DNA from: Chloroflexota bacterium
Lineage (GTDB): Bacteria; Chloroflexota; Anaerolineae; VGOG01
Direction of reading: 5' to 3'
Assembly (NCBI GenBank): GCA_030611885.1
Contig: JAUWOY010000006.1
Location: 1-64,000 of the forward strand
Length of the DNA: 64,000 nucleotides
Part shown: piece after piece, positions 1-64,000 of the stretch
How the letters are laid out: each line of letters starts with the position of its first letter
Position numbering within the stretch: the stretch's first letter is position 1
Made by a program: the position numbers and the translations under genes
Notes under the pieces: generated by a model
Told to the model about the DNA's origin: nothing
The model's database searches: none
The model's input: the letters and a program-made list of their open reading frames with translations, nothing else

Positions 1-407
1 GGGGGTACGCCTACGTCGTTGGAAAGAGTGGCTACCCTGACTACGATGATTGGCTGCGGGTGGTGGACGTCTCCGACCCGGCCAACCCGACGGAGGTGGG
101 GTACTACGACACGCTGGGGAGTGCCCGGGGCGTGGCCGTGGCCGGGGGGTACGCCTACGTCGCTGATGAGAGTGGTGGCCTGTTAGTCTTGCGTTATACT
201 GGCGGGGTGGGGCCAACGCCCACCCCCACCTCCACATTTACGCCCACGCCGACCAACACGCCGACACCAACGGCGACCAGCACGCCCACCCCCACCTCCA
301 CATTTACGCCCACGCCGACCAACACGCCGACACCAACAGCGACCAGCACGCCCACTGCCACGCCGGCTCACCTGATCTACCTGCCGTTGGTGCTGCGGAA
401 TTTCTGA
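1..407 (+). CDS. LVIVD-repeat surface protein, C-terminal end (partial)
   Basis: The frame is open from the left edge, so the start is missing. The visible part has a VVDVSDP repeat of the LVIVD beta-propeller type, then a Thr/Pro-rich linker and the C-terminal tail [10 protein letters not shown]. Such tails after TP-rich linkers are common in Chloroflexota exported proteins, so I infer a secreted or surface-attached protein. No enzymatic residues are visible. The next gene follows closely with no visible promoter, so they may be co-transcribed. The function of the full protein cannot be judged from this fragment. Confidence 0.7.
218..349 (+). repeat. 66-bp tandem repeat coding the Thr/Pro linker
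   Basis: Two consecutive 66-bp units (218-283 and 284-349) differ at one position and are followed by a short partial third. Each encodes 22 residues rich in T and P. The frame is preserved, so copy-number change would lengthen the wall-spanning linker by 22 residues. Confidence 0.9.
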
Positions 408-436
408 CGTTTCCATATCCTCTGGTGGAGATATTT

Positions 437-1708
437 ATGGTCTTTGGAAAAGGCTACCCGGACAGATTTCTGAGTGAACCCGAGATCCACGACCTGACAG
501 CCGAGGCGCTGGAGCAGGCCAATCTCGACGGCAAGCGCATCCTGGTCATCATCCCCGACCACACCCGCACCGCGCCGATTCCCCTCTTCTTCCGGTTGTT
601 CCACGATCTGCTGGGGGGGAGGGTCGCTGCGCTGGACTACCTGGTGGCGCTGGGTACGCACCAGCCGATGAGCGAGGAGGCGTTGAATAAGCTAGTGGGA
701 GTCACGGCGGCGGAGCGGGCAGAGAAGTACCGCGATGTCCGCATCTTTAACCATCGGTGGGATCTGCCCGAAACCTTTGTCACTCTGGGCACCATCACGG
801 AACACGAAACACGCAACACGAGCCAGGGTCTCTTGTCCCAGGCGGTCCCCGTCACCATTAACAAGCTCATCTTCGACTATGACCAACTCATCATCTGCGG
901 CCCTACTTTCCCCCACGAGGTGGCCGGTTTCTCTGGCGGCAACAAATACTTCTTCCCCGGCATCGGTGGCCCGGAGGTGATCAATTTCACTCACTGGCTG
1001 GGGGCGGTGATCACCAGCATGGAAGTCATCGGCACCAAGCATACTCCGGTGCGGCGAGTGATTGACCGGGCGGCGTCGTTCATTGATGTGCCTAAGCTGT
1101 GCTTCAGCCTCGTCGTCAAAGGTGAGGGGCTGGCTGGCCTGTTCATCGGCACGCCGGAGGAGGCCTACGAGCACGCCGCCGACCTTTCGGCCAAGCTGCA
1201 CATTGTCTACGTGGACAAACCCTTCCAGCGGGTGCTGTCGGTGATGCCAGAGATGTACGACGACCTGTGGACGGCGGCTAAGGGGATGTACAAGCTGGAG
1301 CCAGCCATCGCCGACGGCGGCGAGGTGATCATCTACGCCCCCCACATCACCGAGGTCTCCTACACCCACGGCAGGGTCATTGACCAGATCGGCTACCACG
1401 TCCGCGACTACTTCCTCAAACAGTGGGATCGCTTCAAGGAGTATCCGTGGGGAGTGCTGGCCCACTCCACTCACCTGCGCGGTGTAGGCACGTTTGAGGA
1501 TGGCATCGAAAAGCCGCGCATCCGCGTCACCCTTGCCACTGGCATTCCGGAGGAGCGTTGCCGGCGGATCAACCTGGGCTATCTGGATCCATCAACGATT
1601 GACGTGGCCGAGTGGGAGGGACGCAAGGACGAGGGGATTTTGGTAGTGCCTAAAGCAGGGGAAATGTTGTATAAGATTTGCAAGGAGGAGTGTTATGAAC
1701 AAAGCTAA
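437..1708 (+). CDS. LarA-family (nickel-pincer racemase-like) protein
   Basis: This is a DUF2088/LarA-fold protein of 423 residues. The N-terminal PDHTRTAP motif matches the LarA ISDHTRP region. Residues H75, H160, K170 and H186 keep the spacing of Lactobacillus LarA H108, H174, K184 and H200, which bind the nickel-pincer cofactor. The segment around K170 reads SGGNKYFF rather than SGGRK, so the substrate may not be lactate; LarA homologues racemise or epimerise various 2-hydroxyacids. I chose ATG 437 because GGTGGAG lies six bases upstream; an in-frame GTG at 425 overlaps that ribosome site. It overlaps the 6-phosphogluconate dehydrogenase gene by 14 bp. A second LarA homologue lies at 26520. 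Confidence 0.8.
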
Positions 1709-3128
1709 TTTCGGACTAGTCGGCTTAGCGGTAATGGGTCAGAACCTGGTTCTCAACATCGAGCGGAACGGCTTTTCGGTGGCGGTCTACAACCGCACAG
1801 CGGCCCGCACTGAGGAGTTTATGGCTGGCGCGGCCAGGGGGAAGAACATCAAAGCAGCCTACAGCATTGGGGAACTGGTGGACGTGTTAGAGACACCGCG
1901 CCAGATCATGCTCATGGTCAAGGCTGGCCCGCCGGTGGATGCAGTGATCGAGCAACTCAAGCCGCTTTTGGAGCCGGGCGATCTGATCATTGACGGCGGC
2001 AACTCCTTCTTCGGCGACACGGAGCGACGGGCCGAGGAGTTGGCCGAGGCGGGCATCAACTACATCGGCACCGGCGTCTCCGGCGGGGAGTACGGCGCGC
2101 TGTGGGGACCGAGCATCATGCCTGGCGGCCAGCCGGAGGCGTGGGAGATGGTGAAGCCGATTTTTACGGCCATTGCCGCCAGGGTGAACGGCGATCCCTG
2201 CGTGACCTACATCGGCCCGCGCGGTTCCGGCCACTACGTCAAGATGGTGCACAACGGCATCGAGTACGGCGACATGCAACTCATCGCCGAGTCCTACGAC
2301 ATCATGAAACGCATCGCTGGCCTGACGGCGGCGGAGCTTCACCAGGTCTTCGCCGAGTGGAACCAGGGGGAGCTGGAATCGTATCTCATCGAGATCACGG
2401 CCGACATCTTTGCCAAGAGCGATGATGAGACCGGCCAGCCGCTGGTGGAGGTCATCCTGGACGAGGCGAAACAGAAGGGCACCGGCAAGTGGACCAGCCA
2501 GAGCGCCCTCGATCTGGGCTCGCCGACGCCGACCATCAACGCCGCTGTGGAGTCGCGCATCGTCTCCGCCTACAAGTCCGAGCGGGTGGCGGCCAGCCAG
2601 GTGCTCTCCGGCCCAGAGATCCGGTTCGACGGCGACCGTGACGTGCTGATCCGTGACCTGCGCGATGCCCTCTACGCTGCCAAGATATGCTCCTACGCCC
2701 AGGGCTTTGCGCTGCTGGGGGCTGCCAGCCAGGAGTACGACTACAATCTGAACTACGGCGAGATCGCCCGCATCTGGCGCGGCGGCTGCATCGTCCGCGC
2801 CGCTTTTTTGAATGACATCCGCGCCGCCTTCGCGCGCAATCGTGACCTATCCAACCTGTTGATGGACCCGGAGTTCGGTCAGGCGGTGCAGAGCCGTCAG
2901 GCCGCGCTGCGGCGGGTGATCCAGACGGCGGTGACCAATGGTGTGCCCTGCCTGGCCTTCAGCAGCGCATTGGCCTACTTCGACGCCTACCGCACCGCCC
3001 GCCTGCCGGCCAACCTCACCCAGGCCCAGCGCGACTACTTTGGCGCCCACACCTACCGGCGGATTGACAAGGAAGGCGTCTTCCATACAGAGTGGCAACC
3101 GTCTGCGCTGGAAACCACGGCTTCTTGA
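1695..3128 (+). CDS. gnd: 6-phosphogluconate dehydrogenase, decarboxylating
   Basis: It oxidises 6-phosphogluconate to ribulose 5-phosphate plus CO2 in the oxidative pentose phosphate pathway. The 477-residue length is typical. The Rossmann motif GLAVMGQNL is at the N-terminus. The catalytic block [18 protein letters not shown] places lysine at residue 183, the canonical position. The C-terminal helical domain ends with the usual FGAHTYRR segment. ATG 1695 is preceded by AAGGAGGAG and lies inside the end of the LarA-like gene, indicating translational coupling. The TGA stop at 3126-3128 lies inside the -35 box of the next operon. Confidence 0.97.
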
Positions 3129-3154
3129 CAGGACGAAGGGGCATGTGGTATAAT
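3125..3154 (+). promoter_or_regulatory. Sigma-70 promoter of the Phd/PIN operon
   Basis: TTGACA (3125-3130) and TATAAT (3149-3154) are both perfect consensus with an 18-bp spacer. The -35 box overlaps the stop codon of gnd. Confidence 0.85.
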
Positions 3155-3165
3155 ATTCAGCAGCC

Positions 3166-3177
3166 ATCAACGTTGAT
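3166..3177. promoter_or_regulatory. Palindromic operator, probable antitoxin site
   Basis: ATCAACGTTGAT is a perfect 12-bp palindrome centred about 17 bp downstream of the -10 box and just before the antitoxin ribosome site. Phd/YefM antitoxins bind palindromes over their own promoters, so autoregulation is the natural reading. The binding is inferred. Confidence 0.6.
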
Positions 3178-3195
3178 TAACTTGAGGAGGCAGAG

Positions 3196-3498
3196 ATGAG
3201 CGAAGTGCAGACGGTTGCAGCCACCTGGGCTCGTACCCATTTTGGGCGACTCATGCGGGAGGTCGTTAGGACGAGAGCGCCTTTCATTGTGGAACGGGAC
3301 AGCATACCCACCGTGGTGATCCTTTCGGTACCAGAGTATGAGCAAATGCAGCGGCAGGCGGCGTGGTACCGTTTCTACGAACTGAGCCGCCAGGCTGGAT
3401 TGGAAGCCGAAGAGGAGGGTCTCACTGAAGGAGGCGTCCAGGCCGAGATCGAGGTCATCAAGCGACAGGTCTACTCAGAGCGATATGGGCGAGGCTGA
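3196..3498 (+). CDS. Phd/YefM-type antitoxin
   Basis: This 100-residue protein has the Phd/YefM pattern: an N-terminal segment with ARTHFGRLMREV, then PFIVERDSIPTVVILSVPEY. That is the DNA-binding and dimerisation fold. The C-terminal part is acidic and helical and would wrap the toxin. GAGGAGGC precedes the ATG. It overlaps the PIN toxin gene by 14 bp, a normal type II arrangement with antitoxin first. The strong promoter and the palindrome just upstream fit autoregulation by the complex. Function rests on family resemblance and context. Confidence 0.85.
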   Translation: MSEVQTVAATWARTHFGRLMREVVRTRAPFIVERDSIPTVVILSVPEYEQMQRQAAWYRFYELSRQAGLEAEEEGLTEGGVQAEIEVIKRQVYSERYGRG

Positions 3499-4003
3499 AC
3501 GCCCCCTGCGCGTGATGGCCGACTCCAACATCATCATCGCCGGAGTTCTGAAGCCACGCTGGTTCTTCGAGTTCCTCGGACATGCCATCCGAGGGGACTT
3601 CCAGTTGGTTCTGGCACCCCAGACCGTCGCCGAGGTGCTGAGGTGGGCCAAGGTCAAGGGGGGGTACCGGCGCGGTGCAGTGGAGTTCTTCCTGGCAGCG
3701 TGTCGGTTTGAGTTGGCGCCGGCTCCCAGCACCGAAGAGGTGCAAGCCAATGCCGATCTGGTACGAGATGCGACGGACATACCCGTAGCGCTTTCGGCCA
3801 TTAAGGCCAGGCCAGATTACCTGGTGACCAACGACGAGGACTTCCATTCCGAGAAGACCGAGGTGGCCCTGAAGAAGCAGGGCGTGCAGGTGATGCGCGT
3901 AGGAATGTTCCTGGCCGAGGTCATGGGCTGGAAGAGCTGGGAACTCGAGGCCATCCGGCTCAGGGAATGGGCCGCGACGTTGCCGCCAGGCCTGATACCC
4001 TAA
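3485..4003 (+). CDS. PIN-domain toxin (VapC-like RNase)
   Basis: This 172-residue PIN-family protein is probably an Mg-dependent endoribonuclease. Conserved acidic residues appear in the expected order: MADSN near the N-terminus, RDATDIPV around residue 97, and TNDEDF around residue 118. It follows and overlaps the Phd-like antitoxin by 14 bp. ATG 3485 lacks a clear ribosome site, and an in-frame ATG at 3515 begins exactly at MADSN, so the start may be 30 bp later with the GTG-ATG context. A long hairpin at 4045-4086 follows and probably ends the operon. Confidence 0.85.
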   Translation: MGEAERPLRVMADSNIIIAGVLKPRWFFEFLGHAIRGDFQLVLAPQTVAEVLRWAKVKGGYRRGAVEFFLAACRFELAPAPSTEEVQANADLVRDATDIPVALSAIKARPDYLVTNDEDFHSEKTEVALKKQGVQVMRVGMFLAEVMGWKSWELEAIRLREWAATLPPGLIP

Positions 4004-4044
4004 CGTCTCTCTATCCGCCTTAATTTCCGTCTTCTATCTGCGAT

Positions 4045-4086
4045 CGGGCTGGTCTGCCCAGAAGCAGGGTTCTGGCAGCCAGCCCG
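4045..4086 (+). terminator. Hairpin terminator of the toxin-antitoxin operon
   Basis: CGGGCTGG and CCAGCCCG pair with an extended inner stem (CTGCC/GGCAG, CAGAA/TTCTG). There is no strong U-tract, only TTGTCATTTG. It abuts the next promoter. Confidence 0.5.
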
Positions 4087-4115
4087 TTGTCATTTGTCCA
4101 AGAGTGTGGTAAAAT
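4087..4115 (+). promoter_or_regulatory. Sigma-70 promoter of the TPR/TIM-like operon
   Basis: TTGTCA (4087-4092) and TAAAAT (4110-4115) are separated by 17 bp. It lies 47 bp before the TPR gene start and rules out the longer reading of that gene from the TTG at 4087. Confidence 0.7.
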
Positions 4116-4161
4116 AGGGTTGGTGCCAACGGCATCCCGTCAGAAAGCGGGAGGGGGCATG

Positions 4162-4782
4162 ATGCAGACGACAGATGAGCAAGTGAGGCAGCTGATCCGC
4201 CAGGCCGAAAAGCACATGGATCGGGAAGAATGGGACGAGGTGGCTGAGTTGTGCTACCAGGTGTTGGCCTTAGACCTTGACAACCGCAACGCCGAGAACA
4301 AGCTGCGCCTGGTCTACCTGCGAAAGGACCTGCTGCGGGACATGGAGCGGCAGATGTTCCGCCTGTTCGATCCCGAAGACGACCGCCCCCACCAGCGCCG
4401 CCACAAACTGGGCTTCAGCTATGCTTGCCTGAGCTCCTGGGAGGGGTGGCTGGAGCTGGATTGGGACGAGCCACCGGCCGAAGTGGCCGAAACGCTGGAA
4501 GCGGGCCAGCATCGCCTGATCGCCGACTACCTGATGGGCGAGGAGGAAGCGTACGCTGAGGCGCGAGTGGCCTTCGACCAGGCATTGGCCGCAGCCGAGG
4601 ACAAGGCAGCCGTCCTGTGGTGGCTGGGCAAAATCTACGCCCAGCACGGCTACTTCGCCGAGGCTGCGGAGACTCTTGAGCAGATGGCTGCCCTGAGACC
4701 TCTTTCGTCCGATGCCCGTCGTCTGTATGGCGAGGTGCGCTGGTGGCGGGACAACGACCGCTACATCTGCTGGGTGCTGTGA
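4162..4782 (+). CDS. TPR-containing protein, function unknown
   Basis: It has 206 residues with helical repeats: one TPR-like pair near residues 5-40 (QAEKHMDREEWDEVAELCYQ) and two more near 130-190 (ALAAAEDKAAVLWWLGKIYA, then GYFAEAAETLEQM). A charged central section carries RRHKLGFSYACLSS. No signal peptide or membrane segment is seen. I placed the start at ATG 4162, five bases after GGGAGGGGG; ATG 4159 is equally in frame. It is first in a four-gene operon with two unknown proteins and a TIM-like isomerase. TPR proteins mediate protein contacts, but no partner is evident. Confidence 0.7.
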   Translation: MQTTDEQVRQLIRQAEKHMDREEWDEVAELCYQVLALDLDNRNAENKLRLVYLRKDLLRDMERQMFRLFDPEDDRPHQRRHKLGFSYACLSSWEGWLELDWDEPPAEVAETLEAGQHRLIADYLMGEEEAYAEARVAFDQALAAAEDKAAVLWWLGKIYAQHGYFAEAAETLEQMAALRPLSSDARRLYGEVRWWRDNDRYICWVL

Positions 4783-4823
4783 ACTCTCCGGCCTATGAAT
4801 ACCGAGAATTATGGAGGTGAAAT

Positions 4824-5798
4824 ATGTCTGTTCAAGAATGTGCTCTTTATGGCGATTTGGTACTCTGGCTGCGCGACCGAGCCGCTGAGCTGCTGGCCGA
4901 GGCTGGAGAGGACTCCACCGTCGAGGCGGAGACGGCCCGGCTGGACGAGTTGATCCGGAGCTGGTTCTTCACACCTCAAGATGAGTTGCATGGCTGTGCC
5001 CCGCGCGACCTCATTTGGGCTGAACAGATGGGCAAGCCCAACCCCGTCCCCGTAGACCGTCTGGATGAATTCTTCTTCGACGATTGCCCCATCTGCCAGC
5101 AGACGAAAGCGGAGGTCGAGACTGCGGAGCTTGAGGGGCGTGAGCACGGCTGGCAATGGCACTACGATGATGGCGGCTATCCCCTCATCGCCCAGTACGA
5201 TCCCGAAGGGTGGGATGCCCGCTGGGCCGAAGAAGAGGCGGACTTCGAGGCCTGGCAGGCTGAACAAGAACAGCAACGTGAGACCGCGCCGGCTCCGCCC
5301 TACACCCCACTCCCAATGGAAAGCAAACAAGTAGACCCAGAGACCTTCCTGGAGGTGCTGCAGCGGCCGTGGCTCGATCCCGAGCTGCATAAGGTGGCCG
5401 GGAAGCTGGCCGGATGCTGCGACGTGCCGGTGCCCGGCGACCGCTTTGGCCCTGGCTATCGCCGACTGACCCGGCCTGAGGCCACCTCCCTGGTGGCGGG
5501 GCTGCATGAACAGGGCGTGGGCGTCCAGGCGCTGCTGGCCCAGATCGAAGCCTGGCCCTATCAGAACGTGGCCCTGGACTGGCTGAGCGAGCCGGAGCAG
5601 AACGCGGCGGTGATCTGTTACGCCCTTGAGACCGAGATTGATCCTGACGACGAAGCTGAGCTAACCCGCTTCCGCCATCATCGGGACTTTATCTTCGCTC
5701 TGGCCCGACTAATCCCACCCGGCGCCCGGCTCTGGCTCCAGGGCTGGCTGGAGGCCGTGGCCCACGGGGCCTTCGCCGCTCCTGACATTCCATTCTGA
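4824..5798 (+). CDS. Unknown protein, operon partner of TPR gene
   Basis: I do not recognise this 324-residue acidic protein. It has a possible metal-binding or redox CPIC motif at about residue 90 (FFFDDCPICQQ), followed by a Trp/Glu-rich stretch. A motif HGCAPRDLIWAE at about residue 56 may define a conserved N-terminal domain, and a second helical domain spans about 170-324. No signal peptide or transmembrane segment is evident. GGAGGTGAA precedes the ATG. It sits 41 bp after the TPR gene and 13 bp before the next gene, so all are probably one transcript. Confidence 0.6.
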   Translation: MSVQECALYGDLVLWLRDRAAELLAEAGEDSTVEAETARLDELIRSWFFTPQDELHGCAPRDLIWAEQMGKPNPVPVDRLDEFFFDDCPICQQTKAEVETAELEGREHGWQWHYDDGGYPLIAQYDPEGWDARWAEEEADFEAWQAEQEQQRETAPAPPYTPLPMESKQVDPETFLEVLQRPWLDPELHKVAGKLAGCCDVPVPGDRFGPGYRRLTRPEATSLVAGLHEQGVGVQALLAQIEAWPYQNVALDWLSEPEQNAAVICYALETEIDPDDEAELTRFRHHRDFIFALARLIPPGARLWLQGWLEAVAHGAFAAPDIPF

Positions 5799-5811
5799 AG
5801 GGAGGATATGA

Positions 5812-6453
5812 ATGGCCAAACCATCGGCGAAACGACGGCAAAAAGCGCGCCAACGCAAGAAGAAGCGCATTCCCTCGATACTGCGAGCTCTGAGCCCACG
5901 TGGGTTGCTCCGCGCTTCCGGCAACTGGCCTCTGCACGAATGCCTGCTAGCCAAAGAGTGGCAGGAGGAAGGCGCTATTATACAAATCCTGGTGGCCCGC
6001 CGCTCGCCCACGGGACAGATCGCCACAGGCACTTTCCTGGTGGACCTGGGCTGCCTGGGGGTCAAGAGCGCGTTCGCCAGCCTTTTCGACACCCGACGGG
6101 AGTACGAGCAAAAACTGCGGGCTGGAATGATGGCCCGGCAAGAAATGATCAAGGCCGACCTTAACCTGGTGGCCAAGATCGTCCGCGAAGGGATTGCCTA
6201 CGCCGACGAGCTGGGCTTCAAGCCTGATCCCGACTACCGCGACGCCATGCTCGTGCTGGGTGATACCGACCCCGACGCCTGCGACGTGCCCATCCCGCTG
6301 GGCAGCAAAGACGGCAAGCCTTTCTTCGTCGCCGGCCCCTACGACAACGTGGACCGCATCATGGCCAAACTGACGCGCAAGCTGGGGCCTGATGGCTTTA
6401 CCTACCTCGTTCCCATAAGCGGGGATGAAGAAGTTTTCTTGCTCGATGAGTGA
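5812..6453 (+). CDS. Unknown conserved protein with basic N-terminus
   Basis: This 213-residue protein starts with a very basic segment (RRQKARQRKKKR) that could bind nucleic acid. It is followed by a globular domain with HECLLAKEW near residue 43 and FLVDLGCLGVKSA near residue 75. The C-terminal half has DPDACDVPIPLG, then FFVAGPYDN. I recognise no enzyme family. ATG 5812 has GGAGG at proper spacing; an overlapping ATG at 5808 in another frame is a shadow. Its stop lies two bases before the likely start of the TIM-like gene, suggesting coupled translation. Confidence 0.6.
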   Translation: MAKPSAKRRQKARQRKKKRIPSILRALSPRGLLRASGNWPLHECLLAKEWQEEGAIIQILVARRSPTGQIATGTFLVDLGCLGVKSAFASLFDTRREYEQKLRAGMMARQEMIKADLNLVAKIVREGIAYADELGFKPDPDYRDAMLVLGDTDPDACDVPIPLGSKDGKPFFVAGPYDNVDRIMAKLTRKLGPDGFTYLVPISGDEEVFLLDE

Positions 6454-6454
6454 G

Positions 6455-7225
6455 ATGACTCGTAAACCCCTCGCGCTCTCTAACTGGAAGATGGCGATGA
6501 CGGTCGTTGAAAGCCTGGCCTTTGTCCGTGACTTTGAGGCGATAGCGGGGGACCTGCTCGACGAGGTGGACGTGGTGATCTGTCCGCCGTTCACCGCGCT
6601 GTGGCCGGTGGCGCAAGCGCTGCGCGGCACTCGCATCCAATTGGGCGGACAGAACATCGCGCCGACCGCCGACCCGGCGCGCACCGGCGGAATCTCGGCC
6701 GCGCTGTTGGCCGACGTCGGCTGCCGCTGGGTGATGCTGGGGCACTGGGAAGTTCGCCGCCACCAGGGCGACGACGATGCGGTCGTCAACCGAAAAGTGC
6801 ACCTGGCGCTGGACGCGGGCCTGACGCCGATCTTGCTGATCGGCGAGGCGCTCCACGACCGGTCCCCTCTGGCAGACGCGCTGGAGCGGCAACTGGGGCG
6901 TGTGCTGGCGGGCTGTCAGGCGGGGCAGGTGGAGACAATGGCCTTCGTCTACGAGCCCGAAGGCGCTATCGGCGTGGCTGCGCCCGCCTCGCCGGAGCAC
7001 GTGGCAACTGGCTGCGGATTCATCCGGGGATGGTTGCGCGAACGCTGGGGTGATGCGGTGGCTGAAAGCGTGCGCATCATCTACGGCGGGAGCGTCGCGC
7101 CGGAGTACGCCGCCGACCTGCTGGCCTGTCCCGACGTGGACGGCCTGGGCGCGACACGACGCGGCCGGAACGCGGCGACCTTCGCCGAAATCGTGCGCCT
7201 CATCGCTCGGATGCGCACGCCCTGA
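6455..7225 (+). CDS. Divergent triosephosphate-isomerase-like enzyme
   Basis: This is a TIM-barrel isomerase of 256 residues, the usual TPI length. Catalytic residues are kept: N10 and K12 in SNWKM, H97 in MLGHWEVRR, and E167 in VYEPEGAIG, with the phosphate-binding IIYGGSV. But signature positions differ from true TPI. The Ser after the catalytic His is Trp. The flexible loop PVWAIGTGK is replaced by PEGAIGVAA. The late phosphate loop (usually DGALVGGAS) reads DGLGATRRG. It may be a sugar-phosphate isomerase for another substrate, such as a tetrose phosphate, or a diverged TPI. ATG 6455 gives the family N-terminus; ATG 6425 and 6446 are alternatives overlapping the upstream gene. Confidence 0.7.
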   Translation: MTRKPLALSNWKMAMTVVESLAFVRDFEAIAGDLLDEVDVVICPPFTALWPVAQALRGTRIQLGGQNIAPTADPARTGGISAALLADVGCRWVMLGHWEVRRHQGDDDAVVNRKVHLALDAGLTPILLIGEALHDRSPLADALERQLGRVLAGCQAGQVETMAFVYEPEGAIGVAAPASPEHVATGCGFIRGWLRERWGDAVAESVRIIYGGSVAPEYAADLLACPDVDGLGATRRGRNAATFAEIVRLIARMRTP

Positions 7226-7250
7226 TCGCTACGTCCCGGCCATCTATACA

Positions 7251-7312
7251 TTCGTAGTGGCGACTTTAGTCGCTTCTTCGCACTTGCAAACGACTAAAGT
7301 CGTTACTACGAA
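7251..7312. repeat. 62-bp palindromic element, TTCGTAGT family
   Basis: TTCGTAGT and ACTACGAA ends enclose CGACTTTAGTCG and CGACTAAAGTCG. A second copy of equal length lies at 40356-40417, and an 82-bp variant occurs twice around mvhD. Non-coding; probably a REP or miniature element. Confidence 0.8.
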
Positions 7313-7315
7313 ACT

Positions 7316-7405
7316 CAGTAGATCCAAGACTCCCAGCAGAGGCGGCTCCCATGCCGCCGGTTCGCGGGCGTGGGAGCCCGCTCTGCTCAGAATTTGGATC
7401 TACTG
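7316..7405. mobile_element. 90-bp miniature element with CAGTAGATCCAA ends
   Basis: Perfect 12-bp terminal inverted repeats (CAGTAGATCCAA at 7316 and TTGGATCTACTG ending at 7405) are flanked by a 5-bp direct duplication AAACT (7311-7315 and 7406-7410). The right duplication overlaps the stop codon of the M32 peptidase gene (7409-7411). The interior is a GC-rich palindrome. A related copy is at 28419-28509. Confidence 0.8.
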
Positions 7406-7408
7406 AAA

Positions 7409-8914
7409 CTACAGTTTGTACAGTTCCCCGTATTTTCCCCGCAGATAGTGGATGTATGGCTCAATGCTCATCGGCCCGCCGGTGACGCGCTCGACGAGCT
7501 CGGTGGCAGTGTACTTGCTTCCGTGCTGATAGATGTTCTCTTTGAGCCAACTGTGCAGCGTACCGAACTCGCCCTCTTCGATCTCGGCCGGGATCTCAGG
7601 ATGGACCGACAGAGCGGTCTCGAAGAACTGCGCGTTCAGGATGTTGCCCAGAGTATAGCCCTGGAACGCGCCACCGATGATGCCGGCGTACCAGTGCACG
7701 TCCTGCAGCACGCCGTCGCGATCGTCCGGGGGGACGATGCCCAGGTCGGCCTCGAAGCGCTCGCGCCACGCCTCAGGCAGGTCGCGCACCGCCAGGCGAC
7801 CTTCCAGCAGGGCCAGCTCAAAGTCGAAGCGCAGCATGACGTGCAGGTTGTAGGTCACCTCGTCGGCTTCGGTGCGGATCAGCGAACGCTCGACTTTGTT
7901 GATCGCGCGGTAGAACGTTTCCAACGACACCGACCCCAGTTGGTTGGGAAAGACCGCCTGGAGTTGGGGATAGAAGAACCGCCAGAAGCCCCGGCTTCGC
8001 CCGACGAGGTTCTCCCACAGGCGGGATTGACTCTCGTGGATGCCCGATGATGTCCCTTGAGCCAACGGCGTACCTTCAAAGTCTTTCCGAATACCCTGCT
8101 CGTACATCGCGTGGCCGGCCTCGTGCAGCGAGCCGAACAGCGCTTCGCCCAGGTCGTTTTCCTTGACCCGGGTGGTGATACGCACGTCGCCGAGCGAGAA
8201 CTTGGTCGTGAACGGGTGGGGCGTTTTGTCCTCTCGCCCGCGCTCAAAGTCGTACCCGAAGCGCTTGATGACTTCCAGGCCAAAGGCCCACTGCTGCCCT
8301 TCGGGAAAGTTCTGGTGTAGACAAGAATTGTCCACAGTGGGTTGAGCGGTGATCGCCTGCACGAGGGGCACGAGTTGCTGGCGCAGCTCGGCAAAGATGG
8401 CGCTGATGGTGGAGGCCTTCATTCCGTAGTCGTGGAAATCAATCAAGGGGTCGGCGATGTGCTCGTAGCCAGGGAAGAAATCGGCCAGTTGCCGGCTCAG
8501 GTCGAGCGTCTTTTCCAGGTTGGGTTGCACCTTGGCAAAATCGTTCGCCGGTCGGGCCTCCGTCCAGACCTGGTAGGTCTTGGCGGAGTGGCTGGTGAGC
8601 TGGGCCATGAACGACGGCGGCACCTTCACCGCCTTCTCGTAATTGCGCCGCGTGACGCGGACGAGGCTGGCCTCGTCCGAATCGTAGGGCAGGCTCTCCT
8701 CGTAGGGCCGCAGGTCGTCCAGCAGCTTCCCGATGGCCGGGTCGGTGAACTTCTCGTGGGCCAGTCGCCCCAGCGTGGCCATTTGACGGGCGCGGGCCGC
8801 TGCACCGCCTGACGGCATGTAGGTCGACTGGTCCCAGCTCAATAGGGCAGCGGCCGACTCCAGATCGTTGATCTCGACGAGACGTTTTTTTAGCTTTTGT
8901 AATTTGGTTTCCAT
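7409..8914 (-). CDS. M32 carboxypeptidase Taq
   Basis: This is a cytoplasmic zinc metallocarboxypeptidase of 501 residues, the normal M32 length. The zinc motif HEAGH is at about residues 264-268 in SLHEAGHAMYEQG, and the family IHESQSRLWEN motif follows. It removes C-terminal residues from peptides, often with thermostable activity. The start is ATG at 8914 (METKLQKLKKR) with an AGGAAAGGGG ribosome site; upstream in-frame codons belong to a structured leader. It is monocistronic, with its own promoter at 9041-9069. A miniature element abuts its stop codon. Confidence 0.95.
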   Translation of the reverse strand: METKLQKLKKRLVEINDLESAAALLSWDQSTYMPSGGAAARARQMATLGRLAHEKFTDPAIGKLLDDLRPYEESLPYDSDEASLVRVTRRNYEKAVKVPPSFMAQLTSHSAKTYQVWTEARPANDFAKVQPNLEKTLDLSRQLADFFPGYEHIADPLIDFHDYGMKASTISAIFAELRQQLVPLVQAITAQPTVDNSCLHQNFPEGQQWAFGLEVIKRFGYDFERGREDKTPHPFTTKFSLGDVRITTRVKENDLGEALFGSLHEAGHAMYEQGIRKDFEGTPLAQGTSSGIHESQSRLWENLVGRSRGFWRFFYPQLQAVFPNQLGSVSLETFYRAINKVERSLIRTEADEVTYNLHVMLRFDFELALLEGRLAVRDLPEAWRERFEADLGIVPPDDRDGVLQDVHWYAGIIGGAFQGYTLGNILNAQFFETALSVHPEIPAEIEEGEFGTLHSWLKENIYQHGSKYTATELVERVTGGPMSIEPYIHYLRGKYGELYKL

Positions 8915-8942
8915 AAGTTTCCCCTTTCCTGTGATGACTCCC

Positions 8943-9034
8943 CTGAAAAAAGCCTGCTCTGAGGCTCGTCCTCGGGCCGATTTCCGCACCCGGGGACGGG
9001 TGCGGGAGCTTTTTTCAGTGGACTCTGTGATGTG
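8943..9034 (-). promoter_or_regulatory. Structured 5' leader / putative attenuator of M32 gene
   Basis: On the minus strand the roughly 120-nt leader contains a perfect 9-bp hairpin (CCGCACCCG/CGGGTGCGG, 8984-9005). Then comes a 5-bp hairpin (8951-8966) followed by six U, a terminator shape before the ATG. An 11-nt segment CTGAAAAAAGC (RNA made from 9018-9008) is fully complementary to the U-tract segment (8953-8943) and could sequester it. These alternative pairings suggest transcription attenuation. The ligand or trigger is unknown. Confidence 0.5.
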
Positions 9035-9040
9035 CTTAAC

Positions 9041-9069
9041 AAGATACCACACAAGACGCGGATTGTCAA
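9041..9069 (-). promoter_or_regulatory. Sigma-70 promoter of the M32 gene
   Basis: On the minus strand TTGACA (9069-9064) and TATCTT (9046-9041) are spaced by 17 bp, placing transcription start near 9034. Confidence 0.75.
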
Positions 9070-9077
9070 GCCTGTAA

Positions 9078-9106
9078 TTGCCTGGAAGTGCGGTTTCTGG
9101 TATAAT
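9078..9106 (+). promoter_or_regulatory. Promoter of the phosphofructokinase gene
   Basis: TTGCCT (9078-9083), a 17-bp spacer and a consensus TATAAT (9101-9106). It is back to back with the M32 promoter. Confidence 0.65.
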
Positions 9107-9118
9107 CGGGGGGATGTG

Positions 9119-9221
9119 GGTAACGAGTCAACGAGTAACGAGGGGATGAGGTAACGAGCTAATGAGGGGTTGATTCATACCTCATTAACTCATTGACTTG
9201 TTGACTCATTAACTCGTAGTA
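9119..9221. repeat. Heptad repeat tract in the pfk leader
   Basis: The left half repeats TAACGAG-like heptads and the right half repeats AACTCAT-like heptads. The halves are imperfect inverted copies, so the pfk leader RNA could fold into a long irregular hairpin ending just before the GAGGAGGC ribosome site. No regulator is known. Confidence 0.6.
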
Positions 9222-9233
9222 GAGGAGGCAAGC

Positions 9234-10523
9234 ATGACCCAACCACGAAACGTCGTCGTCGCCCAATCGGGCGGGCCGCCGCCGGTGATCAACAACTCGC
9301 TGCGGGGCGTGGTGGAGACCTGCCGCGCCATGCCCGACGAGTTCGGCACGGTTTACGCTGGCTGGCACGGCATCGAAGGGGTGCTGAAAGAGGAATTGCT
9401 CGACCTCTCCGCCCAGCCGGCGGAAGAGATCTGCTTGCTGCGCACCACCCCCGCCGCCGGCGCCATCGGCACCTGCCGCTACAAGCTGAAGGCTCATCAA
9501 CAGGAGGATTTTGAGCGGGTGATCGAGGTCTTCCGCGCTCACAACGTCGGCTACTTCTTCTACATCGGCGGCAACGACTCGATGGACACGGCCCACAAGA
9601 TATCGCTGTTGGCCCAGGAGCGGGGCCTGGAGCTCATCGCCACCGGCGTACCCAAAACCATAGACAACGACGTGGGTGATAGCGAATTCAAGCTGATAGA
9701 TCACACCCCCGGCTACGGCTCGGTGGCCCGCTACTGGGCGCTCAATGTCCAGAACGCCGATCAGGAAAACGCCGGCTCCTGTCCGTCCGATGCGGTGTTG
9801 GTGTTGCAGGCCATGGGCCGCAAGATCGGCTTCATTCCGGCCGCCGCTCGCCTGGCCGATCCGGACAGGGAGATGCCGCTGCTTATCTTCATGCGGGAGT
9901 CGGGCCTGACCCTGGAGGAGTTGGCCGATGGCGTGAACGATGTGCTCAGGGAACGCGGCCGCGCGCTGGTGGTGATAAGCGAGGGATTCGACGTTGGCAC
10001 CATCGGCGAGCGAAAGGACGCCTTCGGCCATACCATGTTCTCCTCCAGCCAGATGACGGTCGAGCAAATCGTGGTGAACTATCTGAACGAGGTGGGTCTG
10101 GCGGCCCGTGGGTCGGCGCGCGGCAACGTGTCAGGCACCGACCAGCGTCACAACATGATCTACGCCTCCAGCGTTGACCTGGAGGAAGCTTACAAGGTCG
10201 GGCAAAAGGCCGCGCTGATAGCCTTCGAGGAAGGTTCGGGCTTCATGGCCACCATCTTGCGAGATCCGGGCGTTTTCTACTATGTTCGCTACGACAAGGT
10301 GCCGCTGGAAGTAGTCGCCAACTCCGAACGGGCCTTTCCCGAAAGCTGGATCGCGTCCAGTCGAGTGGACGTCACCGACGACTTCGTGCGCTATGCTCGC
10401 CCCCTAATCGGCGACGACTGGCCGGCCATCCCGCTGATTGACGGCCGGCAGCGGTTTGCCCGCCTCCAGCCCATCTTCGCCGAAAAGAGGCTGCCTGCCT
10501 ACGTACTGCAGGCGTACCGATAG
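9234..10523 (+). CDS. pfp: 6-phosphofructokinase, PPi-dependent type
   Basis: It phosphorylates fructose 6-phosphate in glycolysis, probably reversibly with pyrophosphate. The 429-residue protein has GGNDSMDT at residues 112-119, where Asp rather than Gly follows the third position. It has PKTIDND at 140-146, where Lys replaces the Gly of ATP enzymes. Both are markers of PPi-PFK. The N-terminal VVAQSGGPPPVIN binds phosphoryl donor. GAGGAGGCA precedes the ATG. Its TAG stop lies in the 8-bp target duplication of a miniature element. Donor choice is inferred from these residues. Confidence 0.9.
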   Translation: MTQPRNVVVAQSGGPPPVINNSLRGVVETCRAMPDEFGTVYAGWHGIEGVLKEELLDLSAQPAEEICLLRTTPAAGAIGTCRYKLKAHQQEDFERVIEVFRAHNVGYFFYIGGNDSMDTAHKISLLAQERGLELIATGVPKTIDNDVGDSEFKLIDHTPGYGSVARYWALNVQNADQENAGSCPSDAVLVLQAMGRKIGFIPAAARLADPDREMPLLIFMRESGLTLEELADGVNDVLRERGRALVVISEGFDVGTIGERKDAFGHTMFSSSQMTVEQIVVNYLNEVGLAARGSARGNVSGTDQRHNMIYASSVDLEEAYKVGQKAALIAFEEGSGFMATILRDPGVFYYVRYDKVPLEVVANSERAFPESWIASSRVDVTDDFVRYARPLIGDDWPAIPLIDGRQRFARLQPIFAEKRLPAYVLQAYR

Positions 10524-10524
10524 C

Positions 10525-10678
10525 GCATGCGTTCAGGAGGTAGGCCAAACGTCGGTTGAGTAGCCCCGAAGGGGGCGTATCGAAACCACGTTTGGCCGCC
10601 TCCCCGTGCGATCACTTGGTTTCGATACGACCTGTGGTCTACTCAACCGGCGTGATCGCACTGAGGCTGAGCGCTTAC
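10525..10678. mobile_element. 154-bp miniature element (copy 1), at pfp stop
   Basis: Terminal repeats GCATGCGTTCAG and the complement of CTGAGCGCTTAC bound a 154-bp element. It is flanked by an 8-bp duplication CCGATAGC (10517-10524 and 10679-10686) that contains the pfp TAG stop. The interior has two hairpins with GGTTGAGTAG and GTATCGAAACC motifs. A nearly identical copy of the same length lies at 46721-46874. No transposase is encoded, so it would need a helper. Confidence 0.85.
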
Positions 10679-10704
10679 CCGATAGCGCGCCAATGGGAGG
10701 GATG

Positions 10705-11595
10705 ATGGATCAAGGACCAGCCAGCGTTGACATCGCTGTGATCGGCCATTTTGCTAAAGATAAGATTATCGTCCGGGGGGAGGAACGGGTCTCCTCAGGC
10801 GGTTCGGTCTACTACGGGGGCATTGCCCTGCGGCGGATGGGGCTTCAGGTGGCGGTCATCACCCGCCTGAGGCGAGACGACTTTGGGCTGCTCGATGAGC
10901 TGAAGGATGAGGGCATCCTGGTCTTCGCCCAGCCGGCAAAGCAGACTTCGGGGATAGAGAACACTTACTTCACCGAGGACATGGACCGGCGGCGGTGCAA
11001 ACCCCTGGGCTTCGCCGGGCCGTTTCGCAGCGAAGACCTGCCCGACATCCAGGCCAAGACCTTTCTCGTCGGCCCCATCATGGCTGGCGAAGTGGACATT
11101 CCTCTGATCAGGATGCTATCATCAAGGGGCACCGTGGCTCTGGACGCCCAGGGTTTCGTCCGCGTGCGAGAGGGGGACGGTCTGGTGTTCAGGGATTGGC
11201 CGCAGAAGCGAGAGGGGCTGGCGTTGGTGGACGTGCTCAAAGTGGACACCGCCGAGGCCGAAGTGCTGACCGGCCAGACCGACGTGCGCCAGGCGATGCG
11301 GGAGTTGGCTGCCTGCGGCCCCAGCGAGATCATGCTGACCCGGCCTCAGGGCGTGCTGGTCTACGTGGGCGGAGAGTATCACCAGGCCCCCTTCAATCCC
11401 AGGGTGGTGAGGGGACGCACCGGGCGGGGCGATACCTGCTTCGCCGGCTATCTGGGCCGGCGGCTGACCGCCGATCCTGAGGAGGCCTGCCGCTTTGCAG
11501 CAGCGATGGCCTCGCTCAAGCTGGAACAGCCCGGACCATTCCGGGGCAGCGTCCCAGATGTAGAAAGCGAGTTGACAAGCGAGGGAGAAAGTTGA
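10705..11595 (+). CDS. PfkB-family carbohydrate/nucleoside kinase
   Basis: This ribokinase-fold protein of 296 residues starts VDIAVIGHFAKDKI. It has the early SSGGSVYYGGIALRRMG motif, and the C-terminal PfkB signature as RTGRGDTCFAGYL, with catalytic Asp in GRGD. The usual DTTGAGD is altered to GRTGRGDT. The substrate is not deducible; inositol, ribose, fructose and nucleosides are all known in this family. ATG 10705 is placed after GGGAGG; ATG 10693 and 10702 are in frame. It overlaps the phosphate transporter gene by 4 bp (TTGA), so the two are co-translated. Confidence 0.8.
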   Translation: MDQGPASVDIAVIGHFAKDKIIVRGEERVSSGGSVYYGGIALRRMGLQVAVITRLRRDDFGLLDELKDEGILVFAQPAKQTSGIENTYFTEDMDRRRCKPLGFAGPFRSEDLPDIQAKTFLVGPIMAGEVDIPLIRMLSSRGTVALDAQGFVRVREGDGLVFRDWPQKREGLALVDVLKVDTAEAEVLTGQTDVRQAMRELAACGPSEIMLTRPQGVLVYVGGEYHQAPFNPRVVRGRTGRGDTCFAGYLGRRLTADPEEACRFAAAMASLKLEQPGPFRGSVPDVESELTSEGES

Positions 11596-12587
11596 ATCTA
11601 CCGATTGTAGGTATCGCCATCATTGGAGTGGCACTGTTCTTCGACTTCATAAACGGCTTCCACGGCTCGAGCAACGTCGTGGCTACCATGATCTCCTCGA
11701 GAGCCATGTCAGCGCGCAAAGCCCTGGCCTTAAGCGCAGTGGCCTATTTCTGCGGTCCCTTTCTCTTCGGCGTGGCTGTAGCCACTACCATTGGACATGA
11801 GGTAGTTGACCCCCAGGCTATCACCATTGTCGTCATCTTCGCCGCTTTACTGGCAGCCATTATCTGGAATCTCGTAACCTGGTATTTTGGCATTCCTTCC
11901 AGTTCGTCCCACGCTTTGATAGGCGGATTGATTGGGGCGGTGAGCATTGATTTCGGCTTCGCCACGATCCAGATGAGGGGAATGCTCAAAGTGATAGCCG
12001 CTCTCTTCATATCGCCAATCCTGGGTTTGGTAGTAGGGTATCTATTGATGAAGTTGGTGCTCTTCCTGGCTCGCGGGGCCTCGCCTCGGATCAACTGGTT
12101 CTTCAAGCGCGCGCAGATCATAACTTCCCTGGCGCTGGCCTTGAGCCACGGCGCCAACGATGCCCAGAAGACCATGGGAATCATCGCTATGGCCCTGGTT
12201 ACCATAGGCTATTCTTCGGAGTTCAGCGTGCCCTGGTGGGTGGTGGTCCTTTGTGCGGGGGCTATGTCCCTGGGGACAGCTTTTGGGGGTTGGCGGATAA
12301 TAAGAACTTTGGGGGGCAAATTCTACAAGATCAGGCCGGTGCATGGGTTCACGGCCCAGATCGCTTCGGCCTGCATTATCTTTGGGGCGGCTTTCCTGGG
12401 CGGGCCTGTGAGCACCACCCACGTTGTTAGTTCGGCCATCCTGGGCGTGGGCTCGGCCGAGCGCGTCTCCCGGGTGCGCTGGAACGTGGTGGGCAACATC
12501 GTTGCCGCCTGGGTGCTCACCATTCCCGCTTCCGCCCTGCTGGCGGCTTTGTTTCACTTGGTGATACATCTACTTTCGCAGTCATAA
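11592..12587 (+). CDS. pit: PiT-family inorganic phosphate transporter
   Basis: This 331-residue polytopic membrane protein has the duplicated PiT motifs: FDFINGFHGSSNVVAT near the N-terminus and SHGANDAQKTMGI at about residue 190. It also has the GIPSSSSHALIGG and GGPVSTTHVV pair. It imports phosphate (as metal phosphate) driven by H+ or Na+. The TTG start at 11592 has GAGGGAGAAAG upstream and overlaps the PfkB stop. A DUF47 protein follows 17 bp later, the usual partner of PiT transporters. Confidence 0.95.
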   Translation: MNLPIVGIAIIGVALFFDFINGFHGSSNVVATMISSRAMSARKALALSAVAYFCGPFLFGVAVATTIGHEVVDPQAITIVVIFAALLAAIIWNLVTWYFGIPSSSSHALIGGLIGAVSIDFGFATIQMRGMLKVIAALFISPILGLVVGYLLMKLVLFLARGASPRINWFFKRAQIITSLALALSHGANDAQKTMGIIAMALVTIGYSSEFSVPWWVVVLCAGAMSLGTAFGGWRIIRTLGGKFYKIRPVHGFTAQIASACIIFGAAFLGGPVSTTHVVSSAILGVGSAERVSRVRWNVVGNIVAAWVLTIPASALLAALFHLVIHLLSQS

Positions 12588-12604
12588 GAGAGGAGAAGGA
12601 ACTC

Positions 12605-13231
12605 ATGGGAATCAGAGATCTATTTAAGCCTCGTGAGGACAAATTCATGCGCTTGCTCATTGAGCAGGCAGCCAAAACCGTGGAAGGCATGGAATTGCTG
12701 GAAGAGTTTATGGAGGCCACCGACAAAGAGGTGGCCAAGAGGCTCGTTCGGGTGGAGAAAGAGGCTGATGAGGTGCGGCGCATCCTCATAGATGAGCTCA
12801 ACCGCTCCTTCATCACCCCTATTGATCGCGAGGACATCTTCGCCCTCTCCCTGACCATTGATGACATCCTGGATTATGGCAACAGCACCGTGGACGAGAT
12901 GGTGATCCTGGAGGTGGAATCCAACTCCTATCTTCGACGAATGGTCTCGCTAGTGCGGGAAGCGGCCCACGAGATACACATGGGGGTGCTGCGTTTGCAG
13001 GATCATCCCAACGTGGCCAGCGATCACGCGGTGCGGGCTAAGGCTTTGGAGAACCGGGTGGAGACCGTTTATAGAGAGGCATTGGCTGAGCTATTCCACG
13101 GGCCTACAGACATAGATCACGTAATGGAAATGCTCAAACTCAGGGAGATATATCGCCACTTGAGCAATGCCGCCGATCGAGGCGACGCAGCGGCCAATGT
13201 GATTGGGGACATCGTGGTGAAGATGACGTGA
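12605..13231 (+). CDS. DUF47 PhoU-like phosphate-transport accessory protein
   Basis: This 208-residue all-helical protein starts MGIRDLFKPREDKFMRLL. It has the PhoU-like acidic helices EKEADEVRRIL and IDREDIFALSLTIDDILDYG, which bind metal in the family. DUF47 proteins lie beside PiT genes and are thought to regulate them from the cytoplasm. AGGAGAAGGA precedes the ATG. It is the last gene of the operon, and a hairpin at 13298-13329 separates it from the convergent recombinase gene. Confidence 0.93.
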   Translation: MGIRDLFKPREDKFMRLLIEQAAKTVEGMELLEEFMEATDKEVAKRLVRVEKEADEVRRILIDELNRSFITPIDREDIFALSLTIDDILDYGNSTVDEMVILEVESNSYLRRMVSLVREAAHEIHMGVLRLQDHPNVASDHAVRAKALENRVETVYREALAELFHGPTDIDHVMEMLKLREIYRHLSNAADRGDAAANVIGDIVVKMT

Positions 13232-13297
13232 GAGTTTCGGGTTTCTTATTCCGCAACTCGAAACTCGGAGGGGAGAACTTGGCTCATCGCAACGGGG

Positions 13298-13340
13298 ACG
13301 GCCAGCTTGCTTCGGTGCAAGTTGGCCGTTCTGTCGTTTA
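13298..13340. terminator. Bidirectional hairpin terminator
   Basis: ACGGCCAGCTTGC (13298-13310) pairs with GCAAGTTGGCCGT (13317-13329) around TTCGGT, followed by TCTGTCGTTT. It lies between convergent genes and overlaps the stop of the recombinase-like gene. Confidence 0.6.
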
Positions 13341-14237
13341 TAGGGGAGGTGAGGCCAGCTTCTTCAGCTTTTCCGATGCCTCTTGCCAGGTGATCCTGGA
13401 CAGTCCCAGCTTCTGACGCAGCTTGTCTGACGGCATCTTGACCTTGTAGTCGCGCACGGCGCAGGTCCAGCGCAGGATCTCGAAGGAGATGTTCTCCAGG
13501 CCGGCCAGACGAGCCACGTTGTCCAGGACGTACTCCAAATTGCGGGCAGTGCACTCGAAGAGCCGCTCCTGGGGCTGGTACTCCGCCAGGTACTGGCGCA
13601 GGATAGGCACGAAATCGGCCGAAAGCCGCAGTTTGCGTTCTTTGTGTTTCATCTTGGGATTGCTGTAGCGGATGTAGAGGACGGGCGCTTTTGGCTCTGA
13701 GGTATCAATGTCGTTAAGCTGGATAGCCATGCACTCGCCCTTCTTGATGCCCGTTTGCAGGAGCAGAGTGACCAGCAGGTGGGGGCGGGCGTCGGGTTTT
13801 TCAGCGTGCATGAGCTCCACGGTAGTCTGCAGGAGCCTCTCTACCTGGCCCTCGTAGAGGATTTGGGGCAGGGGAGTGCTGGCCCGTTGATGGATCAGCG
13901 GTGCGGCAGGGTCGCTGGGTATGATCCCTTCTTCGGCCAGCCAGCCGAAGAATACCTTCAGAGTGGTCATCCGACGAGCGTAGGATTTGGGGTTGCAGGG
14001 CACGCCCCGGTCGTGGCGCAGGTAGGTCATGAAATCTTGAAGCTTGTTGGTGCCGATCTGGCTCAGGGAGGGGTCGTCGTCCCAGTACCTGGTGAAGATG
14101 CGCAGATCGTTGAGGAAGGCAGAGATGGTGTTATCCGTGAAGCCTTTGCGGATCATGTGCTGGTGAAAGCCGCCGATAGCGGCACTGAGGGACGACTCCG
14201 TGGTCAAGCTAAAGAGCGGCAACTGTTCGACAGACAT
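13338..14237 (-). CDS. Tyrosine-recombinase-fold protein lacking catalytic residues
   Basis: This 299-residue protein has the SAM-like N-terminal DNA-binding domain (FHQHMIRKGFTDNTISAFLNDL) and the C-terminal recombinase fold. The catalytic set is largely gone. The first Arg box reads TGIKKGECMAI where TGLRxxEL is expected. The HxLR box reads FEILRWTCA, with Glu for His. The LGH box reads LGLSRITWQEAS, and the catalytic Tyr region has none. It is thus probably a DNA-binding or structural protein rather than an active integrase. The start is ATG 14237 with AGGAGG six bases upstream. It borders an AT-rich island, so it may be a domesticated or decayed integrase. Confidence 0.75.
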   Translation of the reverse strand: MSVEQLPLFSLTTESSLSAAIGGFHQHMIRKGFTDNTISAFLNDLRIFTRYWDDDPSLSQIGTNKLQDFMTYLRHDRGVPCNPKSYARRMTTLKVFFGWLAEEGIIPSDPAAPLIHQRASTPLPQILYEGQVERLLQTTVELMHAEKPDARPHLLVTLLLQTGIKKGECMAIQLNDIDTSEPKAPVLYIRYSNPKMKHKERKLRLSADFVPILRQYLAEYQPQERLFECTARNLEYVLDNVARLAGLENISFEILRWTCAVRDYKVKMPSDKLRQKLGLSRITWQEASEKLKKLASPPL

Positions 14238-14286
14238 TGGACACCTCCTGACGACACCTTTTCGTATAGCCGTTTCTTTTGACATA

Positions 14287-14315
14287 ATTTTACCGCAAAC
14301 TGGGTTGGATGTCAA
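14287..14315 (-). promoter_or_regulatory. Promoter of the recombinase-fold gene
   Basis: On the minus strand TTGACA (14315-14310), a 17-bp spacer and TAAAAT (14292-14287). Confidence 0.7.
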
Positions 14316-14369
14316 ATCATGTCTCCAAAGCTGCCAACCTGCTGCGCAGGCAACCGGGACATTGTGATT

Positions 14370-14398
14370 TGACCTTTTGGGTGGAAGTCGGTATAATG
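14370..14398 (+). promoter_or_regulatory. Promoter of the 104-aa gene and island operon
   Basis: TTGACC (14370-14375), a 17-bp spacer and TATAAT (14393-14398), 53 bp before the ATG. It is divergent from the recombinase promoter. Confidence 0.7.
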
Positions 14399-14451
14399 TC
14401 AAAGCTGAGCGACTTTAGGTTAGATAAGCATCTGAAATCAGAGGAGGCAAA

Positions 14452-14766
14452 ATGTTGAAGGCATACTTCAACTACCCAAATTCTCGAGTATCGGTTCATC
14501 ACGATCCCTTTTGCAGCAGAATCCGGCCCATGGGCAAGCAAGGCCAGCGAATATGCCGGATCAATATCACAAACATCCGTCACGAGCTACAAAAGTTCAA
14601 AGATAAGCAGTACCGGTTTCAAAGCACGTCGGATTTGAATGATATGTGGCTCGAGATTGACTTTCAGGACGAAGAGTTCGAGATGGCTGTTGTAGGTTAT
14701 ATTTGCCGACTCCTGGGTCATCATTACAAGCGGTTCTCTGATAGCCGCTTAGAAATTCACTGCTAG
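14452..14766 (+). CDS. Small unknown protein of the island
   Basis: I do not recognise this 104-residue protein. It begins MLKAYFNYPNSRVSVHHDPFC, then has a Cys-Arg pair (QRICRINIT) and ends SDSRLEIHC. His and Cys residues (HH, two internal Cys and a terminal Cys) could bind a metal. It is soluble by sequence. GAGGAGGC precedes the ATG and a clear promoter lies upstream. It precedes the STAND NTPase gene by 131 bp and shares its low GC, so it is probably part of the acquired unit. Confidence 0.6.
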   Translation: MLKAYFNYPNSRVSVHHDPFCSRIRPMGKQGQRICRINITNIRHELQKFKDKQYRFQSTSDLNDMWLEIDFQDEEFEMAVVGYICRLLGHHYKRFSDSRLEIHC

Positions 14767-14897
14767 AAGAAAGGTCATCTAACATCAGTTCTGTGGCTCA
14801 AGATTGTAGTTTGATAGGTAAGTAACTACCGCTGAAACCGAAGAGTCGAACAAGCCTTTCCAGTTACCGGCAACAAACGTTAAGCAGGGAGCAAACT

Positions 14898-16271
14898 ATG
14901 ACTGAACCATCTGGTCAAAAGAATGATAAATTCGACTTTTTTGACAGGTCACTGATAATACAAATGGTTATGTCACTGATAATATTACCTGGCATTACTG
15001 CGCTGGTTGCTCTACTCTCTGGATACAAGAGTGTTGATGACGCCCGCCCTGTTCTTCTAACGACAGCCATTATTTCTGTCATTTTGGCGGTCATCTTCTT
15101 GATCCGACGAGTGCGCAAGCGGAGACTAACAGAAGTACTCGCCGCCACACAACCCAAAACTTTAAAGGCTGATCGTCCGGCACCCGAAGAAATCCAGGCT
15201 AGGCTCAAGGGCGCTCTGCAAAGGGCAATCGTAGACCACGAAAAGCTGTTCGGCGTTGATGAGTTGGTATATGATATACAAGAATACTTACTTGACCCCA
15301 ACAGGGGGTGGATTATAAGCCTATTTGGTGAAGGCGGTGTTGGTAAGACAACTCTAGCCTATGAGGTTCTAAAACGGTATGCAAAGCAATCCGAATTTAC
15401 CCGATTTGCATGGGTTTCGGCCAAACAGCGATACTACTCCTTAACAGGTGAACTCCGAAATCGCGAAAGTGTTCAGTTGCAATGGGCTGACCTCATTAGG
15501 CAAATAGCTGATCAACTAGGCTTAGAATTAGGATATAGTCGCACAGAGTGGCTTGATGATTTTAGGAAAGAGATTCGACAACTTCCTTCTGGTGAAAAAA
15601 GTCTGATTGTTATTGATAACCTCGAAACTGTTGAGGATATAGGTGTCGTTGAGTATCTTGATACTCCAGGCAGTCTCGATGGAGGCGTAATTAAGCCACA
15701 CAAAGTGATAATCACAACACGGAAGTCAGTAATGGCACGCTCAAAGAACGTAATTCAGATAAAGATAAAGGGTCTCAAGCCACACAGCGCTTGTGAACTG
15801 ATACGCTTCTTGGGTAGAGGTAATCAGGACATAGAAACTGTCACTAATGAAGACCTCAGGCCTATTTTGAGTATTACAGAAGGCAATCCCCTTCTAATAA
15901 AGCTGGTAGTTAATCGGTTTCTTCTTGGCCACAGACCTTTAGGCGTTATTCTTGATGAACTGAGAGGGATGGATCCGCAACTAAAAGACTTCCTATTCCT
16001 TCAGTCTTTCACCGAGTTAGAACGAGTTTTTGGTGAAAAGGTCCTTACCCAACTTATTACGGCTTTCTGCCCTCGTGTTGCTGGTGAACTATTAACCTAT
16101 GACCAGCTACTTAGACATAGTGGGATCCAAGATAAGCAAGTCTTTAGAGATGCCTTGAAACTAGCCTGTGACCTTTCTTTGATACGAGTTTCGGGATTAG
16201 AGACCAAATACTCTATTCACAGTTTGTTGTGGGAGTTTGTCTGCAAAGAGGAAACTGATGCTAGTCCTTGA
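14898..16271 (+). CDS. Membrane-anchored STAND NTPase (NB-ARC)
   Basis: This 457-residue protein has two predicted transmembrane helices (about 18-43 and 51-72) and then an NB-ARC/STAND ATPase core. The P-loop GEGGVGKTT is at 144-152, Walker B SLIVIDNLE at about 235-243, the sensor IITTRKS at about 271, and the GLPL-like EGNPLLIKL at about 328. A winged-helix region follows to about 455. There is no sensor repeat on the same chain; a separate TPR protein overlaps the end by 14 bp and probably supplies it. STAND NTPases act as signal-triggered switches, often in phage defence. GGGAG precedes the ATG. GC is much lower than in flanking genes. Confidence 0.85.
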   Translation: MTEPSGQKNDKFDFFDRSLIIQMVMSLIILPGITALVALLSGYKSVDDARPVLLTTAIISVILAVIFLIRRVRKRRLTEVLAATQPKTLKADRPAPEEIQARLKGALQRAIVDHEKLFGVDELVYDIQEYLLDPNRGWIISLFGEGGVGKTTLAYEVLKRYAKQSEFTRFAWVSAKQRYYSLTGELRNRESVQLQWADLIRQIADQLGLELGYSRTEWLDDFRKEIRQLPSGEKSLIVIDNLETVEDIGVVEYLDTPGSLDGGVIKPHKVIITTRKSVMARSKNVIQIKIKGLKPHSACELIRFLGRGNQDIETVTNEDLRPILSITEGNPLLIKLVVNRFLLGHRPLGVILDELRGMDPQLKDFLFLQSFTELERVFGEKVLTQLITAFCPRVAGELLTYDQLLRHSGIQDKQVFRDALKLACDLSLIRVSGLETKYSIHSLLWEFVCKEETDASP

Positions 16272-17583
16272 GGAAAGAGACACGTTAGAAGAACTCAGGA
16301 CATTCAAGGCGAGGCTGCGCAGGAAGGAGTTTAAAAGGATTCCACTGCGGGAAACACTGAAAGACTGCCTTGAAACCGTAAAGAGCTGCGAATCATCGAG
16401 CACTGTTGACACTAATAGTTTGCTGCACACTTTGGACATTGCACTGAAATATCCAGACCTAGTTGATCACAGTATGTTGGTGTTATATATGACAGAGTTG
16501 GTTCGCGTTATGCGAGATGCAGGTGCAGGTTTGGACTTCGCATACTATTTGGACCAGGCCATTCAGTTCTATAGCAACAGAGGATACCCGTTATTTGACC
16601 TATATCTTGCCAAAGCGGCTTATCTAGGCTTGACTGGTGTTGAAGCCCTTGCAAGAAAGAAGGCTCTGGAGGCAGCTAAGCGTCTTGCGCAAAGCCCAGA
16701 AGATTTTATAAAGTCTTTAGTGGCCCTGGCAGCATACTATCAAAGTTCCAGCCAATACAAAGAAGCAATAGAAACTTGTCGAGAATGCCAAGAGTTTATA
16801 GTTAAGCATCGAGACCTTATGAAATACCAACCTGAGATTCTCGCGACCTTGGGTGTAGCGCATTTTTACCTGTTTGATTACAGTGCTGCTATAAACTACT
16901 TTGAGGAAGTTCTCGAAGTAGTGAAGTCTTATCCGAACGACCATCAAGCGGCAAATGCTTTACACCATTTGGGTCGAATTGCTGCTGCTCAAGGCAGCTT
17001 ATTCAAAGCAATGGAGTACTACATTAGCGCATCGCGGTACCAGGAACGTTGCCCAGAGGATCTAGCTACAATTGCCAGTTATCATATTCGACTGGGAGAG
17101 TTATTAACATCTGCTGGCCTCCTCAGTCAGTCGCGCGAACATTTGGAAGAAGGTCAAAGGCTTTTTGCACAGATTCAAGAAACCAGTTCTGCACAGATTC
17201 AAATTGACCTGGCGTTTGCAGATATATATGTGTTAGAGAAGAATTACGACAAAGCTGAACGAGCAATACATAAAGCTATTGAATCTTCAAGGACAAGAGG
17301 GTATCCCCGGGGAGAGTTGTTTGGCCTGGAGAAACTGTTCTGGCTTCAGTTCAGGCAGTTCCGCTTACATCATGCCATCTGTACTTTATACTACGCTATG
17401 AGGACTTGGCGTGGCGGCGAAATGGGCCGTAACAGAGGCCTTAGAATGCTGGGTTTCTATTTTTCTAAAGTACCGCTAATACTGTTCAGGATATTAAAAG
17501 GATCTTTTTATAACGTGATGGGGGCAGCCAACCCTAAGGAGAAGATCGAAACTTGTATTTGCCCAATGCACCTCAAGGGATGA
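16258..17583 (+). CDS. TPR protein coupled to the STAND NTPase
   Basis: This 441-residue helical protein has TPR repeats from about 85 to 400, for example EAIETCRECQEFIVKH, YSAAINYFEEVLEVV, GSLFKAMEYYISASRYQER and NYDKAERAIHKAIESS. The C-terminal 60 residues are more hydrophobic and basic. The start is ATG 16258, with AAAGAGG upstream, inside the 3' end of the STAND gene. Together the two chains resemble one STAND protein (effector or anchor, NTPase, TPR sensor) split in two. It overlaps the next gene by ATGA. Possible role: sensing the trigger. Function is inferred from context. Confidence 0.8.
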   Translation: MLVLEERDTLEELRTFKARLRRKEFKRIPLRETLKDCLETVKSCESSSTVDTNSLLHTLDIALKYPDLVDHSMLVLYMTELVRVMRDAGAGLDFAYYLDQAIQFYSNRGYPLFDLYLAKAAYLGLTGVEALARKKALEAAKRLAQSPEDFIKSLVALAAYYQSSSQYKEAIETCRECQEFIVKHRDLMKYQPEILATLGVAHFYLFDYSAAINYFEEVLEVVKSYPNDHQAANALHHLGRIAAAQGSLFKAMEYYISASRYQERCPEDLATIASYHIRLGELLTSAGLLSQSREHLEEGQRLFAQIQETSSAQIQIDLAFADIYVLEKNYDKAERAIHKAIESSRTRGYPRGELFGLEKLFWLQFRQFRLHHAICTLYYAMRTWRGGEMGRNRGLRMLGFYFSKVPLILFRILKGSFYNVMGAANPKEKIETCICPMHLKG

Positions 17584-18629
17584 AAACTGCCGCTCGTAAT
17601 TTTGGGTGCCGTTGTCTAAGAAGCATTACCAACATATACGGTTTGCTATTGATCATTTATTTCATTCTGCGCTTTCTGGTCGGTGACGGTCTAGGTGCAG
17701 TGGCCTTTCTCAACAATTGCATACCTGCCTTGTTATTTCCGGCGCTTTTAGTTTTGCCTGTCTCCATTAAGCAGGGAGATAGGTTTGCATTTGGGTGGAG
17801 TGTTTTTGCGGCGCTTTTCTTTGTCTTCGTGTTCGGCCCCAGGTTCTTGCCTAGAAATGCACCGGTTGCCGATGACCTTGGAACTTCTCTACGGATTCTG
17901 TCATACAATACTGGACAAGATCTATCTGACTATGCCCATGTAGATAAATTGGTGCGTGAGAGTCATGCAAACATTGTAGTTCTGCAGGAGATAACCAAAG
18001 ATTATATTGACGAATACTGGTCTGAGCTACTTGGGATATATCCATATCAGGTTTATGGGCCGTTGGAAGGTGAAAAGCAAGTTGGAATGGGTATTCTAAG
18101 TCAATACCCAATTACCGAATTGGACAATTTCAAACTGGCGGATAACGGGCTCGTCTTTCAGCAGAGAGCCTCAGTCAATATTGATGGCAGAGTTATCACC
18201 CTCTATAACATTCATCTTACATTTCCATGGATTCGCGTAAGGTCAGACCCCGTTTTCTCCCGGCTGCCTTGGCCTGTGTATGACAATGAAGTACTCCAAG
18301 AAGAAGTTAGTAATCTGGTTGAATTGCTGCGCGATGAACAGACTCCTATTATTGCAGCAGGGGATTTCAACCTAACTGACCAGTCCAGTGATCATCAGAA
18401 GATCACCAATTTGTTGATTGATTCTTATCGTGATGTGGGTTTTGGTTTGGGCTATACCTGGCCTGCCAACCTCGTTCCAGCCATACACATAAGGCCAGCG
18501 ATCCCCTTTGTGCGGGTGGACTACGTATTTCATTCAGACAATATTAGATCACTGACAGTCAAGGTTTTGCAAGCTTCGGGTTCAGATCATAAGCCTGTTG
18601 TGGTGGATTTGGTCTTGACGGACGAGTAG
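17580..18629 (+). CDS. Membrane endonuclease/exonuclease/phosphatase-fold protein
   Basis: An N-terminal membrane part with about three helices (residues about 15-100) precedes an EEP domain. EEP motifs are in order: LRILSYNTG, IVVLQEI, MGILSQYPI, NIHLTFP, IIAAGDFNL, VRVDYVFHS and GSDHKPVVV. These carry the metal-binding Asn/Glu, catalytic Asp and His. Family members cleave nucleic acids or phosphodiesters including lipids. The start at ATG 17580 makes a 4-bp ATGA overlap with the TPR gene; a TTG at 17553 is an alternative. As the last coupled gene after STAND and TPR genes it is a plausible effector. It could instead be an envelope phosphodiesterase. Confidence 0.8.
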   Translation: MKTAARNFGCRCLRSITNIYGLLLIIYFILRFLVGDGLGAVAFLNNCIPALLFPALLVLPVSIKQGDRFAFGWSVFAALFFVFVFGPRFLPRNAPVADDLGTSLRILSYNTGQDLSDYAHVDKLVRESHANIVVLQEITKDYIDEYWSELLGIYPYQVYGPLEGEKQVGMGILSQYPITELDNFKLADNGLVFQQRASVNIDGRVITLYNIHLTFPWIRVRSDPVFSRLPWPVYDNEVLQEEVSNLVELLRDEQTPIIAAGDFNLTDQSSDHQKITNLLIDSYRDVGFGLGYTWPANLVPAIHIRPAIPFVRVDYVFHSDNIRSLTVKVLQASGSDHKPVVVDLVLTDE

Positions 18630-18643
18630 TTGAAGCTGCTAAA

Positions 18644-18826
18644 ATGGATTAAGCTGACTGGGCATATATTCACGCTCTACAGGATGAGGATGTTGACTTG
18701 GCCGACATTCCCGAAGTCACAGAAGAACAGATGGCACAGGCTGTGTTACGTGTTGCTGGGCAGCCAGTTCCTATCACTGCAACCAGTGCTAATCGTTTTT
18801 GCACAAAACTCAATCCTGATGTATAA
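18644..18826 (+). pseudogene. BrnA-like antitoxin relic
   Basis: The frame reads MD, a TAA stop at 18650, then ADWAYIHALQDEDVDLADIP and EVTEEQMAQAVLRVAG. This is the typical start of BrnA-type antitoxins (DEDIDLSDIPELTEE). The C-terminal DNA-binding strand is not recognisable. The early stop and decayed end mark it as broken. No BrnT-like toxin is beside it. Confidence 0.6.
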
Positions 18827-18827
18827 T
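18798..18827 (+). promoter_or_regulatory. Promoter of tRNA-Lys
   Basis: TTTGCA (18798-18803), an 18-bp spacer and TATAAT (18822-18827), about 38 bp before the tRNA. The -10 box lies on the end of the antitoxin relic. Confidence 0.55.
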
Positions 18828-18865
18828 TGATCCAGCGTAAGTTGAGGAGACCGGTGTTCTCACAT

Positions 18866-18942
<77 letters not shown>

Positions 18943-18969
18943 AATCCAGCAGATTTCTGCTCGGTCAGG

Positions 18970-18994
18970 AAATCCGCCCAATGGGGGCGGATTT
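18970..18994 (+). terminator. Hairpin after tRNA-Lys
   Basis: AAATCCGCC (18970-18978) pairs with GGCGGATTT (18986-18994). It has no downstream U-tract beyond the stem, so it may be a processing or weak termination hairpin. Confidence 0.45.
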
Positions 18995-19032
18995 CGCCAT
19001 GTAGTGATGTTCCAAAAAAAGGAGGTGCTTCA

Positions 19033-20871
19033 ATGCCATACGCACACGCTGGTAAGCTTCTTTGGGTTGATCTGGATTCGGGGCAGTGGCAGGTAGAGGA
19101 GATTGCTTCTGATCAGGTTCGCCATTATCTCCTCGGCAGCGGCTTGGCGGCCAGGATTCTGCTCGACAGGCTACAGCCCCAGTTGGATCCCCTCGATCCG
19201 GCCAACCCACTGGTGATGATTAACGGGCTGTTGACCGGGACCTTCATCCTCACCGCTTCTCGCGTGTCCGTGTGCGGTCGCTCGCCGCTGACGGGCATCT
19301 GGTGCGAGTCGGTGGCGGGGGGCTACTGGGGGGCGGAGCTGCGTTTCGCAGGCTACGACGGCGTGGCCTTCACCGGCCGGGCTGAGAAGCCGGTCTACCT
19401 GTGGATCAACGACGGCCGCGTCGAGCTCCGCCCGGCTTCTTCGCTCTGGGGATTGGATTCCGAGGAGACGGCGCAGCGCGTTCAAGACGAGACCGACCCC
19501 AGGGCATTGGTGGCCTGTGTAGGCCCGGCTGGTGAGAACGGGGTGCGCATCGCCGGCGTGATGTTTCTTGGTAATGGCGAGCGGACGGCGGGCCGGGGGG
19601 GCATGGGCGCGCTGATGGCCTCCAAGAATCTCAAGGCGGTGGTCGTCAGGGGGAGCCAGCGGCCTGAGTACCACGACCGGGAGGGGTTGCGCCGCTGCGT
19701 GCGAGAGGACACGGCCTGGATCAAAGAGAACTCCGTAGGCCTGTCCGAGTTCGGCACGGCGGGTGGGGTGCCGGCCACGGAGGTTTACGGCGATCTGCCT
19801 ATCAAGAATTGGCTGCTGGGCAGTTGGGAAGAGGGGGCCGACAAGACCTCTGGCCAGACCATCGTGGCTACCATGCTCGACCAGCACTATCGCTGCTTTG
19901 CCTGCCCCATCGCCTGCGGCAAAGAGGTCAAAATCACCGAAGGTCCTTACGCTGGGCTGGAGGGCCACGGGCCGGAGTATGAGACCCTGGCCGCCTTCGG
20001 AGCTTTGCTCTTGAACGACAACCTGGAGTCCATCGTCAAGGCCGATCAACTGTGCAACCGCTATGGCCTGGACACTATCTCCACTGGGGCGGTCATCGCC
20101 CTGGCCCTGGAAGCTTACGAGAAGGGACTGCTGACTGCCGAAGATACCGGCGGTTTGGAGCTCGAATGGGGCAACGCCGAAGCCATTGTGCAGTTGGTGG
20201 AGCAGATCGCGCGGCGGCAGGGGCTGGGCGATGTGCTGGCCGACGGAGTTCGAGCCGCGGCCAAGAAGCTGGGTCCCCAGGCCGAGGAGATGGCCATTCA
20301 TGCCAAGGGGCTGGCTCTAGCCATGCACGATCCACGGGCTTTTGTTGACATGGCCGTCAACTACGCCACGGCCAACCGGGGAGGATGCCACCTCGAATCG
20401 CTGTCCTATTGGCGAGGTTATGGCCTGGAATGGGAGGAGTGGGGCCAGGCGGGGGAGCACGATCGTCTGGACAGCGATGGCAAGGCCCAGGTGGTCTACG
20501 ACTTCCAGAACTACCTGAGCGTCTACAATGCCCTGGGTTTGTGCAAGTTCATCATCAAGGGCCTGGTGGGGCCGGAGACGGTGGTGGGGTGGCTGAACCT
20601 GGCTATGGGCTGGGATTGGGACTCCGACGACCTCATCCGCGCCGGGGAGAGGCTGTTCAACCTCAAGCGGATGATCAACGTCCGATTGGGCGTCACCAGG
20701 GCGGACGACACCCTTCCGCGGCGGCTTCTGACCCACCCGCGGCCCACCGGCAGCGCGGCTGGCGTGCTGCCCGATCTGGAGACCATGCTGGAGGAGTACT
20801 ACCAACTGCGAGGCTGGACGGCGGAAGGCGTTCCCACCGACGAGAAGCTGCGGGAGCTGGGCCTGGCGTAA
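19033..20871 (+). CDS. Aldehyde ferredoxin oxidoreductase (tungsten type)
   Basis: This AOR-family enzyme has 612 residues, the usual length. It oxidises aldehydes to acids with ferredoxin, using a tungsto-bispterin and a 4Fe-4S cluster. The N-terminus begins AGKLLWVDLDSG. Pterin-binding AGRGGMGALMASKNLKAV lies near residues 180-198. The cluster motif CFACPIAC is at about residue 290, and the distal Cys is in ALGLCKF near 503. The start is ATG 19033 with AAAGGAGG; upstream in-frame sequence is the tRNA. Single gene. It indicates an anaerobic or microaerophilic lifestyle. Confidence 0.95.
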   Translation: MPYAHAGKLLWVDLDSGQWQVEEIASDQVRHYLLGSGLAARILLDRLQPQLDPLDPANPLVMINGLLTGTFILTASRVSVCGRSPLTGIWCESVAGGYWGAELRFAGYDGVAFTGRAEKPVYLWINDGRVELRPASSLWGLDSEETAQRVQDETDPRALVACVGPAGENGVRIAGVMFLGNGERTAGRGGMGALMASKNLKAVVVRGSQRPEYHDREGLRRCVREDTAWIKENSVGLSEFGTAGGVPATEVYGDLPIKNWLLGSWEEGADKTSGQTIVATMLDQHYRCFACPIACGKEVKITEGPYAGLEGHGPEYETLAAFGALLLNDNLESIVKADQLCNRYGLDTISTGAVIALALEAYEKGLLTAEDTGGLELEWGNAEAIVQLVEQIARRQGLGDVLADGVRAAAKKLGPQAEEMAIHAKGLALAMHDPRAFVDMAVNYATANRGGCHLESLSYWRGYGLEWEEWGQAGEHDRLDSDGKAQVVYDFQNYLSVYNALGLCKFIIKGLVGPETVVGWLNLAMGWDWDSDDLIRAGERLFNLKRMINVRLGVTRADDTLPRRLLTHPRPTGSAAGVLPDLETMLEEYYQLRGWTAEGVPTDEKLRELGLA

Positions 20872-20890
20872 AGGTGCATCCTTCAAAAGT

Positions 20891-20919
20891 TTGACACCTG
20901 GCGTCCTCTGGTGTACAAT
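20891..20919 (+). promoter_or_regulatory. Promoter of the DUF1385 gene
   Basis: TTGACA (20891-20896), a 17-bp spacer and TACAAT (20914-20919). Confidence 0.7.
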
Positions 20920-20950
20920 CATATACCATTGCGAATCGGAGGCAGATAAC

Positions 20951-21829
20951 TTGAGTGAATTCAACTACGGAGGACAGGCAGTCATCGAAGGGGTGATGAT
21001 GCGCGGAGCCAGGTACGTGGCCGTGGCCATCCGAAATCCTACGGGTGAGATCGTCATCCACAGCGAGCCTCTAAACGCCAAAATATACGGCGGGCAGATT
21101 AGCAAGCTGCCTTTCCTGCGCGGCATAACCATGCTCTGGGATGCATTGGTGCTGGGCATGCGCGCGCTGCTTTTCTCGGCCGACGTGGCCCTAGAGGAGG
21201 AAGATATCGAGTTCAGCGGGCCGATTGCCTGGGGTTCTGTGGCCTTCTCCTTGATAATCGGCATAGGTGTCTTTCTTCTCGGCCCCTTGCTCCTGGTGGG
21301 GCTCGTGGATCGCTACATCGCCTCATCGCTGGTCAGCAATATCCTCGAAGGCCTCATCCGCCTCGCTTTCTTCCTGATCTACGTCTACGCCATCGGCTTC
21401 ATCCCCGACATCCGGCGCGTCTTCGCCTACCATGGGGCAGAGCACAAAACCATCAACGCCTACGAGGACGGAGCTACTCTAAAGCCCGACGCTGTCCAGG
21501 CTTACAGCACGGCTCATCCACGCTGCGGTACCGGGTTCCTGTTGATCTTTGCCGTGATCGCTATCTTCATCTTCTCCCTGTTGGGACGGCCGCCGCTGCT
21601 GCTGCGCATCCTCTCGCGCCTGGTTCTCATCCCCGTCATCGCGGGCCTGACTTACGAACTGATCAAGTTCAGCGCAGCCCACCGTGACAACCCTCTGATA
21701 AGCGCAGTGGTCCTGGCGCCCAGCTTGGCCTTGCAGAGGCTGACCACTCGAGAGCCTGACGAATCAATGCTGGAAGTGGCGATAGCTGCTTTGCAGCACC
21801 TGTTGGATGAAGAAGAGGGCGCGAAGTGA
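20951..21829 (+). CDS. DUF1385 membrane protein
   Basis: This DUF1385 protein of 292 residues is of unknown biochemical role. Family motifs are clear: YGGQAVIEGVMMRG at the N-terminus, YHGAEHKTINAYEDG in the middle and HPRCGTGFLL after it, a conserved His/Cys set. About four transmembrane helices lie around these. The TTG start at 20951 is chosen because GGAGGC lies seven bases upstream and because the longer frame runs into the promoter. Confidence 0.9.
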   Translation: MSEFNYGGQAVIEGVMMRGARYVAVAIRNPTGEIVIHSEPLNAKIYGGQISKLPFLRGITMLWDALVLGMRALLFSADVALEEEDIEFSGPIAWGSVAFSLIIGIGVFLLGPLLLVGLVDRYIASSLVSNILEGLIRLAFFLIYVYAIGFIPDIRRVFAYHGAEHKTINAYEDGATLKPDAVQAYSTAHPRCGTGFLLIFAVIAIFIFSLLGRPPLLLRILSRLVLIPVIAGLTYELIKFSAAHRDNPLISAVVLAPSLALQRLTTREPDESMLEVAIAALQHLLDEEEGAK

Positions 21830-21995
21830 GCGGGCTAGTGGCGCTGCTGGATGATCTAAGCATGAGAACAATCTCGCCGATGATGGCGGTGATAGCAACT
21901 TGGAGGGGAACTTGGTGATAGCCCAAATCGGGGCTGTTTAAGGCTCCCCTTTTGCTCGTATTCATCAATAATCTCAGACAGAAGGAGTGATCAAC

Positions 21996-23099
21996 ATGAG
22001 CGAAGAAGCAAGTGTTAAGGTTTGGGCGGATCCCCTGCGCGATTTCTCTGCCCGAGTCTTTGAGAAGATGGGTGTCCCGCCTGATGACGCGGCTGTGACC
22101 GCTGACGTTTTGGTGGCAGCCAATCTGCGCGGCATTGACTCCCACGGTGTGGCCCGCCTGAAGCGGTACGTGAACGGCCTGTGCGATGGGGTGATGGTGG
22201 CTCGTCCCGACATTGAGATTGTGCACGAGACCCCCGGCACGGCCCTGATAGACGGCGGGGCCGGATTGGGACAGCCGGTCGGCGTGCGAGGCATGAAGCT
22301 GGCCATCGCAAAAGCCCAGGAGATGGGCGTTGGCTTCGTGGCGGTGCGCAACTCCAATCACTACGGGATCGCTGGCTATTACTCCATGATGGCCCTGAGA
22401 GAGGAGTTGATCGGTATCTCCATGACCAATGCTGCGGTGCTGGTGGTGCCAACGTTTGGCAAAGACGCCGTGCTGGGCACCAACCCCGTCAGCGTGGCCG
22501 CCCCGACTGGCGAGGAACGCCCCTTCGTGTTAGACATGGCCACCAGCACCGTGTCGCGAGGGAAGCTGGAGGTGTACGACCGGCAGGAGAAGCCGTTGCC
22601 ATTGGGCTGGGCCACGGACGAGCAGGGGGTGACCACCACCGACGCCCGCCGGGTGCTGGACAATCTGCTGGCCCGCGCTGGCGGTGGACTGCTGCCGCTA
22701 GGTGGGGAGGGCGAGTTGTTACGCGGCTACAAGGGATACGGCCTGACGCTGCTGGTGGACATCCTGAGCGGGGTGCTGCCCGGGGCCGGCTACGCCACCA
22801 CCATCTATCCCAAGACGCCAGAGGGAAAGCCGCTGCCGGCCAACGTGGGCCACTTCTTCGGCGCCATCCGGATTGATGCCTTCCGTCCCCTGGACGAGTT
22901 CAAAGCTACCATGGACGATATCATCCGCCGCCTGAAGGGCAGCGCCAGGGCGGAAGGGGCGGAGCGGATCTACGTCCACGGGGAGAAGGAGTTCGAGGAA
23001 GAGGAGCGCCGTCGGCGGGAGGGAATTCCGCTGCATCCCAAGACGGTGGCGATGATGCAGCAGATCGCGCGGGAGTTGGGGGTGGAGTACGACCTGTAG
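21996..23099 (+). CDS. Ldh2/MDH2-family NAD(P) 2-hydroxyacid dehydrogenase
   Basis: It belongs to the malate/L-lactate/sulfolactate dehydrogenase family (YlbC, ComC), unrelated to classic LDH, with 367 residues. Family motifs: LRGIDSHGVARLKRYV near residues 42-57, AVRNSNHYGIAGYY near 115 with the catalytic His, LGTNPVSVAAP, and RGYKGYGLTLLVDILSG. Start ATG 21996 has GAAGGAG at eight bases; GTG 21987 is an alternative. With two LarA proteins and GlcD/GlcF in this window it suggests stereospecific 2-hydroxyacid metabolism. The exact substrate cannot be told. Confidence 0.9.
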   Translation: MSEEASVKVWADPLRDFSARVFEKMGVPPDDAAVTADVLVAANLRGIDSHGVARLKRYVNGLCDGVMVARPDIEIVHETPGTALIDGGAGLGQPVGVRGMKLAIAKAQEMGVGFVAVRNSNHYGIAGYYSMMALREELIGISMTNAAVLVVPTFGKDAVLGTNPVSVAAPTGEERPFVLDMATSTVSRGKLEVYDRQEKPLPLGWATDEQGVTTTDARRVLDNLLARAGGGLLPLGGEGELLRGYKGYGLTLLVDILSGVLPGAGYATTIYPKTPEGKPLPANVGHFFGAIRIDAFRPLDEFKATMDDIIRRLKGSARAEGAERIYVHGEKEFEEEERRRREGIPLHPKTVAMMQQIARELGVEYDL

Positions 23100-23177
23100 T
23101 GGTTCCGGGTTTCAGGTTTCATGGTTTCGGGTTGATAAGCGTGAAGCCTGAAACCCCTAAAACCAGAGGTGAACACT

Positions 23178-23900
23178 ATGTCTGATGTCACGCTGTTGCG
23201 CTTGCTGCTGGCCGTCTGGGCCGCACTGCTGATCCTGGGCTTTGCCTTCGGGCAGCTCGACGAGGAGCGGATCAACCGCATCCCCCGCGCCAACAAGATA
23301 CTCTCGTCGGCCATCCTGGTGGTATGCGCACTGATCTGGTGGCTGGCCGGCGCGTCCGGCACGCCGCTGGCTGCCTACGCCGCGCTCCTTTTCTTCGGCA
23401 TGGCGTTCTCGTTCCTGGGCGACGCGATCATGGCCCGACTCCTGCCACTGCCCCAACATGTGCTCTTCGGCATCGGGGCTTTCGGCGTGGCCCACGTGCT
23501 GTACATCAGCGGCTACCTGCGGCTGGGGGGCGTGTTGGGGCTGCAGGACGGCCGGGCGCGGGCCGCCGGGCTGGCGGTCCTTCTCGTCCTGGCCGTGGTG
23601 CTGTGGTGGGTGCTGATCCGCTCGCCGCAGACCGACGCCGTGCTCAACTACGGCTCGCTGGCGTACGCGCTGCTGCTGGGAGGGATGGCCGGGCTGGCGG
23701 TGAGCCTGGCGCTGCAAGAGCCTCGCTTTGTGCTGTTGGCGCTGGGCGCGGTGCTCTTTCTCGTCTCCGACGTGTTGCTGGGGTACCGCTTGTTTCAGGG
23801 GGGCACCTTTTTATTGGTGGGCGACCTGGTGTGGATGACCTACATCGTAGGGCAAGTGCTCATCGTATTCTCCACGGCGACCGGGCTGCGGTTGTTGTGA
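23178..23900 (+). CDS. YhhN-family membrane protein (lysoplasmalogenase-like)
   Basis: This 240-residue polytopic protein has about eight helices. YhhN motifs are visible: MAFSFLGDAIMARL and, near the C-terminus, FLVSDVLLGYRLF, each with a conserved membrane Asp. The eukaryotic homologue TMEM86 hydrolyses lysoplasmalogens, so a lipid ether or vinyl-ether hydrolase is possible. The start is ATG 23178 after AGAGGTGA. A short inverted-repeat tract (23103-23160, GGTTTCAGG/CCTGAAACC) precedes it. The first toxin-antitoxin module follows 16 bp later. Confidence 0.8.
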   Translation: MSDVTLLRLLLAVWAALLILGFAFGQLDEERINRIPRANKILSSAILVVCALIWWLAGASGTPLAAYAALLFFGMAFSFLGDAIMARLLPLPQHVLFGIGAFGVAHVLYISGYLRLGGVLGLQDGRARAAGLAVLLVLAVVLWWVLIRSPQTDAVLNYGSLAYALLLGGMAGLAVSLALQEPRFVLLALGAVLFLVSDVLLGYRLFQGGTFLLVGDLVWMTYIVGQVLIVFSTATGLRLL

Positions 23901-23916
23901 CAAAGGAGACGAGCCA

Positions 23917-24204
23917 GTGCGCAAATGGACGGTGCGGGATCGCCGCGGGCGCGAGATTTACATCACTGAGGAACGATGGAAGCATATTGTTGAGAGACAT
24001 GAAGAGTTAAGCGGACACCTCGACGATGTGCTGGACACGGTGCGAAAAGGACATCGTAAACAGGATGCTATCTTGCCTTACAAGTATACGTATACACGTC
24101 GTTGTGAGGATCTTCCAGGTGATTTTGACCGCATTGTAGTCAAAGCGATATTCAGACCTGAGGGCAACAACTTCGTCTCGACTGCATGGCCCGATTATTG
24201 GTAA
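23917..24204 (+). CDS. Module 1: BECR/RelE-like toxin candidate
   Basis: This 95-residue protein starts RKWTVRDRRGREIYITEERW, has WKHIVERHEEL, and ends VSTAWPDYW. This pattern fits barnase/EndoU/RelE-fold (PBECR-type) nucleases, where a WxHI...H segment and a terminal T/W are conserved. The GTG start at 23917 follows AAGGAGACGA. A DUF2283-like gene follows, making a toxin-antitoxin pair. It is a close paralogue of the protein at 25754; the first 50 bases are nearly identical. Toxicity is inferred. Confidence 0.65.
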   Translation: MRKWTVRDRRGREIYITEERWKHIVERHEELSGHLDDVLDTVRKGHRKQDAILPYKYTYTRRCEDLPGDFDRIVVKAIFRPEGNNFVSTAWPDYW

Positions 24205-24218
24205 AAAGAGAGTGAGAG

Positions 24219-24614
24219 ATGATTATGAATGACCAGTACGAGTATGATTACATTGAAGAAGCTGACATCCTGGAGATATTCTTCGAGCGCGGCGCTGCGA
24301 CCTGCGCCGTGGAAATCACTGATTATATCACCTTGCGCTTCAGGCCGGAGGAAAAGAAAGCGATGAGCTTGATCCTGGATAACGTCTCTTATCTCACTGA
24401 GCCTGCTGAGATTGGTCCTCGCAGTTTCCGCCTGAAACTGGAACGTATCTCCCCAGAGCTGCGCCAGACAGTGATTGAGCTCATTACTTCTGCGCCAGTG
24501 AATCAATTTCTCAGGGTATCTTCATACACCCGTCCTCGTGCCAGGCGCTCTGAACCCATCACCTACGTCGAGAGGCTACCCGCGCTTGCCCTGGCCCAAG
24601 GACAGGTGGCTTGA
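24219..24614 (+). CDS. Module 1: DUF2283-like antitoxin candidate
   Basis: This 131-residue protein has an N-terminal DUF2283-like strand pattern (YDYIEEADILEIFFERG), a middle ITLRFRPEEKKAMSLILDNV, and a conserved C-terminal half ending ITYVERLPALALAQ. It is much longer than plain DUF2283 antitoxins and shares this extension with module 2 at 26086. Its TGA overlaps the ATG of the aminotransferase (TGATG), so the downstream enzyme is translationally coupled to it. The antitoxin role is inferred from gene order. Confidence 0.6.
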   Translation: MIMNDQYEYDYIEEADILEIFFERGAATCAVEITDYITLRFRPEEKKAMSLILDNVSYLTEPAEIGPRSFRLKLERISPELRQTVIELITSAPVNQFLRVSSYTRPRARRSEPITYVERLPALALAQGQVA

Positions 24615-25708
24615 TGGAAGAGAGAATGAACAATGTTACCAGCATAAGCTTCAACCGGGGAGTGCCCTGTGTAGAAGCCTTCCCCGTAAGCGAAATCCAG
24701 GAGTGCGCTGCGGCAATCCTGGCCGCCGATGCCGCCACTGTTTTGCAGTATGGCAAATCAACTGGCTACGTGCCGCTGCGGGAGACCATAGCCGAGTGGT
24801 ATGGAGCCCGCCCCGAAGAGGTGCTGGTCAGCAACGGCTCCCTCCAAATCCAGGAATTCCTCTCGGCGCTCCTGCTGCGCCCAGGCGATACGGTCTTCGT
24901 GGAGGAGCCAACCTATGACCGGACCATCACCACTTTTCGGCGGCACGGGGCCAACCTCGTGGGCATACCTCTGGAGCCCGATGGCCTCGACATCGAATTC
25001 CTGGCCACCCAGTTGCGGAAGGTGAGGCCGAAGTTTCTGTACCTTATCCCCGATTTCCAGAATCCCACCGGGGTGACCACGTCGTTATCCAAGCGAGAGG
25101 AGATCGCCCGCCTGGCGGAGAGGCACGATTTCTGGATAATAGAGGATGGTCCCTATCGGGCACTGAGATACCAGGGCGCCGACGTGCCGCTGATGAGAAC
25201 CATGAACCCCGACCGAGTGCTTCACCTCTCATCCTTCACCAAGATTCTGAGCCCTGGGGTGCGAGTAGGGTACCTGGTTGTTCCTGAGCGCGTCGTCGAG
25301 GCCGTAGCTAAGATTGCCACGGATACCTACGTCACCCCCGGACTCCTGGCCCAGGGCACCGCCTACGAGTTCTGCCGTCGAGGGTGGCTGGAACCCAACG
25401 TGGAGAGGCTGAAGGGAATTTACCGGCCCAGGCTAGAGGCCACAGCTGCGGCATTGCGGGAATACCTGCCCGGCGCCGATTGGGTCGAGCCTGAGGGCGG
25501 CTTTTTTATCGGGATCACCCTGCCCCCGGCAATGAACGTGGCCAATCTGCAAGAGAGAGCAGAGAAGACTGGGCTAAGCCTATCTGACGGTCGTGGCTTC
25601 TTCCCGCAGGGAGGTGGGGAGAGGTTCCTGCGCTTGGCCTTCACTGCCCTCTCAGAGCCTGAGATCCGTGAGGGTGTGTCTCGCCTGGCCAGGTTGGTAT
25701 CCCACTGA
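24614..25708 (+). CDS. PLP-dependent aminotransferase, class I/II (LysN/MocR-like)
   Basis: This fold-type I aminotransferase has 364 residues. The PLP lysine is K210 in SSFTKILSPGVRVGY. Substrate and cofactor motifs include YGKSTGYVPLRETIA, FVEEPTYDRT and PDFQNPTG. The sequence style matches 2-aminoadipate/LysN and MocR-related transaminases. The amino donor is not deducible. Start ATG 24614 follows AGGTGG and overlaps the stop of the module 1 antitoxin by one base. It is flanked on both sides by paralogous toxin-antitoxin modules. Confidence 0.88.
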   Translation: MEERMNNVTSISFNRGVPCVEAFPVSEIQECAAAILAADAATVLQYGKSTGYVPLRETIAEWYGARPEEVLVSNGSLQIQEFLSALLLRPGDTVFVEEPTYDRTITTFRRHGANLVGIPLEPDGLDIEFLATQLRKVRPKFLYLIPDFQNPTGVTTSLSKREEIARLAERHDFWIIEDGPYRALRYQGADVPLMRTMNPDRVLHLSSFTKILSPGVRVGYLVVPERVVEAVAKIATDTYVTPGLLAQGTAYEFCRRGWLEPNVERLKGIYRPRLEATAAALREYLPGADWVEPEGGFFIGITLPPAMNVANLQERAEKTGLSLSDGRGFFPQGGGERFLRLAFTALSEPEIREGVSRLARLVSH

Positions 25709-25753
25709 GCGGAGAACAACTGAACCACCTCGTCAAATCAAGGAGACGAAGCA

Positions 25754-26071
25754 GTGCGCAAATGGACGGTGCGGGATCGCCGTGGGCGCGAGATTTACAT
25801 CACCGAGGAGCGGTGGAAGCACATTGTCGAATGGCATGATGAGTTGGACGGGCGTCTGGACGATGTGTTAGGCACAATCAAGAAAGGGCGAAGAAAGCAG
25901 GAGGCACGTGATCCTCAACGATATCGGTACCGCTACCCTTACGATGACTTGCTCTACGGCTACAATCACATCGTCGTCGTAGTGGTTTTCAGCTACAGGC
26001 AGTTGCCCGATGGTTCCACCGAGCCCAATAACTTTGTCACGACTGCCTGGGGACAGTACATTCTTGGATAA
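25754..26071 (+). CDS. Module 2: BECR/RelE-like toxin candidate
   Basis: This 105-residue paralogue of the module 1 toxin shares the same first 25 residues, WKHIVEWHDEL and the end FVTTAWGQYILG. The GTG start and leader AAGGAGACGAAGCA also match module 1, so the duplication included the ribosome site. It is followed by its DUF2283-like partner. Nuclease activity is inferred. Confidence 0.65.
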   Translation: MRKWTVRDRRGREIYITEERWKHIVEWHDELDGRLDDVLGTIKKGRRKQEARDPQRYRYRYPYDDLLYGYNHIVVVVVFSYRQLPDGSTEPNNFVTTAWGQYILG

Positions 26072-26085
26072 ACGGGAGGAGGGAT

Positions 26086-26520
26086 ATGAAGGATAAACCT
26101 GATTGGTTAGTGGAATACGAAGAGACTCTGGAGGATGGACAGAGAGTTCTGTATCACTACGACAAAGAGGGAGACATCCTCGAGATATTTTTTCAAAGAG
26201 GAGGTGGATGTGGTATAGACTTGACAGACGAGATCGTGCTTCGCTACGACCTCAAAACCGGAAATCCACTTAGCCTTATCTTCCTCTGCTTCTCAGCGTT
26301 GATGCAGTCAGCAGAATTCGGCCCCCTCAGTTTCCGCCTGAAGCTGGACGAGATGCCCGACGATGTGCGTCAGACGGTGCTCAAGATTATCACTACGCCA
26401 CCGGTTAACCGTTTCCTGAAAGTACTCACCTACTCCCCACCCCGGGCCAAGCGACCGGTGCCTATCACTTACGTTGAGAAACTACCCGCTCTCGCTCTGG
26501 CCCAAAAGGAGATAGCTTGA
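26086..26520 (+). CDS. Module 2: DUF2283-like antitoxin candidate
   Basis: This 144-residue protein is paralogous to 24219. It has HYDKEGDILEIFFQRGGG, DEIVLRYDLKTGNPLSL, FGPLSFRLKLDEMPDDVRQT and the shared end ITYVEKLPALALAQ. GGAGGAGGG precedes the ATG. Its TGA overlaps the ATG of the downstream LarA gene as TGATG, exactly as module 1 does with the aminotransferase. So both modules end by lending their ribosomes to an unrelated metabolic gene. Confidence 0.6.
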   Translation: MKDKPDWLVEYEETLEDGQRVLYHYDKEGDILEIFFQRGGGCGIDLTDEIVLRYDLKTGNPLSLIFLCFSALMQSAEFGPLSFRLKLDEMPDDVRQTVLKIITTPPVNRFLKVLTYSPPRAKRPVPITYVEKLPALALAQKEIA

Positions 26521-27821
26521 TGGACGAGAAGACCTATACCGTACCCTACGGCAAGGGCGAAATCAGCTTCGCCTTGCCGCCGGGGATATGCGGCACGGTG
26601 GTGGAATCGAAAAAGGTGACGCCCATCGCTGATGTGGAAGCAGCCATCGCCGAGTCGTTGGCCAAGCCGGTGAATTCGCCGCCGCTGCGGGAGCTGGCCA
26701 AGCTAGGCGATGCCGCCTGCATCGTCTTCACCGACATCACCCGCGCCAGCCCCGATCACCTGCTGGTGCCTGCGCTGCTGGCGGAGCTGGCCGTGGCCGG
26801 CGTGCGGGACGAGGACATCACCCTGCTGTGCGGCATCGGCATGCACCGCGCCAGCACGCCGCGGGAGAAGGTCATCAAACTGGGCGCGGAGGTGGCAGCC
26901 CGCTACCAGGTTATTGACAACGAGCCGCAGAATCCGGCCGCGCTGGTGGACCTGGGCACAACCGAGAGCGGCATCCCCCTCTCAGTGCACCGGGCAGCCT
27001 ACGAGGCCGATCTGCTCATCGCCACCGGCATCGTGGAACCGCACCAGTACGCGGGCTACAGTGGCGGGCGCAAGACGGTGGCCGTGGGCGCGGCTGGGGA
27101 GGCGATGATCGCCTACACCCACGGCCCGCAGATGGTGGATCACCCCGGCACGCGGCTGGGCCGCATCGAGGGCAATCCCTTCCACGAGGCGGTCAGCGAG
27201 GCGGCGCGGCGAGCGGGACTGCGCTTCATCCTCAACGTCGTGCTGGACGACCACAAGCGGATGGCGGCGGTGCGGGCCGGCGAGCCGACGGCGGCCTTCC
27301 TGGAGTTGGTGGCCTTCGCCAGAGAGCTGTACGAGGTGCCGGTGCCGCAATGCTACGACGTCGTCATCGGCGGCGTGGGATTCCCCAAGGATGCCAATCT
27401 CTATCAGGCCAGCCGGGCGGCCAGCTACCTCTTCTTCGCCCCCACGCCGGTGGTCAAGCCGGGCGGCTTCCTCGTCATCCCCGCCCGATGTCAGGAGGGC
27501 GCAGGCGAGGGAGTGGGGGAGCAACGCTTCCTGGAGAAGATGCGGGGTGCCAGAGACATGCCCAGTTTGCTGGCCGAACTGCGGCGCACTGGCTATCCGC
27601 CTGGCGCGCAGCGGGCCTTTGTCATGGCGAAGGTACTGGAGGGGGCGCGGGTAGTCATCGTGGGTAGCGAGCACCCCGATCTGGTGAAAACCTGTAAGAT
27701 GATTCCCGCGGAGACGATGGAAGAGGCACTGCGCATCGCTGCCGAATCGCTGGGGCCAGAGCTGGACGTGCTCATCGTGCCCCACGCGCTGCTGACGCTG
27801 CCGGTCGTAACTGGAGGCTAG
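26520..27821 (+). CDS. larA: LarA-family lactate racemase
   Basis: Closest of the two homologues to genuine nickel-pincer lactate racemase, with 433 residues. H109, H175, K185 and H201 match LarA H108, H174, K184 and H200 with a constant offset of one; motifs are GMHRAST and EPHQYAGYSGGRKT. It interconverts L- and D-lactate or a similar 2-hydroxyacid. The cofactor requires LarB/C/E, which are not in this window. GlcF/GlcD downstream could oxidise the D form. Start ATG 26520 overlaps the module 2 stop. Its last 50-85 bases are duplicated twice downstream (28327 and 28702). Confidence 0.85.
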   Translation: MDEKTYTVPYGKGEISFALPPGICGTVVESKKVTPIADVEAAIAESLAKPVNSPPLRELAKLGDAACIVFTDITRASPDHLLVPALLAELAVAGVRDEDITLLCGIGMHRASTPREKVIKLGAEVAARYQVIDNEPQNPAALVDLGTTESGIPLSVHRAAYEADLLIATGIVEPHQYAGYSGGRKTVAVGAAGEAMIAYTHGPQMVDHPGTRLGRIEGNPFHEAVSEAARRAGLRFILNVVLDDHKRMAAVRAGEPTAAFLELVAFARELYEVPVPQCYDVVIGGVGFPKDANLYQASRAASYLFFAPTPVVKPGGFLVIPARCQEGAGEGVGEQRFLEKMRGARDMPSLLAELRRTGYPPGAQRAFVMAKVLEGARVVIVGSEHPDLVKTCKMIPAETMEEALRIAAESLGPELDVLIVPHALLTLPVVTGG

Positions 27822-27859
27822 AAATGGAAAACCGAAGTGCTGATGGGGAATAGAGGGAA

Positions 27860-28093
27860 ATGAAGACAACCCGCTATTTTGAGGAGCAAGTGTTGCGGAA
27901 ACGTCCTTATATCCAGCGCGAATGGTGCAAGCGCGCATTGCGCCAACCAGTGCGCCGCGAGATTCAGCCTGATGGGCGTATCCGGCACTGGATTTACATT
28001 CCGGAGTTGGGGAAGTACTTGCGTGTGATTACACTGGAAGATGGCAAGACCGTGCACAACGCTTTTCCTGACCGGGATTTCAAGGAGGTATGA
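27860..28093 (+). CDS. Module 3: small BECR-like toxin candidate
   Basis: This 77-residue basic protein begins MKTTRYFEEQVLRKRPYI, has QPDGRIRHWIYIPELGKYLR and ends GKTVHNAFPDRDFKEV. This compact family usually precedes DUF2283 genes and is predicted to be a RelE-like RNase. GAGGGAA precedes the ATG. It overlaps the following gene frame (ATGA at 28090), typical of a toxin-antitoxin pair. It is not closely related to the toxins of modules 1 and 2. Confidence 0.7.
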   Translation: MKTTRYFEEQVLRKRPYIQREWCKRALRQPVRREIQPDGRIRHWIYIPELGKYLRVITLEDGKTVHNAFPDRDFKEV

Positions 28094-28095
28094 CC

Positions 28096-28323
28096 ATGAA
28101 GTTTCATTATTACCCCGAAACCGATTCGCTCTACATTGATCTGTCGGAAAAAACGAGTGTAGATTCGCGAGAGGTTGCACCGGGGGTGGTGCTGGATTTT
28201 GACGTTGAAGGACACCTGGTGGGTATTGACATTGACGGCGCCAGCCGGATTGTGAACCTCTCGCGATTGGAAGCAGAGATGCTACCAGTTACTACGTTTT
28301 CCCTGGTGGGCACACCTGCATGA
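28096..28323 (+). CDS. Module 3: DUF2283 antitoxin candidate
   Basis: This classic 75-residue DUF2283 protein reads MKFHYYPETDSLYIDLSEK, then GVVLDFDVEGHLVGIDID and ASRIVNLSRLEAEML. AAGGAGG lies seven bases before ATG 28096; ATG 28090 is in frame but too close. The gene ends four bases before a copied fragment of the larA 3' end. Confidence 0.8.
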   Translation: MKFHYYPETDSLYIDLSEKTSVDSREVAPGVVLDFDVEGHLVGIDIDGASRIVNLSRLEAEMLPVTTFSLVGTPA

Positions 28324-28326
28324 CGG

Positions 28327-28411
28327 CATGGCTGCCGAATCGCTGGGGCCAGAGCTGGACGTGCTCATCGTGCCCCACGCACTGTTGACGTTGCCGGTGG
28401 TGAATGAGTAA
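28327..28411 (+). pseudogene. Duplicated 3' end of larA
   Basis: Bases 28331-28380 are identical to 27738-27787 at the end of larA. The following about 20 bases match with a few changes and end in TAA. The encoded peptide would be AAESLGPELDVLIVPHALLT plus a few residues, without a start. It lies after toxin-antitoxin module 3. Confidence 0.85.
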
Positions 28412-28418
28412 CGAGTAT

Positions 28419-28509
28419 CAGTGGATCCAGAATTGCTCTGAGTGGATTGCCAAATCCCCGCTTTTGGCCTGGATCTGACGATCCAGGCCGAGCAAAATTG
28501 GATCTGCTG
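28419..28509. mobile_element. 91-bp miniature element, CAGTRGATCC ends
   Basis: CAGTGGATCCAGAATTGCTC at the left and the complement of GAGCAAAATTGGATCTGCTG at the right form imperfect 20-bp inverted ends. A 5-bp duplication AGTAT (28414-28418, 28510-28514) flanks them. It matches the element at 7316-7405 in ends and duplication length. Confidence 0.75.
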
Positions 28510-28523
28510 AGTATGGAGCAGCT

Positions 28524-28738
28524 ATGCCGAAGCTGAAGATCAGCCGCAACAAGGCGATTGCTGAAGCACTGGTAGCACACAGGAAGCGGGAAGAGGCAGC
28601 AGCAGAGGGGTATCGCTTCTACGCTCAAGAAGCCAGCGAATTTGCTGCTGCCAGCCTGCAGGCGGTTTCCGAAGTATTGGGCCGCGGCGGTAAATACTGG
28701 GATTGTGCCCCACGCACTGCTGACACTGCCGGTCGTTT
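28524..28738 (+). pseudogene. Truncated MazE-like antitoxin joined to another larA 3' fragment
   Basis: The first about 55 codons (MPKLKISRNKAIAEALVAHR, then EGYRFYAQEASEFAAAS) look like a MazE-type antitoxin. The frame then runs into bases 28702-28738, which copy the larA 3' end (PHALLTLPV) in a different frame. So the antitoxin has lost its C-terminus to the fragment. GAGCAGCT before the ATG is a weak ribosome site. No partner toxin is present. Confidence 0.6.
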
Positions 28739-28776
28739 CCGACCCGAATCACAAATAGCTGAATCTGGAGTGCTGA

Positions 28777-29970
28777 ATGATACCTGATAAAATTGAAACA
28801 CCTGCACGCACTGTCGGCGCTGTGGCCGAAGAGTTGTATCTCAAATGCATCCGCTGTGGGAAGTGTTTGTCGGTCTGCCCGGTCTACCGAGAGACGCGCG
28901 TCGAGACGCTATCGCCGCGCGGCAAGGTGGCCCTCTATCGTGCCGTAGACGAGGACGATCTGAAGGTCAGCGAGGTCTATGCCGACAAATTCTATACCTG
29001 CCTGATGTGCGAGGCTTGTCGGGAAGTCTGCCCCAGCGGTGTCGAGTTGGATGTGATCCTGAACCAGTCCCACGCCGATCTGGCCCACAGCGGCCTGCTG
29101 CCTGACTCGCTGCGGCGGTTGAGCGAGACTATCGTCGCTGCGGGCAACATCTCCAACGAGGATAACGAACAGCGCCTGGGTTGGACCATCAATATGGCGT
29201 CAACGCCCGTCGGCCTCGACCACGGCGGGCAGGCCGAGGTGGCGTACTTCGTCGGTTGTGTGTCATCGCTGTTCCCGGCTAGTTACCGCATCCCGCAGTC
29301 GCTGGTCCAGACTTTTGAAAAGGCCGGCGTGAACTACGCTCTTATGGGCGGTGACGAGCGCTGCTGCGGCTACCCCCTTCTCCTCAACGGAGAGGTCGAG
29401 CGCGCTCTGGAGATGGCGCGGCACAACGTCGAGGCGGTGAGAGCCACCGGCGCGACAGAGGTCGTGATGACCTGTCCCTCCTGCTACTACATGTGGAAGC
29501 ATACCTACCCGGAACTTCTTGATGACGAGGAATTGGACGGGCTTGAGATACTGCACGAGACCGAGATGCTGGCCGAGATGGCTCGCCAGGGACGGCTGCG
29601 TTTCAGAGCCTGGCCGGTCACCGTGACCTACCACGATTCGTGCGACCTGGGCCGCAAGAGCGGCATCTTCGAGGCCCCACGCGATGTGTTGCGGGCCATC
29701 CCTGAACTGACGTTAGTAGAGATGGCCGATCACCACGAGAACTCGCTGTGCTGCGGAGGCGGCGGCAACCTGGAGACCTACGATCGAGAGCTGGCCCAGG
29801 CGCTGCCCCGCCGAAGACTGAAGCAGGCCCAGGAGGCAGGGGCGGAGTACGTCATCGTCTCCTGCCAGCAGTGCAAGCGCACCCTGTTTGGAGCCGCCCG
29901 CCGCGAGAGAGTCCGCATCCGCACGATGGATCTGGCCGAGGTGGTGGCAAAACAGCTTGAAGGAGAATAG
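28777..29970 (+). CDS. glcF: GlcF-like iron-sulfur subunit of 2-hydroxyacid oxidase
   Basis: This 397-residue protein carries two 4Fe-4S motifs at the N-terminus (CIRCGKCLSVCPV at about 24-36, CLMCEACREVCPS at about 75-87). Two CCG domains follow, with CCGYPLL near 200 and CCGGGGN near 325. That is the GlcF / D-lactate dehydrogenase Fe-S subunit layout. It passes electrons from the FAD subunit encoded next (GlcD). CTGGAGTG precedes the ATG. The similar HdrCB at 34148 shares the motif VGCVSSLFPASYRIPQ, showing common ancestry. Confidence 0.88.
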   Translation: MIPDKIETPARTVGAVAEELYLKCIRCGKCLSVCPVYRETRVETLSPRGKVALYRAVDEDDLKVSEVYADKFYTCLMCEACREVCPSGVELDVILNQSHADLAHSGLLPDSLRRLSETIVAAGNISNEDNEQRLGWTINMASTPVGLDHGGQAEVAYFVGCVSSLFPASYRIPQSLVQTFEKAGVNYALMGGDERCCGYPLLLNGEVERALEMARHNVEAVRATGATEVVMTCPSCYYMWKHTYPELLDDEELDGLEILHETEMLAEMARQGRLRFRAWPVTVTYHDSCDLGRKSGIFEAPRDVLRAIPELTLVEMADHHENSLCCGGGGNLETYDRELAQALPRRRLKQAQEAGAEYVIVSCQQCKRTLFGAARRERVRIRTMDLAEVVAKQLEGE

Positions 29971-29977
29971 TTATCAA

Positions 29978-30041
29978 CCGCTCGGCCTGGATTGTCAAAT
30001 CCAGGCCACGCCAGCCGGATTTGACAATCCGGCTGGAGCGG
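29978..30041. repeat. 64-bp inverted-repeat element between glcF and glcD
   Basis: CCGCTC and GAGCGG ends enclose two palindromes, GGCCTGGATT...AATCCAGGCC and CCAGCCGGAT...ATCCGGCTGG. The GGCCTGGATC core resembles the interior of the 28419-28509 element. Confidence 0.7.
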
Positions 30042-30058
30042 AATCCTAGGAGAAAGCG

Positions 30059-31441
30059 ATGTTTGACCCTAAAATTATTGACGAGTTGAAATCCATCGTC
30101 GGCGAGCGATACGTGCTGACCTCGCCGGAGGACCTGGTGGCCTATTCTTACGATGCCACATTTACCTCCGCCAGGCCTGACCTGGTCGTGCTGCCAGACA
30201 ACACCCAAGAGGTTTCGGAGATTCTCAAGGTAGCCAGTCGGGAACTGATCCCCGTGGTGCCTCGGGGAATGGGCAGCGGCCTGGCAGCGGGCTCGATTCC
30301 TTTCGGTGGGGGGATAGTTCTAGCTTTGACCCGCATGGATCGTTTGCTGGACATTGATCTCGACAATATGATGGCCACGGCGGAGGCCGGGATCATCGCA
30401 TCAGAGTTGGCGGACGCCGTGGCCCGGGAAGGCTATTTCTATCCGCCGGACACTACCAGTGTCCACTACTCCACTCTCGGCGGCAATGTCGCCTGCAACG
30501 CCGGTGGCGCACACTGTCTCAAATATGGCATCACTGGCCATTACGTCATGGCTATGGAAGTGGTGTTGGCAGACGGGCGGATCATGCGCGTGGGTGGCAA
30601 AGCGACCAAGAACGTCACCGGCTACGACCTGGTGCATCTGTTGGTAGGCTCCGAGGGCACACTGGCCGTCATCACTGAGGTGACGGTCAGGTTCATCGCT
30701 GCGCCCGAGACTGAACGCATTGCCCAGGCGATCTTTCCCAAACTGACCGATGCCGGCCGAGCCATCAACGCAGTGCTGGCCAGTGGTGCCAACCCTTCCA
30801 TGGTGGAGATCATGGACGAGACGGCCATCAAAAGCGTGGAGGAGTATTTACATATAGGATTGCCCCTCGACGTCGAGGCCATCCTGCTCATCCAAACCGA
30901 CGGCGATGAGGCGGACGCGGTACGCGGCATCGAAATCGCCGCCGAGATCTGTCGCCAGAAGGGTGCCCGCGAAGTGCGGGTGGCTGCCACGCCGGAGGAA
31001 GGTGAGGAAATGTGGAAAGCGCGGAGTTCCATATCTGGGTCCCTGGGACGCATCCGGCCCAACAAACTGGGCGAGGACATCACCGTGCCCCACAGTGCCG
31101 TCCCGGAGATGATCGCCAGGATCAAAGAGATATCGGCCAAATGGGAGCTGCCCATCGTCATCTTCGGTCACGCTGGCGATGGCAACCTGCACCCCAACAT
31201 CCTCTTTGACAAGCGCGATCCTGAGGAATCTGAGCGGGTGGAATCGGCGGTGGGTGATCTTTTCCGCGCTGCCGTCGAGGTAGGTGGCTCTCTCTCCGGC
31301 GAGCATGGGGTGGGAGTACTCAAACGCCCCTATCTGGAAATGGCCATGGGGTCGGTGGCCGTTGAGATGCAAAAGCGTATCAAACAGGCCTGGGATCCGA
31401 AGAACATCCTCAATCCGGGCAAGATCTTCCTCATAGAATAG
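30059..31441 (+). CDS. glcD: GlcD-like FAD-linked 2-hydroxyacid dehydrogenase
   Basis: This FAD-binding type 4 oxidase has 460 residues. The FAD motif VVPRGMGSGLAAGSIPFGGG is at about residues 62-81, then GGNVACNAGGAHCLKYG near 140 and VTGYDLVHLLVGSEGTL near 188. The C-terminal FGHAGDGNLHPN and SGEHGVGVLKR are the metal and substrate motifs. It oxidises glycolate or D-lactate and reduces the GlcF clusters. AGGAGAAAG precedes the ATG. With HdrCB, HdrA and MvhD downstream, electrons may pass to an Hdr complex rather than quinone. That link is inference. Confidence 0.92.
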   Translation: MFDPKIIDELKSIVGERYVLTSPEDLVAYSYDATFTSARPDLVVLPDNTQEVSEILKVASRELIPVVPRGMGSGLAAGSIPFGGGIVLALTRMDRLLDIDLDNMMATAEAGIIASELADAVAREGYFYPPDTTSVHYSTLGGNVACNAGGAHCLKYGITGHYVMAMEVVLADGRIMRVGGKATKNVTGYDLVHLLVGSEGTLAVITEVTVRFIAAPETERIAQAIFPKLTDAGRAINAVLASGANPSMVEIMDETAIKSVEEYLHIGLPLDVEAILLIQTDGDEADAVRGIEIAAEICRQKGAREVRVAATPEEGEEMWKARSSISGSLGRIRPNKLGEDITVPHSAVPEMIARIKEISAKWELPIVIFGHAGDGNLHPNILFDKRDPEESERVESAVGDLFRAAVEVGGSLSGEHGVGVLKRPYLEMAMGSVAVEMQKRIKQAWDPKNILNPGKIFLIE

Positions 31442-31448
31442 GAGCAGG

Positions 31449-32204
31449 ATGACCAAGATGTCAGCAAAGCCATATTTACTACTCGATGCCGGTGGCACAT
31501 TTCTGTTTGTAGATCAGGACTATCTGTCACGGTTGGCGGATGCGCATGGTTTGCAGGTTGAGCCGAATCGGTTCTACGAACAGCACTTCCGCCTCGCCCA
31601 CTGGTTCGACACGTACGTCAGTACCCAGCGACGGTTTCTGTCGGGACTTTCCGAACCCTATTCCCAGATCCTTCTGCGGTTGGCGGGTCTGTCGGAGGAG
31701 AGCGCGGAGCGGGCAGCACAAATGGCCCAAGTCAGGCACGAGCAGCGAAACCTCTGGGAATTCACTTTCCCCTGGATCGTGGAAACCCTCGATCAGTTGA
31801 AGGACGAGGGGTATCGCATGTCCATCGTCTCCAACGCCGATGGCAGGGTGGAGCAGGAGTTGCACGATATGGGGATGCGAGGTTATTTCGAGAGGGTGTA
31901 CGATTCTGAGGTGGTGGGAGTTGAGAAGCCTGACCCCGGCATCTACGAGCTGGCCTTGAACGACCTGGGCCTCCAGCCCGAGGAAGCTCTGTTCGTAGGG
32001 GACATGTTCTACATAGACATCTGGGGAGCCAACCGAGTGGGGATTCCTGGCCTGCACCTCGATCCGCTGGGTCTCTACGAAGGGTGGCCGGGAGCACGCA
32101 TCCAGGACTTGCGGCAACTGCCCGGCTGGTTGAAGGAATACGCCGAGGCCCCAGAACGGTTTGAGGTGTTGCCCCTGCGCGATTTTGCACTGCTGCCGGA
32201 GTAA
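31449..32204 (+). CDS. HAD-superfamily hydrolase
   Basis: This 251-residue HAD phosphatase of the YjjG/REG-2 type has motif I LLLDAGGTFLF with the nucleophile Asp, motif II IVSNADG, Lys in VGVEKPDPGIYEL, and motif III FVGDMFYIDIWGA. The cap is inserted between motifs I and II. The substrate is a small phosphorylated metabolite, possibly phosphoglycolate given the glcDF neighbours, but this is a guess. It starts 7 bp after glcD and is probably co-transcribed. Confidence 0.85.
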   Translation: MTKMSAKPYLLLDAGGTFLFVDQDYLSRLADAHGLQVEPNRFYEQHFRLAHWFDTYVSTQRRFLSGLSEPYSQILLRLAGLSEESAERAAQMAQVRHEQRNLWEFTFPWIVETLDQLKDEGYRMSIVSNADGRVEQELHDMGMRGYFERVYDSEVVGVEKPDPGIYELALNDLGLQPEEALFVGDMFYIDIWGANRVGIPGLHLDPLGLYEGWPGARIQDLRQLPGWLKEYAEAPERFEVLPLRDFALLPE

Positions 32205-32246
32205 TTCAGAAATAGCGAATCGGAAACAAGGATACGGAGAAATACT

Positions 32247-34115
32247 ATGCCAGCAAATAGCAAGCTAGGACGAAACGACCCCTGTTGGTGCGGCAGCGGC
32301 AAGAAGTACAAACACTGCCACATGCGCCAGGATCAGGCAGAAGGGGTAGAACCCGCGGCCGCCTCCGCGCTGGCCGCAATTGCCCCTCTGCCGACGGAGC
32401 CGGCTGCACCCGAACCGCCGCCAGTCCCGCCGGAAATCGAGGCAGCGAACACCCGCTGGGAGCAGTTCGAAGCCGCCGACCTGGAGGGCGAGGTGGCGCT
32501 CTTTCTGGAAACCCTGGCCTCCGGGGAGATGGTCCGGGAGGAAGCCTACGAGATGCTGCAGGGCATCCGTGACAAAACTGACCTGCGTCGCGACCCGCAG
32601 GCCCGCGCCCGCTACGCCGAACTGGTCGAACGGCTGCGCCAGGATGCGCCCGACCTGTATCGCCACGACCGGCCGTACTACCACGAGAACCTGATCAACG
32701 ACGCCATCGCCGACGGTCGCTGGGAGGCCATCCCCGACCTCGTCGCCGGCTTTGCCGAAGCGCCGGTGGAGCGGGGCATTGATATCTTCTTCCGCCTCAT
32801 TGGCCGACTGATGTACCACGGTCAGACCGAGCCTTTGATCAACACCATAAAGCAGATGTGGTCGGGCGTGTTGGATTCCGTGGCTTCCGACAAACTTATG
32901 CCCTGGACCAGCGACGAGTTGGGCGGCGAATTCTTGCTGGTGGCCTCTTACCAGTACATGGAAACGGCGGAAACGCCACGCGCCGACGATCCGGCTCTAC
33001 TCGAAGTCACAGCTCCCTATGGCACATTCAACACCGAGTGGCTGGAACAGGCCGTCCGGTGTCTGTCCGCGCCATCCCCCTCCCCCTGGCAGCGAGCCGA
33101 CTTCGGCCAGGCGGTGGATGCCGAGCAGTGGGCCGACGACCTCGGCGTCCTGCTGTTCGAGTTCATGGCCGATCAGCGCCGTCGCACCGGGATGCCCTTC
33201 AGCAAGAGCGAACTGGCGCGGCAGCAGCTATTTGGGTTGCTGCACCAGCAGTTTGCCGAGCCGGAGGAGACGGGCGGCGAGGGGCGGATCCGGGCGAAGA
33301 AGCGAGCTCGCCGACAGCCCGTCGTGCAGCCATCCTCGTCGCTGGTGCCCCGCTATGCCTCGTCGGATCGGCACCTGGTCGGGCTGTTTGGCTTCCTCAG
33401 CGCTCAACCTTACAAGGCAGCGGCCCTGACCGAGCTGTTGCCGGCCTACCTGCATTTCCTGGCCCGCCTGGGGCTGATCCATCCCACCGAGATGGACACC
33501 GCGCTGGGGAGCCTGCGCCCGCTGGCCGGCCACATGCGGACGGCGTTGGATAGCTACGGGGCCGACATCGTGGCGGTGCAGGCGGTGGAAGCAGCCTGGT
33601 CGGAGCCGGCGCTGGCCGCGCTGCGCGATGATCCGGCGCTGGCCGAGGCTCGCGCCGCGCTCTTGCCTGAGCTTGCGCCACTGCCCCCGAAGCCTGTCGC
33701 CAAGCCCGGCGCGGTGCTGACCTACACCTTCAAGGTGACCTACCAGCGCAAGCGCAGCGTGTGGCAACTGATCGAGATCGCCGAAGATCAGACGCTGGAC
33801 GACTTGCACTACGCCATCCTGAGCGCGGTGGACTTCGACTCCGATCACCTGTACTCCTTCTACATGAGCGGGCGCGCCTGGGACGACACGACGGAGTACG
33901 CTTCGCCTTACGGTGAGGGACCCAGTGCAGAGGAGGTGATAATCGGCGACTTGTCGCTGCGCATGAAACAGAAGTTCCTGTACCTGTTCGACTATGGCGA
34001 CGAGCACCGCTTCGACGTGCAGTTGGTGGGTATCAATCCTGAGGCGGCAAAAGGAGACTATCCCAAACTGGTGGAGAGCCACGGCAAAGCACCGCGGCAA
34101 TATGGCGGTTGGTGA
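32247..34115 (+). CDS. SEC-C motif protein with pRiA4b ORF-3-like C-terminal domain
   Basis: This 622-residue protein has the zinc-binding SEC-C motif at the N-terminus (NDPCWCGSGKKYKHCH, about residues 10-26). A long helical middle follows. The C-terminal pRiA4b ORF-3 domain spans about 490-622, with FLYLFDYGDEHRFDVQLVGI and YPKLVESHGKAPRQYGGW. The two domains are often found in proteins of unknown function, sometimes next to mobile elements. GGAGAAA precedes the ATG. It sits inside a redox operon without obvious connection. The start of HdrCB follows 32 bp later. Confidence 0.82.
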   Translation: MPANSKLGRNDPCWCGSGKKYKHCHMRQDQAEGVEPAAASALAAIAPLPTEPAAPEPPPVPPEIEAANTRWEQFEAADLEGEVALFLETLASGEMVREEAYEMLQGIRDKTDLRRDPQARARYAELVERLRQDAPDLYRHDRPYYHENLINDAIADGRWEAIPDLVAGFAEAPVERGIDIFFRLIGRLMYHGQTEPLINTIKQMWSGVLDSVASDKLMPWTSDELGGEFLLVASYQYMETAETPRADDPALLEVTAPYGTFNTEWLEQAVRCLSAPSPSPWQRADFGQAVDAEQWADDLGVLLFEFMADQRRRTGMPFSKSELARQQLFGLLHQQFAEPEETGGEGRIRAKKRARRQPVVQPSSSLVPRYASSDRHLVGLFGFLSAQPYKAAALTELLPAYLHFLARLGLIHPTEMDTALGSLRPLAGHMRTALDSYGADIVAVQAVEAAWSEPALAALRDDPALAEARAALLPELAPLPPKPVAKPGAVLTYTFKVTYQRKRSVWQLIEIAEDQTLDDLHYAILSAVDFDSDHLYSFYMSGRAWDDTTEYASPYGEGPSAEEVIIGDLSLRMKQKFLYLFDYGDEHRFDVQLVGINPEAAKGDYPKLVESHGKAPRQYGGW

Positions 34116-34147
34116 GGAAAAGTGGGTTAGCGCGAGGAGAAACTTCT

Positions 34148-35350
34148 ATGGGTGAACTTGATGTAGTACAACTAGATACTGCTCCATCGCCAGGGATACG
34201 GGCGGCACAGCGACTGATTTCATCTTGCATCCAGTGTGGCATCTGTTCATCTACCTGTCCGACTGCGCCGGTGATGGACTACACGCCACGGCATCTGTGG
34301 CGCATGGTCGAGGCAGGCCTGACCGACGAGGTGCTCAACAGTAGTACCTTCTGGTTCTGCACCTCCTGCTACGCTTGCACCAACCAATGCCCGCGCGGCA
34401 TACACCCTGGCGAGACGATGCTTCGCCTGAAGCAGGCCGTTGCTGAGGGCGAGGGCGGCGTGATGCCGGAGAACATGGCCCGCTTCGGCAACACCGTGGT
34501 CGAGTACCACAACATCTCTGGGGAGGCCAACGACGTCCGTCTCGTCTGGATGGAGAACCTGGACGAGACAGAGCGACCGGCTGGTAGAGTAGGACGGCGG
34601 GATGCCCAGGTGCTCTATTTTATCGGCTGCGTTTCTTCGTTTTACCCGGCCAGCTACCGCATCCCTCAGGCTTTTGTGCAAATTATGGGCCGCGCAGGGG
34701 TGGATTTCACCCTGCTGGGTGGCGAAGAATGGTGTTGCGGCTACCCCCTTCTCAACGCTGGCATGGTCGAAGAGATGGCAAAAGTCGCCGAATACAACCT
34801 GAACAAAGCCCACGAACTGGGCGTTGAGCGCATTGTGATGACTTGTCCTTCCTGCTTCCATGCCTGGCACAACATCTATCCCGAATTGCTGGGACGCTCT
34901 CTGGGCATTGAAGTCGTCCCCGCAGTGCAATTCCTGGTCGAATTGATAGAGGAAAACCGCATCGAGATGGGAGTGCTGGAAAAGAAAGTGACCTACCACG
35001 ACCCCTGCGATCTGGGCCGTAAGGGGGGCATTTACGACGCACCGCGCTTCGTGCTGCAACACATCCCTGGCGTCGAGTTCATTGAGATGCGCGAACACGG
35101 CCCCAACGCGGCCTGCTGCGGCGGTGGCGGCAACCTGGAAGCCCTCGAACCGACGCTGGTCAACCTCGTAGCCGAGGCGCGCATCGGCCAGGCCAAAGAG
35201 ACCGGCGCGGAGGTCATCGCTTCTGCCTGCCAGCAATGCACGCGCACGCTGGGCAGCGCGGCGCGTCGCACCAGGACGCGCATGAGAGCGATGGACGTCG
35301 CCGAACTGGTGTGGAGCGCCATGCAGGCCCGCGGAACAGAGTTGAGCTAA
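34148..35350 (+). CDS. hdrCB: Fused HdrC-HdrB heterodisulfide-reductase-like subunit
   Basis: This 400-residue fusion has an N-terminal HdrC-like ferredoxin domain with CIQCGICSSTCP and CTSCYACTNQCPRG. Then come two HdrB-type CCG domains, with CCGYPLLNAG and CCGGGGNLEA, which bind noncubane 4Fe-4S clusters in HdrB. The partner is HdrA, encoded 22 bp downstream. In other anaerobes such units accept or donate electrons to a disulfide or similar acceptor. AGGAG lies eight bases before ATG 34148. The chain also resembles GlcF, so it may serve the GlcD dehydrogenase. Confidence 0.88.
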   Translation: MGELDVVQLDTAPSPGIRAAQRLISSCIQCGICSSTCPTAPVMDYTPRHLWRMVEAGLTDEVLNSSTFWFCTSCYACTNQCPRGIHPGETMLRLKQAVAEGEGGVMPENMARFGNTVVEYHNISGEANDVRLVWMENLDETERPAGRVGRRDAQVLYFIGCVSSFYPASYRIPQAFVQIMGRAGVDFTLLGGEEWCCGYPLLNAGMVEEMAKVAEYNLNKAHELGVERIVMTCPSCFHAWHNIYPELLGRSLGIEVVPAVQFLVELIEENRIEMGVLEKKVTYHDPCDLGRKGGIYDAPRFVLQHIPGVEFIEMREHGPNAACCGGGGNLEALEPTLVNLVAEARIGQAKETGAEVIASACQQCTRTLGSAARRTRTRMRAMDVAELVWSAMQARGTELS

Positions 35351-35372
35351 AAAGACGAGGGATATATCTACT

Positions 35373-37343
35373 ATGGAAGAGAAACCAAGAATCGGCGTTT
35401 ACGTTTGTCAATGTGGTTCCAATATTGCCGGCACGGTAGACACCGAGGCCGTGCGCGCCTTCGCCGAGACGTTGCCCGGCGTGATCCTGGCCCGGTCGCC
35501 CAGGTACACCTGCTCCGATGACGGCCAGACCGACATCATGGCCGACATCGAAGAAAAGGGGCTGAACCGGGTGGTGGTTGCTGCCTGCTCCCCGCGAATG
35601 CACGAGCCGACCTTCCGTCGGACGTTGGAGGCAGCGGGTCTCAACCCCTACTACTTTGAGATGGCCAACATTCGGGAACACGCTTCCTGGGTGCACGAGC
35701 CGGGCGAAGCGATGAACCGGAAAGCCAAAGACCTGGTCGCCGCAGCGGTCTACCGGGTAGCCTGTCACCGGGAACTCTTCCCGCGCCAGTCGCCGGTGAC
35801 GCCAGCGGTATTGATCGTCGGCGGGGGCATTGCCGGCATCCAGGCAGCACTGGACGTGGCCGATACTGGCTATCAAGTGTACCTGGTGGAGCGTGATCCG
35901 TCCATCGGCGGCCACATGGCTCAACTGGACAAGACCTTTCCCACCCTCGACTGTAGCACCTGAATACTGGGGCCCAAGATGATGGATGCCGGTCGGCATC
36001 CTAACATTGAGCTTCTGACCTACAGCGAAGTGGTGGACTTTTCGGGCTACATAGGCAGCTTTCACGTGCAGGTCAAGCGCAAGCCGCGCTACGTCATCGA
36101 AGACCTCTGCACCGGCTGCGGTGCTTGCGTGGAAGCGTGTGTCTGGAAGGATCGAGTGCCCTCCAAATATGAGGCAGGGTTGGGGAAGCGCAACGCAGCC
36201 TATATTCCTTTTGTCCAGGCTGTACCGCGCAAAGCCGTCATTGATCCAGAAAGCTGCCTGTTTTTGACGCGCGGCAAGTGCAAGCAGCCGTGCGCTAAGG
36301 CCTGCGAGGCCAATGCCATTGACTTTGATCAAAAGGAGACTTACGTCGAGTTTGACGTGGGGGCAGTCATCTTGGCCACCGGCTATGACCTGTACGATCC
36401 TTCGGTGATGTCGCAATACGGCTACGGTCTTGACCCCGACGTCATCACCGCCCTCCAGTTCGAGCGCATGACCAGCCCCAGCGGTCCCACCAATGGCCAC
36501 GTGACCACTAGCGACGGCCGAGAGCCGGAGGCCATCGCGCTATTGCATTGTATCGGCAGCCGCGACGAGAATCACCTGTCCTATTGCTCCCGCGTGTGCT
36601 GCATGTACGCCCTCAAACAGGCGCACATGGCCCACGACAAGACGAACGCCCAGGTGTACCAGTTCTACATTGACATCCGGTCGGCAGGCAAGGGCTACGA
36701 GGAGTTTTACAAGCGCATTCAGGAAGAGGGCGTCCACCAGATTCGAGGTAAAGTGTCCAGCGTGAAGCGCAAAGACGGCAGGCTGATCATCCGCGCTGAA
36801 GACACGCTGATGGGCCAGTTGGTGGAAGTGCCGGTAGACCTGGTGGTGCTGATGAACGGCTGGCAGCCTGCCGAGGGGTCCAAACAAGTGGCGCAGATGT
36901 TCAACGTCAGCCGCAGTCCTGATGGCTTCTTCGCCGAGGCACACCCCAAGCTCAGGCCAGTGGAGACGAACACGGGGGGCATTTTCCTGGCTGGCGCCTG
37001 CCAAAGCCCGAAGGACATTCCCGACACGGTGGCCCAGGCCAGCGGTGCGGCGGTTCAAGCGGTGAAAATGCTGGCCAGGGGCGTAGTGGACATTGAGCCA
37101 ACGGTGGCCCACGTGATAGTCGAACGCTGCATCGGTTGCGGTGAGTGCACGCTGGTCTGTCCGTATCATGCCATTTCACTGGTCGAGGGCAAGGCCGAGG
37201 TCAATGCGGTGCTCTGCGCGGGCTGCGGCACCTGCGCTGCTACCTGCGTGTCCAAGGCCATCGTCGCTGAGCACTTTGCTGCCGAGCAATTGGTAGCCCA
37301 AGTCATCGGCATCCTGGCTCAGGAAGAACCGGTTTACGTGTGA
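35373..37343 (+). CDS. hdrA: HdrA, selenocysteine-containing flavoprotein (TGA recoded at 35961)
   Basis: Read through the TGA at 35961-35963, this is a complete 656-residue HdrA. It has an N-terminal CQCG domain, FAD motif VGGGIAGIQAALDVA, the block TFPTLDCST-U-ILGPKM with Sec at residue 197, ferredoxin motifs CTGCGACVEAC, and C-terminal CIGCGECTLVCPY plus CAGCGTCAATC. HdrA proteins have Cys or Sec at this position. Without recoding, neither half could work: the first lacks all ferredoxin domains and the second lacks FAD. A SECIS-like hairpin follows (35984-36001). HdrA is the electron-bifurcating core of Hdr complexes. SelA/B/D and tRNA-Sec must lie elsewhere. Confidence 0.92.
35984..36001 (+). 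promoter_or_regulatory. Bacterial SECIS-like hairpin in hdrA
   Basis: GGATGCC and GGCATCC form a perfect 7-bp stem with the tetraloop GGTC. The stem begins 20 nt after the TGA and the loop 27 nt after it, within the window used by bacterial SECIS elements. A G at the start of the loop is the expected SelB contact. The same stem length and loop occur in osmC at 40048. Confidence 0.8.
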
Positions 37344-37368
37344 ACGTATGGCGTATCACGATTGATTG

Positions 37369-37450
37369 GGGTGTGGCCAAAACTTGTGGTAGTGACGACT
37401 TTAGTCGTTCCAAGCGACTGAAGTCGCTACTACAGATTTTGGTCACACTC
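37369..37450. mobile_element. 82-bp miniature element left of mvhD
   Basis: GGGTGTGGCCAAAA and the complement of TTTTGGTCACACTC form the ends, flanked by a 9-bp duplication GATTGATTG (37360-37368 and 37451-37459). The core contains the CGACTTTAGTCG palindromes. An inverted copy of identical length is at 37945-38026, on the other side of mvhD. Confidence 0.8.
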
Positions 37451-37480
37451 GATTGATTGAACATCGGGAGAACAAACCCT

Positions 37481-37897
37481 ATGAGTGAGAATAACGGCTA
37501 CGAGCCTCGTATCATTGGTTTTCTGTGCAACTGGTGCAGCTATGCCGGTGCCGATGGTGCGGGCACGGCGCGTATCAAATACCCGCCCAACATGCGGGTG
37601 GTGCGAGTCATGTGCAGCGGACGGGTGTCGCCGGAGTTGGTGCTGCGCACCTTCCGCGAAGGCGCCGACGGCGTGATCGTGCTGGGTTGCCACATTGGCG
37701 ATTGTCACTACGTCGAAGGCAACCATCGCACCGCCAAGCGCATTCCGATTCTGCGCAACCTGCTGAGCTACGTCGGCATCCATCCCGACCGCCTGCGCCT
37801 GGATTGGGCCTCCGCAGCCGAGGGGCCCATATTGGCCGAGATAGTGACCGAGTTCACCGAGCGGATTCGGGAATTGGGCAAGTTGGAGACGAAATAA
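37481..37897 (+). CDS. mvhD: MvhD/FrhD-type hydrogenase iron-sulfur subunit
   Basis: This 138-residue MvhD-family 2Fe-2S protein has GFLCNWCSYAGADGAG at the N-terminus, VRVMCSGRV, and VLGCHIGDCHYVEGN. It links HdrA to an electron donor such as hydrogenase or formate dehydrogenase. Here the donor is not encoded nearby, unless GlcD/GlcF serve. The usual Cys residues are present (no Sec). ATG 37481 has GGGAG upstream; an earlier in-frame TTG lies in the flanking repeat. The gene is bracketed by inverted copies of an 82-bp element. Confidence 0.92.
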   Translation: MSENNGYEPRIIGFLCNWCSYAGADGAGTARIKYPPNMRVVRVMCSGRVSPELVLRTFREGADGVIVLGCHIGDCHYVEGNHRTAKRIPILRNLLSYVGIHPDRLRLDWASAAEGPILAEIVTEFTERIRELGKLETK

Positions 37898-37926
37898 TGG
37901 ACGAACAAACTTTGCTAGAAGATTAG
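37897..37926 (+). other. Nine-codon stub ORF coupled to mvhD
   Basis: ATG 37897 overlaps the mvhD stop (TAATG) and encodes MDEQTLLED before TAG. It looks like the first codons of a further operon gene lost when the adjacent 82-bp element arrived. What it was cannot be told. Confidence 0.35.
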
Positions 37927-37944
37927 GAGCGATGAGAATGGATT

Positions 37945-38026
37945 GAGTGCGGCCAAAATCTGTAGTAGCGACTTCAGTCGCTTGGAACGACTAAAGTCGT
38001 TACTACCACAAGTTTTGGCCACACCC
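37945..38026. mobile_element. 82-bp miniature element right of mvhD, inverted
   Basis: Reverse complement of this segment nearly matches 37369-37450 over its full length, with a few substitutions. No clear target duplication remains here. Confidence 0.75.
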
Positions 38027-38051
38027 AATTGAAAAGAAAGGAGCAGGATTA

Positions 38052-38474
38052 ATGAAGATTGACAAGTACGAATTCCCTGATGATCTCTATTACGACGAGG
38101 AGCACAATTGGGCCCGGGTGGAGGGCGGTATCGTCACCCAGGGGATAAGTGACTTCGGGCAGGACCTGGCTGACGAGATCGTCTATGCTGAGGTGCCCCG
38201 GGTAGGGCGCGAGGTGGAGCAGGGTAAACCCTTCATGTCCATGGAATCGGGCAAGTGGGTGGGCCGTGTCAAGGCCATCGTCAGCGGCAAGATCACCGAG
38301 GCCAACGAGGAGATCGAGTGGGAGAGCACCATCATCAACGAGGACCCATACGGCGAAGGCTGGCTGACCAGGTTCGAGGCCGCTGACCTGAGTGAGCTGG
38401 ACAGCCTGATGCGCTCCTCTGATCCCACATTCGCAGAATTCATCGCTGCCGAGCGAGAGAAGTACGACAAGTAG
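38052..38474 (+). CDS. GcvH-like lipoyl carrier protein
   Basis: This 140-residue lipoyl domain is of the glycine cleavage H type. The lipoylation site aligns as MESGKWVGRVKA, with lysine at residue 68 matching the ESVKA motif. The N-terminus has EEHNWARVEGG, the family HEWV pattern, and the C-terminal half has GEGWLTRFE. No gcvP or gcvT is near; the neighbours are Hdr/Mvh genes and a lipoate ligase. Lipoate-binding proteins of this kind (LbpA) work with sulfur-oxidising Hdr-like complexes in other bacteria, so an Hdr-linked role is plausible. The TAG stop lies in the target duplication of a 216-bp element. Confidence 0.85.
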   Translation: MKIDKYEFPDDLYYDEEHNWARVEGGIVTQGISDFGQDLADEIVYAEVPRVGREVEQGKPFMSMESGKWVGRVKAIVSGKITEANEEIEWESTIINEDPYGEGWLTRFEAADLSELDSLMRSSDPTFAEFIAAEREKYDK

Positions 38475-38690
38475 GTATCTTCTCAATATTTGGGGGGAAA
38501 GGGGCATGTGGGCATAGCGAGCATCCGCCGGTTGAGTAGACCTTCAGGTCGTATCGAAACCCAGGATGCGAGCGGGGCTACCGACAACCCGCTTGGCCTC
38601 GATACGTCGCGGAGTTTATCCTGAGCTTGTCGAAGGGCTCCTACTCGGCCGGCGCTGGATTTGTCCTCCCCCGACTTTTTGAGAAGATAC
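38475..38690. mobile_element. 216-bp miniature element with GTATCTTCTCAA ends
   Basis: Perfect 12-bp ends GTATCTTCTCAA (38475-38486) and TTGAGAAGATAC (38679-38690) continue imperfectly inward. An 8-bp duplication ACAAGTAG (38467-38474, 38691-38698) flanks the element and contains the gcvH-like stop codon. The interior carries the GGTTGAGTAG / GTATCGAAAC motifs of the 154-bp family and CTGAGCTTGTCGAAGG. Confidence 0.85.
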
Positions 38691-38721
38691 ACAAGTAGGC
38701 AATGTCGGAAAGGCCACCCTC

Positions 38722-39834
38722 ATGAAACTATACAATCTGGGCCACGTGCCGTGGCTCGAATCACAACTCATTTACCACGCCCTGCCGCGCCTGGACATGG
38801 AGGGCCTGATTCTCCTGATCCCCGCCGAACCTTACGTATGTATTGGCTACCATCAGGACGTGACCCAGGAGGTAGACCTCGACTATTGCCGCGCTCACGG
38901 CATACCCGTCTTCCGGCGCGAGGTGGGCGGCGGAGCAGTCTACCTGGATGGCAACCAGCTTTTCTATCAAGTGATTCTGCACAAGGATAGCGCCCTGCCC
39001 CCCCTTCATCCCGCCCCCCTAGCCCCCCAAAGTTGGGGGGAGGGGGGGGAGGGGGGAAAGAGGGGGGGCAAAGGAGCTTTCTATCGCGCTCTGTTGGAGC
39101 CGGCAGCCGAAACCTACCGTCAGATGGGTATCGCCGCCCGTTACAAGCCCGTCAACGACATCGTCACCGCCGAGGGACGCAAGATTTCGGGCACCGGTGT
39201 GGCCGAAATCGGAGATTACCTGGTACTGGTAGGTAATATCATCATGGACTTCGATTACGAGACCATGGTTCGCGTCCTCAGGGTGCCCGATGAGAAGTAT
39301 CGCGACAAGGTCTACAAGAGCCTGCGCGAGAACCTGTCTACCATCAAACGGGAACTGGGAACAGTGCCGCCGTTGGAGGAGATCGAGGCCAGCCTGGCAG
39401 CTAACTACGAGGCGGTGTTGGGGCCGCTGGAGAGGGCTGAGCTGCCGCCGGCCGTCTACGACAAGGTGGCCGAGCTCAAGCGGACTCATACCACCGACGA
39501 GTGGCTGTACAAGCGGGGCAAGCGGCGCGAGAAATGGCAGGTTAAGATCGCCACCGGGGTGGAGGTGTCACAGCGGATGTACAAGGCTCCGGGTGGGCTG
39601 ATCAGGGCCACTGTGGAGACCAGAAAGGGACGCATCGCCGAGGTGTCCCTGAGCGGCGATTTTTTCTTTTATCCGGCTGACAAGTTGGAAGCACTGGAGG
39701 CAGTTCTTGCCGGAATGGAGCCGGGCGCGGTAGAACCGATCATTGCTGAGTTCTACCGTCGAGAGGGGATCGAATCGCCGGGGGTGACGCCGGCCGACTT
39801 CGCTAGAGTGGTGACAGGCCAGGGGGCCCCATGA
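38722..39834 (+). CDS. lplA: Lipoate-protein ligase A, with in-frame repeat insertion
   Basis: This 370-residue ligase attaches lipoate to a carrier, probably the GcvH-like protein upstream. The lipoyl-AMP motifs are FRREVGGGAVYLDG near residue 67 and KPVNDIVTAEGRKISGTG near 143. The C-terminal third (about 265-345) is the LplB-like accessory domain. Residues about 93-118 are a Gly/Pro/Lys-rich segment (APLAPQSWGEGGEGGKRGGK) coded by a G/C-tract repeat, absent from normal LplA. The frame is kept. The stop overlaps the osmC start as ATGA. Activity may persist if the insert is a surface loop. Confidence 0.87.
   Translation: MKLYNLGHVPWLESQLIYHALPRLDMEGLILLIPAEPYVCIGYHQDVTQEVDLDYCRAHGIPVFRREVGGGAVYLDGNQLFYQVILHKDSALPPLHPAPLAPQSWGEGGEGGKRGGKGAFYRALLEPAAETYRQMGIAARYKPVNDIVTAEGRKISGTGVAEIGDYLVLVGNIIMDFDYETMVRVLRVPDEKYRDKVYKSLRENLSTIKRELGTVPPLEEIEASLAANYEAVLGPLERAELPPAVYDKVAELKRTHTTDEWLYKRGKRREKWQVKIATGVEVSQRMYKAPGGLIRATVETRKGRIAEVSLSGDFFFYPADKLEALEAVLAGMEPGAVEPIIAEFYRREGIESPGVTPADFARVVTGQGAP
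38998..39074. repeat. G/C-tract palindrome inserted in lplA
   Basis: A C-tract, CCCCCCAAAGTTGGGGGG, and further G-tracts form a strong hairpin with G-rich tail. A related CCTCCCAAAGTTGGGGG is at the start of osmC (39849-39865). In both places it is read as QSWG-type peptide without breaking the frame. Confidence 0.75.
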
Positions 39835-40283
39835 GCGTGTTGGAACTTCCCTCCCAAAGTTGGGGGGGACCGAGGGGGGGCAACGTCATCACCGTGACCT
39901 ATGTCGGGGATGAACGGGCGGTGGTCGAATCCTCGGGGGGGCGGAGCTTCGTCGTTGATCAGCGGACCAAAATCTGGCGGGAAGGGGCGAAATCCTGTCC
40001 TGTCGAGCTGATCGCCGCGTCGCTGGGGGCTTGAATGGTGCTGACCATGGCTGCGGTCGCAGCCAACAAGGACATAACCCTCGATAAGCTGGAAGTCCAG
40101 GTAGAAACCCGCGTAGAAGAGGCCGGTCGCCAGCAGAAAACTGCTTTCGTCACTGCCGTTGACCTGGGCCTGGGTCTGACCGAGCGCGAGCGGAAGATCC
40201 TCTTCAACTCGGCCCGCCACTGTGAGGTGCATAAACTGCTGGGGGGTTCCATCGAGTTCAGGGAAACCTTGATTAGCACATAA
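39831..40283 (+). CDS. OsmC-family protein with selenocysteine (TGA recoded at 40032)
   Basis: Read through the TGA at 40032-40034 this is a 150-residue OsmC-like peroxide/thiol protein: VITVTYVGDERA, FVVDQRTK, PVELIAASLGA-U-MVLTM, then ITLDKLEVQVET and a C-terminal HCEVHKLL. The first redox Cys of OsmC proteins sits exactly at the TGA (consensus ALGSC). Both halves are otherwise collinear, with no missing residues. A SECIS-like hairpin with a GGTC loop follows. The first about 18 residues come from a G-rich repeat and may be dispensable. It overlaps lplA by 4 bp. An alternative is a broken gene, but the hairpin argues against this. Confidence 0.87.
40048..40065 (+). promoter_or_regulatory. 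Bacterial SECIS-like hairpin in osmC
   Basis: TGGCTGC and GCAGCCA form a perfect 7-bp stem with tetraloop GGTC. The stem starts 13 nt and the loop 20 nt after the TGA. Loop and stem length match the hdrA hairpin. Confidence 0.8.
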
Positions 40284-40355
40284 TTACTGGAGTCTGCGAA
40301 TTTCCAACTGCTCTATATCAAGGGCATGACAGCCGATGAACCACAAGATATGGTG

Positions 40356-40417
40356 TTCGTAGTAGCGACTTCAGTCGCTTTGGCGTCATTGTGGACGACT
40401 GAAGTCGTCACTACGAA
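40356..40417. repeat. 62-bp palindromic element, TTCGTAGT family (copy 2)
   Basis: Same ends and length as 7251-7312, with CGACTTCAGTCG and CGACTGAAGTCG inside. It lies between osmC and the acyl-CoA dehydrogenase gene; nothing else is evident in 40284-40442. Confidence 0.8.
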
Positions 40418-40442
40418 AAAAACGCCAGTGGGAGGGTGACGA

Positions 40443-41675
40443 ATGATTGAAAGCTTGCTAACAGACGAGCAAAGGGAGCTACGCGATAAGGTGAGGGCCT
40501 TTGTCAAAGAGGTGCCTCGCCAGTTGTTGCTGGACATGGACGCCGACCAGGTGCAGTACCCGCGCGAGTTCGTCGAGGAAGCGGCGCGGCGCGGTCTGCT
40601 GGGCCTGCGTTTCCCCCGCGAATACGGCGGGGGCGGGATGAGCTGGACTGACGAGATCGTGGCCATCGAGGAGGTGGGAGTGCTGGGCACGGCGTTGAAC
40701 TGTGCCTACGTGATGCCCAGCATCGTGGGCGAGGCCCTCCACTTGTTCGGCACGGCGGAGCAGAAGGAGCGCTGGCTGCGCCCCCTGCTGGCGGGGAAGC
40801 TCATCGCCGCCGAGGCGCTGACCGAACCCCGAGGCGGCTCCGACTTCTTCGGCACCACCACCACGGCCACGCGCAATGGGGACACCTATGTCCTCAGCGG
40901 TCAAAAGCGCTTCATCGTCGGCGCGGAGAAGGCGGATTTCTTCCTGGTTTACGCCCGAACCGATCCAGAGGCCCGGTCCCATCAGGCCCTGAGCGCCTTC
41001 ATCGTCGAGCGGGGCGAGGGTCTGGAAGTGCAGCACGTCTACGGGTTGATGGGGACGCGAGGCGGCGGCACGGGGCGCCTCTATTTCCGTGACGTTAGGG
41101 TGCCGCGCCAGAACCTCATCGGCGAGGAGAATGGCGCGGCGGCCATTTTCTACCAGATGATGATCCCTGAGCGGCTGACCAGCGCGGCGGGGGCCCTGGG
41201 CATGGCCCGGGCGGCTCTGGAGATCGCCGCCCGCTACTCCGACCGCCGCCAGGCCTTCGGGAAAGTGATCCGGCGCTTCGAGGGAGTGAGCTTCAAAGTG
41301 GCCGACAGCATCACGCTGCTGGATGCGGCCAGCTCGCTGGTCTACGCCACCGCCCACACGGTGGACAGTGGGGCTGAAGCTGGCCGTGCGCGGCGCATGG
41401 TCTCTGAGGCCAAGAAGTTCGCCACTGATGCCGCCTGGGACATCGTCAACTACGCCATGCAGATCATGGGAGGCATCGGCTACACCAACGTTTACCCCAT
41501 CGAGCGTCTGCTGCGCGATCTGCGCCTGTGCATGATCTGGACCGGCACCAACGAGATCATGAACCTGATCATCCAGCACGAGTACTACCGGGAGGTGCTG
41601 CGCCCCCGGCCCGGCGTGCGGGACGTGGAGGCCGACGCCGCAGCAGCGGACGCGATAGAAGAGAAGGAGTGTTAA
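40443..41675 (+). CDS. Acyl-CoA dehydrogenase
   Basis: This is an FAD acyl-CoA dehydrogenase of 410 residues. Motifs: [10 protein letters not shown] near residue 130, the FAD-binding RRQAFGKVI, and the C-terminal [15 protein letters not shown] and [10 protein letters not shown]. The usual catalytic Glu lies near the C-terminal end in most family members; the exact residue cannot be fixed here. It oxidises an acyl-CoA and normally passes electrons to ETF; no ETF genes are in view. GGGAGGGTGA precedes the ATG. The PEP carboxykinase starts 2 bp after its stop, so they form one operon. Confidence 0.92.
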
Positions 41676-41677
41676 AC

Positions 41678-43639
41678 ATGTTAGAACTGAAAAAAGGTAT
41701 TGATATCCTGGCCGAAATCGGTGGGATCAACACCCTGGATGAAGCGAAAGCTCTGTTCGAGGCCAGGTGTGGCCAGGAGGACGTAGCAAAGCTCGGCCAG
41801 ATCGCCAATGAAGAAGCGCTGCTGAAAATCGCCAACGCGATTTCGATGACTGACCCTGATGCAGTCTTTGTGAACACCGGATCGGATGCGGATGTTCAAA
41901 GAGTCAGGGAAATGAGTCTTGAAAAAGGCGAAGAGCGGCCCCTGGCTATGAAAGACCATACCATTCACTTCGACCTGGCTCAGGAACAGGCGCGGATCAT
42001 TGATAGAACGTTCTACATCGTGAACGAGGGCGAAGGAGTCAGCGTGCTGGCCAAGAAAATCCTCAGGGATGAAGCGTACGAGTACGTCAAAACTCAGATG
42101 ACCGGCATTGCGAAGGGGATGACTCTACTTGTTGGTTTCTTCAGCAGGGGGCCCATCGGCGCCCCGGCTGCGATTCCGGCTCTGGAGATCACGACTTCAA
42201 CGTACGTCATGCACTCGGCCAACATCCTGTACAGACACGTCTACGACCGATTCGACGAAGAAGTGCAGCGAGTGGGGCTGTTCCTGACCAATGTCCACAG
42301 CGAAGGGCCAAACAGGCCGCAGGATCTGCCGAATGCCAGGGTGTTCATGGACCGAAGTTGGCTGACCACGTTCTCGATGTTCTGTACGTACGCCGGCAAC
42401 ACGCTGCTGCTGAAGAAAGGCAATCACCGCTTTGCAGTTGATCTAGCAACCTATTACCAGAGAGAGGAAAAGCTATCAGAGCACATGTTCATCACTGGCA
42501 TGACCGGCCCTAGCGGACGCAGGACGTATTTTGCCGGAGCCGCGCCCTCTGGATGCGGGAAAACCACTACCGCTATGACAGGCACGGATTTCATCGGCGA
42601 TGACCTGGCCCAGTTGTGGATCGCTGAAGACGGGACGTTGCGAGCTGTCAATCCTGAGTGCGGCATCTTTGGGATCGTCAGGGATGTGAAGCGCGAAGAT
42701 GATCCGTACTTAATGAAATGTCTGCGAGAAAAAGGCGCGGAAGTGATCTGGACAAACGTGTTGATTGACGAACATGGAGTGCCGCACTGGGTCGGGAACG
42801 GAGAGGAACACCCGAAAAAAGGCATCAATTTCCAGGGCGAATGGTGGGCAGGCAAAACGGATGAAAATGGCCAGCCCATTCCGCTCTCTAATCCGAATGC
42901 CCGATGTACCGTAGATTGTAAATTCATCGGGAACTACAACGAAGCCGTGGCCGAAGATCCACGCGGGGTGGAGGTCAAAGTGATCACCTACAGCGGGCGG
43001 GACAGCGATACCATGCCCCCGGTCTGGGTGGCCAAGGATCCCGATCACGGTGTGGTCATCGGGGCTTCGATTATGTCGGCGGCGACCAAGACGGAGGTGG
43101 GGGCCACGGGCGTCAGACGCCAGCCCTGGGCCAATGAGCCGTTCATCCCTGGGCCGCTGGCTGACTACATGGATGCGCAGTTTGTGTTCTTCAATTCCGA
43201 CAAACTGAAAAACAAGCCCATCATGGCCGGGCTGAACTACTTCCTGACGCACGGCGCCCGTGGCGGGGAGGGAAACAAGCTGCTGGGCGAGAAACGCGAC
43301 GTGAAAGTGTGGCTGGGCTGGCTTGAGCTGAGGGCCCACGGAGACATTGCTGCTATTGAGACTCCCATCGGGTTTATTCCGAAATATGAGCATCTTCAAG
43401 AGTTGTTTGACGGGATCGGCAAAGAGTATCCGAAGGAGCTCTACGACAAGCAGTTTGCGTTCTACGTGGACAACATCCTGGCCAGGATTGACTTGCAGGA
43501 AGAAGCCTACCGGAAAGAGAAGAACATCTCGGCCAGGCTGTTTGAAGTCTATGCGGAGCAGAGGAAGGGGCTGGAGGCACTGAGAGCGAAATATGGTTCG
43601 ATCGTCTCAGTTGAGCAGCTTATCGAGGCTGCTGAATAG
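41678..43639 (+). CDS. pckG: Phosphoenolpyruvate carboxykinase, GTP type (divergent)
   Basis: It converts oxaloacetate plus GTP to PEP and CO2. It has 653 residues, longer than typical by a C-terminal helical tail. The kinase P-loop is GAAPSGCGKTTTAM near residue 288, and the metal motif is GDDLAQLWI. GNTLLLKKGNHRFAVDLA replaces the usual GNSLLGKKCFALRIA, so it belongs to a divergent clade. GAGAAGGAG precedes the ATG. With the malic enzyme 9 bp downstream it forms a C3/C4 interconversion pair. Its C-terminal 42 codons are duplicated at 46483. Confidence 0.9.
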   Translation: MLELKKGIDILAEIGGINTLDEAKALFEARCGQEDVAKLGQIANEEALLKIANAISMTDPDAVFVNTGSDADVQRVREMSLEKGEERPLAMKDHTIHFDLAQEQARIIDRTFYIVNEGEGVSVLAKKILRDEAYEYVKTQMTGIAKGMTLLVGFFSRGPIGAPAAIPALEITTSTYVMHSANILYRHVYDRFDEEVQRVGLFLTNVHSEGPNRPQDLPNARVFMDRSWLTTFSMFCTYAGNTLLLKKGNHRFAVDLATYYQREEKLSEHMFITGMTGPSGRRTYFAGAAPSGCGKTTTAMTGTDFIGDDLAQLWIAEDGTLRAVNPECGIFGIVRDVKREDDPYLMKCLREKGAEVIWTNVLIDEHGVPHWVGNGEEHPKKGINFQGEWWAGKTDENGQPIPLSNPNARCTVDCKFIGNYNEAVAEDPRGVEVKVITYSGRDSDTMPPVWVAKDPDHGVVIGASIMSAATKTEVGATGVRRQPWANEPFIPGPLADYMDAQFVFFNSDKLKNKPIMAGLNYFLTHGARGGEGNKLLGEKRDVKVWLGWLELRAHGDIAAIETPIGFIPKYEHLQELFDGIGKEYPKELYDKQFAFYVDNILARIDLQEEAYRKEKNISARLFEVYAEQRKGLEALRAKYGSIVSVEQLIEAAE

Positions 43640-43647
43640 GAGGTGCA

Positions 43648-45006
43648 ATGCTTGCTAAAGAAGAACTTTTGGCAAAGGCCAAGAAACCGGCAGAAGACGC
43701 GATGAGGCTGCATCCTTTCTACCGGGGTAAGATACAGACGGCGCTCAAATGTGCCGTCCGCGACGTCGGCGACTTTGCCATCTGGTACACCCCCGGCGTG
43801 GCGGCGCCTTGTCGCGCCATTAAAGAGGACCCGTCACTGGTCTTCGAGCACACCAACAAGGGGAACACGGTGGCCGTGGTCTCCGACGGCACGCGGGTGC
43901 TGGGGCTGGGCGACATCGGGCCAGAGGCAGCCATGCCGGTCATGGAGGGCAAGGCGCTGCTCTTCAAGTACCTGGGTGGAGTGGACGCCGTGCCCATCTG
44001 CCTGAATACCAAGGACCCTTATCAGATCACGCTGGTGGTCAGGTTGATCCAGCCCTCTTTTGGCGGCATCAATCTGGAAGACATCTCGCAGCCCAAGTGC
44101 TTCCGGGTGCTGGACATGTTGCGCACCGACCCAGAGGTGAAGATCCCCGTGTGGCACGACGACCAGCAGGGCACGGCCACGGTGATGCTGGCCGGCGTGA
44201 TGAATGCTCTCAAGATCGTGGGCAAGAAGCTGGAGGACATCAAAGTCGCGCTGATCGGCGTGGGGGCGGCAAACGTGGCCACGCTGCGGCTGCTGATCGC
44301 CAGCGGCGTCCAGTGGGGCAACGTCGTCGCTTGTGACAGCAAGGGCATCTTGCATCCTGAGCGCAAGGACATCGAAGCGCGCAAGATCGAGTTCGTGGAC
44401 AAGTGGCGCGTATGCCAGAAGAGCAACGCCGAGGGGCGGCGCGGCGGTCCGGCCGAGGCCATGCGCGGCGCCGACGTCTGCATTGCCTTCAGCAAGCCGG
44501 GGCCGGGGACGATCCTGCCCGAGTGGGTGACAGGTATGAACGAGGACGCCGTCATCTTTCCGGCGGCCAATCCCATCCCCGAGATCTGGCCCTGGGAGGC
44601 GAAGGAGGCCGGAGCGCGCATCGTGGGCACGGGGCGATCAGATTTCCCCAACCAGGTGAACAACTCGTTGGGTTTCCCCGGCATCTTCCGCGGCGTGCTG
44701 GATGTGCGAGCGCGCACCATCACTGACGAGATGGCCATCGCCGCTGCCGAGGAGTTGGCCCGCTGCGCCGAGGAGCGAGGGATTACCGAGGACAACATCC
44801 TCCCCACCATGGACGAGTGGGAGATTTTCCCCCGCGAGGCGGTGGCCGTGGCGCTCAAGGCCCAGGAGCAGGGCGTGGCTCGCTTGAGTCTCTCGCGTGA
44901 TGAACTCTACAGCATGGCCGAGGCGAAAATCCGCCAGGCGCGGGATATGACGCAGTTCATGATGGAGAAGGGGATCATTCCGCCCGTGCCGGCTGAGTGG
45001 GTATAG
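43648..45006 (+). CDS. NAD(P)-dependent malic enzyme
   Basis: It decarboxylates malate to pyruvate. The 452-residue short form has WYTPGVAAPCRAI near residue 46, VSDGTRVLGLGDIGPEAAMPV, VWHDDQQGTATV and the Rossmann segment ALIGVGAANVA. There is no phosphotransacetylase extension. GGAGGTGCA precedes the ATG. It lies between PEP carboxykinase and a TrxR-like flavoprotein, which could use the NAD(P)H. Cofactor preference cannot be read with confidence. Confidence 0.95.
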   Translation: MLAKEELLAKAKKPAEDAMRLHPFYRGKIQTALKCAVRDVGDFAIWYTPGVAAPCRAIKEDPSLVFEHTNKGNTVAVVSDGTRVLGLGDIGPEAAMPVMEGKALLFKYLGGVDAVPICLNTKDPYQITLVVRLIQPSFGGINLEDISQPKCFRVLDMLRTDPEVKIPVWHDDQQGTATVMLAGVMNALKIVGKKLEDIKVALIGVGAANVATLRLLIASGVQWGNVVACDSKGILHPERKDIEARKIEFVDKWRVCQKSNAEGRRGGPAEAMRGADVCIAFSKPGPGTILPEWVTGMNEDAVIFPAANPIPEIWPWEAKEAGARIVGTGRSDFPNQVNNSLGFPGIFRGVLDVRARTITDEMAIAAAEELARCAEERGITEDNILPTMDEWEIFPREAVAVALKAQEQGVARLSLSRDELYSMAEAKIRQARDMTQFMMEKGIIPPVPAEWV

Positions 45007-45038
45007 ACGGACGCATGAGAAAGCGAGGAGGTATAAAC

Positions 45039-45941
45039 ATGTATGACCTGATTGTGATCGGTGGCGGGCCAGCAGGCATCACCGCCGCTGCAACTGCCAT
45101 CAACCAACGGCTGGAGACGTTGATTATCGCGGAACGCTGGGGCGGGCAGACGACCTACGCGATGCAACTGGAAGAGATGGAGGGGCGGGAGATTATCACC
45201 GGCGAGACGCTGCTGGACGCTTTCCGCCGTCAACTCGACTACCTGGGCTTCGTGCGCCGTTTTGACACTGTGACCAAAGTGATGCCCCAGGAGCAGACCT
45301 TCGTCGTGGACACGGCTCAGGGCAACCGCTTTGAAGGACGGGCTCTGATTATGGCGACGGGCGCTAAGCCACAGCGTCTCAACGTCCCGGGTGAGGCCCG
45401 GCTGGCCGGCTACGGCCTGAGCTACTCGGCAACCACTCACGCCAGCCTGTTTCTGGGCAAGGACGTGGCCGTAGTAGGACGAGGGCGACGCGCCCAATGG
45501 GCCGCTGCCGACCTGTCCCGCAAGGCACACCGAGTCTACCTGCTGGCTCCTGAACCGCTGCCGGACACCCCACTGGTGCACAGGCTTCGTCAGATGCAGA
45601 ATGTCGAGATCGCAGAAGGCGTAGTGGTACAGGAGGTGCGCGGCGAGCGTTTCGTCGAGTCCATTGTGGTCGCCACAAAAACGGCGGAGGGCGAAGCACG
45701 CGAGATACCAGCCAAGGGCGTGTTCTCTAAATTGCCCCGCACTCCCAACTCTGATCTGGTGCGGGAGTGGGTGGACTGCGACAGGCGCGGGCACATTATC
45801 GTGAACGTGCACTGCGCCACCAGTTGGCCGGGGGTGTTCGCCGCCGGAGACGTGACCCATGTTTCAGAGCAGGCGCTGGTGCACATCGGCGAAGGGGCCA
45901 AGGCCGCCATTGCAGCCTACTATTACCTGCTGATGCACTGA
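45039..45941 (+). CDS. TrxR-fold flavoprotein without the redox CxxC
   Basis: This 300-residue FAD/NAD(P)-binding protein has the thioredoxin-reductase fold. FAD motif is VIGGGPAGITAAATA, NAD(P) motif VAVVGRGRRAQWAA and the C-terminal GVFAAGDVT. The expected CATC between them is replaced by YSATTHASL, so it cannot reduce thioredoxin in the normal way. It is more like ferredoxin/flavodoxin-NADP reductases of this fold. ATG 45039 follows AGGAGGTATAAAC. It is last in the PEPCK-malic operon, and a copy of its 3' end follows. Confidence 0.82.
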   Translation: MYDLIVIGGGPAGITAAATAINQRLETLIIAERWGGQTTYAMQLEEMEGREIITGETLLDAFRRQLDYLGFVRRFDTVTKVMPQEQTFVVDTAQGNRFEGRALIMATGAKPQRLNVPGEARLAGYGLSYSATTHASLFLGKDVAVVGRGRRAQWAAADLSRKAHRVYLLAPEPLPDTPLVHRLRQMQNVEIAEGVVVQEVRGERFVESIVVATKTAEGEAREIPAKGVFSKLPRTPNSDLVREWVDCDRRGHIIVNVHCATSWPGVFAAGDVTHVSEQALVHIGEGAKAAIAAYYYLLMH

Positions 45942-45961
45942 AACAGAAAGGCGTGGCGACG

Positions 45962-46057
45962 TTGTTGGCGCACATCGGCGAGGGGGCCAAGGCGACCGTC
46001 GAGGCTTATGCCTATTTGCTGGGGCTGAAGAGTCGGGGGAAAATAGGGGACGAGTAG
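45962..46057 (+). pseudogene. Second 3' end of a TrxR-fold flavoprotein gene
   Basis: The frame reads LLAHIGEGAKATVEAYAYLL, matching the end of the upstream protein (LVHIGEGAKAAIAAYYYLL) and then continuing GLKSRGKIGDE to TAG. It has no start. It is more diverged than a recent duplication, so it may be a homologue whose 5' part was deleted. Confidence 0.75.
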
Positions 46058-46182
46058 CCGTTGATCAGCGGTCAGCCCGTGGGCAATAGGAATTCGATCT
46101 TCTTGCTATCGAATTCTGCTTGCTTGATGTTGTATTGCTTGAGGCGGCTCTTGAGGCTTCTCTGACGCTTTTTCTTCATCAC

Positions 46183-46210
46183 TTGCTAAACTTCAAGGGT
46201 TGAGTATAAT
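46183..46210 (+). promoter_or_regulatory. Promoter of the tRNA at 46220
   Basis: TTGCTA (46183-46188), a 16-bp spacer and TATAAT (46205-46210), ten bases before the tRNA. Confidence 0.7.
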
Positions 46211-46219
46211 TAGGGTTGT

Positions 46220-46292
46220 GCCCCCGTAGCTCAGTGGATAGAGCCTCCCTTTCGCAAGGGGAATGTCGCGGGTTCGAGTCCTGCCGGGGGCA
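46220..46292 (+). tRNA. tRNA with Arg-like body; anticodon reads CGC or, shifted, TCG
   Basis: The acceptor GCCCCCG pairs with CGGGGGC. The D arm GCTC/GAGC and T arm GCGGG-TTCGAGT-CCTGC are intact, the discriminator is A and CCA is not encoded. The body resembles bacterial tRNA-Arg. A canonical fold gives stem TCCCT/GGGGA and loop TTCGCAA with anticodon CGC (Ala), but the Ala marker G3-U70 is absent. Shifting one base gives TCG (Arg) with a mismatched stem. Amino acid identity is therefore unsettled. Confidence 0.75.
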
Positions 46293-46310
46293 CTTGCAAG
46301 AAATTCACCC

Positions 46311-46339
46311 TTGACAAAAGTCAAGTTCTATGATATACT
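46311..46339 (+). promoter_or_regulatory. Promoter of a putative small RNA
   Basis: TTGACA (46311-46316), a 17-bp spacer and TATACT (46334-46339), just after the tRNA. Confidence 0.7.
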
Positions 46340-46345
46340 AAACAC

Positions 46346-46437
46346 ACCTTGCGAAAGGGAAAGGCTCGTTGACCTGCTGAGTGTGGGGAAGCGAACCAGG
46401 CGACAAGGCCCGGCAATGCCCAATAGCCGGGCCTTTC
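46346..46437 (+). ncRNA. Putative small RNA of about 90 nt
   Basis: A strong promoter ends at 46339 and an intrinsic terminator follows at 46405-46437 (AAGGCCCGGC/GCCGGGCCTT and short U-tract). No ORF with a ribosome site lies between. An inner CCTTG/CAAGG pairing could close the transcript. I could not match it to SRP, 6S or tmRNA motifs. Confidence 0.5.
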
Positions 46438-46482
46438 GCTTTCCACGGACACGCTTCATTAGCTACTCCACTGCAAACCAGA

Positions 46483-46610
46483 TCAAAGAGAAGAACATCC
46501 CGGCCAGGCTGTTTGAGGTCTATCAGGAGCAGAGGAAGGGGCTGGAGGCGCGGAAAGCGAAATACGGCGCGATCGTCTCGGTGGAGCAGCTTATCGAGGC
46601 TGAGGAGTGA
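46483..46610 (+). pseudogene. Duplicated 3' end of PEP carboxykinase
   Basis: The frame reads KEKNIPARLFEVYQEQRKGL, then SVEQLIEAEE and a TGA stop. It matches the last 42 codons of pckG (43514-43639) with scattered substitutions. No start or upstream part remains. A strong terminator follows at 46635. Confidence 0.85.
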
Positions 46611-46634
46611 TGGTCAGCGAGCGGTAGAGCCGAA

Positions 46635-46676
46635 GCGAGGGTCAAGATGCCACGTCTTGACCCTCGCCGTCTTTTC
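46635..46676 (+). terminator. Strong intrinsic terminator
   Basis: GCGAGGGTCAAGA (46635-46647) pairs perfectly with TCTTGACCCTCGC (46654-46666) around TGCCAC, followed by CGTCTTTTC. Confidence 0.75.
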
Positions 46677-46720
46677 AAGTAAAAAATTCTTTCCAGATTG
46701 CTCCTCAGAGAAAGCCGTTG

Positions 46721-46874
46721 GTATGCGTTCAGGGGGTAGGCCAAACGTCGGTTGAGTAACCCCGAAAGGGGCGTATCGAAACCACGTTTGGCCGCCTCCC
46801 CGTGCGATCACTTGGTTTCGATACGACCTGCGGTCTACTCAACCGGCGTAATCGCACTGAGGCTGAACGCTTAC
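46721..46874. mobile_element. 154-bp miniature element (copy 2)
   Basis: Ends GTATGCGTTCAG and the complement of CTGAACGCTTAC match at 11 of 12 bases. An 8-bp duplication AGCCGTTG (46713-46720, 46875-46882) flanks it. The sequence is almost identical to 10525-10678. It sits two bases from the stop codon of the minus-strand gene at 46884. Confidence 0.88.
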
Positions 46875-46883
46875 AGCCGTTGT

Positions 46884-47711
46884 TCATTGGCTCCAGCCTG
46901 GCTTACCAATAGAGGTTGGATAGAAGTAGTCTGCACCTACCCAACCCTGGTCATCGCCAACCCGCACCTGGTAGAAAACGGTGCCGCCTGATGTTGTCTC
47001 GTCGAGGAGTATGGCATCAACGCAACCCTTGGTAGACATCCCCACGATCGCTGCGATGGAGTTGCCTTCCTGGGAGGCCACGGCAGGCTTGGCCCACAGG
47101 GCGACCTCTCCGCGCCCATCCCAGTCGCAAAGCCATCCACCCTCAACTTCACCGACCGCCGTAGGCTGCGGCAGCTCTGCCTCTATTATGCTAATAGCAT
47201 TTACCAGGGTTCCCAACCCCACTATCTCTGCAAAGGCTTCTGCGTCCGGCCCCGCCGGCATCGGCACGTCGAGGGATACTGGCGTCGGTGTCACTTTCGG
47301 AGTAGGGTTGATGATGTCGGCCAGACCAACATAAAGGAACATGAACAAAACCTGCACGCCCGACAAGATGATCATCTTGCGAGACCTCGGTTGTCCTCCG
47401 AACCACTGTATCAGCGAGCCTGTTTGCACTTTCTGTGCAACCTTGCGCGGTGGTGCGACTGGTTGGTCTCCAATCGGCTCCGCGGGCGTCGGCATCCTGC
47501 GGCTCAATATCTCGTTGGCCCGCACAAGCTCCTTCAGTGCCTCTTGGTTGGAAGCGTCCAAATCAAGCGCCTGCTCGAAGTATTCGCGAGCCTGGTCATA
47601 CCAGCCCTGCTCGAGCGCCATTTGGCCGAAGGTTATGAGTTTATCTACGCCAGCATTTTCATTGCTTACCATTGCCAGAATATCCCGCACTAGCAAAAAA
47701 GCCGCTCCCAC
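46884..47711 (-). CDS. TPR, single-TM protein with SH3-like C-terminus
   Basis: It has about 270 residues. The N-terminal part has a TPR-like repeat (GWYDQAREYFEQALDLDASN), then a basic linker and one transmembrane helix (MIILSGVQVLFMFLYVGLAD). The outer domain looks SH3-like (VFYQVRVGDDQGWVGADYFY). Both segments may link a cytoplasmic TPR to the cell exterior. The first 45 residues are paralogous to the start of the giant protein at 61112. The start is uncertain: GTG 47711, or TTG 47696 with GGGAGCGG before it. A TATAAT lies at 47740-47735 on the minus strand. Confidence 0.7.
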   Translation of the reverse strand: MGAAFLLVRDILAMVSNENAGVDKLITFGQMALEQGWYDQAREYFEQALDLDASNQEALKELVRANEILSRRMPTPAEPIGDQPVAPPRKVAQKVQTGSLIQWFGGQPRSRKMIILSGVQVLFMFLYVGLADIINPTPKVTPTPVSLDVPMPAGPDAEAFAEIVGLGTLVNAISIIEAELPQPTAVGEVEGGWLCDWDGRGEVALWAKPAVASQEGNSIAAIVGMSTKGCVDAILLDETTSGGTVFYQVRVGDDQGWVGADYFYPTSIGKPGWSQ

Positions 47712-47825
47712 TTGCCCAGGGGTGAACCACCCTCATTATAACAAATTGCACTCAGGTGGTGGGCAAAAATCACGTGAATTTAGCGTGAATCTTGCGTGAA
47801 GATAACCCCTTTGGCACATACAAAA

Positions 47826-47859
47826 AGCCACCTGTGCGGTTGACGCAGGTGGCTTTTTT
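47826..47859. terminator. Bidirectional intrinsic terminator
   Basis: AGCCACCTG (47826-47834) pairs with CAGGTGGCT (47846-47854), with T6 to the right and A5 to the left. It lies downstream of the minus-strand HicA-like operon. A nearly identical stem occurs after the cold-shock gene at 61755. Confidence 0.75.
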
Positions 47860-47938
47860 ACTATCTCTTGTTGGGCCGTGACTGGCTTGGCCGTGCCCCT
47901 GGCTCTTCGAAAGCCGAGGAGCTTTTTGTTCCTCTGCC

Positions 47939-48009
47939 TTAGATCGGCAGGAGGATTACTTCCAGATCATTCAGTATTGTCTCGTCGGTGGTCAATAATC
48001 GGTGCAACC
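47939..48009 (-). pseudogene. Possible PIN-domain C-terminal relic
   Basis: Directly after the stop of the HicA-like gene, and in its frame, comes RLHRLLTTDETILNDLEVIL then LPI and a TAA stop. It resembles the C-terminal strand and TxD region of PIN toxins. There is no start. The match is short, so this is tentative. Confidence 0.3.
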
Positions 48010-48010
48010 T

Positions 48011-48322
48011 CTACAATCCTGATAGAAATCCCTTGAGATTGCCAGGAGCCCGCTCTAGCAGTGGGCTTTCCTTAAGCATCTCCATGTACCCTTCTCGTTC
48101 GTGGGTGCAATCCACTATATCCCGTAATTGCGGAGAAGTTATGTATAACTGATTGGCAATATCGTTGAACAGGCCATCGCCAATTGTTCTCTCTCTAGGC
48201 AAATGAGTGGTTGCTATGCACCGGCCCTTCTCTATGAAGCGGTACTTGGTATGTCTGCGACCTTCACGTTCTTGACACCCCAGCTTGTTGACTATCGCTC
48301 TACGGACAACACGACGTTGCAT
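48011..48322 (-). CDS. HicA-like toxin candidate
   Basis: This 103-residue basic protein has KYRFIEKGRCIATTHLPR followed by IANQLYITSPQLRDIVDCTH and EREGYMEML. The pattern resembles HicA-type double-stranded-RNA-binding-fold toxins seen with HicB-like partners, but is more divergent. The last about 11 residues may be fused from a neighbouring relic. It starts 2 bp after the HicB-like gene, in a three-gene minus-strand operon. Toxicity is inferred. Confidence 0.5.
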   Translation of the reverse strand: MQRRVVRRAIVNKLGCQEREGRRHTKYRFIEKGRCIATTHLPRERTIGDGLFNDIANQLYITSPQLRDIVDCTHEREGYMEMLKESPLLERAPGNLKGFLSGL

Positions 48323-48324
48323 CG

Positions 48325-48732
48325 CTATGGCCTTTGCGGAATTATTGTATTGCGCAGCTCCTGCAAATCATAAGCGAGGTGAGGTGCCAGACACTCTTCC
48401 AGTTCGATCAGGTCATCGTAGTATTCAAGCAGGGCATAGCCATAGTCTTCCTTGGCTTCAGCCAGGGTAGCACCGGTGCCATATCGTAGGAACCTATCAT
48501 CGCTCACGAGGTAGTAACCCTCTTCGTAACCCACAGTCACCGGAATCGGGTCTTGTAAGGTGTAGTTGGGATCCGGCAGGGAGACGACGTCATCAGTAAA
48601 GGGAACAGAGGGATCGTCAACAGAGGGATACATAAAGACACCACTGGCAGCATCTATATGCTTGTCCATTGGAAACAATAGCTCAACTGGATAGCTTGGT
48701 TGTGCGCTTATCTCTACTAATTCAGGGCTCAT
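48325..48732 (-). CDS. HicB-like antitoxin candidate
   Basis: This 135-residue acidic protein has a C-terminal half, PVTVGYEEGYYLVSDDRFLR then YGTGATLAEAKEDYGYALLEY, that matches the HicB partial RNase-H fold (G-E-A-NAI...). The N-terminal half (about 65 residues) is unlike HicB and may fold separately. It overlaps the upstream gene by ATGA and precedes the HicA-like gene by 2 bp. No DNA-binding domain is obvious. Confidence 0.55.
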   Translation of the reverse strand: MSPELVEISAQPSYPVELLFPMDKHIDAASGVFMYPSVDDPSVPFTDDVVSLPDPNYTLQDPIPVTVGYEEGYYLVSDDRFLRYGTGATLAEAKEDYGYALLEYYDDLIELEECLAPHLAYDLQELRNTIIPQRP

Positions 48733-49052
48733 GCTGATTCTTCCTCTTCTGATTCTTTGCTCTTGCGGTAGCTCTCTAGATTCCGCTGCATGGCATCAAT
48801 AATGGCTTCCGTGCGATCTGCAGCGACGGCAATCCGAGCGACCGCCTGTGCTGGCACAGACTTCAATGCGGCCAGTTTTTCGACGTCGCCCAAAATGAAT
48901 GGCGGGACCACTTCAAAGAAAGTCAGGAAAAACTCAGCTTCAGAATGCGAAACTACCACATTGGTCGCGAAGTGAGTCTTAAGGTCTTCAGGGATCTGCC
49001 ATTCGAGGGGAATCGCCACCTTGTGTACGACCTCGTCTTTTTTTGCTGGCAT
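48729..49052 (-). CDS. DUF3467-like small protein
   Basis: This 107-residue protein has HFATNVVVSHSEAEFFLTFF and a helix AVARIAVAADRTEAIIDAMQ, with a charged tail. The N-VVVSHSEAEF pattern is that of DUF3467, a small family of unknown role. AGGAGATG precedes the ATG. It is first in the operon with the HicB/HicA-like pair, and the coupled overlap suggests it belongs to the module. Confidence 0.6.
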   Translation of the reverse strand: MPAKKDEVVHKVAIPLEWQIPEDLKTHFATNVVVSHSEAEFFLTFFEVVPPFILGDVEKLAALKSVPAQAVARIAVAADRTEAIIDAMQRNLESYRKSKESEEEESA

Positions 49053-49103
49053 AGCACATCTCCTCCTTGCCGCTTCACAAATCTTTGGTCGGTTTCGACT
49101 GGT

Positions 49104-49301
49104 CTATTTTACCAGGTTAAGTCGAAAAGCGCAAATCGCCTGGCTGGGCTCTCTTTCTGTAAGGATAAGAACGTCCAACACGGCTAGGCCATAGTAGCCC
49201 AGGGCCATAGGCAGCGCTATGCAGATCACGATGCCCAAAATCCAACCTATACCTCGGCCATGCTTTGCCCTCGAACACTCAAGGCGGCTCTTCCTCCTCA
49301 A
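49104..49301 (-). CDS. Possible small membrane protein
   Basis: This 65-residue frame from TTG 49301 has a basic start and a hydrophobic segment (GWILGIVICIALPMALGYYG) that could span the membrane. It overlaps the end of the upstream gene by 23 bp. No family match is evident, and it may be spurious. Confidence 0.25.
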   Translation of the reverse strand: MRRKSRLECSRAKHGRGIGWILGIVICIALPMALGYYGLAVLDVLILTEREPSQAICAFRLNLVK

Positions 49302-49680
49302 GTATCTCCCGCACCTCCTCCTTCATCCCTCTCTCCATCTCCTTACTCATCTCTGGCCACGCCACGCTAAACACCTCACCTACACTGCTGAATGTGTAGT
49401 ACCACCGCCCGTCAACCTCTGCAATGTTCAAGAGCTCAAACTTGCCAGCTTCGTGCATGGCGGTGGCTAGCAGGCTGTCGGAGAACCCAGCAGAGGCGGC
49501 TCCCACGCCGCCGGTTTGCTCTATTTCAAGCGGATTCTGCCGGGCGTGGAAGCCCGGCCAGCTATCACTCCGACAGGCTGCTAGCAGGAACTGAAAAGCC
49601 TCTTGGACTTCGGGAGGCTGGGCGTCGAGGAAGGAGGCGAGGGGTTGGAGTTTGGGGGGAAGGTTGGTGGTTGTTGTCAT
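49279..49680 (-). CDS. Unknown protein enlarged by in-frame mobile element
   Basis: This 133-residue protein has a family core: SFLDAQPPEVQEAFQFLLA at the N-terminus and TAMHEAGKFELLNIAEVDGR then WYYTFSSVGEVFS. Between them about 38 residues (CRSDSWPGFHARQ... through LLA) are encoded by a 106-bp element plus its 8-bp duplication. The homologue at 54466 lacks this part and joins the two directly. The total insert is 114 bp, so the frame is kept. It probably lies in the same region as two other family copies (51311 and 54466). No function known. Confidence 0.6.
   Translation of the reverse strand: MTTTTNLPPKLQPLASFLDAQPPEVQEAFQFLLAACRSDSWPGFHARQNPLEIEQTGGVGAASAGFSDSLLATAMHEAGKFELLNIAEVDGRWYYTFSSVGEVFSVAWPEMSKEMERGMKEEVREILEEEEPP
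49474..49579. mobile_element. 106-bp miniature element in frame within a gene
   Basis: An 8-bp duplication GCTAGCAG (49466-49473 and 49580-49587) flanks it. Ends CTGTCGGAG and CTCCGACAG are inverted. The interior is like the 7316 element (AGCAGAGGCGGCTCCCACGC). Insert plus duplication is 114 bp. Confidence 0.85.
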
Positions 49681-49737
49681 TCTCTTGATCAGAGGGCACA
49701 GGAGTCGGGATTCCAGCAACCAGCATCCAGAACAAAC

Positions 49738-51246
49738 CTAAGGAGAGCCGGAGGAAGCCGCCACCCGAAAGCCGAAGTAGCTGATTCGAACGTCCGGGGC
49801 GCCCCCGTAGCGATCAACGCAGCGGGCGTCCCCCTCATAGCCGGACCACGAGCCGCCCCGCAACCCCCGCCTCTCCCCGGAATCGGGCCCTTGAGGATTT
49901 CGCTCAGGTGCTTTGCTGTAATAATCGGCGTCATACCAATCGGCCACCCACTCCCAAACGTTGCCAGCCATGTCGTAGGCTCCGTAGGGACTCTTTCCAG
50001 CCTCGTAATGCCCAACGGGCGCTGTATCAGCGTATCCATCGTCTACGCTCGAATCTTTCCAAGCAAGCTCACAGTTCACGTCACAGTAGTTCAGTTTGCT
50101 CCCGTCCGGCGCACTGTTCCCCCAGGGATACTCCCTCCCATCGGTACCCCGCGCCGCCTTCTCCCACTCTGCTTCTGTGGGAAGGCGCTTGCCCGCCCAC
50201 TGGCAATAGGCGTCGGCGTCGTTCCAACTGACCTGAACGACGGGATGATCCATCTTGCCCTCGATGCTACTGCCCGGTCCCCGTGGATGACGCCAGTCGG
50301 CCCCTTCCACTTCCTCCCAATCCTCGCCTGCCCAGGCCCACCCCCATCCTGCCGTTTCAGCGTCGGTGGTGTAACCAGTGGCATCAACAAACTGCGCGAA
50401 TTGCTCGTTGGTCACCTCGTATTTGCCGATGTAGAAAGCATCGAGGTACACGGTGCGCTGGGGATGCTCATTGTCAAGGCCCTCACCCTCTGGACTGCCC
50501 ATGATGAACTCCCCGGCGCGGACGAAGACCATGCCTTCTAGAGCGCCTACAACTGTTGGGGTCGCTTGCACACTGGGTGTGATGTCCATCGTCGGCGTTA
50601 TCGTCCCACCCTGGGGGATTACTAACTCCTGGCCTATCTGCAACCGCTTGGGATCTGAGATGGCGTTGACCTCCTGGAGAGCCTCGACTGTAACTCCGTA
50701 CTGCTTGGCGATCCCGATCAGAGTATCTCCTTCCTGAACCACGTGGACCACTTGTGCGCTGGTCGTTGAGACGGAGGTTGATGTGACTGTAGCCGCTACC
50801 TGCCTCTGGGGAATGACGAGCTCCTGGTCTATCTGCAAACGTGCGGGGTCGGAGATAGCGTTGACTTCTTGCAGGGCTTCCATGGTAACTCCGAACTCCT
50901 TGGCGATCTCGCTCAAAGTATCTCCCTCCTGAACCACATAGATCACTGGCGTAGGGGTACTCGTAGGCGTAGGCGGGACAGGCGTCGGAGTGGGCGGTAG
51001 GGGCGTTGCTGTTGGCGGGACACGTGTTGGCGTAGGGGGTCTGGGAGTCGCGGTTGGAGGGACAGGAGTCCTGGTGGGCGGCATCGGCGTGGTAGCGGTA
51101 GCCGTCGGCGGGACAGGGGTTGGAGTCGCCTGCACAGGTTGTGATGTTGGAGTAGCTTGTGCAGGCGTTGCAATTCGCGTACAGGCTGTTGCGGCCAGGA
51201 TGATCCCCAGCGCTACCAGCAAGGGCCATAGCTTGTTTCTTCTCAT
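49738..51246 (-). CDS. LysM-SUMF1 (FGE-like) lipoprotein
   Basis: This 502-residue exported protein has a lipoprotein signal with lipobox LAATAC, a long Thr/Pro-rich linker, and two LysM domains ([18 protein letters not shown] and [18 protein letters not shown]). Then comes a SUMF1/formylglycine-generating-enzyme fold ([50 protein letters not shown]). LysM binds peptidoglycan; the SUMF1 part may bind ligands or modify a partner, as true FGE active-site Cys pairs are not evident. GGAGG lies seven bases before ATG 51246. Confidence 0.88.
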
Positions 51247-51310
51247 CGCAAAACCTCCGTTTCGTGTGGCGGGCAAGCTTAGGAAAGGCCGCCCCCCTCG
51301 CCCACACCAC

Positions 51311-51405
51311 TGAATGTGCAGTGCCACTGACAATCAACCTCGATCGCGTTCAAAGGCCCAAACCTGCCAGCCTTGTGCGTGGTGGTAGGGAATCACGGTG
51401 GTCAT
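51311..51405 (-). pseudogene. Relic of the 49279-type gene family
   Basis: A strong ribosome site (AGGAGGGG) and ATG 51405 begin MTTV, then the frame shifts and stops. In the neighbouring frame the family core is readable: [20 protein letters not shown] then CTFSGVGE. So the middle is deleted and the rest is out of frame. Together with the intact copy at 49279 it flanks the lipoprotein gene. Confidence 0.65.
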
Positions 51406-51541
51406 GGTCGGGCCCCTCCTTAAACATGCCCCCGGTTAATGAGCAGAGCGATAGGCCACATTGGGATCGTTAGGTGCGCCGGTCAGTTGCAGGCGTCCCT
51501 CTCGCACCAGTGGCGAGAGATACGAGTTACGCACATATCCG

Positions 51542-51626
51542 CATTTGTCACCCTGAGCGTAGCGAAGGGTCTCGTTCGCCGCAAACGAGATTCTTCGCTT
51601 CCTTTGGTCGCTCAGAATGACAAATG
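51542..51626. repeat. 85-bp inverted-repeat element, TGACAAATG family
   Basis: CATTTGTCA (51542-51550) and TGACAAATG (51618-51626) form the ends. The interior contains CCCTGAGCGTAGCGAAGGG and CGCTCAGAATGACA, a pattern widespread in unrelated bacterial genomes. Non-coding. Confidence 0.75.
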
Positions 51627-51639
51627 TTAGCGACATTGT

Positions 51640-51698
51640 CTTCTTAACATGTAAGAAGGCGCCATCTTAACATGTTAAGATCATCTTATCATGTTAAG
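51640..51698. promoter_or_regulatory. Array of three CTTAACATGTTAAG-like palindromes
   Basis: Palindromes CTTCTTAACATGTAAGAAG (51640-51658), CTTAACATGTTAAG (51666-51679, perfect) and CTTATCATGTTAAG (51685-51698) are centred about 23 and 19 bp apart. They lie between the AlbA_2/ATPase gene and the lipoprotein gene, both on the minus strand. Likely operators of a dimeric regulator, which is not identified. Confidence 0.6.
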
Positions 51699-53404
51699 TA
51701 ATAGCGGCGTTTGGCTCCTGCGCCCTGAGGATGCAAGAAGCCATCAGGGACACACAACTTGCGTAGCAGACGCGAAACCCTGACCTGAGCAGAGGGTGAA
51801 TTACCCAGCCCCAGGAGTTCGCGGCACTCCGCATTGTTGATGGATCCGTGCTGCTCCACGTAGGCGCGAATCAGTTCCGGCCAACGCACGGCATCAATGC
51901 CCCGCGCTCGCGTGTACACTGCCTTGCCCAGCAGTTCGACGGCTGCTCCGCGAGCCAGGTGATAAGTTACTCCCTTCTTCTTACCCCGCCGCTCCAACCA
52001 TGCCTCTGGTTGCAAAACGAGGCGCTCCAGTACATCCTGCGTGGCAGCCTCTGGCCGGTGCAGCAACGCAGCCGCCTGGTCCAGGCCAATCTCACTATGC
52101 TCGCGAAGATAGGAGAGCAGCAATAACTCATCCAGATCAAACTGTCGCCCCGCCTGTTGCCCTTTGGCGATGAAGGTGGCCAGCGCTTCGTCGTAGCCGT
52201 CATCGTAAAGCGTCAGGGTGACGGTGTGCTCATCGGCTTCGTAGACCGGCGGCCGCTTGCCATAGGCCAGCGGGGGGATGAAGATGCGCCGCCGTCCGAT
52301 GCCGGCTCGCTCCACCAGGCCGATCTTCTGAAATACCTCGGCCAGCAGACGGTTGCGAGCTTTCGGCTCGTGGTGCAGGATGTTCTGGGGGGTGATGCCA
52401 CCGATGAAGCCGCCCGGACTGGAGACCTCCATTTCCCGCTGTCGTTGGTGAATGTAGATGGAGCCCGGTTCCAGGTAGTCCCGGTGAATCAGAGCGTTGA
52501 GGATGGCCTCACGAAAGCTCTCTTCGGGATAGGCCGGGACCTGGACGTGGAACAGCCCCAGACGCAAGGTATGTACCGGGTTGCGCTCTGGGTGCTGGAT
52601 CAGTTCCTGGGTGCGCTGGACGATATAGAGCAGCGGCGCTTTCAGGTCTTCCCGGAAGCCGATGTCCACGGGCGTCGGTTCGTACAGGTAGATGGCCTCG
52701 TGTTGGGGCAAGACACGCGCTAACATTGTGCGCTTGCCCAGGAGCAGCAGTCCGGCTCGGGTCAGTTCACCATCGCGCACGACGCCGACAGCCTCCAATA
52801 ACTCCTGGTCTGAGAGGCCCAGCAGCGGCGATTGGGGGCGCAGGCTCTCGAGGGTGTTGCGCAGACGGGCGATCTCCACCCCATCAAGGGCATCCAGCCC
52901 CAGACCCTCTGCTGGCTGGGCGCTCCAGTCTATGGCCCCCAGAGCTACCTGCCGCCGTTGGAAGGCCTCCGGCGAGTAAGGCATGCAGTTCTTCCCCACG
53001 CGAATCTGGTAGAGGCCGGCGGTGGTGCCGTAAGGCGGGGCTGGGCCCCGGGGTACTCGCACCAGAAGCAGGTTTCCCTCTGGCAGCAGGAGTTCCTCGA
53101 TCTCCACTGTGAGGTTGGGGCGGATGGCATCGTAGATAGCTCGCTGCCAGGTATCCACATCGTAGCCGGTGCAGCCGGTGATGGCCTGCCGGCGTCCGAC
53201 AGCCCGGTCGCGTACGCCGAAGACGATGACCCCGCCGTCGGCGTTAGCGAAGCAGGCAGCCGTCTCGATGGCTTCGCTCATGCTGGTTTTGGCGTCCTGC
53301 CAGCGCTTGAACTCCAGCACGTCGCTTTCCAGTGCATCGGCCGGCTCCTGCTCCAGACGGTCGAGCAGAGCCAGTATCTCCTCACGCGAGGGGAGTCGTT
53401 TCAT
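51689..53404 (-). CDS. AlbA_2 (Schlafen-like) plus HATPase_c_4 transcriptional regulator
   Basis: This 571-residue protein has an N-terminal AlbA_2 domain (LESDVLEFKRW, ACFANADGGVIVFGV), a central HATPase_c_4-type domain (EAILNALIHRDYLEPGSIYI, EVSSPGGFIGGIT) and C-terminal winged helices to about residue 565. Such proteins are often called RecG-like or divergent AAA regulators. They may control transcription or act in defence. Start ATG 53404 overlaps a 29-codon ORF as ATGA. Three palindromes lie across its 3' end, which could be its own or a neighbour's binding site. Confidence 0.85.
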   Translation of the reverse strand: MKRLPSREEILALLDRLEQEPADALESDVLEFKRWQDAKTSMSEAIETAACFANADGGVIVFGVRDRAVGRRQAITGCTGYDVDTWQRAIYDAIRPNLTVEIEELLLPEGNLLLVRVPRGPAPPYGTTAGLYQIRVGKNCMPYSPEAFQRRQVALGAIDWSAQPAEGLGLDALDGVEIARLRNTLESLRPQSPLLGLSDQELLEAVGVVRDGELTRAGLLLLGKRTMLARVLPQHEAIYLYEPTPVDIGFREDLKAPLLYIVQRTQELIQHPERNPVHTLRLGLFHVQVPAYPEESFREAILNALIHRDYLEPGSIYIHQRQREMEVSSPGGFIGGITPQNILHHEPKARNRLLAEVFQKIGLVERAGIGRRRIFIPPLAYGKRPPVYEADEHTVTLTLYDDGYDEALATFIAKGQQAGRQFDLDELLLLSYLREHSEIGLDQAAALLHRPEAATQDVLERLVLQPEAWLERRGKKKGVTYHLARGAAVELLGKAVYTRARGIDAVRWPELIRAYVEQHGSINNAECRELLGLGNSPSAQVRVSRLLRKLCVPDGFLHPQGAGAKRRYYLT

Positions 53405-53490
53405 GGTTGGTTTCCCTCCACAATCACCACTTCTTCTCCGTCAGCCCATACAGTCGGTACACGTTGAAGTTTATAGGGTGTCGCCTTCAT
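53401..53490 (-). CDS. Possible 29-residue ORF coupled to the AlbA_2 gene
   Basis: ATG 53490 starts MKATPYKLQRVPTVWADGEE and ends GNQP with TGA overlapping the next ATG. Ribosome site AGAGG is 12 bases upstream, rather far. The exact ATGA coupling is the main support. It could be the tail of a lost gene. Confidence 0.35.
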   Translation of the reverse strand: MKATPYKLQRVPTVWADGEEVVIVEGNQP

Positions 53491-53553
53491 GATTCGGCCC
53501 AATCCTCTTTCGCATCAAGCGTGGAAACAGCGTGGCCCACTACAACCCCGGCA

Positions 53554-53604
53554 TCAGGTCAAGAAGTCGGCCAGCAATTGTCGTAGCTCCCGCTCGCTGA
53601 TCAT
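53554..53604 (-). pseudogene. Truncated AbiEii start
   Basis: ATG 53604 overlaps the AbiEi stop (TGATG) and encodes MISERELRQLLADFLT, then TGA. AbiEii toxins normally start MISxREL and run about 300 residues. The remaining nucleotidyltransferase domain is missing, so the toxin is lost. Confidence 0.65.
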
Positions 53605-54425
53605 CAGTGTTCCCGCCACTCCAACAACTGACGCTCCGGAATATTGACGATCAATCGCCAGTGGGCGTCTCGCACTCCTTCACGCGGGCCGCGAGGGTCC
53701 AGGAGGGCATAGTTGCGGTCCTCGGGCGCTTCCAGACGCTGTAACAACTCCTCATGGCCCATCTCCAGCCGCTCTAGCCAAAAGCCTAGTCGCCGCATGG
53801 CCGTCCGATTACCCAGGCGCTGGCTGTATTCGACCAGACAGTCCAGATCCAGCTCATCACTGCCGAACCACAGCCCTTTGGCTGGCTCGATCACCCCACC
53901 GCAGTATTCCGGGTGATCGAAGCCGTCGGCGATAGCCTTCTCACGTTCGGCGATCTGCACTGGCCTGTCGAGCAGTTGAACAGTGGTGTAGCCGAAGAAC
54001 TTGTGCTCGCTCAGGGTGACGAAGCGATAGGTCAGGCCCTCAATGGTCACCGGTCGTTTGCGCCGGGTGGTGACAATCCATACCGGACGCGGCTGGCGTT
54101 CGCTGTAACCATAGTAGTTGAGCGCCGTGGCATAGCCCAGGTAGTAGGGTTGTACCAAGGCGGCGGCAACGAGGTACTCGTGCTCCGCCCAGTGAGCTTC
54201 GGGACCGGCTTCCAGGGGAATGAGCCGGTACTTGCCGCGCTCCAGCCGCTGCACCCAGCGCTTGGCAGCCAGGCGATAGAGCAGCCTGGCGACGTCAGCA
54301 CCATTGGCGCCAGACGTTTGACGCGCCTCTTCGATGGTGAAGATAGTCCGTCCGGCGGCCGCCAGCGCGCTCAGCAGGCGGGCTTCGCGGTCACTCAGGC
54401 TTCTTACCAGGATGGGTTGGGACAT
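53604..54425 (-). CDS. AbiEi-like antitoxin, without its AbiEii partner
   Basis: This 273-residue AbiEi-family protein has an N-terminal wHTH (SDREARLLSALAAAGRTIFT and ARLLYRLAAKRWVQRLERGK). The larger C-terminal domain has YYLGYATALNYYGYSERQPR and ITIEGLTY-like strands. It is the antitoxin of type IV toxin-antitoxin systems, which repress transcription and counter the AbiEii nucleotidyltransferase. The downstream toxin gene survives only as 16 codons. An orphan antitoxin may still regulate or protect against an incoming toxin. Confidence 0.82.
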   Translation of the reverse strand: MSQPILVRSLSDREARLLSALAAAGRTIFTIEEARQTSGANGADVARLLYRLAAKRWVQRLERGKYRLIPLEAGPEAHWAEHEYLVAAALVQPYYLGYATALNYYGYSERQPRPVWIVTTRRKRPVTIEGLTYRFVTLSEHKFFGYTTVQLLDRPVQIAEREKAIADGFDHPEYCGGVIEPAKGLWFGSDELDLDCLVEYSQRLGNRTAMRRLGFWLERLEMGHEELLQRLEAPEDRNYALLDPRGPREGVRDAHWRLIVNIPERQLLEWREH

Positions 54426-54465
54426 GCTTTCTTGTTCTCCGTAACGCTGATTCTTGATTACCGCA

Positions 54466-54771
54466 TTATCTTAGCATAAAACAAGAATAAGGGCAAGAGT
54501 AGTGAATCGCGTCATTAGTCCTGACCCTCCACGCATCGGGATTCGCTACATTCAGCCCTGGCGCCTTGCTAAACGCCTCGCCCACCCCACTGAATGTGTA
54601 GTGCCACTGACCATCAACCTCTGCCACGTTCAAAAGCTCAACCTTGTCGGCCTCGTGCATGGCGGGGGCTAGCGGGAACTGGGAAGCTTCTTGGGCGTCG
54701 GGAAGTTGAGCGTCAAGCAGGGAAGCGAAGGCTTGGAGTTCATTGGGAAGATCACCAGTTGCGTTTTTCAT
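54466..54771 (-). pseudogene. Copy of the 49279-type family, degraded C-terminus
   Basis: The frame has SLLDAQLPDAQEASQFPLAP joined to AMHEADKVELLNVAEVDGQW and HYTFSGVGEAFS. This uninterrupted join shows the ancestral form before the mobile insertion at 49474. The last about 25 residues are not conserved. No clear ribosome site precedes ATG 54771. It lies directly after the GHKL gene. Confidence 0.5.
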
Positions 54772-54836
54772 GACCAGGACTGAAGCTGGCAATGTGTGCT
54801 TATCAGGTGGATAGCTTTGGTCAAACCGACGACAGA

Positions 54837-56474
54837 TCAAGAATGCAAAACCTGCATGAAGCGCTTAGTTACACGGTCAATGGTATCTTTCACGTCGAAC
54901 AGTGCATCGCTTGCATGATATAGCTCGTTTCTTTCAAGCTTCTCGTATGGCAAAGCTATGGCATATTCAACTGCTGCAACCTCGTAGCAAACCTCGCGGA
55001 ACTGTCGAGCATCTGTACGTTTTCCCCCTGCTTCAAACGCACTTGCGATCTGAGGATGGTCCAAGTTGATGAAAATAGTCTTCGTGTCCCCAGCATATCT
55101 TGAACGTGAGCTCTCGGTAGTCACACGCTCGTACTCAATGGAGAAGACAGCTCTCCTTCGCTTACGCCGACCTTTAGTTGTACTTTTCCTTGCCCCGGGT
55201 TCACTACCTGGGCGTACAGTTGGCCCTGGTCTGGGTGTATCACCCTCACCAGCCAGGTTGCCTTGCGTTCCTGTGCCATGAGGCGTACCTGTTTGCTCCC
55301 ACGGCGTTGGCTCGTCTCCATCCCCAGGCCAGAGTTCTCCTCGCTCATCAAGAATCTCACTTACGCTTTTGCCCCCGGAGCGCTTTGATACCCTGCGCGT
55401 AAGCTCAAGTTCCATCTCCTGCTGGGCAAAGTCGTCGTTAAGAATGTTTGAAATTCTCTCTGCTTCTTTGGCAAGTTGTTTTGCCGTCTCTGATCTGCGC
55501 CTCTCTCGCTCCTTTTTAACGAGGTCTAATCTTATCTCTTCGAGTTCCTCAGATAGCCAACCAAGCAGTACGACAACTACTGGATTCTGTCGGTTAAGCA
55601 TGTTATTCCGCGTGTTGTCAAAAGCTGGAATGGGCCATTCTCCGTCTTCCAGTATTGGTACATCTACCTCGCCGAATAGATGGTTTGCACGCTCTTTCCT
55701 TTCAATGCCAGCGAGAGTTGTTTCATGCCAGATACCACGCGCTAGAACATCAATTCCTCTGGTATCGTCGTGTAATGGTACGGGGGATACCTTTACGACT
55801 AGTGATACTTTGCCAACATGCTCAGCAACTTCTGGCGGCGGGAAACGCTCAAATTGTTCTACAAACGGTGGTTCTTCGAACTCGCATACATGACCGTTTA
55901 TGGTGACATGAGTGCGTTTACGATAGCGGCTCAGGTGGCGTTCAATGTAAGAAATCACCTTGTCAACATTTGGGCGTCTGATATTGAAGTCACGGATTTC
56001 TGCGACTGTGCCATCTTCTTCATCTGACGGTTCGTTGACTACTATGTCTCGAACAGAGAAAGGCTCGCCGCTATGTGCCTGTTCGATATCTTGTCTATGC
56101 AATTCAACTACATTTCTTCGGCCTGACTGAGTTGTATTGATGCGGAGGCAGTTGGCTAGGCCAAAAGCAGCGCATTTGCCCGTGCCAAATCGTCCTCTGA
56201 CTCTCTTTCCACGTTTTCTCTGGATGTTTTCTCCGTGCATCTGGAAGAAGTTGCTTAGCTCTTTCCTTGACATGCCGCAACCATTGTCAGATACTCTGAT
56301 CTCGTGGCTTGTTATTTCGACTGCAACTACGGCTGGTACGCCGTCCTGAGCAGCGTCCAGTGAGTTGGCAACATACTCCCAGACTAGCTTGGGCATGGTG
56401 TTGAAATACGCGGCGTTTTGCAGGAAATCTCTAGCTACATGTGAGGTTACCTCGATAGACTGCTGTTTTGACAT
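54837..56474 (-). CDS. GHKL-type ATPase of unknown system
   Basis: This 545-residue protein has a Bergerat ATP-binding fold: N box WEYVANSLDAAQDG at about 29-42, G1 box SDNGCGMS near 60, and G2 GRFGTGKCAAFGLA near 93. A transducer-like region follows to about 330 (TLAGIERKERANHLFGEVDV). Then come a coiled coil (VKKERERRRSETAKQLAKEA), a disordered Pro/Gly/Lys segment and a C-terminal domain (IEYERVTTESSRSRYAGDTK, EVAAVEYAIALPYEK). It is like MORC/Hsp90-type ATPases. Start ATG 56474 is one base after the stop of the 193-residue protein, so it is third in the operon. GC is low relative to the genome. Confidence 0.82.
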   Translation of the reverse strand: MSKQQSIEVTSHVARDFLQNAAYFNTMPKLVWEYVANSLDAAQDGVPAVVAVEITSHEIRVSDNGCGMSRKELSNFFQMHGENIQRKRGKRVRGRFGTGKCAAFGLANCLRINTTQSGRRNVVELHRQDIEQAHSGEPFSVRDIVVNEPSDEEDGTVAEIRDFNIRRPNVDKVISYIERHLSRYRKRTHVTINGHVCEFEEPPFVEQFERFPPPEVAEHVGKVSLVVKVSPVPLHDDTRGIDVLARGIWHETTLAGIERKERANHLFGEVDVPILEDGEWPIPAFDNTRNNMLNRQNPVVVVLLGWLSEELEEIRLDLVKKERERRRSETAKQLAKEAERISNILNDDFAQQEMELELTRRVSKRSGGKSVSEILDERGELWPGDGDEPTPWEQTGTPHGTGTQGNLAGEGDTPRPGPTVRPGSEPGARKSTTKGRRKRRRAVFSIEYERVTTESSRSRYAGDTKTIFINLDHPQIASAFEAGGKRTDARQFREVCYEVAAVEYAIALPYEKLERNELYHASDALFDVKDTIDRVTKRFMQVLHS

Positions 56475-56475
56475 T

Positions 56476-57057
56476 CTACTTTGCCTCCTCTACGAATCTC
56501 TTTTTTAGCAAACCCCATAGTTCGGATAGGGTTTCATCATCAACTACTGCATTATCTATGATCGCGTATCGTCTCTGCCTAGCCTTGCTCTGAAAGTATT
56601 CATTCACTCGCGCGAACTGGTAAAAGTCCTGTAATGCTATTATTCCAGACTCACCGTCACTGAATAGTCTATAGGCTTGCGTGGTACGTAAGCGTGCACA
56701 CTCAGCTTGTTGGTTTGCGGCGATAGAGTCCCTCCTGTATTTGATTGACGGCACGTCTGGAACGGCACCAAGATCCAAGGTTTCTATCCACTGTAACCCA
56801 GCAGGACTTAACATCCATCCCATTGTGTTATTCCCGACAAGTAATCCCCCGTTTTGGGGTTTCTTTGCACTACGAAGTGTACCGCCGACGGCATCTAAGT
56901 CAATCCGCTCCGAATATTTTCGCCAGTTGAAGCGGCCAGGCGCGATTTCATTCACCTTAATGGCAATATCCTCTCGATCAACGTACTCTACGTCTCCATC
57001 TAGGAGGGCAACTGCCATAGTGACGAGTTCAAGATTTGAGAAATCATCGTTTCGCAT
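56476..57057 (-). CDS. Possible winged-helix protein linking the alpha-CTD array and GHKL genes
   Basis: This 193-residue protein begins MRNDDFSNLELVTMAVALLD. The N-terminal about 85 residues look like a winged helix (EDIAIKVNEIAPGRFNWRKY, TLRSAKKPQNGGLLVGNNTM, WMLSPAGLQWIE). The rest is helical (IIALQDFYQFARVNEYFQSK). I know no named family. It starts two bases after the stop of the giant gene and ends one base before the ATPase start, so the three genes are tightly coupled. Confidence 0.65.
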   Translation of the reverse strand: MRNDDFSNLELVTMAVALLDGDVEYVDREDIAIKVNEIAPGRFNWRKYSERIDLDAVGGTLRSAKKPQNGGLLVGNNTMGWMLSPAGLQWIETLDLGAVPDVPSIKYRRDSIAANQQAECARLRTTQAYRLFSDGESGIIALQDFYQFARVNEYFQSKARQRRYAIIDNAVVDDETLSELWGLLKKRFVEEAK

Positions 57058-57059
57058 AC

Positions 57060-60000
57060 TTACTCACCAACTTTCTCGATCATGACAGTTCGATCCCAAG
57101 TATTGAATGTGAACCTTAACCTGTCCCCAGCCTTGCAGCCCAGGAACTCAAAGGGTCTTTTCAAACGACGAAACTCGTTTTCAGTCGCATACAGTTTCCC
57201 TGACCGCCTGCCACTGACGAGGCAATCCCATTCGCCACTCAAGTTCGGAAACTGATCGCTGAATATACCACCTGTTCCTACAGCAATTACACTCAGAGTG
57301 GCGCTGACTGTGATATCTCCTCTTTTATCATACTCAACTTCGGGATTAACAGGGATTCGCTCTTTAGCAGCTTCAGCTCGCTCGATATCTTGTCTCATTA
57401 CCGACCTTCCCCGCAGCTTGTATAAGCTCGTCTCTATTCTTTCAAACAAGGGGGAGCGCTGCAAAGTTGGGTGTAGTGAGGCAAGAGTCAATTCACTGTC
57501 TATGAAAGCTTGAGCTAGTTCTGCATGATGGACTACTGGGCCATTTTGCACAAGACAGTTCATTATGACGGACTCGGCCCGATTTAACTCCTCATCTGTT
57601 TCACCACCCCAGTAGTATAGTCCGCCCTCACTGCTATAGCCGTGTATTTGCAGTATTTGCTCCATCACATTTGGGGGAGGAATAGGGAATTCTGTTCTTG
57701 ATGCATTATATCGTATGCCTGAGCAGATATCCTCAATAGATAGTGCCCCACAGTACTGAGACATTTTTCTCAAAGCATGGTGGAAGGAATCATGATAGCC
57801 GATTTTGTCTTTGGCACTGCCTATACTCCGAATGAACCAGTCCTTTGAAGCCTCCGTGTATCCAAGAGTTCGCAATACGTCCTCTACTACCGACATATCC
57901 TCTTCGATTTCTTGAGATAACCATCTGGCATGTACACTGCCAGAAAACTGAGCGTGCTTCTTGATAAACTTGCTTGTTTTCCTGGGGAGCGTCTTGCGAA
58001 TATGTAAGATTCTGGCAGGCAAATCAGGTGTCCCTGAGGTTGCAAGTTCGATAGCATAGTTCAAATTGTTTGGTATTCTTAGCTCTTGAATTTTGCCATC
58101 GGCTAACAGGTTGCACACTGCAACCAACGTTTCAACTGGATCTATGGCCATGTAAGCTTTCGATGTCCAGCTACCGACCAACCCTGATGACCGGATGCTC
58201 CGTTCCCATTGTTCGTAGGTAATATCCAGCCCCATGTCCTTCGCAGTAAGCAAGGCCGATTGCATTCTCAGTAAAGGCGGTCTGACTGCTAAATCTTTGA
58301 CCGATTGAGCCTTGACTACTGACCTAACGCCAGCTCCTATTTTGCTCTTAAGTGTGACGGCAATTTGCCTTACTCTTTCGCGTGTAACACCAATTTCCAG
58401 TCCAAGTTCTTCGAGTGTCTTGGATTCAAAACCATATCTGGATAATAGGACTGTGATATGGTCTTTCCTTCGGACCTGATCGAGCAGAAATATCAACTCT
58501 TCGCAAATGTTGATCGAGTCGCCTAAGATACTCGCCATCGTCTCATATACATAATGACGATCAATGATATTATCCTTGGCTGAAAGCCAATACGCTATGG
58601 AGTTGCCCGCAATCCTAGCCTCTTTGTGAAGTAAGTCCGCAGATATCTGCTTCTCAATTAGTCTGGCTTGCCAGTTAACAACTTCTATTGTAATTGTTGG
58701 AACCTCTACTATCGCTCTTGCTGCATCTACAAATTGCACACGGGTCAGGCTATCTTCTATTTCAACAACAGGGTCCGGCTTGATTCCACAAACCTCTCGC
58801 AAGTTCCCCGATTCAACAACTTGTAGTAGCTCCCCGATGGTCCGAATAGATGTATGCATCAATGCACTAAAGCTGAGCTCACTCAGACCCAGCACTTCGA
58901 TGGAATCTTCCGATGAGACACGGATTCGGATTGTTGGAATGTCTACCGTTTGAGTTGTTGTAGCCATAGCTTGAGTGGACGCACTATCAGGCAAAGGAGT
59001 ACCTGATGGAAGCGCGCCTCGTGCTGAAGCCTTGGATAGCTTTGTAGCCAGGGTCGGATTGGCAGAGAGATAAACCTGCAACTTCTCTCGTATTTCGGCT
59101 AGGGACTTGGGGCCAATTTGGTACACATCTGTGATTTCTTCATCTGACATTCTCGCTAGTTGCTCTACAGTGGTGATGTCTATCCGCATCAGAGCATTGT
59201 ACGGACGGATGGAAAGCCTCAGAGCATCCAACGGTGTCAGATTCAATGGTGAGGAAGGTAGTTGCAGCGGAGGCGGTTCAACCATCTGTGCCTCCAGTTC
59301 TGGGGGGCTCTGTTGCGCTTCGTCAGGCAACGGATGCTCGGCCAAGTAGGCTTTCAGTTTTCTCTTGATCTTAGCCAATCTATCGTAGCCAATCTTTGGC
59401 ACACTCAAGATTTCGGAAAGTGACATTGTCGCTAGCTGCTCCACGGTAGTGATGCCCGCATTCACCAAGATATTGTAGGTATGGAAAGACAGGCTAAGGG
59501 TTTTAAGAGGAGTCTGGGATGATGATGAGGACAAAGCAGCCTGCATCGGAGAGATCTTGGATTCCGCTAGCGGATGTAGAACTGGTTTGACTTCATGTGT
59601 AAGGGAACCTGGTTTAGTCGGTAGTGATGATTCGGGCTTCTTCTGAGAAGAAGCAAGTTCGGTTGTCAAAGGGTGTGCAGCCCGGCAAGCTTTCAGCCAG
59701 CCTTTGATCTCGGCCAATGACTCGGGGCCAATATTCCGCACATCTTTGATCTGTTCATCTGACATTCCGGATAGTTGCTCTATGGTGGTGATGTTAGCCA
59801 GCACTAGAGCAGTGTACGAACGGAAGGAGAGCCCTAGAACATCCGGTGAGATTGAGACCGGTGGTGGGTAAGGTGGAAGTTGTGGGGGTGACTCAACCGC
59901 GTATGGCTCTGCTTCTGTAACGCTGTCTTCTGCCAGTGCTTTCGGCCCCAGTATTGCTTCTGGCGCATCAACGAGTCGCACACGAGCGAGGCTATCTCTT

Positions 60001-61112
60001 ATTCTGGCCATGGATTTCGGCCCTATATTACGAACGTATACCAGGCGCCCTGTTTCAATTCTTTGAACCAGTTCACCGACAGTATGAATGCTTGCACCCC
60101 TCAATACACCTAAGAGGCGTGGGCCCAAGTCAAGCACTTGAATAGGATCCTGTGATGAGACATGGATATTGGTTGTTGGAACGTCTACTCTTTGGGTTAT
60201 TGGGACATTCACTTTCGTAGGACTACCATCGGGGGAGAAACCATCGAATTCGTCTACCTCTCTCCAGAGCGTGTCGCATGGTGGGCAGTAGTAGTCACGT
60301 TCAGCCTCCCGGTAAGCATTAGCTAAAGAGCCAACCACGTTGCCTTGGCACAAAGGGCACTGCACCGCAACCCCTTCTGGTTCTGGCGCATCCACAACAT
60401 GGCTTCTCTCCAATTTCCTGTCCGTAAGGATGGTCACTCTCTGTTCTGTTACATCACTCAGTGAAGTCAGATGCGGTGGTGGGGCAGGTGGTTGAAGCGG
60501 GAGCGGTTCAACCGCCTGTGGCTCTGGTTCCGGAGGACTCTCTTTCGCTTCGTCAGACAACGGATGCTCAGCCAGATAGGCCGCTAGCTTCTCACGGATA
60601 TCGGCAAGCGCTTTCGGATCCAAATGAGGAATCGCCAATAATCCCTCGTCGCTCAGTGCCGCTACCTGGGCAACCGTATGCTGACCTGATCGCTGCAGAC
60701 AGTAGTAGCTGCGGATGGAGAGATTCAGCGCATCAATGGGAGGACTACTTTGATCTAGCATCTCTGCGACAGGAAGGAGGGAAACACCCCGGATCTCGGA
60801 TTCATTCTCTGACTCTTGATGGTGAGGGGATTTTGGCTTCCGCTCAACCCTGTGCAGTGGCTCGACTGGTCCGTCTTGTATCGGTTCAACAGTCGTGATC
60901 GTCCTGTCGCTCAATATGGCCTGTACAAGGCCATCTAGGGCTTCCCGGTTGGAAGGGGCCAAATCAAGCGCCTGCTCGAAGTAGTCACGAGCTTGGTCAT
61001 ACCAGCCCCGTTCAAGCGCCACCTTGCCGACGGTTATGAGTTCGCCCACGCCAGTATTTTCATTGCTTACCATTGCCAGAATGTCCTCGACCGGCAAGAA
61101 AGCCACCCCCAT
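57060..61112 (-). CDS. Giant protein: six alpha-CTD-like domains and sigma region 4
   Basis: This 1350-residue protein has an N-terminal TPR-like part (GWYDQARDYFEQALDLAPSN) also seen at 47711. Six RNAP alpha-CTD-like helix-hairpin-helix units lie near residues 124-186, 322-381, 421-474, 534-591, 627-684 and 737-791 (core pattern ITTVEQLARMSDEEI then IGPKSLAEIREKL). A zinc ribbon at about 249-281 has CPLC and CPPC. A sigma-70 region-4 HTH is near 877-927 (LEELGLEIGVTRERVRQIAV). The C-terminal 400 residues are helical with no known match. A long multidomain nucleic-acid-binding hub is likely. The start may be ATG 61112 or a later TTG. Confidence 0.75.
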   Translation of the reverse strand: MGVAFLPVEDILAMVSNENTGVGELITVGKVALERGWYDQARDYFEQALDLAPSNREALDGLVQAILSDRTITTVEPIQDGPVEPLHRVERKPKSPHHQESENESEIRGVSLLPVAEMLDQSSPPIDALNLSIRSYYCLQRSGQHTVAQVAALSDEGLLAIPHLDPKALADIREKLAAYLAEHPLSDEAKESPPEPEPQAVEPLPLQPPAPPPHLTSLSDVTEQRVTILTDRKLERSHVVDAPEPEGVAVQCPLCQGNVVGSLANAYREAERDYYCPPCDTLWREVDEFDGFSPDGSPTKVNVPITQRVDVPTTNIHVSSQDPIQVLDLGPRLLGVLRGASIHTVGELVQRIETGRLVYVRNIGPKSMARIRDSLARVRLVDAPEAILGPKALAEDSVTEAEPYAVESPPQLPPYPPPVSISPDVLGLSFRSYTALVLANITTIEQLSGMSDEQIKDVRNIGPESLAEIKGWLKACRAAHPLTTELASSQKKPESSLPTKPGSLTHEVKPVLHPLAESKISPMQAALSSSSSQTPLKTLSLSFHTYNILVNAGITTVEQLATMSLSEILSVPKIGYDRLAKIKRKLKAYLAEHPLPDEAQQSPPELEAQMVEPPPLQLPSSPLNLTPLDALRLSIRPYNALMRIDITTVEQLARMSDEEITDVYQIGPKSLAEIREKLQVYLSANPTLATKLSKASARGALPSGTPLPDSASTQAMATTTQTVDIPTIRIRVSSEDSIEVLGLSELSFSALMHTSIRTIGELLQVVESGNLREVCGIKPDPVVEIEDSLTRVQFVDAARAIVEVPTITIEVVNWQARLIEKQISADLLHKEARIAGNSIAYWLSAKDNIIDRHYVYETMASILGDSINICEELIFLLDQVRRKDHITVLLSRYGFESKTLEELGLEIGVTRERVRQIAVTLKSKIGAGVRSVVKAQSVKDLAVRPPLLRMQSALLTAKDMGLDITYEQWERSIRSSGLVGSWTSKAYMAIDPVETLVAVCNLLADGKIQELRIPNNLNYAIELATSGTPDLPARILHIRKTLPRKTSKFIKKHAQFSGSVHARWLSQEIEEDMSVVEDVLRTLGYTEASKDWFIRSIGSAKDKIGYHDSFHHALRKMSQYCGALSIEDICSGIRYNASRTEFPIPPPNVMEQILQIHGYSSEGGLYYWGGETDEELNRAESVIMNCLVQNGPVVHHAELAQAFIDSELTLASLHPTLQRSPLFERIETSLYKLRGRSVMRQDIERAEAAKERIPVNPEVEYDKRGDITVSATLSVIAVGTGGIFSDQFPNLSGEWDCLVSGRRSGKLYATENEFRRLKRPFEFLGCKAGDRLRFTFNTWDRTVMIEKVGE

Positions 61113-61155
61113 TTGCCCCGGAAGCGGCTTTATGCTACAATTCCTCAAGCCTTGC

Positions 61156-61210
61156 TCCTGGGCGTTCAGGAGTAGGTGCTGGGATTACTGAGGCGTAACT
61201 CTGTAATCCC
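61156..61210 (-). promoter_or_regulatory. Two leader hairpins of the giant-protein operon
   Basis: GGGATTAC (61181-61188) pairs perfectly with GTAATCCC (61203-61210), and CTCCTG pairs with CAGGAG (61156-61172). Both lie in the 5' leader between the promoter and the start. No U-tract follows. Confidence 0.45.
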
Positions 61211-61231
61211 GTTTTGTTTGGTTGCCAGGCA

Positions 61232-61260
61232 AGTATATCACGTTTCGCCTCGTTTGGCAA
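61232..61260 (-). promoter_or_regulatory. Promoter of the alpha-CTD/GHKL operon
   Basis: On the minus strand TTGCCA (61260-61255), a 17-bp spacer and TATACT (61237-61232). It is the only good promoter before the three coupled genes. Confidence 0.65.
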
Positions 61261-61300
61261 AAGCAAAAAAGTCGCCCGTCACCAAATGCCGTGACCCGAT

Positions 61301-61329
61301 TTGACAGAAACGGGAAAGTATGGTACAAT
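61301..61329 (+). promoter_or_regulatory. Promoter of the cold-shock gene
   Basis: TTGACA (61301-61306), a 17-bp spacer and TACAAT (61324-61329), giving a leader of about 175 nt. Confidence 0.7.
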
Positions 61330-61380
61330 ACTTTTCAGTAGGATGCAGTAAGGTGTTGTTTGAGGTTCAAATGATGAACA

Positions 61381-61414
61381 GCCCGAGCTTCTTATCGCCT
61401 CGGGTGTTTTCTTT
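61381..61414 (+). terminator. Attenuator-like hairpin in the cold-shock leader
   Basis: CCCGAG (61382-61387) pairs with CTCGGG (61399-61404), followed by TGTTTTCTTT. It lies about 45 nt into the leader and before the gene, so it could end a short RNA or act as a thermosensitive switch. Confidence 0.45.
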
Positions 61415-61511
61415 GTACAGTCGTGGCCCAATCGGCGCGAGCTGGTAAGCACGACGAAGAACAAACTGCTCCGACCTACAACATTTCACAGGGAAGGAGG
61501 TATACCAGCTA

Positions 61512-61721
61512 ATGTCTGAAAGAACCCAGGGTACGGTTAAGTGGTTCAACGGTGGCAAAGGCTACGGCTTCATTGAGCGTGAAGGTGGCGACGACGTGTT
61601 CGTCCACTTCTCGGCCATCCAGGGCGACGGGTTTCGCAACCTGAACGAAGGCGACCGGGTGGAGTTCGCCATCGAGAGCAGCCCCAAAGGCCCTCAAGCC
61701 GCCGACGTAACGAGGCTCTAA
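61512..61721 (+). CDS. csp: Cold-shock domain protein
   Basis: This 69-residue CspA-family RNA chaperone has RNP1 KGYGFIER and RNP2 VFVHFSAI. It binds single-stranded RNA or DNA. GAAGGAGG precedes the ATG. The long leader with a terminator-like hairpin fits post-transcriptional control, as known for cold-shock genes. A perfect terminator follows. Confidence 0.97.
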
Positions 61722-61754
61722 GCCTAAAGTAAGAGAACCGCAGTAACACAGAGA

Positions 61755-61787
61755 AGCCACCTGCGTAGTTGACGCAGGTGGCTTTTT
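61755..61787 (+). terminator. Intrinsic terminator of csp
   Basis: AGCCACCTGCG (61755-61765) pairs perfectly with CGCAGGTGGCT (61773-61783), followed by T5. Confidence 0.85.
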
Positions 61788-61846
61788 GCACTATACTATC
61801 TGCTGTCAGACGGTGCACAGATTTCGCAGTTGACACGGAGTGGAGT

Positions 61847-62038
61847 ATGGTCAAGGTGATGTTCCGAGACAAGGAGTGGGAAGTGCGGGCCGGGATGACG
61901 GTGCGAGATGCCATCCTGAAAGTGGGGCTGGACCCTCAGGCTGTCCTGTCCGTGCGCGATGGCAAGCTGATCAACGAAGCCACGATCATCCGCCAGGGCG
62001 ACGTGATCAGGTTGGTGGCGGTGATATCGGGTGGATAG
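61847..62038 (+). CDS. ttuB: TtuB-like ubiquitin-fold sulfur carrier
   Basis: This 63-residue beta-grasp protein starts MVKVMFRDKEWEVRAGMTVR and ends with the diagnostic VISGG, where the terminal Gly is thiocarboxylated. The gene sits just upstream of a TtuA homologue, so I call it TtuB (sulfur donor for 2-thiouridine at tRNA position 54) rather than ThiS or MoaD. CGGAGTGGAG precedes ATG 61847. The activating E1-like enzyme (TtuC) is not in the window. Thiolation of U54 stabilises tRNAs at high temperature. Confidence 0.82.
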   Translation: MVKVMFRDKEWEVRAGMTVRDAILKVGLDPQAVLSVRDGKLINEATIIRQGDVIRLVAVISGG

Positions 62039-62060
62039 CCACAGGTCACGAGGTACATTC

Positions 62061-62996
62061 ATGAAGTGCAAAAAGTGTGGCGGCGTAGCGGTGATCGGCA
62101 TGCGGCAGCACCGGTTGGCACTGTGCGCTGAGCATTTTGTTGAATGGTTCGTAAGCTACACGCAGCGCGCCATCGAGAAGTACCGCATGTTTGGCACTGA
62201 CGACCAACTGCTGGTGGCGGTTTCCGGCGGCAAGGATAGCCTGGCGCTGTGGGACGTGTTGTCGCAGCTCGGCTATCGCGCCGACGGGATGTACATCGGC
62301 CTGGGGATCGGCGGCGACGACGGCTACTCGGCGGCGTCCCAGCTCAAGGCGGAGGCCTTCGCCGAGGCGCGCGGCCTGACGCTGCACGTGGTGGACGTCA
62401 AGCAGACCTATGGCCAGAGCATTCCGGAGCTGGCGCGTAGGACGCGGCGAGGACTCAAGCCCTGCGCGCTTTGCGGGCTGGTGAAGCGCCACATCATGAA
62501 CCGCGTGGCCTACGAGGGCGGCTACGATGCCATCGCCACCGGGCATAACCTGGACGACGAGGCCGCAATCCTGATGCAGAACGCTCTTCACTGGCAGACG
62601 GGCTACCTGGCTCGCCAGGCTCCCGTCCTCCCCTCCGTTGGGCAAAGGTCTCTGACCGAGCCCCGGCTGGCGCGCAAGGTCAAGCCCTTCGTGCGCCTCT
62701 ACGAGCGGGAGACGGCAGCCTACGCCATCGTGCGGGGCATTGACTACATCTACGACGAGTGCCCCCACGCCGAAGGCTCTAAAACCATCTTCTATAAGAA
62801 GCTCCTCAATCAGTTGGAGAGCCGCTCGCCGGGGGCCAAGCTCAGCTTCTACCTCAGTTTTCTGAAGGTCAAGCGGGAGGGACTGCTCGCGGTGCGAGAG
62901 AAAGCATTGGAGCTGCACGATTGCCAGAACTGCGGTCAGCCGACCACAGCGCCGGAGCTGTGCGCGTTTTGCCGGCTTTGGGAGCAACGCGAATAG
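62061..62996 (+). CDS. ttuA: TtuA, tRNA-U54 2-thiolation enzyme
   Basis: This 311-residue PP-loop ATPase (TtcA/TtuA family) has an N-terminal zinc finger (MKCKKCGG, then LALCAEH). The P-loop is AVSGGKDSLALW near residue 53. The 4Fe-4S Cys motif includes KPCALCGL and DECPHA, with TGHNLDDEAA between them. The C-terminal zinc finger is CQNCGQPTTAPELCAFC. The two zinc fingers are typical of TtuA. ATG 62061 follows GAGGTAC. With TtuB it forms a sulfur relay, common in thermophiles. Confidence 0.92.
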   Translation: MKCKKCGGVAVIGMRQHRLALCAEHFVEWFVSYTQRAIEKYRMFGTDDQLLVAVSGGKDSLALWDVLSQLGYRADGMYIGLGIGGDDGYSAASQLKAEAFAEARGLTLHVVDVKQTYGQSIPELARRTRRGLKPCALCGLVKRHIMNRVAYEGGYDAIATGHNLDDEAAILMQNALHWQTGYLARQAPVLPSVGQRSLTEPRLARKVKPFVRLYERETAAYAIVRGIDYIYDECPHAEGSKTIFYKKLLNQLESRSPGAKLSFYLSFLKVKREGLLAVREKALELHDCQNCGQPTTAPELCAFCRLWEQRE

Positions 62997-63009
62997 TCGT
63001 TGGGTCAAG

Positions 63010-63130
63010 TACGAGTAGCGCCGGCTGAGTAGGAGCGGAGCGACGTATCGAAGCCAAGCGGGTTGTGCACTGGGACCCGCTCGCTGGTCTCGATACGCTT
63101 CGCACTCGACCGACGCTCGCTGGCCTCGAT
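63010..63130. repeat. Degenerate copy of the GGTTGAGTAG/GTATCGAAAC family
   Basis: GCCGGCTGAGTAG, GACGTATCGAAGCC and GTCTCGATACG match the motifs inside the 154- and 216-bp elements. I could not find paired ends or a target duplication. Region 62997-63193 holds nothing else. Confidence 0.6.
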
Positions 63131-63193
63131 GGTTAAGCCAGGACTTATCCGTGCTTACGTTGTGGAAGCAGCGGATCGTCAGCGGATAAGTGG

Positions 63194-63868
63194 ATGGGCA
63201 ACAGGCAAAACGGACAGCAGGAAAAAGAAACCGTGTCTGACAAAAGAGGGTTCAATCACGTTATCATCGTCACCTCGGCCTACATCGCAGCCCAGATGCT
63301 GGCCGATGTGACCAGTCTCAAGATCGCCGTCGTGGGCGGATTCTCTATTGATGCGGGTACCTTCGTCTATCCGCTCACCTTCACCCTGCGAGACCTGGTG
63401 CACAAGGTCGTGGGCGCGGCCGGGGCGCGGCTGCTGATCGTCACTGCGGCGGTGATCAATCTGATCATGGCCCTCTTCTTTGCCTTTACCGCCGCGCTGC
63501 CGCCCGACCCCTCCTGGCCGCTTCAAGACGCCTACGCCTCGGTGCTGACGCCGGTTTGGCGCATCGTCATCGCCAGCATCCTGGCCGAGGTGGTCGCCGA
63601 GTTGATTGACACCGAGGTCTACCAATTGTGGGTGGAGCGGGTGACCCGGCGCTATCAATGGGCGCGGGTGCTCGTCAGCAACTCGGTCAGTGTGCCGTTG
63701 GATAGCCTCGTCTTTTGCTGGCTGGCCTTTGGCGGAGTGCTCCCCAACGCCGTGGTCTGGAGTATCGTCATCTCCAACGTATTGGTGAAGGGAGCAACCA
63801 CGCTGGTCAGTCTGCCGGCGATTTACCTCGTGCCCGAAGCCGACCGGGGCGGGGACGCCCCTCTGTAG
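63194..63868 (+). CDS. YhhQ-family queuosine-precursor transporter
   Basis: This 224-residue membrane protein has about six helices. It has FSIDAGTFVYPLTFTLRDLV and SILAEVVAELIDTEVYQLWV, matching the VUT/YhhQ family with its conserved Asp/Glu in the membrane. The family imports queuine precursors such as preQ0 or preQ1. ATG 63194 gives 13 hydrophilic residues before the GTG (VSDKRG), which could be the true start. The last 17 bp of the gene are duplicated once after the stop. Confidence 0.85.
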   Translation: MGNRQNGQQEKETVSDKRGFNHVIIVTSAYIAAQMLADVTSLKIAVVGGFSIDAGTFVYPLTFTLRDLVHKVVGAAGARLLIVTAAVINLIMALFFAFTAALPPDPSWPLQDAYASVLTPVWRIVIASILAEVVAELIDTEVYQLWVERVTRRYQWARVLVSNSVSVPLDSLVFCWLAFGGVLPNAVVWSIVISNVLVKGATTLVSLPAIYLVPEADRGGDAPL

Positions 63869-63887
63869 CAGATGCCCCTCTGTAGCA
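63854..63887. repeat. 17-bp tandem duplication across the yhhQ stop
   Basis: Two consecutive copies (63854-63870 and 63871-63887) share GCCCCTCTGTAGCA, with one mismatch near the start. Both contain TAG. Confidence 0.8.
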
Positions 63888-63916
63888 ATGCGAGAGTCAA
63901 AGATCGAGAGGTAAAG

Positions 63917-64000
63917 ATGGACAATGATGCAAGTATGATCCTGAACGACGAGTTGCCACCCGACCACCGCTCCGGATTCGTGGCGGTGATCGGCAAGCCC
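63917..64000 (+). CDS. era: GTPase Era, N-terminal start (partial)
   Basis: The frame runs to the right edge. MDNDASMILNDELPPDHRSG then FVAVIGKP is the start of Era, the GTPase that binds 16S rRNA during 30S assembly; the P-loop (GKPNVGKS) begins at the edge. GAGAGGT precedes ATG 63917. Confidence 0.85.
   Translation, partial: MDNDASMILNDELPPDHRSGFVAVIGKP

What the first reader, a model, noticed from the sequence alone, without database searches (positions are those of the whole stretch)
39831..40283. OsmC-family selenoprotein with matching SECIS
The TGA at 40032 falls exactly on the first redox Cys (SLGA-U-MVLTM). The reading frame continues with the full C-terminal half, and a 7-bp stem with GGTC loop follows. 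OsmC proteins are thiol peroxidases, where Sec could raise reactivity. It is the second selenoprotein within 4 kb.
Basis: partly seen in the sequence, partly recalled or inferred. Interest (0 to 1): 0.8.

Follow-up and report, generated by a model that had tools for sequence, protein, structure and literature searches.

The report
Selenocysteine OsmC linked to lipoyl genes
An uncultured Anaerolineae bacterium builds a small OsmC-fold redox protein with selenocysteine at its reactive site, and the gene travels with a dedicated lipoic-acid carrier, a lipoate ligase and heterodisulfide-reductase-like genes, which suggests a selenium-based redox enzyme driven by lipoic acid.

Summary
The frame 39831-40283 has a single in-frame TGA (40032-40034), on the first redox Cys of an OsmC protein (PF02566). 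It is followed by a 7-bp stem (40048-40054/40059-40065) with a GGTC loop. Nineteen relatives (14 in the window's class, one further Anaerolineaceae record, four in deltaproteobacterial lineages) carry a TGA at the same codon; one carries Cys. The stem covaries at synonymous sites. selA, selB and selD are in the genome. tRNA-Sec is missing from this assembly (93% complete) but present in most relatives, one of the same family included. So it is a selenoprotein.

OsmC-like selenoproteins have been known since 2005 (UxxT motif). This clade has UxxL plus a near-invariant extra Cys and scores far below the NCBIfam OsmC_like_Se cut-off, so I call it a new variant. New here is its gene context. It overlaps lplA (ATGA), and across two or more phyla it sits beside lplA, a GcvH paralogue (signature ESGKWxG, not ESVK) and Hdr-like genes. 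The window's genome has one GcvH, this one, and no detectable glycine decarboxylase. Best mechanism: a lipoyl-dependent Sec peroxidase or thiol oxidoreductase (inferred), parallel to OsmC plus the H protein in Trichomonas hydrogenosomes.

The parts
39831..40283 (+). OsmC-family selenoprotein gene, 150 aa, Sec at codon 68; other conserved redox residues Cys56 and Cys131
   Evidence: translation with TGA=U; PF02566 9.6e-13; alignment with 15 relatives
40032..40034 (+). UGA codon read as selenocysteine
   Evidence: aligned TGA in 19 of 20 clade relatives, TGC (Cys) in the other
40048..40065 (+). SECIS apical hairpin: 7-bp stem, GGUC loop, 20 nt after the UGA
   Evidence: fold; covariation; synonymous null
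38722..39834 (+). lplA-like lipoate-protein ligase; its TGA stop overlaps the osmC ATG (ATGA), suggesting translational coupling
   Evidence: PF21948 1.1e-34; sequence at 39831-39834; neighbour of Sec-osmC in 8 of 15 class loci
38052..38474 (+). GcvH-like lipoyl carrier with ESGKWVGR signature and no Cys
   Evidence: PF01597 2.4e-34; alignment of nine linked paralogues with a canonical GcvH; only GcvH found in the genome
37457..37897 (+). MvhD/FlpD-like electron-transfer subunit
   Evidence: PF02662 1.5e-52
35373..37343 (+). HdrA-like selenoprotein, Sec (TGA) at 35961-35963, CxxU
   Evidence: NF040770 837 bits, below the cut-off of 1100; in-frame TGA; GGUC hairpin downstream
34109..35350 (+). 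HdrBC-like protein: 4Fe-4S plus two CCG domains
   Evidence: PF02754 and PF13183

Best explanation
The gene encodes a real selenoprotein (shown by comparison): UGA 40032 is decoded as Sec, presumably by SelB bound to the GGUC hairpin 20 nt downstream. The protein is an OsmC-fold redox enzyme in which Sec68 replaces the peroxidatic Cys and Cys131 is the likely resolving partner. The most likely mechanism (inferred): Sec68 attacks an oxidised substrate, probably a hydroperoxide; the selenenic acid is resolved by Cys131; the resulting Se-S bond is reduced by the dihydrolipoyl arm of the neighbouring GcvH-like carrier. That carrier is lipoylated by the LplA-like ligase and recharged by the Hdr-like proteins encoded in the same cluster, or by the genome's dihydrolipoyl dehydrogenase. 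My confidence that it is a selenoprotein is about 0.96; the figure below is for the whole mechanism.
For: Sec: conserved TGA in 19 relatives and one Cys sister; purifying selection in frame after the TGA (pN 0.02-0.07 against pS 0.17-0.45); covarying hairpin; selA, selB, selD. Fold: PF02566; the AlphaFold model matches OsmC/Ohr structures including Ohr with dihydrolipoamide, 6ebg. Lipoyl link: lplA, GcvH or Hdr-like neighbours in 11 of 15 class loci and in all five further Sec loci from genome contigs; linked GcvH paralogues share ESGKWxG across phyla; the window's genome has no detectable GcvP and a single GcvH. Precedents: Ohr is reduced by lipoylated proteins (PMC5962072); [quoted passage not shown]
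Against: tRNA-Sec was not found in this assembly. No biochemistry is known to me for this clade. The catalytic Arg of Ohr was not identified in it. Some OsmC-fold proteins have no thiol peroxidase activity (PMC4069020). Gene proximity does not prove electron transfer, and two class loci (L052, L059) show no such neighbours within the stretch read. L090 and L091 have only distant LplA and GcvH relatives.
Confidence: 0.5

Rival explanations
1. A Sec-dependent sulfur- or thiol-transfer partner: Sec68 moves a persulfide or electrons between the lipoyl carrier and the HdrBC CCG site in an sHdr-like catabolic pathway, rather than detoxifying peroxides.
For: HdrBC-like CCG proteins, HdrA and MvhD recur beside the gene. 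In the sHdr system a GcvH-like lipoate-binding protein works with Hdr-like proteins and is proposed to present sulfur (PMC6067878). The organisms are probably anaerobes (inference).
Against: The linked GcvH lacks the two conserved cysteines of LbpA. No DsrE, TusA or rhodanese genes were noticed beside it, though not every neighbour was scanned. No OsmC is mentioned in the sHdr paper.
Confidence: 0.3
2. The TGA is a true stop and the downstream ATG (40035) starts a second gene, or the gene is a pseudogene.
For: In the window and in 10 of the other 18 Sec sequences compared, ATG directly follows the TGA; tRNA-Sec is missing from the assembly.
Against: Eight of the 19 Sec sequences compared have ATC, ATA, ATT or GTC after the TGA, so restart at ATG is not conserved. 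The TGA is conserved over 42-60% identity, one relative has Cys, the fold spans the junction, and a covarying hairpin follows.
Confidence: 0.03
3. An ordinary member of the OsmC-like selenoprotein family described from the Sargasso Sea, with no special link to lipoate.
For: Same superfamily, Sec at the same kind of site (PMC1088965).
Against: UxxL instead of UxxT; 28.5 bits against a cut-off of 95 for NF041052; recurrent lipoyl and Hdr-like neighbours.
Confidence: 0.12

Closest known systems
OsmC-like selenoprotein (Sargasso Sea, PMC1088965; NCBIfam NF041052 OsmC_like_Se)
   Same: OsmC fold; Sec in place of the reactive Cys; bacterial SECIS downstream
   Different: UxxL, not UxxT; score far below the NCBIfam cut-off; lipoyl/Hdr gene context, for which no counterpart was found in the papers searched
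Ohr, lipoyl-dependent organic hydroperoxide reductase (PMC5962072)
   Same: Fold; reactive residue in the long central helix and a resolving Cys at the start of the last helix; the reductant of Ohr is a lipoylated protein
   Different: Sec instead of Cys; the conserved Glu sits 9 instead of 10 residues before the reactive residue (Ohr: Glu51 and Cys61, PMC5962072); catalytic Arg not identified
[quoted passage not shown]
   Same: OsmC paired with a GcvH lipoyl carrier without a full glycine cleavage system
   Different: Bacterial operon, Sec, dedicated ligase and Hdr-like genes; no dihydrolipoyl dehydrogenase in the cluster
sHdr-LbpA system (PMC6067878)
   Same: GcvH-like lipoyl carrier, dedicated lipoate ligase and Hdr/CCG proteins together
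   Different: The carrier has no Cys; no OsmC is mentioned in the sHdr paper

Membership tests
Bacterial selenoprotein | in-frame UGA aligned with Cys of homologues | tested here: met
Bacterial selenoprotein | SECIS hairpin shortly downstream with G in the loop | tested here: met
Bacterial selenoprotein | selA, selB, selD in the genome | tested here: met
Bacterial selenoprotein | tRNA-Sec in the genome | tested here: inconclusive
   absent from a 93% complete assembly; present in 12 of the 15 class relatives searched that carry the clade gene and in one same-family genome without it
OsmC superfamily PF02566 | Pfam gathering score | tested here: met
   48.9 against 27.5 bits; fold match
NCBIfam NF041052 OsmC_like_Se | curated cut-off of 95 bits | tested here: not met
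   28.5 bits
Sargasso OsmC-like selenoproteins | UxxT motif | tested here: not met
   UMVL, UMTL, UIAL and similar in all members; UxxT reported in PMC1088965
Ohr peroxidase | catalytic Arg and Glu | tested here: inconclusive
   Glu59 is invariant in alignment A2 but one residue nearer the reactive site than in Ohr; no invariant Arg in the N-terminal part of A2
Lipoyl-dependent peroxidase | reduction by a lipoylated protein | not testable with these tools
   only gene context
sHdr LbpA (for the GcvH partner) | two conserved Cys | tested here: not met
   no Cys in the window GcvH; feature from PMC6067878

The most novel reading that the evidence does not exclude
A so far undescribed anaerobic redox module in which a dedicated lipoyl carrier (GcvH with ESGKWxG), its own ligase and Hdr-type iron-sulfur proteins form an electron chain that ends in, or starts from, a selenocysteine OsmC enzyme, shared by Anaerolineae and deltaproteobacterial lineages.
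Probability: 0.4. Interest if true: 0.75.

Novelty: new variant of a known kind. Interest (0 to 1): 0.5.

Why it matters
OsmC-like selenoproteins have been listed for 20 years, and the reviews read here name no partner for them. Here conserved gene neighbours in several phyla name a likely electron donor (a dedicated lipoyl carrier) and link Hdr-type enzymes to a selenium redox protein, which makes the function directly testable. Ordinary annotation would split the gene at the TGA and lose it.

Tried and rejected
Stop-restart and pseudogene: rejected on conservation over many genomes, the non-ATG codons after the TGA in eight of 19, and in-frame purifying selection. A recoded genetic code (TGA as a general sense codon): rejected because neighbouring genes such as lplA end in TGA. 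The tRNA-Sec search by Rfam and by the tRNA of a same-family genome found nothing credible. Rfam over the window gave only two tRNAs. A phylum-wide search found no further close member. A search among relatives of the Desulfobacteraceae locus could not be centred there.

Full report
Observation. The frame 39831-40283 holds one in-frame TGA at 40032-40034 (codon 68), with no other stop until TAA. Read through, it is a 150-aa OsmC protein (PF02566, 48.9 bits). The hairpin 40048-40065 has seven pairs and a GGUC loop (folds six of them as the minimum; the seventh, U-A, is possible by sequence).

Is it selenocysteine? A search of 396 genomes of the class found 14 relatives at 42-60% identity with exactly one stop inside, always TGA; translation puts it at the same codon. 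One further member of the clade, L034 (G044), has Cys there. The genome-contig scan added five more Sec members: one Anaerolineaceae and four deltaproteobacterial MAGs, Desulfobacteraceae and Desulfosarcina included. Class loci re-found there as named records are Anaerolineae or Chloroflexi MAGs, so the window is very probably Anaerolineae. In the tree the Cys sequence pairs with a Sec sequence of the same family (G076, support 99/95) inside the Sec clade, which looks like a Sec-to-Cys replacement; the Cys gene still carries the GGUC loop, with a T-T mismatch in the stem.

The hairpin. In 14 class sequences the stem shows changes on both sides at three pairs, covariation 0.317 against a shuffled mean of 0.106 (0 of 500), and well above the slid controls. 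The best covarying pair (T-A, A-T, G-C) joins third positions of two Ala (or Ser and Ala) codons, so protein conservation does not explain it. Under synonymous recoding the paired stem alone is not rare for this peptide (8-35%), but stem plus the observed loop is (0.3-2.6% per sequence). The HdrA selenoprotein 4 kb upstream has its own 7-bp stem with the same GGUC loop.

Machinery. selA, selB and selD are over their cut-offs; selD itself contains a TGA. tRNA-Sec was not found in this assembly by Rfam or by the tRNA of a same-family genome. It was found in 12 of the 15 searched class relatives that carry the clade gene and in one same-family genome, and ARAGORN reads anticodon TCA in the four checked. 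An assembly gap is the simplest reading.

Protein. Sec68 is in the long helix 57-79 and Cys131 lies at the start of the last helix, as in Ohr/OsmC. Cys56 is conserved in all members but L094 (Ser). The model (pLDDT 81.6) matches OsmC-like 3cje best and Ohr with dihydrolipoamide (6ebg) among others. It misses the NCBIfam OsmC_like_Se cut-off by far and has UxxL where the Sargasso family has UxxT.

Context. The lplA stop overlaps the osmC start (ATGA). In 15 class loci, an lplA homologue lies next to the gene in eight, GcvH in four, Hdr-like genes in three; 11 of 15 have at least one. All five further Sec loci have Hdr-like and LplA-like genes near, four also GcvH. The linked GcvH paralogues share ESGKW(V/L)G, unlike the ESVK of a GcvH beside GcvP. 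Several relatives have both a GcvP-linked GcvH and this second one; the window's genome shows only this one and no GcvP. A dihydrolipoyl dehydrogenase exists elsewhere in the genome.

Mechanism. [quoted passage not shown] The bacterial cluster fits that scheme with Sec, a dedicated carrier and ligase. Shown here: Sec by comparison, fold, gene linkage. Inferred: lipoyl as donor, hydroperoxide as substrate, Hdr-like proteins as recharger. The main rival is thiol or sulfur transfer in an sHdr-like pathway.

Limits. Most or all relatives are MAGs; no expression or biochemical data were available. Not every neighbour was family-scanned; several cluster members are named by similarity to window proteins only. 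The paper library lacks most subscription journals, so absence of a report of this cluster there is weak evidence of novelty.

Noticed in passing
35961-35963: HdrA selenoprotein (CSTU) with a GGUC-loop hairpin, in an HdrBC-HdrA-MvhD cluster upstream of the osmC.
   Followed up: partly
7254-7309, 37389-37433, 37962-38006, 40359-40414: Intergenic inverted-repeat element (GTAGTRNCGACTTYAGTCGYT and its complement) in four copies, three of them inside or at the end of this cluster; 0 expected by chance.
   Followed up: partly
L018 (G000:C68:11720-12652): selD carries an in-frame TGA, so SelD looks like a selenoprotein too.
   Followed up: no
L034 / L095: Cys form of the clade that keeps the GGUC hairpin loop, probably a Sec-to-Cys change.
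   Followed up: partly
L063:9445-11955, L090:3412-6718, L091:4305-6300: By eye, acoX-like and lipoyl-domain or 2-oxoacid dehydrogenase-like genes lie near some clade members.
   Followed up: no
L087:1860-4726 and 10364-11767, L094:3205-4584: FAD-linked oxidases (Pfam-confirmed for L087:10364-11767, the others by eye) and a cytochrome c7/c3-type protein (L087:8041-9780) lie near the gene in deltaproteobacterial loci.
   Followed up: partly

Follow-up and report, generated by a model that had tools for sequence, protein, structure and literature searches.

GHKL ATPases with an S5 domain are known from the MORC and paraMORC families of restriction-modification (R-M) systems, which are mobile and in some loci have methylases or endonucleases alongside (PMC2292703). 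The MZA antiphage system combines a sigma factor, MzaA, with a GHKL protein, MzaB, and VcSduA, a paraMORC3-type Shedu protein of demonstrated antiphage function, likewise contains a GHKL ATPase (PMC12137116). In the PglW protein of BREX type 2, three winged helices come after an alpha-CTD-like domain. A sigma-type HTH is present in BrxL (PMC12839542), as it is among other defence proteins in variants of DndH (PMC10853773). These features are brought together in three adjacent genes (hereafter the trio) that we read from the sequence of a Chloroflexota contig, JAUWOY010000006.1, of which the first 64,000 nucleotides constitute the window analysed here: a mobile GHKL + S5 ATPase is encoded with a protein bearing sigma region 4 in which alpha-CTD-like domains precede three predicted winged helices. 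No model in PADLOC, NCBIfam or Pfam covers the trio, which has the look of a hitherto undescribed system that defends against incoming DNA or silences it.

The trio occupies positions 54,837-61,148 of the minus strand, with intergenic gaps of 2 bp and then 1 bp in the ORF analysis, bearing out the tight coupling claimed in an earlier note on this DNA. A gene for a large DNA-reading protein (57,060-61,148) encodes 1362 aa from a TTG at 61,148; the 1350 residues given previously correspond to the product of an inner ATG at 61,112, beyond which the ORF extends. It is followed by the gene for a 193-aa partner (56,476-57,057), a family absent from Pfam, and by that for a 545-aa GHKL ATPase (54,837-56,474), assigned from motifs, Pfam and an AF2 model. 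The single promoter proposed earlier has a candidate in one promoter-like site, TTGCCA-17-TATACT with an extended -10, at 61,260-61,232 on the minus strand; the same pattern, read by eye, is also present in the empty locus of a genome of the same family (L108). The low GC also noted for the set holds, at 46-53% where most of the flanking DNA has about 58-64%, and its GC3 (0.46, versus 0.82 in one host gene) is foreign to the host.

An island of 14.6 kb (46,603-61,231) containing the trio is missing from the same site in L108, while both island flanks match that genome. The contig is native Chloroflexota, a TtuA-like flanking gene having 73-75% identity to copies from its own family and class; on the strength of this identity and of the matching flanks, a contaminating Poribacteria contig was rejected. 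Within the island, and outside the core, are minus-strand genes for an AbiEi-like antitoxin (53,604-54,425; PADLOC AbiEi, 2.6e-76), adjacent to which no AbiEii partner was recognised, and for a Schlafen/AlbA_2 protein with a RecG-C-like domain (51,689-53,404; Pfam). The opposite side of the trio is formed by host genes (csp, ThiS-like and TtuA-like), and the toxin-antitoxin relics said to surround the set are thus confined to one side, as the orphan AbiEi-like gene. A phage-capsid hint for a 124-aa ORF at 54,466-54,840 (E 0.035) was dismissed.

In the large protein, Pfam identifies six RNA_pol_A_CTD stretches (3.6e-66) and a Sigma70_r4 match (3.7e-6), which along with a CPxC...CPxC pattern agree with the six alpha-CTD-like domains, sigma-region-4 HTH and zinc ribbon listed before; three predicted winged helices and a B3-like domain are additions to that list. 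Reading from the N-terminus (all coordinates on the minus strand), a TPR-like helix pair (residues 38-67; 60,948-61,037; Pfam TPR_2 3.7e-5, below its cut-off) precedes alpha-CTD-like repeat 1 (137-191; 60,576-60,740; Pfam and a repeat model) and the putative zinc-ribbon-like knuckle (264-291; 60,276-60,359), present among the homologues examined only in the window's protein. Repeats 2 (335-390; 59,979-60,146) and 6 (749-804; 58,737-58,904) are nearest to a Poribacteria homologue and to Poribacteria homologues, respectively, and between them the repeat model places repeats 3 (436-488; 59,685-59,843), 4 (547-601; 59,346-59,510) and 5 (639-693; 59,070-59,234), the last retaining, by eye, what we take to be the equivalents of E. 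coli R265, N268, G296, K298, S299 and E302. A model built on the window's repeats found 0-2 alpha-CTD-like domains in relatives, and the array of six is a peculiarity of the window's member.

The sigma region 4 domain (864-945; 58,314-58,559), located by profile, Foldseek and Pfam, is a property of the family: Sigma70_r4 is matched by 44 of 45 members (Pfam, C-terminal halves), the family profile matches sigma r4 in the PDB at 4.7e-20, and the window's domain aligns with 1ku7, sigmaA r4 on -35 DNA, with TMt 0.69, rmsd 1.5 and 38% identity (Foldseek). Sigma70_r2, which serves core binding and the -10, was found neither in the window protein nor in the 45 C-terminal halves scanned. Next in the AF2 model are a helical domain (946-1044; 58,017-58,313; mean pLDDT 91.6) and three predicted winged helices, the first (1045-1114; 57,807-58,016) with secondary structure HHH-EE and the others at 1115-1181 (57,606-57,806) and 1182-1249 (57,402-57,605). 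A HARE-HTH match was obtained in a divergent relative, L123 (4.7e-12, Pfam); the window's large protein did not reach the threshold. The C-terminal residues (1265-1362; 57,063-57,356) are predicted to form a B3-like DNA-binding barrel, placed by size and fold class; its Foldseek matches to B3 domains of FUS3, VAL1, LEC2, NGA1 and TEM1 are mostly of prob 0.9-1.0 and TMt about 0.5 with weak E (0.09-0.7). Against viral structures, the large protein gave nothing at E <= 0.001 (Foldseek).

For the 193-aa protein, Pfam returned nothing and the PDB nothing convincing, and the winged helix that had been suggested for it remains putative; the partner gene itself is conserved, and its consensus points to a putative N-terminal winged helix and a C-terminal helical part. 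Its profile matched neither the large protein's winged helices nor HARE-HTH, and we therefore claim no common origin. The protein has no match among plasmids.

The identity of the third protein as a GHKL ATPase was upheld by HATPase_c_3 (1.7e-17, Pfam) and by a GHKL + S5 module (residues 8-297; 55,584-56,453, minus; alignment and AF2/fold comparison) in which E33, N37, G67, G97-T98-G99, T156 and R289 are invariant among 53 sequences, the ATP-binding motifs being intact. A conserved C-terminal domain (445-544; 54,843-55,142, minus), with an INLDHP motif and invariant R457 and N470, has no known match. The closest folds are Hsp90, MORC2/3/4 and topoisomerases, the AF2 model aligning with MORC2/3/4, Hsp90 and GyrB over ~375-400 columns. 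The description of this ATPase as MORC-like thus stands for the GHKL + S5 fold, but does not extend to the MORC-specific S5 motif GhXhhpXXRhl (0 of 54 sequences). As for paraMORC features, the ExxxH pattern of paraMORC2 S5 occurs in 11/54 ATPases and the ExK of the paraMORC3/Shedu C-terminal RE-fold nuclease (E-D-ExK) in 18/54, so that neither is conserved; no nuclease match was found in Pfam, the C-terminal HxH motif of paraMORC5 is present in 3/54, and the C-terminal or adjacent TIR of paraMORC4 had no match in the window ATPase, nor does any fourth gene recur widely beside the trio. For the C-terminal extension specific to paraMORC1, the text of PMC2292703 states no sequence signature.

A GHKL protein encoded with a sigma4 protein could also form a switch of the sigma/anti-sigma type, the former phosphorylating or sequestering the latter and thereby controlling other genes, in the manner of CapK-CapS. 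CapK, a GHKL kinase, forms a pair with a wHTH regulator that is found near immune operons (PMC13373217), and the VapBC neighbours described below are in keeping with such a role. However, with its S5 domain, the long predicted helix and the C-terminal domain, the ATPase resembles MORC and Hsp90 and is unlike a short SpoIIAB-type kinase, no STAS domain was found (Pfam), and no downstream target operon is conserved across trio loci; we regard this kind of switch as highly improbable.

The recurrence of the set in other genomes, which the earlier note proposed to examine by synteny, is extensive: all three genes are in one cluster at 47 of 58 fetched loci, the remainder being cut by contig ends (3) or having the ATPase alone (8). 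The possibility it raised that the giant protein belongs to a housekeeping family finds no match for the whole protein. Of the two outcomes that the note would have counted as refutation, neither was obtained. The trio is found in about ten phyla and in three gene orders, which mostly track clades of the ATPase tree, and the three proteins co-diverge, their pairwise distances correlating with r 0.85-0.88, a level reached by 0 of 999 permutations. Phyla are interleaved in this tree, wherein the nearest kin of the window ATPase are Poribacteria (support 100, 73% identity), and the trio has been transferred horizontally between phyla. An ATPase scan of viral contigs and a phage collection returned nothing, and plasmids one weak, partial match. 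Flanking genes around the trio are common to four Chloroflexota, the pattern of an ordinary inherited gene.

Promoter- or DNA-binding types account for most of the large protein's domains, most trio loci sit among housekeeping genes (near neighbours, Pfam), and a related WH-GHKL pair with shared neighbours is retained in several Anaerolineae, all of which would suit an endogenous transcription or nucleoid regulator, a niche-specific cassette, not defence, whose large protein acts on host promoters as the ATPase remodels DNA. We consider this unlikely, in view of the patchy occurrence of the ATPase (matched in 9/301 phylum genomes, about 3%, at least two of these being distant GHKLs), the transfer between phyla, the island, the R-M and toxin-antitoxin neighbours, a relative's copy that appears broken, and the rapid change of the recognition parts (dN 0.21-0.24 in the recognition proteins versus 0.03-0.07 in the ATPase, in two close pairs).

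At six loci the trio has R-M-type genes next to it or close by, and these differ in type, comprising a C5 MTase with an Eco29kI-like gene (L055, the isolate genome of Allopontixanthobacter confluentis), an Eco57I-type MTase (L039 and L057), an N4/N6 MTase (L034), a type ISP enzyme (L067), and a PLD-helicase with an MTase and SIR2 (L063). A VapBC pair is directly upstream in six loci, with VapC 86-88% identical beside two very different versions of the trio. The trio might accordingly be an accessory module that forms DNA loops joining recognition sites to cleavage sites and works only with an R-M system encoded at the same locus or at another place in the genome. Such looping was proposed for MORC/paraMORC GHKLs by Iyer et al. 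2008, who also noted the B3 type (VP1/RAV) with EcoRII-like enzymes (PMC2292703), and the large protein has a B3-like domain. Yet the partner types differ, about 40 of 47 trio loci have no R-M gene nearby (near neighbours, Pfam; raw counts), no SF2 helicase is recurrent, and the scanned genes of the window's island include no recognised methylase or nuclease, making dependence on R-M rather improbable.

Because R-M genes of differing types, VapBC and SIR2 adjoin the trio in some loci, and because of its island location, its context argues for a defence role. The transcription-linked or DNA-sensing defence envisaged in the earlier note gains in its defence part from this context, its qualifiers deriving from the DNA-binding domains. 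To the reading of the trio as a mobile three-gene module of defence type, self-contained and directed at DNA, probably by ATP-driven clamping and silencing of promoter-like sites, we give an even chance. The large protein would use several modules together to read DNA, with sigma region 4 as a reader of -35 elements and the alpha-CTD-like modules as readers of the AT-rich/UP-element type, with further contacts from the three winged helices and the B3-like barrel; the 193-aa protein may be its partner or adaptor. These two recognition proteins would load the GHKL + S5 ATPase as a MORC/MutL-like, ATP-gated DNA clamp, and sites on incoming DNA that resemble promoters or carry some other mark would most likely be clamped, looped or compacted. 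The DNA would thereby be silenced, or kept in place until a separate nuclease acts; no nuclease domain was recognised in the trio. At loci with linked R-M, self/non-self marking would come from the methylase and cutting from the endonuclease. Complex formation, the target, clamping and silencing, and the defence role itself are all what we infer for the trio. A stricter version, in which an immune system reads invader DNA by sigma4 and the alpha-CTD array and silences it, nuclease-free, via a MORC-like clamp, as a prokaryotic counterpart of MORC silencing, is tentative and somewhat doubtful. If true, promoter recognition itself would select DNA for clamping or silencing in a portable system present in many phyla, representing a new nuclease-free defence strategy and a tractable prokaryotic model of silencing by MORC ATPases. 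Read conservatively, the three genes still define a widespread module, which includes one family missing from Pfam and an ATPase whose C-terminal domain has no assigned role.

Set against the described systems, the trio ATPase lacks the MORC motif, the diagnostic features of paraMORC2-5 were not found in it, and in place of SF2 helicases it is partnered by a sigma4/alpha-CTD protein and by a member of a new family (PMC2292703). Eukaryotic MORC2/3/4 are among its nearest solved folds and offer ATP-gated DNA binding as a working analogy, although no CW domain was found in the trio ATPase, which also differs in lacking their chromatin context. Unlike R-M systems, the window trio has no recognised methylase or endonuclease of its own among the island genes scanned, such genes being present only near the trios of some relatives, and unlike VcSduA, which has its own PD-(D/E)xK nuclease (PMC12137116), it has no recognised nuclease. 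The MzaB model matches the trio ATPase weakly (1.7e-6), over the ATPase core only and far below the NCBIfam cut-off of 850 bits. The MzaA model finds strong matches in nearly every genome, at positions ~428-670, which is what whole sigma factors would give; its alignment with the large protein covers sigma4 only, and MzaA identity was rejected. The large protein thus shares this one domain with MzaA and is not a complete sigma-70, having region 4 without the region 2 of sigma-70 factors, and the trio has no recurrent fourth or fifth gene as in MZA. Compared with PglW, no NERD nuclease or kinases (Pfam) and no inactive STAND domain were found in the large protein, whereas the trio has sigma region 4, a B3-like domain and a GHKL partner (PMC12839542).

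The earlier note had proposed three tightly coupled ORFs bearing an alpha-CTD array, a sigma region 4 and a GHKL ATPase, and this is borne out by coordinates and Pfam matches alike. As read from the ORFs, the large protein (57060-61148, minus strand) is followed after 2 bp by the 193-aa protein (56476-57057, minus), and this after 1 bp by the ATPase (54837-56474, minus); Pfam finds six alpha-CTD stretches (3.6e-66), Sigma70_r4 and TPR in the first and HATPase_c_3 in the last, and has no match to the 193-aa protein. The architecture lies far above chance expectation, and all three genes are kept in further genomes. The supposed three-gene system also held together elsewhere: in loci collected via the ATPase alone, the other two proteins then being sought with HMMs, all three genes are clustered in 47 of 58 (some near-duplicates). 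Contig ends cut the trio at three loci (L021, L038, L049), and eight Chloroflexota loci in long-branched clades (L040, L043, L050, L060, L061, L064, L066, L069) are ATPase-only, and the rest of each of these eight genomes showed no 193-aa homologue. The three gene orders (large-small-ATPase, small-ATPase-large, and one with the large gene divergent) largely track ATPase clades. Pairwise protein distances across the trio correlate at 0.85-0.88 (42 loci), exceeding all 999 permutations, a test that does not remove host relatedness, though the ATPase tree departs from phyla. Nominal hosts, mostly MAGs, span Chloroflexota, Poribacteria, Bacteroidota, Bacillota, Actinomycetota, Acidobacteriota, Verrucomicrobiota, Myxococcota, Pseudomonadota and one Parcubacteria bin.

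An AlphaFold2 model of the large protein's C-terminal 533 residues (45 homologues as input; mean pLDDT 91.6) comprises, in order, sigma region 4, a helical domain, three winged helices of HHH-EE pattern and, at the C-terminus, a barrel. The solved structure nearest to its sigma region 4 is 1ku7, sigmaA region 4 bound on -35 DNA (TMt 0.69, rmsd 1.5 A, 38% identity); the family profile matches PDB sigma factors at 4.7e-20, and Sigma70_r4 is matched in 44 of 45 homologues. The barrel resembles plant B3 DNA-binding domains (TMt ~0.5, prob mostly 0.9-1.0), a fold class that is likely, though short of certain given E-values of 0.09-0.7. Relatives carry only 0-2 alpha-CTDs, as counted with a model built from the window's own repeats, and none of those examined has the zinc knuckle, so the six-repeat array is an elaboration particular to this member. 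Poribacteria homologues are the closest matches to repeats 2 and 6, and repeats 1, 3, 4 and 5 are mutually alike and mostly closest to host NusA and bL31-linked alpha-CTDs; recruitment of modules from the host is possible. The same genome (contig C87) encodes a NusA with two alpha-CTD-like repeats (L086:6116-8137, minus) and, ~860 bp from it, a ribosomal protein bL31-like ORF fused to one such domain (L086:9002-9493, plus). At two other loci the large gene is apparently split into two overlapping ORFs (L056:4076-6329, L067:6809-9326), by frameshift or sequencing error. The sigma4 and alpha-CTD domains suggest promoter-like sites as targets; that the trio is simply a host regulator we consider unlikely.

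The window copy appears mobile within a native contig. Its ATPase is nearest to Poribacteria sequences (73% identity, support 100), and a TtuA-like flanking gene is 73-75% identical to genes of the same family and class, marking the contig as native Chloroflexota. The flanks lie 67 bp apart in L108, a same-family genome with an empty site, vs 14.6 kb (46,603-61,231) in the window. GC3 is ~0.46 in the trio, 0.73 in AbiEi/Schlafen and 0.82 in host TtuA; the island is thus a mosaic, differing between trio and AbiEi/Schlafen. Since a candidate promoter (61260-61232) falls in the host flank of the junction, and a TTGCCA-17-TATACT site was also recognised by eye at the empty site of L108, the cassette may use a host promoter that was there before insertion. 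A tRNA-Ala (CGC) gene (46220-46293) lies outside the island on its left, ~310 bp from the edge, and is not itself the starting point; a LysM plus FGE-sulfatase-domain protein (49738-51333) is encoded within the island.

No fourth gene recurs widely across trio loci. R-M-type genes of differing types adjoin or lie near six (raw count): a C5 methylase with a sub-threshold Eco29kI-like nuclease (L055), Eco57I-type methylases (L039, L057), an N4/N6 methylase (L034), a type ISP enzyme (L067) and a PLD-helicase, methylase and SIR2 set (L063). That the trio is an R-M accessory, as such neighbours might invite, seems unlikely. VapBC lies <=~16 bp upstream of, or slightly overlaps, the first gene at L041, L047, L054, L068, L074 and L123 (raw count), these six VapCs being the sole members of their family in all flanks. 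Purifying selection is seen in close pairs, where dN is 0.03-0.07 for the ATPase vs 0.21-0.24 for the two recognition proteins. Between L054 and L074 the ATPase is 94% and winged helices 2-3 87-90% identical, the sigma4/helical part 52-57% and the small partner 68%, reflecting either mosaic exchange or reading parts that change very fast.

A deeper family is also apparent. The 193-aa family model matches winged-helix-type proteins adjoining other GHKL ATPases in Anaerolineae, where a winged-helix-like protein, in most members with a Lys-rich linker, is paired with a 625-aa-class ATPase (L122, L124, L125, L126, L128), and several genomes have neighbours in common. Locus L123, strongly diverged in sequence, has the order VapB-VapC-small-GHKL-sigma4 protein; its VapC shares 86-88% identity with the VapCs that adjoin the ordinary version at L054 and L074, its middle protein (626 aa) is assigned to GHKL from a weak profile match, and its third is matched by Pfam to HARE-HTH (4.7e-12), of a type proposed to read modified bases, and Sigma70_r4. 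A copy of the L123-type middle gene is apparently broken in a sister genome. At L121:7530-8459 a small-partner domain is joined, by eye, to a PQQ/propeller-like repeat region.

Across 53 ATPase sequences, E33, N37, R289 and the glycine motifs do not vary. Besides GHKL and S5, the ATPase model (mean pLDDT 80.7) has a long helix, a linker that is disordered and a conserved domain at the C-terminus, with Hsp90/TRAP1, MORC2/3/4 and topoisomerase ATPases as nearest folds. A kinase switch is very improbable for the trio. Overall, the trio fits a module of defence type that acts on DNA, because reader, partner and clamp recur together, are mobile, have R-M and toxin-antitoxin neighbours and change fast in their reading parts. 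A multi-domain DNA reader and small partner would work with an ATP-gated clamp, and at stand-alone loci target DNA would be silenced or clamped, the simplest outcome given that none of the three proteins has a recognised nuclease motif.

The trio as a whole has no model in PADLOC, NCBIfam or Pfam, and no description of it was found in the open-access literature searched, subscription papers (among them the original MZA report and the 2012 HARE-HTH paper) being outside scope. The ATPase gene by itself may have been noticed earlier by Iyer et al. (PMC2292703), whose figure species include Candidatus Pelagibacter and Erythrobacter, the family being present in Pelagibacteraceae and Erythrobacteraceae. 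MORC proteins, according to two reports (PMC12216690, PMC8277788), compact or entrap DNA. The ATPase shares their GHKL and S5 fold but not the MORC-specific motif (0/54 sequences), and does not match the published paraMORC2-5 diagnostics; by fold it is thus MORC/MutL-like, while lying outside the published definition of MORC. We file the trio among the known "GHKL-ATPase conflict systems", as a variant.
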